Shown here: positions 1 to 64,000 of the stretch, in pieces
Position numbering within the stretch: the stretch's first letter is position 1
Layout of the letters: each line of letters starts with the position of its first letter
Source: Dioscorea cayenensis subsp. rotundata
Lineage: Eukaryota; Streptophyta; Magnoliopsida; Dioscoreales; Dioscoreaceae
Direction: 5' to 3'
Length of the DNA: 64,000 nucleotides
Assembly (NCBI RefSeq): GCF_009730915.1
Contig: NC_052474.1
Span: 5,057,501-5,121,500, forward strand
The notes under the pieces: model-generated
The model's database searches: none
What the model saw: only the letters and a program-made list of their open reading frames with translations
What the model was told of the DNA's origin: nothing
Program-made: the position numbers and the translations under genes

Positions 1-1620
1 GTCGAAGATATGCGTAAAGATAATGCCAATGGGAAGGCTCTCAATGCAATCTTTGGAGGAGTTGATGAGAACCAGTTCAAATATGTTGCAACTTGCGAGT
101 GTGCCAAAGTAGCTTGGGAGATTTTTCAAACTATCCATGAAGGCACAAACTTGGTAAGAATTCTAAACTTCAAATGGTGACCACTATATTCGAGAATCTC
201 AAGATGGGAGAAGATGAGACGATAGCCATATTTAATGCAAAGTTGATGGACATTACAAATCAAGCTTTCTAACTCGGCTAGTACTCAAATAAAAAGCTAG
301 TTCGGAAAACTCTTAGATTTCTTCCAAGAAGGTTTGATGGAAAACTTCATGTAATAGAAGAGGCAAGAGATATCACAACCATGAGACTGGACGAGTTGAT
401 GGGGTCTCTACAAGCATATGAGATGAATCTCAATCCTGAAAGAAAAATAGAAGATTTGGCTCTAAAGGTAGAAGCCATAAGGCAAAAGGAGTTACAACTA
501 GCTGTTGTAACAGAAAATGAAGACGAAGGAGATAATGAGATTTTTTCTTTGTTAAGGAAGCTGCACAACATGATTAGAAAATACAAGACAGAAGGCAAGA
601 AAATCTAAAGAAAAGATGCCCTTAGTGAAGAAAAGGAAGAAGCCAAAGATTATCAAAAGAAGATCAAGTGTAGAGAATGTGGTGGCTTTGGATATTATCA
701 AGCTGAGTGTGCTAACACTCATAAGAAGAAAGAAAAATCACTCAATGCTAGATGGAGTGATGATTCAGATGGTAGCACGGAGGAAGATGATGAAGAAAAT
801 CTAAGCAACCATCATACCGCTTTCCCAGTTGTGATGAATGGAGTAGCAGACTTCAATAGATCCAAGCCTGTTACAGAATATTTTACAACATAAGTTACAA
901 TATTTGATGAAACTAACAATAAGTATAACGAGGTAATTGAAAAGGATCTTCTTATGGGTTATAAACTTATGCTGACCAAATTTAATGAGATAATCTTACA
1001 AAACAAACGCTTAGAGGAAGAGTTAGGTGAATGTAAAAGAAAGTTGAGCCATGTCAAAAAGACCATAGACTCTATGAACAAAGGTAAAGCTAAGCTCGAT
1101 GAGATACTATCATTTAGAAGACCAAGTAAAGTCCGACAAGGTATTGGGTATGCTGGAGAAACATCATGTGTCAAGAAAAATGATTCATAAGTAGTCTTTG
1201 TCAAATCAAATTCTCAACAAAATAAAGAAGTAAAGCAAAACAAGATTGAAAGAAGCCAAAGAGAAGATGCCTTTGTCAAGCCTAATCATCAATTAAAGAA
1301 GCAAGACAAGTCCAAGACAAAGTCCAGAAGAGAAGTTCTTACTTGCTTTCATTGTGGAGAAAAGCGGCCATATCCGACCCAAATGCTACAAGTTGAAAGA
1401 TAATTTGAAGAATGGGAAAATCATTAGATATGAGCAACAAACTATTAGAAGAAGAATCAGAGGAAAGCTGATTGTAATAAAGAATATGTGGATTAAAAAA
1501 GAAGACATGATAAGAGAAAACTCAGAACTATCAATTGTTGAATATAAGAAGAAGTCAAAAGTAGTGAAGAACCAGGATGTTGCAACAGCATGTTACAACC
1601 AAAGGCTCATTGACCAGGGA
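1..1620 (+). pseudogene. Ty1/copia gag remnant (UBN2-type), frameshifted
   Basis: Conceptual translation, hopping frames, gives the capsid-like gag region of a copia retrotransposon (UBN2 family). About 60 residues run from base 1 to a stop near 178, and the next stretch contains MRLDELMGSLQAYEMNL (from 381). A first zinc knuckle lies near 669-710 (CRECGGFGYYQAEC), with Tyr where the usual His sits. A coiled-coil-like segment follows at 954-1187, ending with the GRPS/GIGYAGETS-like block typical of these gags. A second knuckle near 1342 begins CFHCGEK but is thrown out of frame by an extra base. In-frame stops at 178 and about 291 confirm decay. No protease, integrase or reverse transcriptase follows, so only the 5' coding part is present, and the element also runs off the left edge. 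Family identity is from pattern recognition. Confidence 0.8.
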
Positions 1621-2690
1621 CCCTAATGGTCAACAGGTAAGACACCCTTATGGGTGAAAAAATCATTATCGATGTGATGAGTGTAAAAAAAAAAAGAAAA
1701 AAAAAAGGAGAGTAAAAAACAAGAGAAAGAAAGAAAAGAAAAGAGTATAAAAAAAAGGAGTATATAAAAAGAAGGGATCTAAATCTTTGGAGGGAAAACA
1801 AAAGTAGTTTTTGGATACATAAAGTTGTTTTTGCTGAAGTTTTTCAAAAGGGAGCAAAGAAGAAAAGACTGAATCTGAAGATGGAGCCTTCAAGATCAAA
1901 CCTAAAGCCAGTAGAAAGGGTGATGCAAAAGATGTTGCAACACATGATGAGGAAAGAGCTGACACCAAACAAATCAAGAAAAAAAAAGGCTATGAAAAAG
2001 CCTAGAAGAATAATCACCTAGCCTAAAGCCAGTAAAAAAAGAGAAAGAAGTCCATGAAGAAAGGGGAGAAAAAGGTCTACCCCAAGCAAGGGCAAGAAGA
2101 AGAAAACTAGAAAAGATTCTGAAGCACCTGATGGAAAGAAGTTCAACTTGGATGTATCATATTTCAGAATATTGTGAAAGAAGCTTATTGTACAAGCTCC
2201 TCAACATCGCTTGGGTATCCTGCTTTGCTATCGTAGTATCTGTTTCAACATGGGGTACAACTTATAAAGGGATGATCAATCACAACAGTAAAGGAGCTGA
2301 AGATCTCTCAGAAATTGTTTAGCCCAGGTAAGAAAATTGATTTACCTGTAGGAAAAATGTCACCACCACCACCAATAGTTGAAGATGTTGAAGAAGTAAG
2401 TTTGTTGGTTGAAGAAGAATTCGAAGAAGGAGCAACTAGAAGACTTGGAGAAAAGGCAACGATCACTTTCTGCATAATTATTCATCATTGCCCAATAGAA
2501 GCAGAAGATTCTATCTCGTCTTGAAGCTCTTAAGACGAGGACAAGGGGAGCTGATGACCACAAGTCCTGAAGATAGGGGAGTTGCAGAAACAATTGTAAC
2601 AAGACTTGTAACAACCAGTGAAGAATTTGACATCAATTTTGTCACAAAGGGGGAGAAATTTGCTAGCACAGATTGATTTTTTTTTTTATG
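1621..2690 (+). other. A-rich retroelement-derived spacer, ends in PPT-like purine tract
   Basis: This stretch continues directly from the gag remnant, is purine-rich on the plus strand and has only short open frames. Near 2648 it has AAAGGGGGAGAAA, which resembles the polypurine tract found just upstream of copia 3' LTRs. No LTR beginning with TG could be confirmed after it. I infer the rest of the same degraded element but recognise no domain. Confidence 0.35.
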
Positions 2691-2851
2691 TTTAAGTTTT
2701 TGGACTGGTCGTTCCCTTGCTATTTGGTCTTATTGTTTTGGACAATTCTTATGTTTGTCAGTTCTTAATGCTTAATCATGTTTGTCTCACTAGTTGCACT
2801 ATGTAATATTTTTTCAGTACTCTGTAAGCAAGTAGATGATGATTGTGTCAG

Positions 2852-3054
2852 TTCAGTTTTCTGTGCTCCAGTTGATGTTGTAATTGGATGTTGTAACAGT
2901 GTCAGTCTAGTATGTGCCCCAGTTAATAATATAACTGGAAGTTGTAACATGAGTCCAGTTTTCTGTGCTCTAGTTGATATTGTAATTAGAAGTTGTAACA
3001 GTGTCAGTCTAGTCTGTGCCTCAGTTAATAATATAACTGTAAGTTGTAACATGA
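2852..3054 (+). repeat. Two-copy ~102 bp tandem repeat
   Basis: The segment starting TCAGTTTTCTGTGCTCCAGT at about 2852 recurs at about 2954 with a few substitutions. Both copies end in AAGTTGTAACATGAG. Each copy itself contains two related halves built around GTTGTAAC. The open frames in both directions through it are a by-product of the repeat being divisible by three and are not counted as genes. Confidence 0.75.
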
Positions 3055-3060
3055 GTTAGT

Positions 3061-4410
3061 CTAGACATAATTAGTTTTAATTGAGAAGAATTTGATCCAG
3101 TTTCAAAATCTAAAATAATAGGATTTATGCCATAAACCAACATCCCACTCTATTTGATGTTCTATTTGTAACACAAATTCACAAATTGACTCTGAAACAA
3201 CAAGAAAGCCTGACTTTTAATATGGCTAGTGAGGACAAATTTTTTTTTTTTTTTATTTGGATTCACTGAGCTGTTCATAATCCACTTGAAATACTTTATT
3301 TAAAGTACTTATACAAATAGTTTATTACATAATTTTCTATTCTGTGAGCTATTGAAATTCCTACTCCACTTTGTTTTTGTGAAGAGATGTTGCAGACCAT
3401 AATGAACCATTAAAAAAATTTGATGGCCATAGCAGGCAACAATAATGACTCTTTTTAGACTCTTAATTTCATCCACTAAACTTTGTTGGGCATGAGATTA
3501 TTGACAATAGTTAGTTACACTTGATTATGTTGGAGAGAGTTACAAATCCATAGTTACATATTTATCTTTTATCTAGAAAGAAACATGTCATTATACAATA
3601 AAAACTAAGAAATAAAAACTACATGCATATCTAGTCACAATCAAAAATTAAAATCAAATAAAATTTTGACTTGCACATAAATATTTAGTACTCTCAAATA
3701 TCATATTACGGACATACATTGGACTTTATTTTAATTGCCCATTTAATAATGTAGACATATACCAGAACCCAAAAAAAATTTTAAAAAAATCCACTGGTTA
3801 ATTTACATTGAATTTGGCTTTAATCTCCATCTATTGATGTGTCGTTACATGGGGATTGATGTACTATTTTTAAGTCCAAGTGGGCTTAGTAGTTGACCAA
3901 CATGAAGCGAATCTAATCACTTTTTAAATGGGGCCAAGCGTGCTTGCCTTAGTCATGGATGTACAAATATGGCCTCACATTCAGCGGTTTTGATTAGTTA
4001 AACGTTTTTTTTTTCTTCTCAAGAATCCTTCGTGGCTTCGCCTCTTGCTCTCCTTCTTTGATTTGTTTAAATATTTATTTATTTTTGATAAATATATATA
4101 AGTAATGAGCGCTCAAAAAAAATTTTTTTTTTTTGACAAATTGGCGACAATACAAACAATTACTTTTATTGTGATTGAGAGGTTTGGAGCTTGGGGCGAC
4201 CTTCAAACAGCAAGTGAATGTAGAAATCACTAGATTATGTTATGCTTCTTGGGCTCAATTTTTTGAGTCAAAAGATTTTAATCTCAATTTTTGTTGATTT
4301 TAACAGGATAGAAAATATGACGCTTCAATTATAAAAAAATTAAAATAAATAATATTTAAATATTTATTAATGTCAAAACATATTTTAGTGTTTCCGATAT
4401 GTTAGTAAAA

Positions 4411-4459
<49 letters not shown>

Positions 4460-4640
4460 ATTAGGGAAAAATATTAAATAATTAATTTATCTATTTATAT
4501 TTTTTGTTTTGAAATTATTTTGTAGTTTCAGTACTATCTTTGTCGTGTTTCCTTATTTATTAAACTAATAGTTTATCTACTTTATTATAAAAAAACTTTT
4601 TATTTTATTAAAAATATATAATATTATTTGTGAAGCCCAC
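3061..4640. other. AT-rich intergenic spacer, no gene seen
   Basis: No exon-like coding stretch, RNA gene or element terminus could be supported here. It contains poly-T runs and a (TA)n microsatellite near its end. Confidence 0.5.
4414..4455. repeat. (TA)n microsatellite
   Basis: About twenty uninterrupted TA units are read directly in the sequence. Confidence 0.95.
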
Positions 4641-7300
4641 TCCTCGATTAGATCCCCACCGTTAAATATAACCTTGATTAGATTCCCACCATTAGATTTA
4701 CTTTAAAGTAAATCTATATTTAAATTTTAAATATCATTATTTTATCTGTATTGTTTGATTTAAATTATTGTTTCTTTTAATTTTTATTTTTGAGCCACGA
4801 TCTCCACAACTGAGCCTTATCACGTTGGGACTTCACGTACATTGAAATTGGTAAGAGAACGCATCTCCCTTTCTCTTTGATGGATTGGCTAATGGAGATG
4901 AGGACAAGATCCAAAATAGCAAGCATAACTATAGGTGATCGTAGAAAACCTACACCTTAGACAAGATTTTCGTTATGCTATCTTCTTCCTTTTGTATTAT
5001 GAGTTCTTTTTAAATCATCAATTATAGTTATTAGGTCTTGTTAGATTATCATCAATTCTAGGAGTTAAGCATAATTTTCAAACCATATTTATAATTTCTG
5101 ATTCTGTTTAACCTTTTGTTTTGATAATAAATCTTCTATTGATTTTTTTTTAATCATGTTGATTTGTACTCACATCCTTGCCCACATTAAAGCTAAAAAA
5201 CTTTTCTGTAAAAGGGAATTGCTTGTGGGCTGTGTAGTTTGACCTTTTTGCATTGTTACCCTTACCTATTTTTAATTTTTATGCCTTGTTGAATGGTCTC
5301 TTAACCTCAGGTGAAATTCATATTATGCCTTCAAAATCTTTTATACGGTTATGACAGAGGAATTGTTGATTGATCTCATTTGATAAGTTTCAGATATCTG
5401 CTTTTGAAATAGCAGAAATTCCTCATCAAGTTTAGAGGTCTTGGAGGCAGAATTTAGAGGACTTTAAAATAAGAGAATTATAGAGTTTGATGTTATTTAA
5501 TTACCTGCAAAATTTCAGATTTTATACACCTGTATTTTCTGAGATATGATTTTATTAGTAAACTAGCTCGGATGGATGTCTGTGCAGAACATCAAGATTG
5601 ATGGATATTTTTGATGGTCATAGAGAATGATTTGGGTAAGGTGAAAAATAGGAAAGTTATTTATTTTTGAATTATCTGGTTGTTAGTAAAATTTCATTGC
5701 TTTTAAATTTGTAGATTGAGAGATATGTATGTTTGAAAGGGATATGTCAGAATTATAATTCTACAAAAATAGTTGAAGATTCAAATGAATGTTATAATTT
5801 GAGTGGTTCTCTAAATAATGTGAATTTCGGATATGTCATTGTCTTAGGTGTCTATATTTCTCAAAATCTTGAAATTTATGATTTAGAAAAATATATATAA
5901 AGTTGTGAGGGATTTAGTACTCAACAATCATTATAAAATTTTTCATATGTCCTTAGAGTGGATAATTGCAATTATACCCTCACAAGATCCATATTTGGGA
6001 GAGTATAATGATAGCTTGATCTTTTTGCATTTGTACTTTCTGAAAGTTTTCTTGCAAACCCATGATTATTGTAAAATTTATTTTGTTAATGAAACTAATA
6101 GGTTACTTCCCAATATAGGGTATTCTGAGAAACTTAATTCAGTGTGAGATTTGGAGTTTTGGGCGTTAATCAAGTAAGTAACACTGCATATAAATGTATA
6201 TGTATATATATAATTTCTGATTATCGACAATTTTGAATTTATTTAAATTCTTTTGAAGCTTGCTTTTAAAATATTAAAACGTTTGTTAGGCTTTGATTCA
6301 GTTTCTGTTATTATATACTTATTAAATTTTTGAATTATTTTTCTTTCACTGGAACATTAATTCCCACATTTTGATCATATATGTTATTCTTTGAACTATT
6401 ATGTCTATAAATTGGTTTGAGTATAACTGGATTATTTTTACTATGAAGGAATGGAATCATGCGTATGTGTGTGTATTTGCTCGACAAGTTATTTTAAAAA
6501 TTCTATTCTGCCCTGACCTGTCTGAAAATTCTGTCTGGAATTCTAAAATTCTGAAATTATGTTTTGTTTTTGAATAACAAAGTTATTTTGATATAAATAC
6601 GCTTAGTCTCCATTTAACTAGGCACTAACCCTGTCACTGTGGATTAAACACTGACCATATCGACATGAAACTCTGACTCTGTTAAGAAACTATAGTTTCA
6701 TACCGTTCCGTCAGTAAAGAATAACGGCCTCAGATATTCTGGTTCGGGTCACTAAGAGTAAACAAATAAACTCTGATAGTCTGGCTCGGGTCACCAAGGG
6801 TAAACAAATGATCTCTATTATTTTGTTTTGGCCATAGTGATTTGGAGACATATATTCAGTCTACTGTTAAATTGTATTTTGTTGAACCTCTTTGATTTCA
6901 TGAACTACAATTTTGATAAATATTTGTAATACTTGATATGATTAATTTTTGATTCTACATTTCTGGAAATGTTTTTTTATGATCCCAGTTATTTTTAGTG
7001 GGTTACTTGCTGGGCTGTCAAGCTCATAATCCGTTGTTTAATATTTTTCAGATAAAGAGTAAATAGATCGTCAGGCAACTTACTTGGCTAGTGAGAGCTT
7101 GTGTTCCCTTTTAATTGAGTTGTCTTTATGTTTAGGTTGGTATGTGAATTCTGTTTTAGGAAAAACTTCTTTATATTTGAACCTTCTATGTTCATTTCGT
7201 ATTTGAAATTAAAATTTTGAGGTTATATTTTTGTTGTAAAAAAATTCTGAGGTCTTGCATGCTTACTGGGTTCTAGCCCATGAGTATGTGGCCATTTGTA
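4641..7300. other. Unassigned spacer with LTR-like motifs
   Basis: No coding exon is recognisable; the longest open frame (5905-6147) has no familiar domain. Two phrases, TTACTTGCTGGGCTGTCAAG near 7003 and CTTACTGGGTTCTAGCCCAT near 7262, resemble 'TTACTGGGCT' motifs I associate with gypsy-type LTRs, and the segment opens with TGTGAAGCCC near 4630. I could not find matching ends or a target-site duplication, so a solo LTR is only a guess. Confidence 0.25.
6732..6815 (+). repeat. Two-copy 42 bp tandem repeat
   Basis: Copies at 6732-6773 and 6774-6815 share TCTGGYTCGGGTCAC followed by AAGRGTAAACAAA. They differ at a handful of positions. Confidence 0.75.
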
Positions 7301-10207
7301 AATGATTTTAGTCATATAAACATGAATGCCATATTAGACCTTTTAATCAATTTAACATGATAGTGTTGGATCTCTCATGTGAAGGATCAATTCCTTGAAA
7401 TTGAGGTCTGCAAAGATTAATTTATTTTAATATTATTTTTCAAAAATAATAGAGTAACCTTTTTGCACGGTTTTGTGGAAGAAAAAACAAATCTGAAGAA
7501 TAAAATTGAGAGATATTTGCCTGATATGATGTGCTTCTAAGTTATTTTTTTATTTTTTAAAAAAATGGATAAACTATTTTAAATAAATCGAAAAGAAATT
7601 GAAACAACAATCCTCCACCCAAACCAAGTGGAGGAAACAGAAAGTAACAGCTCACTAGATGTGGTACCCATCGCCCAAAATCAAAAGTACAACAACAGTT
7701 AATTTTAAAAATTTATAACTGATGTTTAACAGTTTTTCTTCCTAACTATTATTTACTTTGATGTCTAGTCATTTCACCGTTTACTATTTTTTTTCCTTTG
7801 TGTTCAATAAAAGTGATTTAGCCATATTAAAAAAAAAAACTTTTGATCTCATAGAAAGAAGGTAAGTAAAACACGGCTCATAATTATAAATTTTCCTTAC
7901 ATTTTATAATTCAATCATTTAAGTATAAGTTTTATTTATTTGTCAAATTTGAAGAGGTTGGTGTATTGGAGTTTGATTAAACCTATTTAAATTTGTCTCA
8001 TCTCTTAAAGAAATAGCATTAATCAAATGAGGCAACTATTAATTTAATTATTTATTTCTAGGCTTTGAAATAATCTCATAAGACAACAATGAATAGTGTT
8101 TTATTTTTATTTTCATATTTGCAATTTTATGGTTTTGCCTATAAAATCAACCTTGCCAATATTGCTTAGTAAATTATAAACACAAATCAGGGATAAGATT
8201 TTATAGAGAATATATGCACGGATTGAAAAATAAATAAAAATATAACAAAACAAAATATTTATACATAATTGGTAGTCAGATGCAAGTAATAAAACACTTA
8301 TGATCCTCTAAAATAATATATCATTTTTTCAATAAAAATACTTAAAATTGAGTTATTTTCACAACGAAGTAAATGCAACACAAACTTGAAAAAAAAATCA
8401 AGAGAAATAGTTTGATCTTATCTTTTAAAAAAATATTTTTATTTTTTAATTAATGTCAAATTAATGTACAGCATGAATACATTTAACAAAGTAGCACTAC
8501 CTTAATAAATAAATAAATAAATAAAACTTCAAATATATATATATATATATATATTTATTTATTTATTTATTGTCATTTATCAAACAAATATAGAAAAAAA
8601 CACGGGTGTGGCATCACCTCATGTATTTTTTTTAATTGCATAAATGAAGCATAATGTAAATAATGTATGTTTCTTATTATATGTATAAAAAATGTGCATG
8701 CTTTGCTGATGAACCTGATGACGCATTCGTATGCATTTTGGTGCTTTCACAGTGACAAGGTTGTTGGCTGCCTCAAAACGGCCCCTCAACAGCGATATTT
8801 TTTTTTTTTTAAATATATTTTTTATTTTTATTTTATTTTCAAAATTAACAAAAACTATATACAGACATTCGTACGTATAAAAATTAATTATTCCGCCCAC
8901 ACCCTTAACTTAGAATAAGAGGTTTGACCAGCCAGTTTGCACTCACAATTGAAGATCTATTATCATTATAATTTTTAACAAGTATTAAATTTGAGACATT
9001 TAAATTATTTTAATTTTATTTTCTCGTAATAAGGTAAAGTATTACTATGTTTTGAGTTTTTTTAGCACAAGTATAATAACTAAAAAAACTTTTTTTTTCT
9101 AATCAATATATAAATTTTTGAAAGATATGGATAAACATAAAGTTTTTTTTTTCATTTGTTGTTAGAATGATTATATTTAATATTTACTTTATTTTTTTAC
9201 TTTACTTTGATAAAATAAATTAATAAGCTAAAATATAATTATTTTTTTTTATAAAAATGGGTAAATATAATTTTGTTTAAAACAAACAAGAAACTGAGAG
9301 ACCGAAGCTAGCAATAATATATATATATAAGCACTGGCACTGGATATATATATACTGGATCAACATCAAAAACTAATGTTGCAGGGATTATATAGGGTTG
9401 CCCTTATTTGCAAGGAATGCGAGTTTGCCCGGGCGGCTTTAAGTTTAAATTAAGAAATAAAAATATTATATTAATCTTCTTCATAATAACATTTTTTTAA
9501 TATATTATTTTTAATACTAAATAAACTAATTAGTGAACTCCTACCTTTGTTAAGATATTTTATAATCTTTTTATTCTTGATTGAAAGAGACAAATTCATA
9601 AAGGCCTGGAGTTGAATAGGAATTGTACTAGTTATACTTCTATTTTAATTAAGCATCTAGGTTTAGGTACTAGCTATATAATTTTTGTTTTTGTTCGATA
9701 ATCTCTCAAATTAAATTTATCTATTCCAATTTTTTTTTCTTTAAAAATTGTATAACAAGTAATTAGATTAGTTGTGACTGTTAACTTTTTAAAAATAAAT
9801 AAATGACATATATTAACTATAAATTAAAGATGACAAGACAATAAGATATGAACAAGCATAAAATACAGTAACTAGTAAATAAAAACTCTTTAAATCAGTA
9901 TCAACATAGTGGTGGATAAAGTCTGGTAAAGTTTATTTCTAACATCCTCAACAAATTTTTTAAAAATTTTTTCAACTGTCCAATATTTTTAATTAATCTA
10001 AATGATTAGACTACACTCAACAAAAATAAAGAAACAAGTCAATCCCTTATTATATAAATTGAGTTGACAAAGTAAACACAGTGGAGGTAATTATGGGGGG
10101 GATTAGGATTACGGGGAGGTTGATGCCTTGAATTCTTTTCTTATTTCTATTTTCCTCTACACCATTTATATATATATATATATAATATATTCATATATAT
10201 ATATATA
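7301..10207. other. AT-rich intergenic spacer, no gene seen
   Basis: Very AT-rich with several poly-A/T runs and microsatellites. A (TA)n run lies at 8533-8554, and another at about 10168-10207 abuts the first copia LTR. Open frames such as 8619-8900 and 8667-8918 are low-complexity and overlap each other on opposite strands. I see no exon structure or RNA gene. Confidence 0.5.
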
Positions 10208-10627
10208 TGTTATAAACAAATATTTTAATGGATGCTCATCGTAGTGATTCAACTGAGATGAAACTCGACATTACTATAAGAACTTTCTAGATATCATCGA
10301 TAGGGACCGCAACTACCGTAGTGACCGCCCATGTGTAATCTGTATAGTGACCCACGAATCGCTATTATTCCACCAACCCGTAGGGTATTTTGGACTGTCC
10401 GGATCGAATCGATCCCTGGCTGCTCATTCAACTTTTGTAACCCTATAAATACCCCCTCATTTTGTATATTTTTGAGACATATGAAAAGAGAAGAGAAAGA
10501 AAAAGAAAGAAATAAAAAGAAGAAAGAAGAAGAAGCTAATTCTTGAGGGTTTTTGGGTTTTTAGTAAATACTCGCTCTCTATTCTTATTACTATCTTTTA
10601 CATTTTATAACATATATATTCTTAATA
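10208..10627 (+). repeat. 5' LTR of copia copy 1
   Basis: Starts TGTTATAAACAAATATTTT right after a (TA)n run. It ends before CGTTATCAAAG and matches 16086-16485 along its length. It contains a TATAAAT box (within CCTATAAATACC near 10441) ahead of an A/G-rich leader, suggesting the R/U5 start. Confidence 0.9.
10441..10453 (+). promoter_or_regulatory. TATA box within copia LTR
   Basis: CCTATAAATACC is conserved in all four LTR copies of this family (near 10441, 16312, 20990 and 26855). It is the likely core promoter of the element. Confidence 0.6.
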
Positions 10628-10641
10628 CGTTATCAAAGATG
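10628..10641 (+). other. Primer-binding-like site of copia copy 1
   Basis: CGTTATCA lies immediately after the left LTR, where copia elements often carry CGTTATCAGCACGA-like primer sites. The downstream part differs, so the match is only partial. Confidence 0.4.
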
Positions 10642-10979
10642 AATTTGCTCATATGATTTTTAATTTCTTTTTTCGACTCATCTAATATATATGTTATATA
10701 TGTGGAATCCATTTCTAACTTCGAATGCAGGGAAGGATCGACAGGGTAATATAATACTAGCAAAACCATACATTTTATTCGATCAACAATACATAAGATT
10801 TTTTTAGAAGCATACGTAAAAAAACATACGATGTGAAAGTCCACTAAGGCTAATATTGCCGATGACTTTTTAAAATAAACAAGAAAAACAATAATATTAT
10901 TATTACAATGAGGTTTTCCATCAAATCCAAATTAGCAAGCATCATCTTCTTTCGCATGCACCTCCGATCCCAGGATGCT

Positions 10980-11145
10980 GATAAAATCGGGTAAAAACCT
11001 CGGCCCTTTTTCTCCGTCATGTCTTCTCTCTACTCCGCCGGGTTTCTCCGTCAGCAACTCGGCCGGCTTTTTCTCCGCGTCAAGACTCGGCCGGCTTTTC
11101 TCCGTCTTGCAACTCGGCCGACTTTTCTCCGCTCGCCCCCTATTT
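10980..11145 (+). repeat. GC-rich ~25-30 bp repeats in copia leader
   Basis: Between the primer site and gag, the phrase ACTCGGCCGGCTTTTCTCCG or a close variant recurs about four times. The equivalent leader in copy 2 (about 21480-21665) is badly scrambled, as expected of a difficult GC-rich repeat. Confidence 0.6.
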
Positions 11146-11393
11146 TTCTTCTCTCCACTATTTTTTTACTTCTTCTTCCCTTTTAACTTATAATCACTTT
11201 CAAACAAATTTTAATTCCCAATCGTCGCAATAATTGCAAACGTATGTAACAGATCGCATACATGAACAGATCAGAGTATCATGAATAGTATCGTACATGA
11301 ACAGTACCGTATACATGAACAGTATAGATGCTTTATGTTTTATTCTGTACTCTCTATTCTAATTACATGTTGTATTATTATTTTGAAGAGAAA

Positions 11394-14300
11394 ATGGCAA
11401 ATATCTAGAAAAGAGAATTTGAGGCCCTTCAAATCTCGGGAGCAATTATATATCCCTGAGCCTCGATATCAAGCTCCATCCGAAAGCAAGAAACCCGAGT
11501 AAAACTATCGAGGGCTAATAACAACGAGCCTAGTGATAATAAGGCGAAGGCCTTAATATTTATAAGGCATCATATTGATGATGGCCCCGAAGAATGAATA
11601 CTTGACCATTGAGGATCCACGGTGAATTGTGGTTATCCCTCGAAAGAGAGTTTGAACATCTCGGAATGGTCTACTTGCCCAAAAGCACGTAATGATTGGT
11701 CAAGCCTCGTGTTTCAAGATTTTAAAAGCGTGCAAGAATATAATTCTGAGCTATTTAAAATTGTTTCAAGATTGCCCATCGTGAGAAACAAAGTTGATGT
11801 AGGAATGATGCTTTCGAGAAAAACATTTACAACATTTCACGCATGTAAATGTTATATTCAACAACAACAATATAGAGAAAAGAATTTTTACAAAAATTCT
11901 GCGAATTAATTTCTTGTCTCCTCGCGGCGGAGCAAAACAATGAATTGTTGATGCGAGAATCATCAATCTCGACCATCCGGATCGAAAGCATCCACCGCCG
12001 AAATTAATTTTTGGGCAAAGAAGATGTAGCGTGGTCGCGGTGCTAGTTTTAAAAACCGCGGATGGGCAGGAAATTATGGTGGTCGAGGACTACGCGGTCG
12101 TGGTGGGGGCGAAATAATATCGGACCACAGCGATAATGTAATTGATGTACATCAAGCAAGCACAAAGCCAGCAAGATGGGGTTAGAGACAAAGAAAGATA
12201 CATGCTATCGTTGTGGCTCGGAAGGTCGTTGGTCCGTAATTTGCGAGTGACCCCAAAACATTTTTGTCCATCTTTTACCAAGAATCACTTAAAAACAAGA
12301 AAGAATATGGGCGATGATGAATGCATTATTGATTGCATGGACAACATATACTATTTTGACAAGAAAAAAATATTTTTATATCCTTATCAATGAGAAAAGG
12401 CATATATAGCTACAATAGTGGTCGTACGGACACAGTTGAAGGTTCTGAGAAGCGGCATTGATGTTGCAAATGGAACATCCTTGCGGATGAAAAATGCTCT
12501 CTATTCCCCTAAGTCTAGAAGGAACCTTTTTAAGCTTTTAAAGATATACGTCCCCGATGGATATCATTTAGAGGCGTTGATAAGGAAGGAAAAAGAATAT
12601 CTTTTATATTACAAGTCGTTTCACGCCAAAAAGCGTGTACTGAAAAGCTTTCCCTGTATATCCCTCGGGGATTATATTTTACACGTGATTAAAGTGATGG
12701 AATCAGCATACTGGTATCAACCCAGTAGGTTAATGACCCGGAGATATTTAAAAATATGGCATGAAAGACTTGGACATCCGGTGCTATTATGTTGCGCGGA
12801 TTATTACTAGTTCACTGGGACCTAATCGAAGGATTATAAAAATCCTAACACATAAATGAATATGCATGTTCAAAGATGTTCAATGGGAAAGCTAATAACT
12901 CGGACCTTCTATAACAAAGGTGATGGTGAATCTCCTAAATTTTTAGAAAGAATACGAGGAGACATTTGTGGACGATACATCCATCATGTGGACCATTTAG
13001 GTATTTTTATGGTTTTAATCGATGCATCGACTAGATGGTCCCATGTTTCACTGCCACATCATACGGGGAATGTAGCATTTGCAAGGTTATTGGCACAAAT
13101 TATCGGGAGCTTAAAAGCACAATTTCCAGATTATCCCATAAAAGACTAATTAGATGCCTTGATAATCGTCGGTGAATTTTCATCAAAATCATTTTATGAT
13201 TATTGTATGGCGATTGGAATACATGTTGAGCATCCAGTAGCTCATGACATACCTGCAAAATGGGTTAGTGGAGTCGTTAATTAAAAGACTCCGGATTATC
13301 GCCGATCGATGTTATTAAGGACTGACGCCTACTAGTCGTGGGGTCATTGCTATTTTTGCATCGCTGCAGACTTTTAATACGGATCCGACCCAGCGCATGT
13401 AATTCATATTCACCACACCAACTTGTTATGGGTAAAGAGCCCGATATTTCATATATAAGAATATTTGGTTTGTCAAAGATGATATGTGCCAATACCACCA
13501 CCAAATCGATGACAAAAATGGGATCCACAACTGGACTTGGTATATATGTTGGTTATGATTCCCCTTCAATTACTACGATATTTAGAACCATTAGCAGGGG
13601 ATGTATTTCATGCAAGATTTGCAGTTGATCATTTTGATGAATCATCTTTCCCTGCATTAGGGGAGAAATGATTACTCAAAAATGAAGCAAAAAGAAATTG
13701 ATTGGAATGCATCACGATTACATACATATGATCCTCGTGCAGTATGAATGTGAACTTGAAGTTCAAAGGATCATTAAATTGCAGAAAATATTCGCAAATA
13801 GAATACCCGATGCATTCACTTTGATACTAAAATGGTAGCAAATCATATATACCGATTTTAGCTAATGCTCCTGCGAAGAATTGAGATTCCTAAGAATCCA
13901 TTGAAAGAAAATCAAGTAGAAAAATAAACCACCGACAAAAACGTGGAAGACCAATTGGTGCTAAAAGATTCACCTCCTAGAAAAAGGCAGGGAGAAAAAT
14001 AAAGATAAGGATCTCCATGTGAAAAGGGAGAGGAAATTATAAAAACCCTCGGAACGAGTTAATGAAGAATCAATGGGGGATGATATTTACGAAAAATGTT
14101 GAAAAAGTCAATTTGCTATGTAGATGATGGTCAAAGATTGAATCGGCAATGAGACCGAAATAAATGATATATTCATCTACAATGTGGCTACTGATATAGA
14201 AATAAATACCTGATAATGATCCAGAGCCACGATCCATTGAAGAATGTCGATGAAAAGAAATGATTGGCCAAAATGGAAAAAGAAGCTATCCAGTCGAGCT

Positions 14301-15860
14301 AAATTCCTATCAAAACGTGAGGTGTTTGGGCGATAGAGTGCCAACACTGAATGGATAAAACCGATCAGTTATAAATGGGTGTTTGTGAGAAAAGAAATGA
14401 AAAATAATCAAAATTAAGAGATACTAAAAGCAAGCCTGGTTGCTCGAGGTTTTTCTCAAATGCCTAGTATTGATTATGAAGAGACATACTCTCCTGTAAT
14501 GGATGGAATTACTTTTAGATTTTTAATTGCCAGTGGCAAGTAATAAATTAGATATGCGAGTTGATGGATGTTGTCACAGCGATATCTGTATGGATTACTT
14601 GAAAATGACATATATATGAAAAATCCCGAAGGATATAGAAAAACAAACATTACAAAATAATCATCATTTATACTCTATTAAATTAGAGAGATCTCTGTAT
14701 AGGTTAAAAAACAATGCTGGGCGGATGTGGTATAACTGGTCTCGAAAGGAATATCTTATAAAAGAAGGGTACCAAAATGATAATATATGTCCATGTGTGT
14801 TTATTAAAAGTTATACTAACGGTTTTGTTGTGATAGCAGTATATGTGGATGATTTAAATCTTGTAGGCACTCCTTCTGAAATTGCAACTACAACATCATA
14901 TTTGAAAAAAGAATTTGAAATGAAAGATTTGGGAAAGACCAAATTCTGTCTAGGTATACAAATCGAGCACTTATCCTCAGGAATATTTATGCATCAATCA
15001 ACCTATACGTAGAAAAGGTCGTTTGAAGAGATTCGATATGGGAAGCGCTTATCCAGCTGAGGTACGCCAGATGGTCGTCCGAACTCTTGATGTTCACAAA
15101 GATCCATTTAGCCCACCGGAAGAAGGAGAGATCATTCTTGGTCCAGAAACTCCATATTTAAGTGCACACATCGGTGCATTAATGTATCTTCGCAAATATC
15201 ACGAGACCCGAGATATAGCTTTTGCAGTAAATCTTCTAAAGAAGATACTGCTTTCTACGCGGCTACGAAGACACTCGGAAAGGAATAAAAGATGTGCTAC
15301 TCGTTATTTACGAGGAACTACGGATCTGGTTTATTCGTATCGACCAGTGAATCTTCATCCAACCTCATGTGTTTTCTTGGATGCTGGTATCATCATCCTG
15401 ACTAAAGGGCGATCTCGAGATCGGATACATGTTTTCTTACAATGGTACGGCTTATCTCATGGTTGCCCACAAAACAAACCTTACTTACTTCATCAAATCA
15501 CGTACAAATTCTAGCTTTCCATGAAGCAAGTCGTGAATGCCTAATGGTTACGATCTATGATTGGGCATATACAATCATCCTACAAAATTACCATCTTTGA
15601 ATAACAAATCTACTGATAATTTATGAAGATACAGCTTTCATGTTTCTCAATCATGAGGAGGTTATTAAAAGGTGACGAAACGAAGCATATATCACCTTAA
15701 AATTTTCTACACTCCATGATCTCCGAAAGCAGGCGAGAAGTTCACAAAAGATTGAATCCAAAGGAGAATCAAGCTCGATCTATTCACAAAATCACTTCGT
15801 AAAGTGTATCTACCAAAGACTTATATACATAAATCGTGGATGAGAAGACTTAAGGATGTA
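11394..15860 (+). pseudogene. Frameshifted copia gag-pol of copy 1
   Basis: The likely start is ATGGCAAATATC at 11394. Recognisable pieces in order are: gag with QDFKSVQEYNSELFKIVSRL near 11730; a decayed zinc-knuckle region near 12200; the GAG-pre-integrase piece KIWHERLGHP near 12755; integrase pieces at 12856-13149 and 13338-13628; reverse transcriptase at 14725-15012 with the YVDD active-site box (AVYVDDLNLVG) and KDLGKTKFCLGIQIEHLSSG; and RNase H pieces to about 15550. Each piece is in a different frame with stops between, so no functional polyprotein is encoded as written. Whether the breaks are biological or assembly errors cannot be told from the window alone. Confidence 0.88.
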
Positions 15861-16085
15861 AGTACTTGATATAAATTAAAAAGTTATTTATTTGAGGGTG
15901 GATCTGTCTCTTTTCCTTCGATGCTTTTTGTCCCAATGGGTTTTTCCGGCAGGTTTTAATGAGTGAAAACCCTCAAATGTACAAGCGAATAGTTGCACTC
16001 CTTAGCTGGGTTTTTATCCCATTCCCGTTTTTCCTGACGAAAGGTAGACGGCATATCCTTTGGTCAGTAGGCATCCCGGCGGGAG

Positions 16086-16485
16086 TGTTATAAACAAATA
16101 TTTTAATGGACGCCATCGAAGCAATTCACTCTAGAGAAATGCATTACTATAGTAACATTTAGATATCACAGTAGTGTATTACGCAACATCTGTAGCAAAT
16201 TACCACGTGGTGCATCGTAGTGGCATGCCGTGCATCACATTATTCCACCAACTGGTATTTTTGACCGCCGGATCGAATCGATCGCCGGCTGCTCATTCAA
16301 CTTTTTGTAACCCTATAAATACCCCCTCATTTTGTATATTTTGAGGACATAGAAAAGAGAAAGAGAAAGAAAAGTAAAAGAAGAAAGAAGAAGAAGGCAA
16401 TTCGTGTGTTTTGGGTTTTTGTGAAAATACTCCTGCGTCTGCTTATTACTATTCTTTACATTTTATAACATATATATTCTTAATA
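16086..16485 (+). repeat. 3' LTR of copia copy 1
   Basis: Starts TGTTATAAACAAATATTTT after GGCGGGAG (a short purine tract) and ends TTCTTAATA. It is followed by (TA)n and then unique sequence that also follows the 3' LTR of copy 2. Confidence 0.9.
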
Positions 16486-17034
16486 ATATATATATTTTCA
16501 AATATATACATGCAATCAATCATGACACAGAAGAAGAAGAAGAAAATTTCATCCTTTTCATTTGACTAATAATTATCAATTGAATGATGTATGAATGGCT
16601 TGCTTTGCACCAACCCAAATAAATTATGGTCAGATAAGCAATGTAGGGCAGCACGGAGGGCCCAATCCGTTTCAAGGAGTTGACATTTCTGCTCACCAAT
16701 TTGCAGTGCTTATATTAATTGGTTCATGGTCCATATCAACTAAGAGAGACATGTGTACACAATATGCAACTTTGCCCTCTTCTCCATCAATCTTTCTTCT
16801 CCTTTCTGATGCTCTGCAGACAAGGTTGCAATCTAGTCATGCTGATTCCTCAGTACTGCAGTAGGACGTGTTGGTTCACAAGTCTATGACAGAGGTTGAT
16901 TGAGTAGATATATATATATATATATCCTTATCTCAGTTGCATATATTGGTTTTCTATCGTTTTGATTCAAAAGAAAACCAACCATTGTCACTTTATTATT
17001 CTTGTTTCCATTCATCTCTTTGTATTATAATTAC

Positions 17035-17382
17035 ATGGAGAACAACTCAAGAACAGCGAGAGTCTAATCTCAAAGACCTTCCAAAGATGTCGTGGTCCTT
17101 TGGCAGCAAGCAAACAAGGACTACACCAGCCATGGTCTTGAAGACAAGGTCACAGTTCGAGTCCCCAGGAAGTGTAGAAGAAGGCACCGAGTGGATGTCT
17201 TGGGTAATGAGAGACTGAGAGATTCTTTGTGCGACAGAGGTCATTAACCACCCACTGTTCAAGAAGCTGTTAGATGATGTTGGGATGGTGTATGGTTTTG
17301 CCACTGAAGGTCCTTTGGAGCTGTGTAACGTGAAGTTTTGAAGAGTAAAAGGTGAGATGAGGATGGAAGGAGAAGATGGTGG
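17035..17382 (+). pseudogene. Broken SAUR gene copy, truncated by gap
   Basis: From ATGGAGAACAACTC at 17035 this matches the intact SAUR gene at 27599 almost base for base. A lost C after codon 4 shifts the frame, giving a stop after about ten codons. Further indels follow (for example around 17170 and 17220), and the sequence ends in the 1000 N gap before the equivalent of the C-terminus. About 550 bp upstream of the ATG, back to the copia 3' LTR, is also shared with the intact copy. It may be a decayed duplicate or a poorly polished second rendering of the same gene. Confidence 0.8.
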
Positions 17383-18382
17383 NNNNNNNNNNNNNNNNNN
17401 NNNNNNNNNNNNNNNNNNNNNNNNNNNNNNNNNNNNNNNNNNNNNNNNNNNNNNNNNNNNNNNNNNNNNNNNNNNNNNNNNNNNNNNNNNNNNNNNNNNN
17501 NNNNNNNNNNNNNNNNNNNNNNNNNNNNNNNNNNNNNNNNNNNNNNNNNNNNNNNNNNNNNNNNNNNNNNNNNNNNNNNNNNNNNNNNNNNNNNNNNNNN
17601 NNNNNNNNNNNNNNNNNNNNNNNNNNNNNNNNNNNNNNNNNNNNNNNNNNNNNNNNNNNNNNNNNNNNNNNNNNNNNNNNNNNNNNNNNNNNNNNNNNNN
17701 NNNNNNNNNNNNNNNNNNNNNNNNNNNNNNNNNNNNNNNNNNNNNNNNNNNNNNNNNNNNNNNNNNNNNNNNNNNNNNNNNNNNNNNNNNNNNNNNNNNN
17801 NNNNNNNNNNNNNNNNNNNNNNNNNNNNNNNNNNNNNNNNNNNNNNNNNNNNNNNNNNNNNNNNNNNNNNNNNNNNNNNNNNNNNNNNNNNNNNNNNNNN
17901 NNNNNNNNNNNNNNNNNNNNNNNNNNNNNNNNNNNNNNNNNNNNNNNNNNNNNNNNNNNNNNNNNNNNNNNNNNNNNNNNNNNNNNNNNNNNNNNNNNNN
18001 NNNNNNNNNNNNNNNNNNNNNNNNNNNNNNNNNNNNNNNNNNNNNNNNNNNNNNNNNNNNNNNNNNNNNNNNNNNNNNNNNNNNNNNNNNNNNNNNNNNN
18101 NNNNNNNNNNNNNNNNNNNNNNNNNNNNNNNNNNNNNNNNNNNNNNNNNNNNNNNNNNNNNNNNNNNNNNNNNNNNNNNNNNNNNNNNNNNNNNNNNNNN
18201 NNNNNNNNNNNNNNNNNNNNNNNNNNNNNNNNNNNNNNNNNNNNNNNNNNNNNNNNNNNNNNNNNNNNNNNNNNNNNNNNNNNNNNNNNNNNNNNNNNNN
18301 NNNNNNNNNNNNNNNNNNNNNNNNNNNNNNNNNNNNNNNNNNNNNNNNNNNNNNNNNNNNNNNNNNNNNNNNNNNNNNNNNN
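17383..18382. other. Assembly gap (1000 N)
   Basis: Exactly 1000 N, the usual placeholder for a scaffold gap of unknown size. Any long open frame through it is meaningless. Confidence 1.
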
Positions 18383-20226
18383 TCTTGTTTGATAGCTTCT
18401 AGTGGCCAATTTTGATGAGATTTACCTAAGAATGGTCGGTCAGAGACTTGAAGGTACACAATTCTCTTCCACGTAATTCAAACAAGAAAGACATTTTGGG
18501 AAAAATAATTCTTTATTTCTTAATTTTGGATCAACTCTTCTCAAAATAAAGTAAAATTCATAATTCAAAATACAGAGCATTTGTGTTTGAGGTCTATTTT
18601 TATTTCAATAAAACTATAATTTATATTTTATCAAAAAAAAAAATAGCATATTTCCATAATTTTTTAATTTTGATTTTATTTAAATAATCCAACAGAGAAC
18701 TTTTGATGAATATATCCAAGCACAACGTACTCTCAAAACGCTATAATACAAATTAATAAATTAGAGTCATTTGTGCGTGTCGGGTTAGTGCTGGGTTCAT
18801 AGTCTACAACTAGTGAGTCTATCTCTGTTGTCAACTCATTGTTGTTTATTTATTTTATGCGGTTTTATGTGTATTTTACATTTTTCATAAATTTAAGTAT
18901 TTGCATCCATATTTTTCTTTAGACGAAAATACTTATTCATGCGTATCTTGCATACATCTTTGATTATTTTCTTGGATTTGCAATATTTGATTAGAGCTAG
19001 ACCATGGGTATATATATATTGTTGGGTTTGAGCTCATTTGGTGATCCGGAAGCTACCAACAAAGAAGAAATAAAAGCTTGGAGCTTGGCTCAAGATAAAA
19101 ATGAAAAAGATGAAGCTATGTCGATAATGAAGAAGTGGATGGCAACAGGTAATTTCCGCAGATTAAATTCTCTCATTCTTTTGTGAATGAGAATGAGTCA
19201 TTCTTGGAGAAAGGCTATGTGCATGTACATGCTATGTGAGAGAGAGACAAGAGGAAGCTACCCGCAAAGCCACGAGAGTGGAGAAGAGAGAGAGAGCTAG
19301 AGGCGGGGAGATCGGACGCTGAGATGGCGTACGGATCTCACTTTCGAAACTCCGGGAGGAGATTACGCTATGACTTCGCTTGCGAGCTGTAGGTTGATCG
19401 CTGGCCACCTCTGCTCTGGCATTGTTTCAGTGTCCCGTAAGCTTGTTCGTGATGGTGGTGGTAATGTCGTCTGAATCGCTTTTCTTTCATGAATTTTGTT
19501 GCCCTAAAGTTCGTATAAATGCTCGTTAGTGAGGAGGCAGTATGTGGCTTCATTGTTGACATAGGTGGATGCGTGTTTGGAGGCTCACACAGGAGTCCCG
19601 CATTGGTTTTCACACGTTAAGTAGGGTTTTCGCCTAAAATTGTGGCTTTGCGTTGTTGTATGTTTGTTCGATCCATTCTATGCAGGGGTGATGGGTTTAG
19701 TGAATGTCTATGCTTTGTTTTGTAAGGCGTTAAAGAAAGTGTTCGATAGAAGACTTGAGAATACATTTGAAGACTCGAGGAAGCTCTACAAGATTTTGCT
19801 GACTTATGCGGACTGCATCTTGGCCACTTACAGGTCGCCCGGTGGAAGCTCAGCTGGAGTGTTTTGCGACGCGCTGGACCCGCACATGAAGCGATTGAGC
19901 GAGTGGCTTTACTACGGTGCGGTGTGCTGACCAAGGCTTCACGCGGGCGGCTTGGCCGCATGGTCACCGATGATGAGGTTCGCGGGAAAGTGTCTTGCCG
20001 CGATCACCCGGTAGCGTGTGAGCTGATGTAATAGTGCGCTTCTCTGGTCTTGGGTGAGACACGGTGGCGTTATTCTTATAAGTCGCTTGCGTGATTTTTC
20101 ACATTGTTCAAAAGCGGGATAAACTGACGCCATATATATATATATGAGAGTGTCGACCAATACTTAACCTTTGTGGCGATTACTTATTATATAAGCGTCG
20201 TTGTTTTCGGTATGTCATTTCACTTA
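18383..20226. other. Unrecognised sequence after gap 1
   Basis: The AT-rich start gives way at about 19000 to more balanced sequence with two modest plus-strand open frames. 19004-19186 includes a charged EEIKAWSLAQDKNEKDEA stretch. 19640-19930 includes a stretch reading RRLENTFEDSRKLYKILL. Neither matches a family I recognise, and both could be gag-like retroelement debris or fragments of a gene in noisy sequence. No splice-consistent gene model could be built. Confidence 0.35.
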
Positions 20227-20743
20227 CAAAACACTTTAAGCAACCAGGATACAAGCATTTCACTTAACAATATATAAGCCAAGTCTTCTCACAAGCATTC
20301 CATCGAAACGTCTTTATGTATATATATATAATATGAACTTGACTCTACTCTGAGCGTTTTCATCAAACACTTAAGAAACCAGGATACTGGCATTTCATTA
20401 CAATATACTGGGCAAGTCTTCTCACGCGCGTTCCATCAAAGCATCTTTACATATATATATATAATATATAGGGCTTGAGCTCTTCTCCACAAGCATTTCA
20501 TCAAACGTCAGAAACCAGGATACAAGCATTTTCATTGTCAATCTCATAAGCCAGAGTCTTCCTCAAACGCATTTCATCAAACACCTTTAGCATGTATATA
20601 TATATAGACATGTGAGTTCAGACTCTCTGCCGACAAGCATTTCATCAAACACTTAATGCAAACGGGATCACAAACGCATTTCGTTTGACAATATAAGCAG
20701 GTCTTCTCACCGCGTTTCCTCGAACACAACTTTATATATATAT
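20227..20743 (+). repeat. ~140 bp tandem array, about 3.7 copies
   Basis: Units begin near 20227, 20365, 20504 and 20648. Each carries AAACACTTAAGnAACCAGGAT-like sequence, then a CAAGCATTTCA-like phrase, then AAGTCTTCTCAC, then a (TA)n run, and ends ACAAGCATTTCATC. The fourth unit is cut inside its (TA)n run by the 5' LTR of copia copy 2. The units differ by many small changes. Confidence 0.8.
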
Positions 20744-21151
20744 TGTTATAAAGCAAAATAATATTTTAATGGATGCCTCTTGCACTGTGATTCAGCATGC
20801 TTGTAGGCATTCTTATAGTAACACAGATATCCTCTATGTAGCGTGCGCCGTGTTTATGTATTGCTGGTAATAGTCTTGTGCTTGACCATGGCCATTGCTA
20901 TTCTTATTCTACCAGCGTGTTATTTTGAGTGAAAAGTCGGATCGGTCGATCTTGGCGGATTCGTTCGACTCTTTGTAACACCTATAAATGCCCTCGTTTT
21001 GTATATTTTTGAGACATAGAAAAGAGAGAAAGAAAAGAAGAAATAGAAGAAGAAAGAAGAAGCTAATTAACTTGAGGGTTTTGGGTGTTTGGTAAATACT
21101 ACGGCTCTCTATCACTTATCTTTATATTTGTAACATATATGTTTCTATACT
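20744..21151 (+). repeat. 5' LTR of copia copy 2
   Basis: Starts TGTTATAAAGCAAAATAAT and ends before CGTTATCGTACG. It aligns to the other three LTRs but carries more small changes than any of them, including in the stretch after the TATA box. Confidence 0.8.
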
Positions 21152-21923
21152 CGTTATCGTACGAATTTTGCTCATATGATTTTTAATTTCTTTGACTCAT
21201 CTAATATATATGTTATATATGTAGAATCCATTCTAACATCTGAATGCGGGGAAGGATCGACGGAGTAATATAATACTAGCAAACCATACATTTTATTAGG
21301 TCGACAATACATAAGATTTTTTTAGAAGCGTACATAAAAAACACTCGATGTAAAAGCCACTAAGGCTAATATTGCGATAGCTTTTAAAATAAACAAGAAA
21401 AACAATAATATTATTATTACTGATGAGGGTTTCCATCAAAGTCCAAATTAGCAAGACATCGTCTTCTCTCGGCGACCCTCCGATCCGGCGATCGTTGACA
21501 AAATCGGTAAAAACACTGCACGCCCCTTTTCTCAGATAGCCGCTTCTCTCTACTCCATGCGGTTTCTCCGTAGATGACTCGACCCGGCTTTTTCGTCCGT
21601 CGACTCGGGAGAAAACTTTTTCTCCGTCGTACTCGGTGGAAACTTTCTCTCGTCAGGCCCCCTATTTTCATCTCTCCACTATTTTTACTTCTTCTTCCTT
21701 TTAACTTATAATCACTTTCAAACAAATTTTTAATTCCCAATCTTTGCAGATAATTAGCGGTGATATGACAACTCATGCCATACATGAGCAGATCTGCAGT
21801 ATACATGAGATAGTGCTGAGTACATGAGCGATCTCAGTATACATGAGCGGTATAGATGCTTTTATGTTTTATTACGTACTCTCTATTCTAATTACATGTT
21901 GTATTATTATTTTTGAAGAGAAA

Positions 21924-24900
21924 ATGGCAAATATGTGCAAAAAGAGAATTTGAGGGCCCTTCAGATCTCGGGAGAGCGATTATATATCCCGGAGCCTCGA
22001 TGTCAAGCTCCGTCGATCAGCAAGAAACACAGAGTAAAACTATCAGGGGCTAATAACAATGAGCCTAGTGATATATAAAGGCGAAGGCCTTAATATTTAT
22101 AAAGGCATCGTATTGATGATGGCACGAAGAATGAATACTTGACCATTGAGGATCCAGCGGGAATTGTGGTTATCCACGAAAGAGATTTGAACATCTCGGG
22201 AATGGTCTACTTGCCCAAAGCATGAATGATTGGTCAAGCCTCGGGGTTTCAAGATTTTAAAAGCGTGCAAGAATATAATTCGAGCTATTTAAAATTGTTT
22301 GATGCTTCGTCTACGTGGAGAAAGCGTTGGTGTAAGGAATGATGCTTTCGAGAAAAACATTTACAGACATTTCACATACGAAATGTTATATTACAACAAC
22401 AATATAAGAAAAGAATTTTTACAAAATTCTAAGATTAATTTCTTGTCTCCTGTGGCGGAGCAAAACAATGAATTGTTGATGCTGAGAATCATCAATCTCG
22501 ACCATCCGGATCGACACCGGCTGCGAAAATTAATTTTTGGGCAAAAGAAGATGGGCGTGGTCAGCGGTCTAGTTTTAAAAACCGCGGTGGGACGAGGGAA
22601 ATTATGGTGGTCGAGGACTCTGCGGTCGTGGTGGGGGCCGAAAAATAATGTCGGACCACGCGATATGAGAATGATGTACATCAAGGCAAAGCAAAAAAGC
22701 CACAAGATGGGGTTAGAGACAAAGAAAGATACATGCTATCGTTGTGGCTCGGAAGGTCATTGGTCGAGGAAATTTGCAGGACCCCAAAACATTTTGTCCA
22801 TCTTTACCAAGAATCACTTAAAAACAAGAAAGAATATGGCTGATGATGAATGCATTATTGATTGCGGGACAACACATACTATTTTGACAAGAAAAATATA
22901 TTTTATATCCTTATCAATGAGAAAGGCATATATAGCCACAATAGCAGGGTCATCGACTCGGTTGAAGGTTCGGAGAAGCGGCGTTGATGTTGCCAAATGG
23001 AACATCCTTGAGGATGAAAAATGCTCTCTATTCCCCTAAGTCTAGAAGGAACCTTTTTAAGCTTTTTAAAGATATACGCTCTCAATGGATATCATTTAGA
23101 GGCGGTTGATAAGGAAGGAAAAGAATATCTTTATATTACACAAGTCATTTCATGCCAAAAGCGTGTACTTGAAAAGCTTTCCATGTATATCCCTCGAGGA
23201 TTATATTTTTACACGTATTAAAGTGATGGAATCACACGGTATTAACCGGAAGGTTAATGACCCGAGATATTTAAAATATGGCATGAAAGACTTGGACATC
23301 CCGGGTGCTATTATGTTGCATCGGATTATTACTAATTCTCATGGACACCCACTGAAGGATTATAAAATCCTAACACATAATGAATATGCATGTTCGAGCG
23401 TGTTCGATGGGAAAAGCTAATAACCGGACCTTCTATAACAAAAGGTGGTCGGTGAATCTCCTAAATTTTTAGAAAGAATACAAGGAGACATTTGTGGACC
23501 AATACATCCATCATGATGGACCATTTAGGTATTTTTATGGTTTTTAATCGATGCATCGACTAGATGGTCCCATGTTTCACTTCGTCTACGAGGAATGTAG
23601 CATTTGCAAGGTTATTGGCACAAATTATCGGGGCTTAAAAGCACAATTTCCGGATTATCCCATAAAAGACAATTCGTCTTGATAATCTTTGGTGAATTTT
23701 CATCAAAATCATTTTATGATTATTGTATGGCGAGTTGGAATACATGTTGAGCATCCGAGTGGCTCATGTACATACCCAAAATGGGTTAGCGGAGTCATTA
23801 ATTAAAAGACTCCAGATTATTGCCCAGTCGATGTTATTAGGGACTGAAGCGCCTACAAGTGCGTGGGGTCATGCTATTTTTGCATGCTCTGCACTTTTAA
23901 TACTGGATCCGACCCACTGCATGTAATTCATATTCACCACACCAACTTGTTATGGGTAAAGGCACTGATATTTCATATATAAGAATATTTGGTTTGTGCG
24001 ATGATATGTGCGATACCACCACCAAAATCGTACAAAAATGGGTCCACAGACGAGACTTGGTATATATGTTGGTTATGATTCCCCCTTCAATTATACGATA
24101 TTTAGAACCATTAATCGAGGGGATGTATTTACTCGCAAGATTTGCGATTGTCATTTTGATGAATCATGTCTTCCCTGCGTTAGGGGAGAAATGATTACTC
24201 AAAATGAGCAAAAAGAAATTGATTGGAATGCATCACGATTACATACATATGATCCTCGTGACCAATGAATGTGAACTTGAAGTTCAAAGGATCATTAAAT
24301 TGCAAAATATTGCAAATGAAATACACTGATGCATTCACTGATACTAAAATGGTAACCAAATCATATATACCACTGCTAATGCTCCCTGCAAGAATTGAGA
24401 TTCCTAAGAATCCATTGAAAGAAAAATCAAGTAGAAAATAAACCACGACAAAAAGCGTGGAAGACCAATTGGTGCCAAAAGATTCGGCTCCTAGAAAAAG
24501 GCAGGAAAAAAATAAAGATAAGGATCTCCCATGTGAAAAGGGAGAGGAAATTATAAAACCCTCGTAACAAGTTAATGAAGAATCAATGGGGGATGATATT
24601 TCAGAAAATGTTGAAAAGTCAATTTGCTATGTAGATGATGGTCAAAGATTGAATCGGCATGAGACCGAAAATAAATGATATATTCATCTACAATGTAGCT
24701 ACAGATATAGAAATAAATCACGATAATGATCCGAGCCACGATCCATTGAAGAATGTCGACAAAGAAATGATTGGCCAAAATGGAAAGAAGCTATCCGGTC
24801 GAGCTAAATTCCCTATCAAAAGCGTGAGGGTGTTTGGGCCGATAGTGCCAACACGGAAGGGATAAAAACCGATCGGTTATAAATGGGTGTTTGTGAGAAA

Positions 24901-26400
24901 AAGAAATGAAAATAATCAAATTAAGAGATACAAAAGCAAGACCTGGTTGCTCAAGGTTTTTTTCTCAAATGCCCGGTATTGATTATGAAGAGACATACTC
25001 TCCTGTAATGGATGGAATTACTTTTTAGATTTTTTTAATTGCCATGGCGACAAGTAATAAATTAGATATCGCGATTGATGGATGTTGTCACGACGATATC
25101 TGTATGGATTACTTGAAAAATGACATATATATGAAAATCCACGAAGGATATAGAAAAACAAACATTACAAATAATCATCATTTATACTCTATTAAATTAC
25201 TGAGAGATCTCTTTATAGGGTTAAAAACAATGCGGGACCGGATGTGGTATAACCGTCTCAGTGAATATCTTATAAAAGAAGGGTACCAAAATGATAATAT
25301 ATGTCCATGTGTGTTTATTAAAAGTTATACTAACGGTTTTGTTGTGATAGCGATATATGTGGATGATTTTAAATCTTGTAGGCACTCCTTACGAAATTGC
25401 GACTACAACATCATATTTGAAAAAGAATTTGAAATGAAAGATTTGGGAAAGACCAAATTGCATCTAGGTATACAAATCGAGCACTTATCCTCGGGAATAT
25501 TTGTGCATCAATCAACCTATACGTAGAAAAGGTGCTCGAAGAGATTCAATATGGAGAAGGCTTATCCATCTGAGTACGCCCTGATGGTCAGTCCGAGACT
25601 CTTGATGTTCACAAAGATCCATTTCAGCCCACGGAAGAAGGAGAGATCATTCTTGGTCCGAAACTCCATATTTAAGTGCAATCGGTGCATTAATGTATCT
25701 TGCAAATAATACGAGACCGGATATAGCTTTGCGATAGAAATCTTCTAGCAAGATACTGCTTCTACAGCGACACGAAGACACCTGGAAAGGAATAAAAAGA
25801 TGTGCTCACGTTATTTCACGAGGAACTACGAGATCCGGGTTTTATTCTATCGACAAGAATCTTCATCCAACCTCGCGTGTTTCTTGACGTCTTGGGTATC
25901 CATCTCGATCCTCACAAAAGGGCGATCTCGGGATCGGATACATGTTTTCTTCAGATGAGTACGACTATCTCATGGCGTTCCACAAAACAAACTCTTACGA
26001 CTACTTCATCAAATCATCGTGAAATTCTAGCTCTCCATGAAGCAAGTCGTGAATGCCAATGGTTACGATCTATGATTGAGCGTATATCGATCATCCCGCA
26101 AATTACCATCGAGTAACAACAAATGCTACGATGAATTTATGAAGACAACGATGCTTGTATTTCTCAAATACAAGGAGGTTATATTAAAGGTGACGAGCGA
26201 AGCATATATCACCAAAAATTTTTCTACACTCATGATCTCCGGGAAAAGAAGGCGTTATAGAAGTTCAAAAGATTCGATCCAGGTGAGAATCAAAAGTCGA
26301 TCTATTCACAAAATCACTTCCTAAGTGCATTCACCAAAGACTTATATACAAAATCGGGATGAGAAGACTTAAGGATGTAAGTACTTTCGATATAAATTAA
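21924..26400 (+). pseudogene. Frameshifted copia gag-pol of copy 2
   Basis: The likely start is ATGGCAAATATG at 21924. Recognisable pieces are: the gag zinc knuckle CYRCGSEGHWSRKF near 22735 (CCHC with the last Cys lost in this reading); the protease block CIIDCGTTHTILT near 22855; integrase pieces from about 23260 to 24200; reverse transcriptase at 25044-25526 with YVDD (AIYVDDFKS) and KDLGKTKLHLGIQIEHLSSG; and the RNase H block STKQTLTTTSSNHREILALH near 25980-26060. The pieces lie in alternating frames, so it is non-coding as written. Confidence 0.88.
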
Positions 26401-26626
26401 AAAGTTATTTATTTGAGGAGAGCTGCACTCTTTTTCCTTCGCCAGAGGTTTTTGTCCCAATGGGTTTTTCAGAGGCAAGGTTTTTTTAATGAGGCGAGTA
26501 ACCCTCAAATGTACCAGAGGATAGTGTACTCTTTTTTCCTTAGCTAGGTTTTTTTATCCCACTCGGGTTTTTCCCCGACAAGGTTTTTAACGAGGCATAT
26601 CCTTTGGTCGTAGGCATCGAGGGGAG

Positions 26627-27036
26627 TGTTATAAACAAATATTTTTAATGGATGCCCTCATCGTAGCAATTCACCGTAGCAGTGAGCATTACTATAGTAA
26701 CTTCTAGATATCAGCATGAGCAGCAACACTCGTAGTGACCGCCCATGTGGTACTGCTGAGCGACCGCGATCTTATTACTATTCCACCAACCGAGGGTATT
26801 TTTGGACCGTCGGATCGAATCGATCCCGGCCCGTTCATTCAACTTTTTGTAACCCTATAAATACCCCCCTCATTTTGTATATTTTGAGACATAGAAAAGA
26901 GAAGAGAAAGAAAAGAAAGAAATAAAAGAAGAAAGAAGAAGAAGCTAATTCTTCAGGGTTTTTGGGTTTTTGGTAAATACTCTGGCTCTCTATTCTTATT
27001 ACTATCTTTACATTTATAACATATATATTCTTAATA
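26627..27036 (+). repeat. 3' LTR of copia copy 2
   Basis: Starts TGTTATAAACAAATATTTT directly after the purine tract GAGGGGAG and ends TTCTTAATA. Confidence 0.9.
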
Positions 27037-27598
27037 ATATATATATTTTCAAATATATACATGCAATCAATCATGACAAAAAAAACAGAAGAAGAAGAAG
27101 AAAATTTCATCCTTTCATTTTGACTAATAATTATCAATTGAATGATGCTTATGAATGGCTTGCTTTGCACCAACCCAAATAAATTATGGTCAGATAAGCA
27201 ATGTAGGCAGCACGGAGTGGCCCATCCGTTTTCATGAGTTGACATTTTGCTCACCAATTTGCAGTGCTTATATTAATTGGTTCATGGTCCATATCAACTG
27301 CAAGAGACATGTACACAATATACCAACTTGGTTGCCCCTCTTCTCTCCATCAATCTTCTTCTCCTTCTGATGCTCTGGCAGACAAGGTTGCAACTAGTCA
27401 TGCCTGATTCCTCAGTACCTAGCATGGACGTGATGGTTCACCAAGTCTATGACAGAGGTTAACTGAGAGATATATATATATATATATCCTTATCTCAGTT
27501 GCATATATGGTTTTCTATCGTTTTTGATTCAAAAGAAAAAACCAACCATTGTCACTTTATTATTCTTGTTTCCATTCATCTCTTTGTATTATAATTAC

Positions 27599-28048
27599 AT
27601 GGAGAACAACTCCAAGAACAGCAAGAGTCTAATCTCAAAGACCTTCCAAAGATGCCGGTCCTTTGGCAGCAAGCAAACAAGGACTACACCAACCATGGTC
27701 TTGAAGACAAGGTCACAGTCAGAGTCTCCCAGGAAGAAGAAGAAGGCACCGGAGGGATGTGTCTCGGTGTACGTTGGGAAAGAGACTGAGAGATTCTTTG
27801 TGCGCACAGAGGTCATTAACCACCCACTGTTCAAGAAGCTGTTAGATGATGCTGAGATGGTGTATGGTTTTGCCACTGAAGGTCCTTTGAAGCTGCCATG
27901 CAACGTGAAGCTCTTTGAAGAGGTGTTGTGGGAGATGGAGATGGAGAAGGAGATGGTGGTTACTCCATCACTGGCTTGTAGCTTCTCTAGGAGTTCTTCT
28001 GGGTATCATCTTCTCAGCCCCTCCAGACCCATGGCCATGCATGGGTGA
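27599..28048 (+). CDS. SAUR family auxin-responsive protein
   Basis: Single-exon gene of 149 residues, as usual for SAUR genes. The start chosen is the ATG of MENNSKNSKS; the open frame upstream has no other ATG. Residues 1-48 are basic and Ser/Lys-rich. The SAUR core spans about 48-114, with APEGCVSVYVG, the RFFVRTEVINHPLFKKLL block and YGFATEGPLKLPCNV, which correspond to the family's conserved segments. The tail is Ser/Met-rich. SAUR proteins are small, short-lived regulators that in well-studied members inhibit PP2C.D phosphatases and so promote plasma-membrane H+-ATPase activity and cell expansion. That role is inferred for this member. A (TA)n run about 110-130 bp upstream could serve as TATA element. 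A broken copy of gene and promoter lies at 16486-17382. Confidence 0.92.
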   Translation: MENNSKNSKSLISKTFQRCRSFGSKQTRTTPTMVLKTRSQSESPRKKKKAPEGCVSVYVGKETERFFVRTEVINHPLFKKLLDDAEMVYGFATEGPLKLPCNVKLFEEVLWEMEMEKEMVVTPSLACSFSRSSSGYHLLSPSRPMAMHG

Positions 28049-28099
28049 ATACTTGATACTTTACTACTGGATATTAATTCAGATGCTTTTATTATAATT

Positions 28100-29850
28100 A
28101 TCATGCAAGCTGAATGAATGGTGTTCTTGTTCTTGTTTCATGCTTATTGTGCATGAACACCAAGTTCGTTCTTGCTGGTGTACTCTTTTATATTAATGGA
28201 AACCATCAAGTATAGTGTCCTTTCATGGATATATATATATATTATTTCAGTTGTTAGGATATTTCATTAAATCTTTTGATATTTTTGTAGACCTTAATGT
28301 TTCTAGCTCCTTTGTGTTGAGTTTATAGTGGCGTTGGTTGACTTGATTTAGATTGAAGTTTTTATTTGCAAGTTATCTAAAGGTGTGGATAGGTTAACAT
28401 CAAATCTGTGAAACTGAAAAATGGGATCGATGGTGGAGTGACAATATTCTTGTTTAGATTTTATTTTTATTTGTATCTTAAAATTATTATATTTTGATCT
28501 AGTTTGTTTCAGTGTAATTATTGACAGTTCTTCATGTTATTATCAAAATAACAAGAGAAAAAAATTCCCATAAAAATTAAAATAACCATAACTTTATAAC
28601 AAAGATTTAGTTACTTCTCATAATAATTTTTTTTTTAGATGGATAAACTACTTCAAATTAGATAGAGAAAAGAGAAAAGTCGCAGCCCCACAAGAACAGC
28701 CAAATCAGAGCTTAAAAACAAAGCATAGGAATAACCCTCTCTTCAGCAAGAACAGAGGAGCAGAGATATATGCATCATTATACAAAGCAAATCAAATATA
28801 GGTGATGTAACTCCACCGCTAGATTACGGTCTCTGTCCAACCCTTCATTAGTTGAGTTTGTTGATTATATTATAATATCATAATTATAGAGTAGCAGATA
28901 AATTAATTTTTAATTTCTACATCATGAATTAATTATATATATAGGGACCACTTATCCTCTGAAGACTGAAGATAATCTGCCAATATCTTTTGAGGGGAAT
29001 GCAATTATTAATACAGAAACTTTATTCTGCTTTACAAAACAACACAAAAGAGAGGATAAATGGAGATACAGTTTCTTTGATGTGGAGTCTTTGTTTATTA
29101 AAATCGTGGATGAATGATTAATGAAAAAACAAAAGGTTTATAAGCTAGTGCAGTGTATTAGACAAAGTCACTCATAATAAATCCTTATAGTCTCTTCATT
29201 TAGTTTTCAGTGACCCATTTTCCAATGATCTTTCCTGATTTACTCCATTGACAATCAAAAGAAATTGTTACAGTAGGATTATATTAATAAGTTAAAACAT
29301 ATTTCCTCAATAGTAAATAGATTTTACTGTATAAGGGTTAAAATTATTTTTTGACTTCTCTTTTTAATAAATCAGTGGTTTATTTATTTTTATTTAAAAA
29401 AAAAATTATTTTTTGACTGGTTAAATATAAACGTCGATTGACTTCATGTTTAATTTTTCTGATAATTTACCAAGGATAAATCTGGTTGGAGTTAGTAACT
29501 AAAATCTTCCAACATTGATTGATTTCTTCAAGTTTTTTTGTTCTGACAATTAAAAACAGAGGACTGAACGCACTTCAAAGGGCTGGATTTCTGTTTGAGT
29601 TTGAACATCTGAGCATCAGTGATGCACTGAGGTAGCAGTAATATGTGTAAGATCAACAGCGATGAACTCATAATGTATCTTTATTTTCATACTCTGACGT
29701 ATAAAAAACAAACTTGAAACATAAAATTAACGTACTGTAAACCTGCTTGCTGCTCTTATAGAAAACAATCATAGTACTAAATCATAATATATAAAGGGAA
29801 ATTAATGACACCAGTTGCAAGATAACCACCACAAAAGCCAGAAAGAAACT
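28100..29850. other. Intergenic spacer, no gene seen
   Basis: AT-rich sequence without exon-like frames. A poly-T tract followed by TAGATGGATAAACTACTTC near 28628 resembles the reverse complement of a poly(A)-tailed retroposon end. A similar TGGATAAACTATTTT lies at about 7567. No complete element could be outlined. Confidence 0.4.
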
Positions 29851-29853
29851 CAA

Positions 29854-31330
29854 TCAGATCTTCATGAGCTCTTGGAATGCTAGCATTGCAGAAGCAGGCA
29901 GTCCCAAAAGCACATTAATGCTCTTCCTCTCCTCCCCATGAGACAAGAACAATATCACTTCCTTCTCAGGCAGTGCCACTGGTCCTGACTGCACTGGTTC
30001 TCCCCATCCAAAATCAGTAGTATGGAAAGAAAGCCTAGACCAAGTAGTGATCAGCAAAGTTGCATTCAGTGAAGGTCTGGCTCTAGTTGCTTCAAAGAAA
30101 TCCATTGCCGATCTCATATAATCATCTGTCACCATGCTCACTGCATTCTGCACTAATCTAACCGAATACGATAAAGGATTGCCGACGAGCTCACCGGCTT
30201 GGCAGATTGAGTTTGTTAACACAATGCCATTGCCAAAGTAGCCTTTAGGGAGTGGAGGATTGAAACGTGACCTTCCATCAACGGCGAAGAGAAGCTTGGT
30301 CTCTTGTTCGGGTTTTAGCTTCAATGCTTGTGTCCGTGCTCGCCATACAAACGCAGATAGAGCCTCAAAGGTAGTGCACTTGGTGAGAGTTGCATCTTCC
30401 ATGGCTTTAAGTTTGAGTTCCTTGAGTTTATCTGGATCAAAGCAGAAGGATCTGTAGAGCATCTCTTCTTGGTATAATGCAGCCATGTTTGATATGTCCT
30501 TTATCTCGGCAAATTCATGGTGAGGGTAGCTGATCACTGGAGGGTTTCTGGACTTTAGCACCGTTCGGTCTATGAATGGTGGCACGGCCAATGGCAGTCC
30601 TCTTGCTGTTTCTCCCCATGAGTTCACAAACTCCATTGCCCCAAGTCCATCAAACATGCAGTGGTTCATTGATAAACCAAGTATGAAACCTCCACACTTG
30701 AATCGTGTTACCTTATCATCAAGAACATAACATACACATGATTAGAAATAATTTGTTAATAATATTGATTAGCAATTCATATATATATATATATATATAC
30801 CTGAGCAACAAGAGGGGGTATCTCAAGTATGTTCTTGGCACCAGGAACATTGTAAACAAGTTTGCCAAGAGTCAATGGATCAGGCTTGGCTATATCTCCA
30901 ATCTCTTCCATGTTACAGTCAGCATCAGCTTCAACAAAGACGGCACCTTCGCCGGTGCAGTTGACGATGAGCTTCCCCTCAGAGCTTATGGTGAGCCTAC
31001 CAGCGAGAGGATAATAATGAACAAGAACCTTTGCTAAGGCATTCCTTATCACCTCAGCAGCATTCTCATTCCCTTTATCTTCAGACTTGAAACAATAGAT
31101 TGTTTGGACAGTCACTGCAATGTTTTGATCCAAGTTTGAGAGGAAGTAAAGCCCATTCTCTGTCTCTTCAGCAGGGACAACAAGTGATGGTTCCCTTTGA
31201 TTCACACTCAGCTCAAACACATTTATCCCATTCTCTCCTACTCCAGCAATCTGTCTCAAGAGAACCAAATTAAATATAGTAAACATTAGCATGCAAAGAA
31301 GAAGAAGAAGAAGAAGAGGTTAATTACCAT
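29854..31330 (-). CDS. BAHD acyltransferase, HHT/ASFT-like (omega-hydroxyacid O-feruloyl transferase)
   Basis: Minus-strand gene. Proposed exons are 31330-31328 (just the ATG), 31250-30801 and 30711-29854, joining in frame to 436 residues, a normal BAHD length. The 77 bp first intron runs GTAATT to ACAG with a CTAAT branch-like motif and a pyrimidine tract; the second carries a (TA)n run. BAHD enzymes move acyl groups from CoA donors to alcohols or amines. The catalytic motif HCMFD sits at residues 168-172 and the structural motif DFGWG at 384-388. Long stretches (LVNNCTGEG-like region, [33 protein letters not shown]) resemble Arabidopsis HHT1/ASFT, which makes the alkyl ferulates of suberin and cutin. 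If the first intron is not spliced, an in-frame ATG at 31292 would give a different hydrophobic N-terminus. Substrate is inferred from family resemblance only. Confidence 0.93.
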
Positions 31331-31428
31331 CTTTGGTGTGTGATTTGAAGATAGAGAGAGATACTAATTAAGAGAGGAAACAATTGATCACAAGAAGCTT
31401 GTAAGAAGAAGTGAGAGAGGCTGGGAAG

Positions 31429-31438
31429 GTATATATAG
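31429..31438 (-). promoter_or_regulatory. TATA box of the BAHD gene
   Basis: On the minus strand this reads CTATATATAC, about 100 bp upstream of the proposed ATG, a normal spacing for a plant promoter with a short 5' leader. Confidence 0.6.
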
Positions 31439-31439
31439 A

Positions 31440-32150
31440 ATGAGACATGGTGGAAAAGCTCTCATGAGAAAGTCATGAGTTGAGAAAAAAAAAAGAAGCA
31501 TATAGAAGAGGACAACCATGGACAGTTGGAGTTGGCAAGCTGTGGGATTCTATTGAGTTTATATGGTAGATATGTTGAAAGACAATGAATGAATGCATTG
31601 CAGAAATATGGGAGATGAAGTGCATGTGCATGGACTTCTTTTTTGTTTATGGGAGTTTGCTTGGATGATGATGATGATGGTGAGTGACCTGCTGAATTTG
31701 GGTGGGAGTTGGTGACCAGCTTAAGAACCAAACATCACCAATGTGTGGATTCTATTGGGGCAGTTGTGGTTGGCGTCCTAACTTCAATTAAGCTTGCTTT
31801 TCTTTTAAGTGATGCTGTGATTTTGATCTGGTTCTATAGGTTCAAATTTAATCAAATTTGAGGATTTGACCTTCCTAGCTTTGAATGTACATGATAATGA
31901 ATCACAAAAGTCATCTTATTAATAAAAAGAATATGTATGTAACCTTTATGGAAGTTTGTTTGTTTTTTTTTTTCTTAATATCTGAATTTAATGGCCATGT
32001 GCCATCTTTTTAATATAACCTCAGTCTTAATATATTTTGAATAATTATATTGTTATAGATAAATATATATCAATTAATGTATCATTCGTGGATAAAATAT
32101 TTTAATAGGTATTTCATACATTAAATAGACACAGCTCAAAACATAAGCTC
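31440..32150. other. Intergenic spacer, no gene seen
   Basis: Upstream region of the BAHD gene, then AT-rich sequence up to the LINE-like ORF. An open frame at 31462-31731 on the minus strand is low-complexity and unsupported. Confidence 0.4.
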
Positions 32151-32207
32151 GGACAAACAGTTCCCATCCTCTGAGTTTCTCCCTGGTTCTCTGTTTCCCC
32201 TCTTGCC

Positions 32208-33330
32208 ATGGCAAGCGGGGGCCATACTCCCCAGCCTCCTCCATCCCATCCCTCCCCTCCTTCTTGGGCTCAAATTGCCTCCAAGGTTACATCCACCCAA
32301 GAAACCTCTCCCCTGTACAATCCTGCGATTCTCAACAAACTAAAAGAATCTACTTCAGATTTCATTAAACTGGACAATGATACCTTGAATCGAGCTCGCC
32401 TTCGTTTCCAACACTCACTCTTTGGGAAGTTTTTTGGTAAACCTCCTCTGTTTGAACAAGTGAAGATCTTTCTCTTGAAGAAATGGGAGAACATTGGGGA
32501 AGTTTTGATCTCGGATTTACCTAATGGCTTCATCCTTATTCGTTGTCCTAATGATAATGTCTTACAGTGCCTTCTCTCTGAAGGTCCCTGGACCATCAAT
32601 GGCATTATCTTGCAGCTATCTCCTTGGCGCCCTTACTTCGAACCTTCTTTCACTAAGCTGACTACTGCAGCAATCTGGATCCAACTTCATAATCTTCCAA
32701 TTGAATTCTGGAGTGGTGATACCCTTGAAACCGTTTCCAGTCATCTTGGAAGGCTTCTGAAAATCGATGAACTCACTCTCTCTCTTACCCGAACCAAATA
32801 CGCTAGAATTTGCCTTGAACTGGATCTTTCCAAACCACTCAGCAAGGGTTTTTGGCTTGGAGATGATATCCATCGTGTCTTTGTTGTGGTTCAATATGAG
32901 CGTCTTCCAACCTTTTGCTACTCCTGTGGAGTGATTGGCCATGGCTCTAGCTCCTATAGTCGGAATCCAGTAACCGGGAAGGCCAAAGTCTCTCAGCCCT
33001 CTCGAAATTTTCGAGAGAAGGAGGTTAGACTTGATCCCCTTCCCATGGATGTTGGAACTTCCGTCCGAGATCCTGTTCCCCCTTCTTCGGCTAGCAGTGA
33101 TGGTGCTTTGTTTGTTCCTGATAATTCTGTGAGTGATTCTGACTTCGGTCCTTGGCTTCTCGTTTCTCGCCGGCGAGGCCAACCCCGTTCCCATGGCGGT
33201 GGTGCTCGCACCCCTAACGCGAACGTTGGAACGGCAGCCGCTCCGAGCAACGATGACCGCTCGTCCCGAGGAGTTCCTGTTCGTGGTACACGTGGCAGCT
33301 TGCGAGGCGGTTCGAGTGGGCGGCGTCCCT
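32208..33330 (+). CDS. LINE-like ORF1 (DUF4283 + zinc knuckle), cut by gap
   Basis: Open frame of 374 residues from GCCATGGCAAGC (good start context) to the N gap. Residues ~1-30 are Pro/Ser-rich. About 50-230 match the DUF4283 domain seen in plant L1-type retrotransposon ORF1 and related proteins (LSEGPWTINGIILQLSPW, AIWIQLHNLPIEFW). A zinc knuckle follows near 244-256 (CYSCGVIGHGSSSYS), with the last Cys replaced, so it is probably non-functional. An Arg/Gly-rich tail leads into the gap. In such elements ORF1 is an RNA-binding protein and ORF2 carries endonuclease and reverse transcriptase. ORF2 would lie in or beyond the gap, and nothing after the gap looks like it. A host DUF4283 zinc-knuckle gene is a less likely alternative. 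Confidence 0.75.
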
Positions 33331-34330
33331 NNNNNNNNNNNNNNNNNNNNNNNNNNNNNNNNNNNNNNNNNNNNNNNNNNNNNNNNNNNNNNNNNNNNNN
33401 NNNNNNNNNNNNNNNNNNNNNNNNNNNNNNNNNNNNNNNNNNNNNNNNNNNNNNNNNNNNNNNNNNNNNNNNNNNNNNNNNNNNNNNNNNNNNNNNNNNN
33501 NNNNNNNNNNNNNNNNNNNNNNNNNNNNNNNNNNNNNNNNNNNNNNNNNNNNNNNNNNNNNNNNNNNNNNNNNNNNNNNNNNNNNNNNNNNNNNNNNNNN
33601 NNNNNNNNNNNNNNNNNNNNNNNNNNNNNNNNNNNNNNNNNNNNNNNNNNNNNNNNNNNNNNNNNNNNNNNNNNNNNNNNNNNNNNNNNNNNNNNNNNNN
33701 NNNNNNNNNNNNNNNNNNNNNNNNNNNNNNNNNNNNNNNNNNNNNNNNNNNNNNNNNNNNNNNNNNNNNNNNNNNNNNNNNNNNNNNNNNNNNNNNNNNN
33801 NNNNNNNNNNNNNNNNNNNNNNNNNNNNNNNNNNNNNNNNNNNNNNNNNNNNNNNNNNNNNNNNNNNNNNNNNNNNNNNNNNNNNNNNNNNNNNNNNNNN
33901 NNNNNNNNNNNNNNNNNNNNNNNNNNNNNNNNNNNNNNNNNNNNNNNNNNNNNNNNNNNNNNNNNNNNNNNNNNNNNNNNNNNNNNNNNNNNNNNNNNNN
34001 NNNNNNNNNNNNNNNNNNNNNNNNNNNNNNNNNNNNNNNNNNNNNNNNNNNNNNNNNNNNNNNNNNNNNNNNNNNNNNNNNNNNNNNNNNNNNNNNNNNN
34101 NNNNNNNNNNNNNNNNNNNNNNNNNNNNNNNNNNNNNNNNNNNNNNNNNNNNNNNNNNNNNNNNNNNNNNNNNNNNNNNNNNNNNNNNNNNNNNNNNNNN
34201 NNNNNNNNNNNNNNNNNNNNNNNNNNNNNNNNNNNNNNNNNNNNNNNNNNNNNNNNNNNNNNNNNNNNNNNNNNNNNNNNNNNNNNNNNNNNNNNNNNNN
34301 NNNNNNNNNNNNNNNNNNNNNNNNNNNNNN
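33331..34330. other. Assembly gap (1000 N)
   Basis: Exactly 1000 N, a placeholder gap of unknown true size. It cuts the LINE-like ORF on the left and leaves only ~260 bp of upstream sequence for RMI1 on the right. Confidence 1.
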
Positions 34331-34525
34331 TTGGAAGACTTTTTTAATTTATGAATTATTAACGCAACAAGAAAAAAATTAAGAAAGGTAAAAAAATGCT
34401 TGAATCGCCGTGGTCAATAAAACCAATAAATATTGGAGCAGAGATATTGATTATTCTGATTTTATTTCCTATATAATAGCTTTAAAAAAGAAATCTTTTT
34501 ATTTCTTTCACTTACAAGATACAAA

Positions 34526-34542
34526 CACGTGCATGCCACGTG
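34526..34542 (+). promoter_or_regulatory. Two G-boxes upstream of RMI1
   Basis: CACGTG at 34526-34531 and again at 34537-34542, 50-66 bp before the RMI1 start codon. G-boxes bind plant bZIP and bHLH factors. A functional role here is inferred only from position and pairing. Confidence 0.4.
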
Positions 34543-34591
34543 CGACATTTAGATATTCTTCTTTAGAGGAGGGAAAAATCCTGAAAAACGG

Positions 34592-37500
34592 ATGACGAGA
34601 CGACGCCATCTTCGCTTACAGAGCTCATCCGACGAGGATGATGGCCCAGTCGATGCCCATCCGAACCCTAACCCTAACCCTAACCCTAGCTCTCATCACG
34701 TCGAGGTCTCCGATGACGAGTTCGTCGACGTGCCCGACGCCTTCTCCCCTCCCTCTCCCCCTCCCATCCCCTCCTCTGTGGCGGCGAGATCCACCAACGA
34801 GGTCCTTCGGAGGCTGGGGCTATCTCTCCGTCCGGAATGGCTTGAATCATGCCTCTCATCGCTCGCCGGCGCCGTTCCGGGGTTTGAAACATTCGATGCG
34901 ACCGCAAAGGCCAAGATGTGCTTCGAGGAGTTCCTGCTTTCTGATATGAACCATTCTGGTGCTGGAGTTCTTCCGGATAATGTGTGTTCGATGCATAAGG
35001 TCGAGCTCCAAGGGCCTTTTGTTCTTCAGGTGCTTTCGATTCTATGGGATTTAATTTTTGTTAGTGTCTCAAAACTTGTGGAAAGGAATTTAATCATCTG
35101 TTGCTCTCTAGATCGATGAAATAGTCAACATTTCTTCGTCTCTTCGAGAAAGGTATTGTGATGCTCCGGCAGGGGTTAAACGGTGTTTGAAGTTGTTTAT
35201 GACGGATGGGCATCAGCATGTTGTTGGTATGGAATATAGGCCTATCAAAGAACTGGATGTTCTTGCCTCTTCTGGTTTAAAGGTTACTTTTCATTCCTAT
35301 GATTAATTGTATAATAAAGTTCTTCTTATTGAGCTAGTTCTCTTGTCATGGCATCCATATCATCTGTTTACTTTTGCAAAATGCTTTCATGCCATGTTGT
35401 TTTGCTAGAAAGATAGCTCCTATTATGGCTATTATTGAGCAAGACTGCATTTTTGTCCTAATGTATGGTTTTCTACTATGAAGATCGTTTTAGATTTTTA
35501 TTCTTACTAAGAAAGCTATTCAATTTCGATTGATTATTTTAGTTTTGTGGCTTTATCTTTTAGTTGTTTGAAACTATTTAACAATGTTTACTACCTTCCG
35601 CAATTTTGAACATAGGAATGCTTATATTGTTCTTGTGTCAGTTATCAAGAGCTTGAGACTGAGAACTGCAACTTGTAGATTGTCATCCGAAATGTACAAA
35701 TACGACGAGGACTCTTAATGCTTGTTCCTGAAGTCCTTGAGGTTCTTGGTGGGTTGGTCGGGGAATTGGATGAAGCACGTAAAAGACTAGTTGAAGAAAT
35801 AAACAAGCCACCCCGTGGGAAAAGGTGTTGAATGTGTGCATGCTCATTCTCCGTTTCTATATTTGGTTCACATATGCTTGAGTATCTAATACCTTCCTAT
35901 TGACATTCTATTTTTCTTCTTCTGTAACTTGTTTGTTATACACCTAAATTTTTTTTGTTTTAAAAAGCTTGAGCATATTACTTATAAATTGATCTTTTCA
36001 TCCTTTGATATGGAAGATCCCTTTGTTAAGACATCTGCATCATATCCAACAACTTAAAAGTCTTTTCATTTGGTTGAGATTGAAATGCAATATATGTATA
36101 TATATATATATATTGCTGTAGCAAATTATTGATTGTTATCTGAATCTGCTTTTTTATGATTTTAGTTGAAGGACAAGCATATACCTGTAGTTTGTGTCAG
36201 AAACATGTGCTTTTCTATGAACACAAATTATTGATTCATTTCATTGATTTATCTTTTCTGATTTTCTTCTCCAATGTAGTTTAGCAACATGCTGAAGTTT
36301 TTCTTCTGGGATAGGCATGACCTTCTTATGTATGTGATATTCCTTAGTAATAAGGAATATTGTTTGCGTTCATTTGGCAATCCATGATGCTCATAATAAT
36401 TCTGTGCTGCTTTTTTTATGTCAATATTTTGTTGGATGCTTTATTCTTTTCAATGATAACATGCAGGAAGCAACATAATCTTCCTTTATCTCAGAGAGCT
36501 TCTCTTGCTGCTTGGTCTGCAGGCGTGATTGATAACACTTCCGAAGCAAACAACTCAATACCACAGAGAACAATTAATCGTCAACCAGTCACCCAAGGTA
36601 TACTCGCTTTCTTTGCATTGGAGATTCCTCTTTTGGTATGTTCTTTCACCAATTGCTAATTTGCTATGATACTCTCCTTATTCATAAACATAAATTCATA
36701 TTATCAATAACTTAAATTTGTTATCTGATTGATGCTTTTAGGACTATTGAATTAATCACTGCTAATCTTAAATAAGCACTCATGAAAGTTCATCTATTGG
36801 TTTGTGCATGTACTATGGTTCATGTACTGGTCTGTATAAGTTTTCTTATGTTTTCTAGTTGTTACCTTGGCTACTGCAGAGAGTAACATTCGTGAAAGTA
36901 TTATACAAGAGTTTGTTGAACCACTTTATGGAGGAAACAGAACAGAAGAATTTGTTGCTCCACAGACTGAAGGAAATGTGGCTGAAGTAATCATTACACC
37001 CAGTGTCAGAGGGAGCAATTTAGAAAGACATGCTTCTGCTGGAAACAGTTCAGCTCCTGAGCCTAAGACAACCTTCTGTTCTGTATCAGATGCAGATGAT
37101 CATCAGGGAGCTGACCATCAATTTTTTTTAAGCGGGGAGAAAGAAATTCCTTTTACATATTTGGCTTGTTTGCTAGCCAGATGGACGGAAGAGAAAGACA
37201 GAGAACCAGTTATTCATGGAAAAATCAAGGTTAGCTCTTGCCTTCCCTTGATTCAGGAGAGAAGACCTTCGGTTAAATTAAAAGCTGCCGTAATTTGTAC
37301 TTGATTGTCTTGCAGAACCAAATTCTGTTAGTTTTTTTTTTATTACAGTTGATAATCTTTGCTAGCTTACAAAATTATTCATAATGAGAAGGCAATATGC
37401 CAAGAACATAATTCATGGCTCTCTGCTTTACAAAAATCAACCTGTGCTCTTAATGGTTCTATGCTTATCTGCAGTGCTTTTTGACTGGGGTTAAAGGGTT

Positions 37501-38806
37501 TCAATTTAAACAACGAAGTACCTTTGAGCTTCGTGTTTATGTTGATGATGGCAGTCTGATATCTGAGGTCATCATTGATCATGATGTGAGTTCATATTGA
37601 TTTTGCACTTCAAATTGACAGCCTCTTTAGCTGTCCATTGTATAAGAGCTTTCTGTTTATCATTTAGGTTGTACAGATGTGTATTGGTCACTCTCCAGAG
37701 GAGGTTTCTGCTGCACTTTCTTCCTCAGAAAAAAGGATAGTGACAGAAATGAGGGAGACAATGAAAAGTTTTCAACTTTACTTGGCTAGATTTGAGGTAC
37801 TTAGATCTTTCCTGTTCATATTTTGAATGAATGCTGCCTTTTCCTGTCTTCTCAAATAAAGATATTATGGTGCCTACTTTCATCTAAAGGAAAAAATCTG
37901 TATGGTCTAAGCGCTAATGGTTTATGCGACAGTTTGCATTTTACTAGCTCCTAAAAGATCAATCTTGCAAAGAAAGCTTAAAATGAGCCCTGGGCTCCCT
38001 ACGCTGTAGGGGCAACGAACTAGCTGATATTCTTAAATGAATATATGGTGTACAGTTAGGAATTTGGAGCTGCTCTCCCGGAATGTTTATTAGAATGCTA
38101 TTTTCATAATTTATTTATACTGTTCCTCAAATGGCAACTGGTTGCGCTATTGGTCCAAGGGATATTACCTTCTCTGATACCAAATTGTAGAATAAATGGA
38201 AATGACAATGGCAATGATGGGAATGAAACCTTGGGTTTTCTTGGTCTTCCATACCTTCCTGTTTAAAATTTCACATCTTAGGATTGAGCCAGATTTATCA
38301 TTTAAAGTAGGGTCTGCTCTTTAAGTGTGTCCTCCGACCAAAAGAATACGCTTTTAAGTCCCCAGACCCAGTTTGATTTATTTAATTGTACTTAAGGCAA
38401 TCGCTGCTTTTCTTTTTTCTTTTTTTTCAAAGACTAAATAAGCTTCGACTTAGAGAGATTTCTTCTCTTGAGATTTACTAAGAAATTGCTTATAAATCAT
38501 CTCTTTATTTCAAGTCCATCAATCAAACATGATAAAAGTATCCTATTCTTTTTCATTAATCTTTGTATTCATCAAGCAATTCCGTTATGAACTGTTTCTT
38601 GATTCAAGTTATTCTCCTTGTCTATGTAATTCCAGGGCACAATGTTGGTTAAGATTAGTGAGAGCACATCTGTGCCAGTTGCTGTGGAGATGAATCAAGG
38701 CTGTTCAACTGCTGATGCATGGATGCTCCTCAGACGATTAAAAATGTTCACAGCTCCTCAAACCGAACGTGGGCACAACCTTGACCCAATTGAGCTGTCT
38801 CCTTGA
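34592..38806 (+). CDS. RMI1: RMI1, RecQ-mediated genome instability protein 1
   Basis: Eight exons with GT-AG junctions and matching phases: 34592-35029, 35112-35282, 35679-35824, 36467-36597, 36880-37229, 37475-37585, 37668-37796 and 38636-38806. They give 548 residues. RMI1 is the OB-fold scaffold of the RecQ helicase-topoisomerase 3-alpha complex that dissolves double Holliday junctions and limits crossovers in the nucleus. The N-terminal helical/DUF1767 part lies at about 60-115. OB1 follows across exons 1-3 (VELQGPFVLQIDEIVNIS, MEYRPIKELDVL, LLMLVPEVLEVLGG). A variable middle leads to a C-terminal OB2 at about 385-548 (FTYLACLLARW, GFQFKQRSTFELRVYVDDG, FQLYLARFEGTMLVKI). The acidic N-terminus includes an Asn-Pro repeat encoded by CCCTAA units. 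Exon limits are my own reading; exons 4 and 5, in the variable middle, are the least certain. Confidence 0.93.
34664..34689 (+). repeat. CCCTAA telomere-type repeat inside RMI1 exon 1
   Basis: Four AACCCT units in a row lie in the reading frame and encode alternating Asn and Pro near residues 25-32 of RMI1. Confidence 0.9.
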
Positions 38807-39667
38807 TGTGTTAAAAGTGTGTTCTGTGTCATTTGTGCTGTGGCTATTTCACATCAGATGGAAACCATGGTAAAGTTCTTTATTCCAGCAGGGCACCAAA
38901 TTATTCAACCGTTTATTATTATTTTCATTATTTCCTAGCAAAACACTCCACTAATCTCAAAACCAACACTGCACACACCTTTAGGAGGAGGATATTTACA
39001 GAACATCAACACAGATTGTCCAGTGATTATTATTAGAAAGAAGGTTCTTCATTTCTATTTGATTAGTGCAACTTGATTTCTGGCTCTCGTATAGTAACAT
39101 GGTACAGTATCTCTTTGGCCCCAATTGCATCCATTACTATCTTACTTGGTGGAGTTGCATTCCCGGGCGTGCTATTAAAAGCAACCGGAATAAAAGGTCT
39201 ATGACTTCAGGCACAAAAACCCTCCACAGGTATAGGACAGCGAACCATGTAGCCACTGTCAAGTAGCGTTTACCCCTCCGAGCTGCATCCACAATGGCCT
39301 TAGCACACTCTTCACTGTATATCACTGGGTAGAGCCCTACTTGAAACTGTCCATCATATATAAAACTCATATTAACATTGTGTATATCATGGTGCATTAT
39401 TAATTCATTTCATCAATCACAACAATTTAACCGGATAGAGAAAACTAAAGAAAGTGATGTTTTCTTACATCTCTTATGTCTTGATCAACTACAAGTCTGC
39501 CATCTCCTGCTAGGAATTTGCCCTTTGTCATCTCTGACTCGGTCCAGCCTGCAGTTGCAATAGTTATTCCGATCTCATTCCTGAACTCAATGCGCAATGT
39601 CTCAAAGAAGTTGATCATTGCGGACTTGCTTGCCTATTTTTAATCAGTATGAGAATTATCATTAATT

Positions 39668-39690
39668 CATATATATATATATATATATAT
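39668..39690. repeat. (TA)n microsatellite in pseudogene intron
   Basis: Read directly in the sequence, between the NNAG-downstream exons of the steroleosin pseudogene. Confidence 0.9.
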
Positions 39691-40437
39691 CACATAATTA
39701 ATATGAAGCAGTCATATTTTATCAGTAGCAATGGTTAGAAACACACATTGTAAAAGCTCATCCTTGGATATGGCAGCCAACCACCAGCTGAAGCTTTGAC
39801 AATGATCTTACCCCTTGTCTTTTTCAAGTGAGGCACTGCTAAATACGTTGCATAAACAGAGCCCCAGAAATTCACATCCTGAACCAAGAAAAAAGAATCA
39901 CATCTTAAATACAGCACTCACATCAATTCATGAATAAAATAATTTCATGCATAAAGTTCAGGTTGTTTTTAGATACCATCACTGTTGTGAAGTTCTTTAC
40001 ATTCGAAACATCTTCAAACATGCAGGCATGACCGATACCAGCATTATTCACCAGATGATCCACTTTAATTAAAAACAAATATAAAATCAACCATTAGAGA
40101 TTTTGAAAAGAAAAAAAAATTCAAACATGAATGCACATGGACACAACCAACTTACAGCGACCGAAGCGGTCCACGGCAGCTTCTATAACCCTCTGGCAGT
40201 CATCGCACATCAGGTGCCCCTAGTCCTTGAGCTTGCTCTGCAACTTCTGTGAAGCTTCTCTCTCTCTCTCTTGGCCACCAGAACAAGATTTGCTCCCTTC
40301 TTGCATACTCATAAGCCAGGTGCTGACCAAATATATAATATAATCAATCATATCAGAGATGATAACATAATCTTCATTGTTAAATTTAAACATTACTTTA
40401 AGATCCAACTAACCCATTACTATCATATATATACATA

Positions 40438-40582
40438 CATGGAACTAGTAGTACTTCACTGATCTCTGTTATCATGTTCATGTGTATATATAAGACATGC
40501 ATGAGTATATATATATATATATATATGAGGAGAGAAGTGTATATATATAGACATGATACTAGCAGTACTTCACTGATCGCCT
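40438..40582 (-). repeat. Imperfect ~30 bp duplication around the lost exon-1 donor
   Basis: 40438-40466 and 40552-40582 share CTAGYAGTACTTCACTGATC with similar flanks and a (TA)n run between them. On the minus strand the right copy spans the end of pseudogene exon 1 and the left copy lies within intron 1. Confidence 0.65.
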
Positions 40583-40620
40583 TTGCCTGAGGAAGCACCG
40601 GTGATTATGACGACCTTGTG

Positions 40621-40625
40621 GGTTA
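40621..40625. repeat. Target-site duplication, left copy (GGTTA)
   Basis: GGTTA immediately left of the copia element at 40626; the identical 5 bp follows it at 45553. Confidence 0.93.
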
Positions 40626-41711
40626 TGTTGGGGTTTGGACGATATTTTGAAACAGTGAAAAATTGCGGAAATTACTGTAGCAATGTTACGGTTCACCAAA
40701 CACTGCAGCACTGTTACTGTTCACGCGCGGACGGTGTGCGGCGTGCAAACTTCACTGGCAATTCTACGCGGCCCGCGTGCAGCCCGCGCACTTCACTGGC
40801 GATCGTCACACTTCACTAACAAGTTTGCGCGGCCCACGTGCAGCCCGCGTGAACTGGTAACACCTTGAACTAGATCCTTTGAGGCTTCAAAATCTTCCCA
40901 AATGTTCTACAAATTTTCAAGGCTCTAACTCAAGTATAAAACACTACCAAACCCCTCAATTCTTGTTAGAATGGGATGAACAAACATACAAAAATGCAAG
41001 ACAACGATTTAGCGTGGAAAACCCTACGAATCGAGGGAAAAACCATGGGACTCCTTAGAGCCTCTTAAACATGCTTCACTACATCAACAATGGGATACAA
41101 TGAGGTCTCTCTCTAGATACAACTAGAGGATCAAAGAGGTTTCTCTCTAGATACAACTAGAGGATAACAAAGAAGTTTCTCTCTAGATACAACTAGTTAT
41201 CCATACAACTAGAGGATAACAAAGAAGGTTTCTCTCTAGATACAACTAGAGGATAACAAAGAAGAAGGCACAACAACTCAAGAGCAAGCTCTTGGCACAC
41301 ATACATCATCAACACACATAATGGATAACAAAGAGAGATATCAAGAAGAGATTAAGGAAGATCAAAACCCGGTGAGGGTTGGGAGAACTACACCGCAAGG
41401 ATTGACTACCCGAGTTGAGGGCGAAATCCGGCACCGATTTGCTCGACCGATCATCTTGCTTTTGCTCGACCCCTAGCCTCCTTTGTCTTCCCTCTTCTTC
41501 TTGGTTTCCTTGCCTTCAAACCCTCACATTTTGCCTTCTTTCCCTTTTCTTGGCTGACCTCACCCATATCCTCATCATCTCACTTGGTTATAAATACCAA
41601 TGAAAAATTACCATTAAATCCTCGAGTGGCTTCCATTATTGATGCGGTTTTTTTCTTCAACTTGGGCCAAGCCCAATTATTTCTTCTAGCCCAAATGGGT
41701 GAAACCCAACA
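40626..41711 (-). repeat. 3' LTR of the exon-1 copia element
   Basis: 1086 bp. The minus-strand start is TGTTGGGTTTCACCC and the end CCCCAACA. It contains GC-rich GCGCGGCC-type repeats near 40800 and four ~41 bp tandem units built on TTTCTCTCTAGATACAACTA at about 41103-41250; the other LTR has only three such units. Confidence 0.93.
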
Positions 41712-41725
41712 AACCTCCCCCTCAG
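41712..41725 (-). other. Polypurine tract of the exon-1 copia element
   Basis: On the minus strand this reads CTGAGGGGGAGGTT, directly before the 3' LTR. This is the priming site for plus-strand synthesis in LTR elements. Confidence 0.85.
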
Positions 41726-44505
41726 CTCCATTTGGGGGGCTCATCCAAGCATACCCTTTGCCTACAAGCCGCAATCTTCTCCTTAGGCAAGATCTTATGC
41801 TTGTGCACTCGCTTGTACTTGAGTGCCTTCTTGCCCTTAGGCAGTTTCGCCAAATCATGATTATGGTTCTCATACAAGGAACTCATTCCTTCTTGCATGG
41901 CTTTAAACCACTTTTGCTTCTTGTCATGCAACTAAGTTTCTTGGTAGGTTTCTGGCTCTCCACCGTTACTAAGCATGACAGACTCCTTAGTACTGCATCT
42001 ACTAGATAGATAACACTCTCTAGTAGTTCTTCTCAACTGAGGCTTCACTGGTGGTGTTGGTGATGGTAGTACTTCTTCTTCATTAGTTGGTTCTATAGCA
42101 TCAATTACATGAAATTGTCCTGCCCCTTTAACTGGCCTTACTCCATCAGTCAAATAGGCTTGTACTGCTGCCCCGTCAGCTAACTTTTCTTCATTAGTTG
42201 GATGGGCTATAATTACCCTTATCTCATCACCATCTTTTTGCACATCTCCCCCTTGATTTACATTCACCATAAGAGGGGATATAGGATCCAAATTGTCAGA
42301 AACTCCAACAGAGGAACTAGGAGATTCACCTTGGTTGCCATCATCTACCACATGGCCTTCAAGGAATACCACATCTCTGCTCTTGACAATTTTCTTGCTC
42401 ACGGGATCCCACAACCTGTATGCAAACTCATCATGGCAATACCCCATGAAAACACATGGAATTGCCTCAATACCATCAAGCTTGGATCTTCCACCCTTAG
42501 GAACATGAACAAAGGCCCTGCAGCCAAACACTCTCAAGTAATCATATGAGACATCTTTTCCAGTCCAAACCCTGTCTAGCACACCACTGTCCAAACTAGC
42601 TACTGGAGAAAGGTTGATCAAATCAACTGCAGTCCTCATTGCCTCCCCCCAAAAGGGCTTAGGCAGCTTTGCATGAGAGAGCATCCATCTGATCCTCTCA
42701 ACAATTGCCTTGTTCATCAACCCTGCCACACCATCCTACTGAGGTGTCCTGGCAGATGTCATCTCAAGCCTGATACCACTGAGTTTGCAATACTGTTCAA
42801 ACTGTCCACCGTACACACCACAACTGTCTGCCTTGACTGCTTCCAGCTTCTTCCCTGTCTCATTCTCAACTTTGAGATGGAACTCCTTGAAAGCATCAAG
42901 AACCTGATTTTTGGTCTTTAGAGTAGTGGTCCACACCTTCCTTGAGTGATCATCTATGAAGGTTACAAAACAATGTGCTCCTCCAAGGGATTCCTCTTGC
43001 ATGAAACATACACCAATATGAATCAAATCAAGAATACATGACTTCGTACATGGGGAATATGAGTGAAAAACAACTCTATGCAATTTTTTCCTCTAAGCAA
43101 TCATCACAAGCTTTGAGAGTCATACCTTCCAAGTTGGGTAGACATTGGTTCATAGCGAGAAGATGCAATTCTTTCTCGCCGATGTGGCCAAACCTCTTGT
43201 GCCAAAGATCAATGTCTCCACCCTCCTTAACTGTATTCACCTCTCCTTTGTGAACCCTTGCTTGCAAACCATAGAGTGTGTCCGTCTTCTTTCCTCTAGC
43301 AACCACTAGGGAGCCTTTGGTAAGCTTGCATTTGCCTTCACCAAACCAACTGACGAACCCCTCATCATCAAGCTTGCTTGTGGATATTAGGCTTAGGCTC
43401 ATGTCTGGAACATGCCTGACATCTTTGAGTAGCAACTTGTACCCAAGGTTTGTCTCCAACCAAACATCTCCAATACCCACAACCTTTGATGTAGCATTGT
43501 TCCCCATCTTCACATCCCCAAAATCACCACTAGAGTAAGAAGTAAAGAGGTCTTCATGAGAAGTAACATGGAATGACGCTCCTGAGTCAAGTACCCAGTT
43601 ACTCTCTTGGCTTCCCAAACTAATACGACTATCATCACGAGACAACACAAATGTCACCCCTCTGCTGACTCATCGTATTTGTTTCCTTCTCCTCTTCACT
43701 TCCTCTACCCACTGTTCTCTCCTTAGGAATCTGCACTCCTTCTTCATATGACCCACTCGTTGCGGTGAAAACACTTGATGTTCTTTTCCGCTTCTTGGCC
43801 TTGCTCTGGATGTTTCTCTGTCCCCATAAACCTGTGGAAGTCTACTTGCACTTCTTCCACGTTGTTCATGGGTTTCTGATATGAGTGCTTCGAAGAAGAT
43901 TCACCTTTGTCTTTTTCTTCCCGGCTTCTTCACTCAATAAGCTTTCTTTCACCATCTCCATTGTTAAAACTCCTCCAGGGGCTGAAGTACACAGAGATAC
44001 TACCAATGTTTCCCAACTATCTGGTAGAGAGCTTAGAAGTCGCAACGCTTGCAATTCATCTTCAAGAGTCATCTCCATAGATGTCAATTGGTTCACCAAG
44101 CCCACGAAAGTCACTAGTATGCACGATCATACTCTTTCCTTCTCTGACTTCAAATTCACCAATCTTTCGATGGTTGTGGCCTTATTTACGAAGGTATTCT
44201 TCTCATACAAGGTCGCTAGCTTTTTTTCCATAGCTTATCCGCCTTCACATCTTCGAAATATGGTGGAAGATACTTGCATCAACCCATTGCTCGATTGTGG
44301 CGATGCCTTCAAATGCAATATCCCCATTCATCATCGATCATACTCCACGGCTTTGTCTTCCCCATAGTAGGGAGATACGGATCTTTCACAATTAACAAGT
44401 CTTGCATCCTTCTCTTCCAAATCGAATAATTCGATTGGGATAATTTTATCATCATATATGTATTTTCTCCTTCCATTCTAGATCACAAGAATTGCCTCTA
44501 TCAAC
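41726..44505 (-). pseudogene. gag-pol remnant of the exon-1 copia element (no RT/RNase H)
   Basis: Minus-strand order: gag with LTSMEMTLEDELQALRLLSS near 44050-44110 in a frame broken elsewhere; a decayed CCHC knuckle near 43760; protease with WVLDSGASFHVTS near 43600; GAG-pre-integrase DLWHKRFGHIGEKELH near 43190; the integrase core with FVTFIDDHSRKVW near 42960, interrupted by a stop at about 42738; and the integrase C-terminal/linker region to about 41932. An RT start follows (WFKAMQEGMSSLYENHNHDL) with one more stop. RT active-site and RNase H sequences are absent. The integrase-linker frame of 265 residues (42729-41932) is the longest intact piece. Confidence 0.9.
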
Positions 44506-44510
44506 CTGGC

Positions 44511-44522
44511 GCTCTGATACCA
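44511..44522 (-). other. Primer-binding site (initiator-Met tRNA type)
   Basis: Minus strand TGGTATCAGAGC, the standard plant LTR-element match to the 3' end of initiator methionine tRNA, two bases after the 5' LTR. Confidence 0.93.
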
Positions 44523-44524
44523 CT

Positions 44525-45552
44525 TGTTGGCGCTCTGATCACTAAACACTGTAGCACTGTTACTGTTCACGCGCGGACGGTGTGCGGCGTGCAAACTTCA
44601 CTGGCAATTCTACGCGGCCCGCGCGGTTCACTGGCGATCCGCTGTGGTTCACAAATAAGTTTGCGCGGCCCGCGTGCAGCCCGCGCACTTCACTGGCGAT
44701 CGTCACACTTCACTAACAAGTTTGCGCGGCCCACGTGCAGCCCACGTGAACTGGTAACACCTTGAACTAGATCCTTTGAGGCTTCAAAATCTTCCCAAAT
44801 GTTCTACAAATTTTCAAGGCTCTAACTCAAGTATAAAACACTACCAAACCCCTCAATTCTTGTTAGAATGGGATGAACAAACATACAACAATGCAAGACA
44901 ACGATTTAGCGTGGAAAACCCTACGAATCGAGGGAAAAACCATGGGACTCCTTAGAGTCTCTTAAACATGCTTCACTACATCAACAATGGGATACAATGA
45001 GGTCTCTCTCTAGATACAACTAGAGGATCAAAGAGGTTTCTCTCTAGATACAACTAGAGGATAACAAAGAAGGTTTCTCTCTAGATACAACTAGAGGATA
45101 ACAAAGAAGAAGGCACAACAACTCAAGAGCAAGCTCTTGGCACACATACATCATCAACACACATAATGGATAACAAAGATAGACATCAAGAAGAGATTAA
45201 GGAAGATCAAAAACCCGGTAGGGTCGGGAGAACTACACGCAAGGATTGACTACCCGAGTTGAGGCGAAATCCCAGCACCGATTTCTCGACCGATCATCTT
45301 GCTTTTGCTCAACCCTAGCCTCCTTTGTCTTCCTCTTCTTCTTGGTTTCCTTGCCTTCAAACCCTCACATTTTGCCTTCTTTCCCTTTTCTTGGTCGACC
45401 TCACCCATATCCTCATCATCTCACTTGGTTATAAATACCGATGGAAAAATTACCATTAAATCCTCGAGTGGCTTCCATTATTGATGTAGTTTTTCTTCAA
45501 CTTGGGCCAAGCCCAATTATTTCTTCTAGCCCAAATGGGCTGAAACCCAACA
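44525..45552 (-). repeat. 5' LTR of the exon-1 copia element
   Basis: 1028 bp, starting TGTTGGGTTTCAGCC on the minus strand and ending CGCCAACA. It matches 40626-41711 except for one fewer ~41 bp internal unit, an extra GC-rich repeat segment near 44630, and a different last ~60 bases. Confidence 0.93.
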
Positions 45553-45557
45553 GGTTA
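45553..45557. repeat. Target-site duplication, right copy (GGTTA)
   Basis: GGTTA directly after the copia element, identical to 40621-40625. Joining the flanks at one copy restores an uninterrupted exon-1 frame across the site. Confidence 0.93.
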
Positions 45558-45801
45558 GATCTTCAGGGAAGAGAAAGGAGAAGGCGGAGATGAAGATCTT
45601 GAAAAAGATAATGGGTGAGAGGAGGAGGAAGAGCGGGGTGATTAAGATTGGAGTGGTCACTAAGTTCATCACCAGAGTAAAGAAATCCATGCCTGAAATA
45701 GTGTAGTGTTGGACCTCAGAGTGATCTGTACATTATTAACTTAAAAAAAAAAAAAGAAAGAAATGAATGAAAGGAGCTGACGAGGAGATACAATTTGGTG
45801 C

Positions 45802-45897
45802 CACGTGGCTGTGTTTCCGCTGCATGGATGAAAGGGATTATCCACGTGTAGTTCCGTTTTGCATGCATGCATGTGCGTATAGAGTCTACTCCACGTG
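45802..45897 (-). promoter_or_regulatory. ABRE/G-box and RY motif cluster of the steroleosin pseudogene
   Basis: CACGTG occurs at 45802-45807, 45843-45848 and 45892-45897. An RY-type CATGCATGCATG lies at 45862-45873, 110-210 bp upstream of the ATG at 45690. ABREs (bZIP/ABI5 class) and RY elements (B3 factors such as ABI3/FUS3) together are the classical seed-maturation promoter signature, matching an oil-body protein gene. The link to expression is inferred. Confidence 0.7.
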
Positions 45898-45899
45898 TA

Positions 45900-47060
45900 A
45901 ATTAACCCCAATTTTGTTTTGGAAATGAGAGTATATCTATCTGTCTAGTTCCCATCTGATAGATGAATTCAGTGTGATTCTAGTTAGTAAGCCACGTAAT
46001 GGATTTTAGATTTTTTTTTTTTTCTCTATGATTACTTTCATAAATATATTTATGGATGCGTAGGCCTCTCACCGGAGTGGTTGCACCAAAAAATGTATAT
46101 AAATTTATAGCAATATATGAATATACCTTTCTCTAAACGTGACCACTTTGGGCTATTTTGTATTTATTATATTTGAAATTTTCTTTTATAACCCTCAGTT
46201 TTGAGTTGAAAAGTATTTAAATTACTTTTTATGAAATTATTAAACTTCAACATACGGACGGCATGTCCTATTATATATATATATAGATATCATGTGGCAG
46301 GTTGCAAAATTTTTTTGGGGAAAAGGAGCGGGGCGAACTCACTAGAGATCTCAGGGATATGCACAAGTCTCGGTGAAACAAGTGGGGACGGGGCCATGCT
46401 CACGTGGGCGCTAGAACCACTCGTACACAATCACTATTTACAACTCTCAGAAATATACCCTCAGCCGAGAATCAAACTCTCACCACTTGGTGAGAGATCT
46501 ATCGATGACCCGTATACCAATAGACCCGAAGGCCATTGGCTACAAGTTACAAAATTGATTGAGACTTGAGAGGAAACTACAAAGTTTTTTTTTTTTTGGG
46601 TATTATATCCATGTCTTCTTAATTGTTACCAACGTCCTTTTTGTACTCTTAAATATTATGACATGATATGATTTTAAGCCTATGAGTTATGGGATTGAGT
46701 TTTATAAATAATTAAACTTGTCAAACCGTTAAGACATTAATTAAAAAATTACATGACAATGATATATACATTCATCTTTAATACATATATAGCTGATGTT
46801 TTTTTTTTTTGTTGGAATTAATTCATATGAATTCATACAAAGCACACCATCTATAATCTTAAGTAATCATTTGTACCAATCTTACTTATAAATCGAAAAA
46901 AAAACATGATTCTTATAAATTAAAACCATTCACACTGACACTGCCAACACATCCTTAATTAATTCCTTGCGTCTATCTTAAATTCCAACCTAGCTATCCG
47001 CTGCTCATTAATAACTCCATCAGACAAGAACATTAATGCATAAAAAAATAAAATAAAAAG
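45900..47060. other. Intergenic spacer with a GC-richer island
   Basis: Mostly AT-rich. 46300-46560 is GC-richer, with phrases such as ACCACTTGGTGAGAGATCTA and ACCCGTATACCAATAGACCC, and an open frame of 112 residues without a known domain. It looks like an inserted dispersed repeat but I could not define its ends. Confidence 0.35.
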
Positions 47061-47068
47061 TAATAATA

Positions 47069-47388
47069 CTCTCTCCGTACTTTTTTTTACCTGTCATATT
47101 TACTTAATTTATAACAATTAAAAAAAATTATTTAAAACTAATTAGTTACTTATATTTTATAAAAAATTTCATTACTTTTTAAAATTACTCCTATGGAAAA
47201 TCTCACTAATTGAATATATAATTTAATGCTTAATTAATTGTGATTTATTAAAAATTGTACAAATACATTAAATTAAAGGATAAATTTAACAAAAAAAATA
47301 TTTAATACTGCACAAAATTTTTAATATGATAAATAAAAAAATAAAAAATAGCTCTAAAATGTGACAACTAAAAAAACAAACAGGGGAT
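47069..47388. mobile_element. Stowaway/mariner-like MITE
   Basis: The left end CTCTCTCCGTAC followed by TTTTTTTTACCTGTCATATT pairs imperfectly with the reverse complement of the right end (TCCCCTGTTTG then TTTTTTTAGTTGTCACATTT). TA dinucleotides lie just outside both ends. It is about 320 bp, AT-rich and non-coding. Size, TIR start (CTCYCTCCGT) and TA target fit Stowaway elements, which are moved in trans by mariner transposases. Confidence 0.6.
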
Positions 47389-47730
47389 TATAATTATATA
47401 CGTATACTCTACTACACATGGCCAAATATAAAAGACATGAGAACACATTAATGCCAAAACAAAAAACCCATTCTCAAGTGGTTGGTTTCCATCCATTGCG
47501 CACTCCTACCAACCACCTACTCAGCATTAAACACTCATAAAGCAGACAGCCTTTCAAAGCCACTTGTGCCCAAAACCTTATCAACCTTTTCCACAGCCCA
47601 ATTCAATGCCTTCATAAATCCATCTCTTCCCTTCTTATACTTATAAAAACAAACAAACAAACTCCCATCTCTTTTAAAGTTGAAAGAGTATAGTAGTTAT
47701 CTTTACTGATAGAATATCACAATTAATCAA

Positions 47731-48163
47731 ATGGCTTCTTCTTCTTCCTGTTCTTCTTGTTTGTTTAGAGCTTTGTTTTTGATGATGATGTGCATGGGGG
47801 TGGTGATGAGTGATGACCCATTGGCAACAAAGTGTTCTAATGATTTCCAAAAGTTGATGGGGTGTTTGGAATATGCGACTGCGAAGAAGGATACACCGAG
47901 CGAGGATTGTTGTAGTTCGGTGACGGACATAAAAGGGAAAGAACCGGTTTGTTTGTGTTTTATTATTCAGCAAACGCATAGTGGCTCGCAGTCGGTCACG
48001 TCACTTGGACTTCAGTTTGGCAGGCTCCTGCAGCTCCCTGCTGCTTGTAAACTTGCCAATGCTTCTCTCTCTGACTGCCCTAGTATGTCATCTTTATTTT
48101 TAACTTTTTTTCTATCATTTGATTTCATGCATGATATATAAGAGTTTTGGTATATGTTAGAAA

Positions 48164-48194
<31 letters not shown>

Positions 48195-48368
48195 CTTGTC
48201 ACCTTGTCAGAATACATATATACTTAGATGTGTATATGTCTTCGAGTTGCAGTTAATCTAGACAGATTTATGGTTTTTAAAATAAGAGGTGAATAAACCA
48301 CTCTTATTAGAGTATTTATAGTGGTTTAGATTGATTTTAATTTTTTTTTAAAATATGTGTGAAAGTAT

Positions 48369-48399
<31 letters not shown>

Positions 48400-49687
48400 C
48401 GAGTTTATAGGAAAAAATGCTTTTAAGAGTTACAAAGACACCTAGAGCTATATATATATATATATATTTTGGATCAAAGTGGTTTTATTTTATTTTTTTC
48501 TAATGCAAAGAATTAGATTTTTTTTATACAATTTCATTTATTTTTAAAAATATTAACGTAGAAAGGCAATTGAACTTAGATTTTTAAATTTATGGAGATT
48601 CTATAGTAAGCTATGTTTGGATATATATGAAAATAAATGCTTAATTTATGTTGTTCAGTCATTTTCCTGTCGAGTTTTTTTTTGTTGTTTAAAAAAATTT
48701 AGATTTTTTCGAGCCTTGTTAGCGTGATGAATAAATAATATTGTAAATAGAAATTTGTTAATTTTTTTTTAAAAAAATTGGATTTATATTTTTTTTTAAA
48801 AATATAAAATTTATTAATTTTTATAAAATAATTATTTAAAAAATATATGTGGATGATGTTCTTTTAAAAATATTTATCTTGTGAGTTATGTTAAAAACGA
48901 TAAAAGATTTATAATCCAATGGTATTAATTAGCCTCACTATAACAAAGGATATATAAAGATTTAAGAGTTTGAATTCAACTCTCACCAAACACGGTGATA
49001 GTAATGGGTCATGAGTTATGGGTGCAGATTTATAGCTCAAATCCTGTGTCACAGATAAGGGCACAGTATTAAATATCAAACTTTTGATTTGTGTGTAGTC
49101 ATACATACTTTTTAATTTTTTTTTATAAATAAATAAAAATACCCAAAAATACCCTTATTAATGGTTAACTGATAAAAATAGAATTAAAGGTTTTTTTTTG
49201 GTTGAAAAGCTTGATTTAGTGGTCTCATACATCGTAAACAATAAAGTTCAGAGTGGGGATTCTTTGCAAAAAAAGGAAAATAATGGTATATGATCTATAA
49301 ATATTGATATAGTGTAAACTTATAACTGTGTATGATGTAGGTCTGTTTATCAATGTTTTGTTCTCATCAATGTTTTCTCTTTGTTATAACAGAGCTTCTA
49401 AAGCTATCTCCAAACTCAACAGACGCTGCTATCTTCACCAATGCCACCAAAGGTCAATAATGCTATCTTTTATTAATTATTAATAGCTAAATAGAATTGA
49501 AGTGATTGTGCATTACTTAATGGTGGTTATTTTGGATGCTTTTAATGATGTGTGTGCAGCTTCCAGTTCAACCAGTAGTTCCACAAGTGCAGTCCCAGCC
49601 TCATCCGCAGGAATCATAGATCACATCCTGCTTGTTGTTGCTTTGGTCACTGTTGTGGCCTCCTCTATGCTTTTGTCCATCTTATGA
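47731..49687 (+). CDS. GPI-anchored non-specific lipid transfer protein (LTPG / xylogen-like)
   Basis: Three exons: 47731-48082, 49393-49452 and 49560-49687, giving 179 residues with matching phases. Residues 1-27 form a signal peptide with a hydrophobic LFRALFLMMM core. The eight-cysteine motif is complete: C35, C45, C60-C61, C74-x-C76, C106 and C116. It folds into a four-helix pocket that binds lipids. After it come an Asn-x-Ser/Thr-bearing linker and a Ser/Thr-rich stretch, then a hydrophobic C-terminus (LLVVALVTVVASSMLLSIL), the signal replaced by a GPI anchor. Family members sit on the outer plasma membrane and cell wall and help export cuticular wax, cutin or suberin lipids. A TATAAAA motif lies about 90 bp upstream of the ATG. 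The ~1.3 kb first intron is unusually rich in (TA)n. Confidence 0.93.
48167..48470. repeat. Three (TA)n arrays in the LTPG intron
   Basis: TA runs at about 48167-48190, 48371-48398 and 48451-48468, read directly in intron 1. Confidence 0.85.
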
Positions 49688-50285
49688 GTGGTGTTTTAGT
49701 TATCTGCTATTCTGGACCATTGTTTTCATTTTAAATTTGGATTAGTTTTTTTGTTGCTATCAAGAGGTTTTATGTTTACAATGCAGAATGCATCGAGTAT
49801 GTTAAATTATTTCTGCATTTGATCACCAGATTTGTGTCTTGCAAATTTTCAGGTTGTTTCTTGAGCATCCTTATTTTCCCCTTCAGTTAGTTCAGTTATA
49901 ATCAAACCAAATGGTGTCTTGTTTGCTATTTCTACTCTGTAACTCTTGTAATCCTATTCCTTACATTCATCACTACTGGACCTGGAGGTCTTATTTAACT
50001 GTCTCCTTGTTAAGTTAGACTATGGTTCTTTGTTTTTTCTCATTTTGACTTGTAAGATTACTCTTCTTTTAAACAAAATTGTGGTTATTTATTAAAAAAA
50101 CTTAATGAAACTGAATTTTCCAATGGCCAATCTTTCGGTTTGGTAACTGAACAGAGGTCTTAAAAATCAAATAATCAAACCAGAGCTTTTCTAAATACAA
50201 TCAAACCGCTCAAACTTTAATTGCTATTTTTTTTTTGTTTGGGACAATGGCGACAAGGGTCGCGCTCCAAGAAATCGTCAAAGAG

Positions 50286-50320
<35 letters not shown>

Positions 50321-50534
50321 GCGGAGCCAGAAACTATAAAGTAGGGGGCGATTTTTTTTTTAAATTCAATTAATAAAATTTTTTAAATTTTATTTATAAG
50401 TTAATTTATAGTTTAAATTATAAAAATTAGTTGTTAAATAATAAATTTTGAAAAAAATTCTACTTAAAAATATAATTTTATATATTATATAAATTAATTT
50501 GTGAAAATCAAAAATTAAAACATAGATTTTAAAA

Positions 50535-50801
50535 TATATATATAGATAAAGTAATAGATTAAAAAATAAATTTTTGTAAATATATTTTTAAAAAATTATT
50601 ATGTTTTAGATAATAAGGATTAATTTGTATAAAATTTGATTTTTTTAAAATAAAAATAAAACTCGAGAGAGTGAAACAGATATCTAGATAAAGCAATAGA
50701 TTAAAGAATAAATTTTTGTAAATAAATTTTTAAAAATTATTATATTTTAGATAATAAGGATTAATTTGTATAAATTTGATTTTTTAAAATAAAAATAAAA
50801 T

Positions 50802-50802
<1 letters not shown>
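50535..50802 (+). repeat. ~145 bp direct duplication
   Basis: The segment from AGATAAAGTAATAGATTAAA (about 50545) to about 50663 recurs from AGATAAAGCAATAGATTAAA (about 50693) to about 50802. Both include TTAGATAATAAGGATTAATT. Confidence 0.8.

Positions 50803-50843
<41 letters not shown>
50802..50843 (+). repeat. (GA)n microsatellite
   Basis: About 20 GA units with one interruption, read directly. Confidence 0.93.
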
Positions 50844-50847
<4 letters not shown>

Positions 50848-51459
50848 GTTTCGCTAGGGAAGAGAGGGGTTCACCCTCTTCCTCCGTCCCTGAGTAAAAA
50901 GGGAGAGAGGGGGGAAGAGGGGTCCGCCGGCGATAGTGGGGGCGACCGCCCCCTGCCCCCCCCTCTCCCTATATATATTAACTATAGTGGTTTAACATAT
51001 TATATGGTCGAGTTAATATGAGGGACAATAACAAACAGTCATGTACACTTAAAATGATATATCAGGGACATAACTACACAATAATAAATTTGTCCTGTAA
51101 CATTGGAGGGTGAGAGACTATGACTACTCCTGAGAGGGATCATTGAATAGTATTTTTACAATATTAATTGTTTAATATATATATATATATATACAGATTG
51201 ATTTTCATTTCTACGGTGGATTCGGCCCCAAAAAAATGTTATTTTAAATATTAATTTATTAAAACAAGATATAAATATCATATTATTTTTTTCTGTTTAA
51301 AAAATTGAATTGAAATATACATAGTTATTAAATACAAGGGTGGTGATTAGGTCCATGGGCCTTACGTGACCCAGGCCACTTATTTATCAACGCTAACAGC
51401 CCACGATCATTATCCAAATACTTCACTGCGTTAGACCCCAAACTAGCGCAGCTTCATCA

Positions 51460-54400
51460 ATGGCGGAGCAGGAGACCGCTGCTGATCCCATCTTGGCCCC
51501 TTCTTCTTCTCCTTCGGCCCTCTCCGTGAGAACCACGAAACCCGGAACGAAGCGCCTCCTGGTAACGCTCTCAATCCTCCTCTCCGGACTTGTGTTTCTT
51601 CCCATCTTCTACAAATCCACAGAGATCTATCGTTCGCCGCTCCCCTTCTCCTCCATCTCCTTCCTCTCTTCTCACCTTCACTCCCTACGTCCTCCGATCC
51701 CGACTCTTCTCCACGTCCTCTTCCTCCGTTCCCATCCGATCGATTCCACCGATTCTCATCGCATCAGCGATCTCATCACACTCGACCTTCAGTCCAGAAC
51801 CAAGAGCCAAGTGTCTGTCTCTATCTCTGCTCATTCGGGCGAAGGGCTTGAAAGTCTGGATCTTTCCGATGACGAAGCAATGGATGCCTTTCTGCTGGGG
51901 ATGGTGGATGCGAGTGTTTACACGGTTGTGGTGGTCGAGAGGGCGGTGAAGGGGAATGCGAAGGTTGTGGTAGGGAAGCATAGGCACGCGTGGGTTGTGG
52001 GCTTGGTGGAGGATAGTGAGGTGGCGAGGGTGATTGCCGGTGTTTTCTGGAAGTATTTTGTTAACGGAGGGAGGGAGGATGGGGAAATGGTGGGTGGTGA
52101 GGAAGGGGACGCATTGCCGGTTGGGTCAGATGGTAGCCTTGTGCTTTCATTTAGCTTGTTGAATGCTGATCCTAGTGATGGGGTTTATGATTGGTAAGAG
52201 TTCATTGCTTTTGTCCTTTTCATGTCTTTGGCTTCTTGATATGATGATTTAATGAACTTTGTTGATAATGCTTGTACATTATTTTGTTTTGCCTGTTCAT
52301 TTATTCATCTGTAGATTGTGGTAGTACTTTGCATATGTGGTGGTACCGGTAGAAATTGTTCAAGTGTTTGTTTGTCTGGGTGAGTTAGTTAATGAATGCA
52401 GGTGTTGATGGATTGCTCAATTATGGTGTGGGTTATTTGCGATAAGAGATGATGCGCCAATATAAAGCTGTTATACTTGTTCTTTATACCACATTAAGAA
52501 CTGGATGAGATAAATTATGTTGTGATCTTTTGTGTTGAGAAATTCAAAGTTTAAAACATTTGAATGTTATTTATCATATTCCCAGGAATATCCAGAAGGC
52601 AGATAGAGTATTGGCTCCCATACTGGAGTCACTGGCACCTATTGCAAATATCACTGTGGAAAGTCAGGTTGTATTCTTGTCTTCATTCTTAACTGTGTAC
52701 ACTTGGAAGTATTTTAGTTTAGTTACCTGTTTTATCTTCAGTTGTCATATATGAGAAATATCATTTTTTTCTGATTCTACATTGTTAATTTGCAGGTTCT
52801 ATACCATGCTCCTAAGTCATCAATTTCTAATTGGGATGACAGTTTGCGTGGCTACGCCTTAAGCACAAGTGCTCTTCCTTTCTTTGTATGTTCCATATCC
52901 TCCTATTAAGTTATTGGTGCTGTATTACGATATTATTTTCTGAACATGTTAAACCAAGACAATAAATACCTAAATGTTTGAGTTGTCTGATCTAGCAATG
53001 GAGATACTGTTAATTGCAGCTTGTCTCAAGCATTCTGTCTTGTCCTTTCCAATGGACATGGCTGTAGCCTCCGCCCTCGCCCCAGGATGACAGAGATTGC
53101 TTCCATGGCCCTAGTGGAATTCTATGCATTTCATGTAGTAGACATTTGAGTTTTCTTTGGTCTAATGAAATTTTTTTTTGAGCATGTCTAATTTTTCAAT
53201 TTCTTAAGGCAAAATTTTCATTTGTTCTTTTTACCGGTCTATTTTATCCTTGACTCATATTTCAGAATAAAACCATAATTAACGTTAGTAGACTTCAGAG
53301 TGTTACTGACAGCTAAATGTGATTATTTGTTATTGGGATTTTTTTTATCTGTATGCTAACAATTGTTGGAAATTAACAGGTAAATTCAAATGAGTGGCAT
53401 TTAGATACATCTATTGCTGCTCCAGGAAGATCAAAGGTTCTACAATTTGTGGTGTATATTCTTTCATCTGAAATTCTCCATCATAATTCATTGCTCTAGT
53501 TATATCTATAATCATTTGGGTACTGCTTGATTTTTTCAATGATATTTATATCCCAAGGTTAAACTCTATAATCATTTGAAGTTTAATAGGTTAAGGATTA
53601 TGAACTTTTATCAGCTCTTATGTTACACCAATCCTCTCTTAATGTGTTTTGAACTCTATACTTTTGTGAAACCTAGTCTCTATGTGCTGGAACATTAAAA
53701 TGGAAAACTTCCATTTATATAGTTGACTAAGTGAATAGATTATTTAGTGGTGATGAATAAATTTGATGATGGCACCATGCACTTGAAAGTACTTTCTGTA
53801 AGAAGACTATTTATCTGAAGCAGAATGTTTCCATCCACAAGGGACAGATACTGAGATGGTTGTTTTACCAGTATTTCTACAATTGCTTTGAACTGGTTTT
53901 ATGAATTAATTGTAAAGAATGGGCATTTCATTTATAGCCTCTACAGCCAAATATTGACGTTTACTTTTTGTGTCCCTAGCTATGTTCCCTCCGCAACAGA
54001 ATGGCCTCTTGTGTTACAATTTCCAAATGGAGAGACTTCTCAGACCAATAGTTTTGTATCTCCGGTTAGTTAAGTGGTTTGTAAATTCTAAAATCTTTTG
54101 ACTGATTTTTTTTTTTTATTTACAGAGCTTCAGCTTTTGTTCTTTATAGATGTGGGGAGGAGTAGTTGTTTGGAACCCACCAGAGAGTTCTAGAAATGTG
54201 CAAAAGCCTCATTTTGGCAAACACATAATTTCAACTGAGGTATAAATAATAGTTTCATTTTGCCAATAAAATCTTGTGCCTTTTCTAGTTCTGTTGTCCA
54301 TACACATTTTTCGCGATTAAAGTTTCAATGTTTTCCATTGTTTTTTGATAGGCATAAATAAAATAAATCCCATCTTAATGCAAAGAATATAGCCATGAAA

Positions 54401-57400
54401 TTATTTCCATAAAAGCATTAAGTCTAAGATAATAACTAAAGATAACAAACAACTAATAAATTAAATCAATATAAACTCTAGGATAAGATAATATTCTGAG
54501 ATAAAACCTCAACTATTAGATAATCAACATTTTCTACCAATTTTCTTCCTTCGCTAATTAGAACTGGTGAAGTTTATAGAATGGCTTTTCTATGTAATAG
54601 GTTTTGCACAACTAAAATTTTGTTCAGATAAGATAAAGAATTGGAATTGCATCATCACTTGTCTGTAGTGTTCTTAATCCCAAAAGTAGTCAAGAGGAAA
54701 TAGTCAAGCTCTCTATGTTAGGAAAAGACATTTTTGATAGTATTGATACCAATTGATTCATTTCATTAAAAGCAGATATTGGGAAACAAATTTTTTTGTG
54801 AAGTGCTTCTGTTAATTGGTAGTGCCTGATTTCATGACAAAAGAATTGTTTAGAATATTGCTTAACTGACTTGCATTCATTTGGTGCAGGATCTTCAAAA
54901 AATATTTCAAGTTTTTGTAGGGCAACTTCGAGTTTTATTTGGTCTTAGATCCAATAATCTTGATGATGCTGAGATAGGCGTGACAAAATTTTTAGCTACT
55001 CCAAAGGGCTTTACGGCATGGTAAAGGTTTCTGTTCACCTTTGGTTTTTACGGTGCAATAAAATGTTCATAATTTTAAAGAACACGTTATGATAGATGCT
55101 TAGGTGCAGAAAGTCTGTTGGGTAATAACCTTACTAATGACAAAATAAATTATCTTTGCTTAATTTGCCAACCTAGGCATCTTGCTCCACCTTTCACATG
55201 GTGCTACTAGAGCACTGTTTTTTTTTTTTTACAAGCTCCACCCAACCTCCTATCTCCTTAAGGTTTCTTGCAACACCAAGTAACCCGCTTCTTCCTAGGA
55301 TTGGATCGTCCTTGCTGGCTTGAAGACCTCTGTTCTCTGAGGAATTTCTACTTTTGATTGTTGTTTTTTCTTTTTTTGAGCTTTGTGCTCTTTTGTTCAA
55401 AATAAATAAATAAATAAATAAATAAAAATCTGGAGACAATTCTATTTCTAATTAGGTCACTGCTGCTGGTACTTTCTTCACAATGTACCTTACTCCCTTA
55501 ATCTTAACTCTACAAACATCATCTTTAATACCTGAATTCCCAGTTTGTAGTTCAGTTGATATTTTGGGTTGTTAGGTAACTTAGGTTCCATTGGACATCC
55601 TTTTCACATTCATTCTCCTAACCCCATGCCAAGGCACAGAGACCTTTTATTCATCCATCTTACATTGAACCACCTTATCACTGAACAGTGAACAGTTGAG
55701 AATATCCTGAGCATCTATCTTTATGAAGAGTTGATTAATAAGTGCAGTGAAAAGGAAATGCAGTGATGAATACTACCATTTGTATTTGTATTGCACTATT
55801 ACTGACAAAATTGTCTTTTATTTGATCACTTAGCATGTATTTATGGCTGTGAGAAGAAAAGGAGCTAGAGCTGACTGAAGGGAGTAAAAAGTGAATTGTG
55901 CAGCATCTTTTTCTGTGAACAACTTATTTGATGATTTAGGTGTAGGTCCATGCTTGTAAGAGAATGATTTTATAAATGATCAATTTTAATTTATTTATAC
56001 CATCTCAGAGCTTTGATCCTTTACATACCCAGATTTCTTTTGTATGAATAGCATGAATTATATCGATTTTGATCACTCTGCCTTTTTAAACAAAAGTAAG
56101 ATAATAGTGAGTATAGGTATTTCACCATTTGTTGTTTGGATGCTGAGTAGCTACGTAATAGCTTGCTATTTCCATTCTTCAGGGAGTTGGATGTGCTACA
56201 TAGACGCCATACATATCTGAATCTACTTTCATGTGCCTCTACACTTGATTCTCTTTCGAAACTGGTAGTTATTCTGTTTCTCAACTCACTCTGCAACAAT
56301 TGTTATGATTAAGTATTAGACTATTAGTTGATCACTTTGTTCCAATTTCCGGGTTGTAACTGATGCTATCCTACAGGTTAAGTCACTTCCAAGGATGATA
56401 ATCATGGATGAAATTGGAAAACAGGTATGATGCTGAGGACACTAACTGCTCCTTGTAACTTCAGAGAAGCATATACATAATACATGGCATGCCTTTGGAT
56501 GCTAATGATTTCATAAGCAAATTAATTACTTTTCTCATTCCACCTTATTTGAACCCCATACTTCAATATCAACTGGCTATGATTACACCAATCTAACTTT
56601 CTCTGAAGCTTTTTGTAGGTTTAGAGAATTCTGTAATAATAAACTCACACTTTTGCTTAACAGGCAATGTATGCTTGTGCGTAATGTATAGTGCGTATTT
56701 CCAAATAAGTCTGAAACTTTTTAGCATCCAAACAGATCTTCTTCAGCTCCATAAGGATTGTTATGTCTGAGGTTTTTTTTTTTCCTCTTTGCGTTTACAT
56801 TTTATGATTTTTTTAACTATTTCAAATTAGTAGATGGGCTATGGTAGTTAAGAATATTAACTTGTAACTTTCTTTGATTATTGCACTTTGAATACCATCC
56901 CATCTAGAGACATAATCACTTTTAAATTGTCCCAACTAACACTGTTCATTCAGGTTAAGCTTTCAGTTGAGGTTGCAAGTCTAGCTCAAAACTACGTCTC
57001 TCATAAGATATACAATGCTTCAGCTGGTACTTGTTATAAGATATCCAACACAATATTACATATATATATATATTGTTCAAACACTACTGAGGTGCATCTT
57101 CACTAATTCTTTCTTCTCTGTGCACATTAGTTTCATCTAGAAATGCGAGGGCTTTAGCAGAGGATGCCTTTTACCATCCATCTATCATGTCAATCAGTTA
57201 TTCCTCCTTCGAGCACACCATTGCAATTTACATGGTTAGTACATTCCTTAACAAACAGCTACCATTCTTTCATATGAATCCATAATGTTCCTACCTTACT
57301 TTCTTGGCAATTTGATGCTCTGACAGCCATTTTTCGTGCCGGTGTCATTGCAAGTGCTCATAGCGGCAAAGAAAGAGCTGACGAGATATAAGAGGGAGCG

Positions 57401-57428
57401 AGCAAAATATTTAGCGTCTATCGCCTAA
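51460..57428 (+). CDS. PIGS: PIG-S, GPI transamidase complex subunit
   Basis: Twelve exons with GT-AG junctions and matching phases: 51460-52193, 52586-52667, 52796-52885, 53380-53453, 53980-54064, 54150-54239, 54890-55020, 56183-56264, 56377-56424, 56954-57026, 57131-57234 and 57327-57428. They give 564 residues. PIG-S is a subunit of the ER-membrane GPI transamidase (with PIG-K, GAA1, PIG-T and PIG-U), which swaps the C-terminal peptide of precursors for a GPI anchor. A membrane segment lies at about 33-51 (LLVTLSILLSGLVFLPIFY) and another near the C-terminus at about 524-545. The large part between is lumenal. Conserved PIG-S blocks are DGVYDW, VLYHAPKSS, NSFVSPMWGGVVVWNP, VFVGQLRVLFGL and AEDAFYHPSIMS. 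The TGG (Trp) codons split across introns 1 and 7 read correctly after joining. Length fits plant PIG-S. Confidence 0.94.
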
Positions 57429-57429
57429 C

Positions 57430-58760
57430 TGGTCCGATGTTTCTTATTTATTCGGGTCACTCTTTTCTAATCAGGTCCATGTTTCGGATACATCGCACAT
57501 AATTGATATTTTAGGATTTCATCACCGTATGTTAGACGATGTTGTATCCGTAACTTAGATGCAATTGATTTATTGGTATTATTCAGATCCGATCAGAGAT
57601 TTTAAGCTTATCGGACATACATTGTCTTTTCCTCACCTTGAACTTGAATTATGGCACTCTTGCGTCTCTTGCATCTCAACCATTTGGTTTGCTTCAGAGG
57701 CTCTCTCTTGCAAGCCTGTCTGCACCTAATTTTGGGATTAAAATAAACCACTTTTGTTTCCAAGGGGACCAGAATTAATTAAAAAAATATGTAGTTTATT
57801 TAGTAAAAGGAAAATGTATATTTTCAAATAATAAATAATAGTTGGTTACACTATGTGAAAGTCACAACCTTATAAAACTAATATATAAATTAGGAAAATT
57901 TGAAATTGGGAGGCAGAAGTTAGGCAATTTGATCAGGCATTTAAGGCTGATGAACAAATTAAACTTATATGTTAAAATAAATTAAACAAAATAAATAACA
58001 ATTTTTTAGAACTTTGATTAAAAAATAATTACTTTTCAATCTCTGACTTATATCAAAATGTTACCAAAATTTTAAAATTAATGTGCCAACATACACAATT
58101 ATATAAACAAATTTTATTAAAACTATATTTTGATATAACTTTGGACTCAAATGGCATTAGTTTGAGTTGATAAGATCTAAATGATATCATATTATCATTT
58201 TATTACAAAAGAGGTGTAAGTCTTGGATAATTTTGTGGTAAGCATTATCAATTATTTTAAGTTATAAAAAAAATATTAATTATGAATATTAATTTTAAAT
58301 ATAATACATAAAAATGGGACATATTGGACTATAGCGATTGAGAGATCATTTTTACCTTCTATCTATTCGCACATCTTTTCTATTTTCCATAGATAACACT
58401 ATTATATGTTCATCATTATTAAAAATATAATTTATTAAATAAGTACAGAAGTGTAATTCTGGAAAGGAGAATGAGAGGTATTGCTTACACAATTACTAAA
58501 AAAAAATGTGGGACCATAATATAAATTATAATCCAGAGACTCGAACTAATCATTGGTTTTTTACTTAAATAAAAATTTATCCTAAAATGAAACTATAAAA
58601 ATAAAGTTATCATATTCACTATTGTATTGTATATATTTTTGTTTTAGAATTTAATCTTAACCTTAAAAAAAAAAAAATTAATAACAGAACTAGGGTAGAA
58701 CCTCTTTCCGTGTTCGAAAATAGCCACGTCAGGTCAGGTAGGTATCCAATTTACGAAAAG
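57430..58760. other. Intergenic spacer, no gene seen
   Basis: 3' flank of PIG-S, then AT-rich sequence up to the TBC gene. No coding frame or RNA gene seen. Confidence 0.5.
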
Positions 58761-58818
58761 ACCCTTTGTTCTCGTCGTTGGAACTTATAAAAACGGGCCT
58801 GACACTTGAACATCGGCG

Positions 58819-58833
58819 ATGTCCGATGCCTGA
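58819..58833 (+). other. Short upstream ORF in the TBC gene leader
   Basis: ATG at 58819 opens a 4-codon frame (M-S-D-A-stop). It overlaps the in-frame candidate ATG at 58826 and ends before the candidate at 58847, so it could lower or redirect initiation. It assumes transcription starts upstream of 58819. Confidence 0.4.
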
Positions 58834-58846
58834 AAGCGGATCCGAG

Positions 58847-60996
58847 ATGGGAAAGAAGGGCGTGCCGGACTGGCTCAACAGTTCCCTTTGGTCTTCCTCC
58901 ACTTCCACGCTCTCCTCCTCCGTCAAGCCGGAGCCCCAAATTCCCAAACCCACGCCGCCGCCGCCTCCTCCTCCTCCACCTCAAGCTCCATCTCCTCCTC
59001 CACCTCCGCCGCCTCCCGCACCTCCTGTGATCGATTTTCCTCCAAAGGATGACCATGGATCCCCTTGCTTCTCTCCTGAGGAGATCTCCCGCCAGTCCCA
59101 GCTTCTCTCTGAGGTCCATCTGTTGATTTTAGTGTTTTTTGGATTTTTTTAGGTCGAGATCTCTTTGAGCATTTTTTGGGGGTTTGTTTTTTAAGTTTTA
59201 TGATTTTCGGTGGTGACTATTCTCATCAGCTATCTAAGAGGGTGATAAATATTGTGGAATTGCGGAGATTGGCGTCGCAGGGCATCCATGATGGGGCTGG
59301 GATTCGGCCGACCATTTGGAAGGTTTTATTCTGTTGATAATTTCTCTCTTGGTGGGATTTGGTGCTGGTAACGGGGTCTTGATTTCTTTGATTTTTATTT
59401 ATTTATCCTGGATTTAAACAGCTTCTGCTGGGCTATTTGCCAAATGATCGTAGCTTGTGGATGCATGAATTGGAGAAGAAAAGGTCTCAGTATAAAGCTT
59501 TTAAAGATGAATTCTTGGTGAACCCAGTAAGTTCTTCTTCATGGTTGGGTACTTGTATAGTTCCTATATGTTGTTGTATTGTGCCTGAAGTTTTTGGTTG
59601 CTAGTCAGTCAGAAGTCACACGAAGGATGGCGGAGTCTGTTGGTGCGAAAAGCGAGGAGTTGGGAGCTGAAGGTAGTGGGATGCTCGCGAGATCAGAGAT
59701 AACTCACGGAGAGCACCCTTTGAGTCTTGGAAAGACTAGTGTTTGGAACCAATTCTTCCAGGTATAGATTTTAAGAATCAATTTTTATTCTCTCTGTTTG
59801 GAGCATTCTATTTTTTTTCCTGCAGGACTTTTGTAACTATTCCTTGATAAGCTAGGGCATTCCATAATTTTCTTCTCTATCCGTTAAACAGAAGTAATTT
59901 CCTTTCAGATTGCAATAAAAAATTGAAACAGTCTAATTGTGTAATCTTAAAGCCAGAGTTGGAAACTGGCCCGCCAATAGCTCTCAACCAAAATACATTG
60001 AAAATGGGTCATGTTTGTGTTGGCTGAAAATTTGGCAATTCCAATTCCTTTTCATTCATCATTTCCTGTTGGATGGTTGTGTAGATCTTGGTTGCATTGC
60101 TAGTGCTTTCATATCAGGCACCAAACTAATGAATACCTTACTGCATGCTACCTACTTTAATGGCACTACTTTGTAGACCATGCACTTTATCATGCCGAAT
60201 GCTTTCCTTCTTTCCTCCACAGAGATTGCTAACTTTGATGAACATCCCTTTGTCATTTTTATCATCCCTATGTTCATCTGTGCAATATGACTGTCAATAT
60301 ATATTTGTGGTGTCTTTTTAGTTATTGCACTTCTCCTTTGTTACACTTATCCTAGTTATCCTTTCTGTCTATTGGCAGTAGTCTTGTATGGCCTATCCAT
60401 TATTTGCCTTGCACCATATCCTTGACCACAAACATTAATTCCTTGAAATTCTTGCCGACCTGGTTCTATCCTCATGTTATCTTTTCTATTACAGTGTCCT
60501 TTACTATTGCTTTTTATGATGATTGAAAGGCATGCATATAAGCCTTGAACCTTGTGTATGCATTATTTTTATACTTTACCTATTAATTATTCCTTTTTGC
60601 AACCATGTATTTTTTTCTTAATCTCTTATTATCTACTGATCCATGCTTGGAAACCTCACCTGTTGAGTTGTTGGTGCCTGTATTATTACTCAAGCCCCAT
60701 TTTCTAGGAATGTGAATATCTATTACATGTTGGTTGAAACCAATTGAAAACAAAACCTAAAACCTATTATACCTAAATCCCTGAAATATTTAAATGATTT
60801 GAAATTAATCATTGAAAACAAGTCACCTGCATTGAAATAATTCTGATGATATGCTTTTCATCATATTTTTAACATTATAATTATCAAATATGTGCCACAA
60901 AATTTTCCCGTACAAGAAAATTGATTAAATTGCTCTGCCACAAGACCTTTATTTTTTGTGAGTCATCCTGTAATTTGCATATTCACATTCCCGAGA

Positions 60997-61034
<38 letters not shown>

Positions 61035-64000
61035 TTATCTTTTACAGCAAACACTTAAGAGAACCTATCTCGCTTAAGTTCGTTTAGTATTACAGCTTTT
61101 TCATACCATATTAATATACCCAAGTTACATATCATTCTAAATTTGTAATGCACAAAAAACTAAAAGCATGCGGTAGACATTTCCTTGTTACTCAGTTACT
61201 CATTTTCTGTTTTCTTAGTACTTAGAAATGTTATATATGAACAAAAAAGTCAGTAATTTTAATTAGAATGAAAGGATTTTCCATGTTAGATATTCCTTAA
61301 GAGAAAATATTTCGATTAAGATAATACAAGAATTTCTTCATTTTAGTTTATTTATATTTGCGTATGATTGTTTAATCACTTTATTAAAGCAAAAGAAATC
61401 CTCCTCACCATCTTTGTCATGCTTGCTATCTTGTGAGTTGTGATCACAGATTCTACACTTCGTCAGTGATACAAAATACTTAACCAGCTATTGTCTGCAA
61501 ATATTGAGTTGTTTACTTCTCTTTGGTCCTTAGAAGAATCTGCCCAGCGGTATTCTTAATATTTAGCATATAAACCGAATATGAGTTTGAATGAGAGGAC
61601 TAGCTTACTATTAGATAACTATATAATTACTGGTATTTTCTACTTTGGGACTTGAGTAATTTAAGCTTTCATTTATCTTTGTGGTGTTGTCACTGATAAT
61701 TAAGAATTACCATTTGGTTTTATGTAAACCTGATAATATAAATTTTACTGATGTGTGTTTGTGTCTGTGTGGAAATGTGTTTGTATGTGTGTCAAAATAG
61801 TCTGTCTAAAGAGGTGACTTACATTCTATACCTTCTCAAGAGATAAAGAAGATGTTGCATATTGTATAAATATGTTGAATTATGCCATTTGCAGGATACT
61901 GAGATCATAGAGCAGATAGACCGTGATGTAAAGCGTACACACCCAGATATGCACTTTTTCTCTGGTGATTCTTCATTTGCAAAGTCTAACCAGGTAATTT
62001 TTTGTTCCTGGTAAACTAGAAAGCTATAATCCAAACGTTAAATTTATTTTCAACAATATTTCAAGCTTTTGATTGATCAATTATACTGCATACAATTTTT
62101 TAATTTCCATACCACAATCCATCTGTAATGCATTAGTTTAATCCTTTAATTAATTCTTTCTTTTATGGTTTCAATTGGTTTATCTATAAAGATGTAAATA
62201 ATCCAATTTGACAAAGTTTGGGGATATATGATTATTTAAATGCATGTGATGACAACATAATAAAAGCAGTAAATTTAGTGAGTTCTCATTCTTGACTGTT
62301 TGTGCATGATGATTTAAAAATTTATGAGATTGTTTATTCACATATTTATATTGATTGAAATTAAAATTGTAAAAGATAATAATGATCAAAGGGTTGGCCT
62401 ATTGTGGTATGGACGTAGGAAAGTATTGCGAGGAAATATTATGTTTATCATAAGATATATTCAAAGAAAAAATGGGACAGTTGAAATTTTAGATTGACTT
62501 TTTTCCCCAGTTTCTTACCATTTTTGCGATTCTTTAAATCCAATTACAGTCTCTTTCTTGAACATTTTCAGGAATCATTGAAGAATATACTGATCGTCTT
62601 CGCAAAGTTAAATCCAGGCATTAGATATGTCCAAGGGATGAATGAAGTGTTGGCACCTTTGTTCTATGTCTTTCGGAATGATCCCGATGAGAATAATGCT
62701 GTATGTATTGTTCAAAATCTTCTTTATCTTATGCATTTAATATATCTTTTATTTCCTGAATTTACCTCTATTATGGAACAAAGCCCAAGTTAATAGCTCC
62801 TTGATTTTTCAGTTGACTTGCTGTACGCATGTAATATATAAGTTTAGCAATAAACAGATATATCTCACAAATAATTGTAATTTATATTTGTTTAAATACT
62901 TTGTCCTGCAAGTTTTTCTTGAGATTTCCACACTAGTAGTCTTGCTAAGTCAAATATCTGCACAAAAGTATTACTTTCTACTCTCCTGTATATGCTATTT
63001 TCAAGTTATGCACATTTGTTTTCTCATTCAATTTTTTGGTGCCCTTGCTCACTTTTTCACAGGCTGCTGCGGAAGCAGATTCATTTTTTTGTTTCGTCGA
63101 GTTGTTGAGTGGATTCAGGGACAATTTCTGCCAGAAACTGGATAACAGTGTTGTTGGCATTCGTTCTACCATTACAAAGTTATCGCAACTTCTAAAGAAG
63201 CATGATGGAGAACTTTGGCGCCATCTAGAGATCACTACAAAAGTAAGAGATTTGGGAACTAGTTACCTTATTTTACATTTATAAGACAATCAGATTTATT
63301 CTTCTTGGGGAGAAAATTTGGGAACTCATAGTTTTCTCTCTAGGTGCTAATTTTTTTTTTTAATCACCTAAATCTCTTAGACTTAAAAATAGCCATTCAT
63401 CACGTTGCGGTGGAAAGAGCAAAAGAGAGGGTGCAGTGATGAAGGTGACAAAAAAAATCAGATGCTAAAGAATGTAAATGATGTGATGATGTTTGGCAAA
63501 AAAGATGAATTGGAGATAACTTTTTGTAACTGACCTTTAGATGTTCATTCGGGAGGAAAATATTCTATAGTCAACAGATACGCACAATTGCGCTTCTTCA
63601 TCTCTTGGATGAGGATATGTAGGGCTGGTAATATGAAAGGATGGGGGATGCAAAATTGTGTTTCATCTGAATAATATGGAGAAGTGGATTTATATTCTAT
63701 TGTGTTTAGTTTGATGGATATAGATGGATGAGGAATATGAGCCAAGTTTTGAAAATATATTGGGATGTAGGCATATCCCATCATTTTCTCAATCCGCAAC
63801 CACTCACATCGCTTTACCCAAACACACACTCAAGTGCATGGAATAGTTCTCATATTTTGATTCTATATTTCTTGTTAATTTTTATATTTTGCCTTTAAAT
63901 CAACATTGCAGGTCAATCCCCAGTTCTATGCATTTAGATGGATTACTTTGTTATTGACTCAAGAATTCAACTTCGCTGACAGCCTCCAAATCTGGGACAC
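58847..64000 (+). CDS. TBC-domain Rab GTPase-activating protein (TBC1D13-like), 3' end beyond window
   Basis: Eight exons are visible: 58847-59113, 59230-59322, 59422-59526, 59609-59761, 61895-61993, 62572-62700, 63063-63242 and 63912-64000 (cut by the window). They give about 371 residues so far. I chose ATG 58847 because the product then starts MGKKGVPDWLNSSLW, the block that opens plant homologues as I recall them; an in-frame ATG at 58826 would add seven residues. A polyproline stretch follows at about 36-64. The TBC domain starts around residue 105. The arginine-finger motif IxxDxxR is IDRDVKR (Arg220) and the glutamine finger YxQG is YVQG (Gln260), so both catalytic residues are present. 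Such proteins speed GTP hydrolysis by Rab GTPases on membranes. The target Rab is unknown. Intron 4 is 2.1 kb. Confidence 0.94.
60996..61034 (+). repeat. Compound (CA)n(TA)n microsatellite in TBC intron 4
   Basis: About twelve CA units followed by about seven TA units, read directly. Confidence 0.93.

Follow-up and report, generated by a model that had tools for sequence, protein, structure and literature searches.

The 64-kb window (the whole stretch of DNA analysed here) carries on its minus strand a six-exon gene with its ATG at 45690 and its stop at 39063, split in its first exon by a Copia-type LTR element of 4,927 bp (40626..45552). Exon 1 is thus in two parts, 45553..45690 (start codon and hydrophobic segment, up to FPEDLT, including a copy of GGTTA at 45553-45557) and 40576..40620 (HKVVIITGASSGKGD), and is followed on the same strand by exons 2 (40156..40322), 3 (39977..40062, LDHLVNNAGI...), 4 (39747..39878), 5 (39469..39633) and 6 (39063..39346). 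Introns 2-5 are bordered by GT and AG. A previous sequence-only reading placed one limit of the gene at 39137; this position is a premature stop in exon 6, and the C-terminus typical of the family runs on in a shifted frame to 39063.

Neighbouring genes in the window give Pfam matches to BAHD-type transferase, lipid-transfer and PIG-S families, from which the window reads as plant DNA, and a search of 38000-47000 for structured RNA gave none at gathering thresholds. Two 7-kb stretches, 10400-17382 and 20938-27959, are 87% alike in the same orientation, and contain open reading frames that we take to be Copia-like and SAUR-like; the left copy ends at the first of two scaffold gaps (17383-18382 and 33331-34330), each of exactly 1,000 N.

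Family membership of the split gene

By its sequence the gene can be placed firmly in the SDR family: the joined exon pieces (with X) match the SDR domain model PF00106 at 2e-34 (119.2 bits, cut-off 26.6). A search of solved structures returned 39 matches, headed by a (3R)-hydroxyacyl-CoA dehydrogenase (5.5e-28), with 11-beta-HSD1 chains next (5e-21 to 1e-18). The Ser and Tyr in exon 4 and the Lys in exon 5 (KASAGGW...SFYNASK), which we take to be the catalytic residues, look intact, as had been claimed. The best 25 of 175 NCBIfam matches of the exon 2-6 piece all lie under their own cut-offs (157.7 versus 215 bits for the top one), and no curated model among these 25 supplies the name steroleosin.

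The name steroleosin/HSD, that of an oil-body enzyme, agrees with the steroleosin type of the earlier reading and is supported by our analysis; it rests on published motifs and intron phases. Ten HSD motifs are listed in Table 3 of PMC10311447, which does not give the spacing between them, and these were cut into 14 partly overlapping pieces for a scan of the window. Nine of the ten have their best match in the window inside this gene, in order. Motif 6 matches best at 45633-45556 (score 59; best elsewhere 37), where it aligns ungapped as far as the junction and motif 1 picks up one residue beyond, and motif 7 matches best in the exon 6 region (score 42; best elsewhere 34). The remaining one, motif 9, covers the extreme N-terminus (first 19 residues); it has 6/19 identical residues here and better matches elsewhere in the window. 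A hydrophobic N-terminal anchor with a proline knob is described for steroleosin in PMC6914826, and a hydrophobic segment with prolines is present here as a candidate for this anchor, in an exon that is found by motif 6 and not by motif 9.

According to PMC10311447, plant HSD genes have six exons and intron phases that are mostly 0,1,0,0,0. The gene described here has the same pattern, with phases 1,0,0,0 for introns 2-5 and phase 0 for intron 1, the latter inferred from exon 2 (the donor itself is lost). Because introns with this six-exon phase pattern are present, a retrocopy is ruled out. No second HSD copy was found in the 64-kb window with a four-piece query, every match at E up to 1 being inside this gene.

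The locus shares with plant steroleosin/HSD genes the six exons, the intron phases (the first one inferred), a hydrophobic N-terminal segment (as a candidate anchor), the SDR motifs in order and YNASK; it differs from them in the element inside it, the lost donor, the disturbed frames of exons 2 and 6 and a Lys in the glycine motif. A functional member would have GASSGIGE as its glycine motif and a frame without breaks; we find GASSGKGD, an element in exon 1 and changes of frame in both exon 2 and exon 6.

The element in exon 1

The element consists of a 5' LTR of 1,028 bp (44525..45552), an internal part of 2,813 bp (41712..44524) and a 3' LTR of 1,086 bp (40626..41711), and it lies on the minus strand in the gene's own orientation. 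It has the hallmarks of a Copia-type LTR element: the LTR pair, TG...CA ends, a 5-bp target-site duplication (GGTTA at 40621..40625 and 45553-45557), and beside the 5' LTR a primer-site-like sequence that is presumably of the initiator tRNA-Met type. The insertion point is as exact as the sequence-only reading had asserted. Excision of 40626-45552 plus one GGTTA copy restores the exon-1 frame, and the joined flanks (45558 and above with 40625 and below) form an uninterrupted frame from the ATG at 45690 through MDFFTLVMNLVTTPILITPLFLLLSPIIFFKIFISAFSFLFPEDLTHKVVIITGASSG, which reads MDFF...FPEDLTHKVVIITGASSG.

Remnants of gag and of the integrase region lie in several frames of the internal part. 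The five internal ORFs scanned match PF14223 (1.7e-11), PF13976 (1.5e-10), PF22936 (1.1e-24) and PF25597 (3.3e-25) in Pfam, the domains being a Copia-type gag, pre-integrase, beta-barrel and SH3; integrase (rve) scores 21.6 bits, under its cut-off of 32.6, and no reverse transcriptase (RT) family was found in the five ORFs scanned. A complete RT and RNase H cannot fit, since the SH3 match is separated from the 3' LTR by only 643 bp, and on these two grounds an autonomous element is ruled out. The element may either have been defective on arrival and mobilised by a relative, or have lost its RT afterwards.

The U5 ends of the two LTRs (44525-44540 and 40626-40693) differ, the 3' LTR having 53 alignment columns to which nothing corresponds in the 5' LTR. 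This mismatch is unexpected for LTRs that were initially identical, and might be due to a later deletion or to template switching. Elsewhere in the window, 19551-19701 is 71% alike to part of the element's LTR, in inverse orientation.

Lesions in the coding exons

The glycine motif in the second part of exon 1 reads GASSGKGD, versus GASSGIGE in the published family (PMC10311447 Table 3), and no GT donor is present at the inferred phase-0 border that follows this codon (GGCGATCAGTGA); the Ile-to-Lys change and the loss of the splice donor that had been reported here are both upheld. The lost donor is overlapped by a local 39-bp repeat in direct orientation, whose copies (40426-40464 and 40540-40578, with TA-rich repeats between) are 87% alike.

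Exon 2 has both its acceptor and its donor. Its frame changes after HLAYEYARR (near 40296), where the family sequence GANLVLVAKRE continues in another frame, and comes back before EVAEQAQ, about 40 bp on, near a run of GA repeats. The frameshift previously described at this place is thus real, but its compensating partner had been overlooked, and 40322-40206 is one open frame with no stops (HLAYEYARREQILFWWPRERERSFTEVAEQAQGLGAPDV). Because the change is compensated within about 40 bp without a stop, it garbles a stretch of the protein and would not by itself have killed the gene. The deletion claimed after APDV (near 40205) is confirmed: published motif 3 lacks about ten of its residues here, from which we judge that about 29 bp have been deleted, with a change of frame.

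Exons 3-5 are open, and their introns are of the GT-AG type. In exon 6 the frame breaks at about 39184: motif 8 (39226-39185) and motif 7 (39164-39093) are read in different frames. In addition, exons 4-6 depart from the published consensus (VTPGW reads ATAGW, with TAG for TPG in exon 5; VVISSAAS reads IVKASAGG; YLTEPAW reads YLTVATW); from the sequence, these departures cannot be polarised between new mutation and old family variation. The later exons had been called clean, and this was taken as a sign of recent loss; the argument fails in view of the frame shift in exon 6 and of the altered conserved residues. A frame-broken tail of this kind can pass as clean, as after the exon-6 shift the first stop comes only close to the place where one is expected. 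We also considered a product of exons 3-6, in which the first Met is residue 14 of the stretch and the stop follows after 196 residues; it would be without the cofactor-binding half, and we judge it unlikely to work.

Age of the insertion and history of the locus

The LTR pair was compared over 957-960 sites with the divergent U5 end trimmed; the untrimmed alignment (28 substitutions/975) includes that end, which forces mismatches, and was not used. Depending on the gap cost, we count 13-19 substitutions with 9-12 small indels, in addition to one 51-bp and one 52-bp indel, and the divergence K is 0.014-0.020. This corresponds to an estimated age of 0.98-1.43 My at an alternative rate of 7e-9. 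With the grass rate of 1.3e-8, as cited in PMC7251063, the estimate is 0.53-0.77 My; the same paper carries a warning that gene conversion distorts LTR ages. Ten of 28 LTR differences, seven of them one-base indels, fall within the 150-bp stretch 41370-41520 (limits set after viewing the list of differences), and this cluster is possibly sequence error.

For the 1,019 bp of exon, 4.8-6.4 small indels per lineage are expected when all LTR indels are counted, and 2.5 when the cluster is left out (814 sites outside it). We observe three, two of them in exon 2 and the other in exon 6; the donor may account for a fourth, and beyond these small indels there is the one exon deletion of about 29 bp. 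At the full rate the probability of four or fewer is 0.24-0.48; at the lower rate that of four or more is 0.24 and that of five or more 0.11. With 4.8-6.4 small indels expected and three or four seen, neutral decay since the insertion suffices but does not prove that the insertion came first; the lower expectation is a less snug fit to such decay. The lesions had been described as independent. They are separate events, as was said, but their count (three shown and one inferred, versus 4.8-6.4 or 2.5) fits neutral decay since the element arrived.

We regard the locus, whichever event came first, as very probably an HSD pseudogene split by a Copia element. In the history that we propose, a plant steroleosin/HSD gene of the SDR family, which retains its introns as a pseudogene, would have received a Copia-type LTR element at codons 45-46 of exon 1, in its own orientation. 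With the element between the hydrophobic segment and the NADP-binding motif, normal protein production would very likely have ended; loss of the gene product would be the outcome. Further lesions would have accumulated along the gene (loss of the donor; a deletion and two mutually compensating frame changes in exon 2; a broken frame in exon 6; altered conserved residues), in a number that fits neutral decay since the insertion. That the insertion preceded the other lesions seems to us somewhat more probable than not. Overall the locus has the look of a dead gene of an ordinary kind and fairly young age.

The opposite order, in which something such as donor loss or the exon-2 deletion had already killed the gene and the element entered a pseudogene, is possible but rather unlikely. 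Conserved residues are altered in exons 1, 4, 5 and 6, and for the 1,019 bp of exon the LTR clock leaves room for about 7-10 substitutions per lineage; without the LTR cluster the 4-5 indels are somewhat above the 2.5 expected. On the other hand, the number of indels fits decay after the insertion when all LTR indels are counted, exons 3-5 are still open with GT-AG borders, and departure from a consensus does not separate new mutations from old family variation.

Much the same doubtful standing may be given to the idea that some of the breaks are base-level assembly errors, and that the true gene has the element and fewer lesions. The one-base breaks of exons 2 and 6 fall within runs of G and T, the compensating exon-2 change is at a GA repeat, and the one-base LTR indels are clustered in 150 bp, all of which such errors could explain. 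Three neighbouring genes nevertheless have single open frames over 284, 96 and 207 Pfam-matched residues (in ORFs picked as open), the element is not a feature of that type, and the deletion of about 29 bp is less likely to be one. A chimeric assembly join with no real insertion is very hard to credit. The window is scaffolded, and of its two 1,000-N gaps the closer one ends 4.7 kb away from the end of the gene, but a misjoin would not create a GGTTA precisely flanking each LTR end (about 0.001 by chance if bases are equally frequent) together with a complete LTR pair. The insertion may be heterozygous.

Loss of a gene through a Copia element in its first exon is known already. In the soybean e4 allele, as presented in PMC4719747, the Ty1/copia-like element SORE-1 has entered exon 1 of a phytochrome A gene; a Copia-type element in a first exon is common to both cases, with loss of function known in soybean, whereas the gene is another one and species, effect and allele distribution are established for e4. 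Retrotransposon insertion accompanied by separate coding lesions is also known already, from the epr pseudogene of Parasponia, whose lesions are compared among three species in the account of PMC9055685; there the element is of TY3-GYPSY type and upstream of the start codon, whereas here it is of Copia type and in exon 1. In the titles and abstract beginnings listed we found no description of the present locus. Taken alone, it is a standard case of gene loss caused by a retrotransposon. Steroleosins are linked to hormone metabolism in PMC6914826, and given these ties the loss would matter, but only if no intact paralogue exists. It is improbable that the insertion is fixed and has removed the only seed-type steroleosin of the lineage; were this so, the locus would provide a natural HSD knockout for testing the roles of oil bodies in hormone biology.
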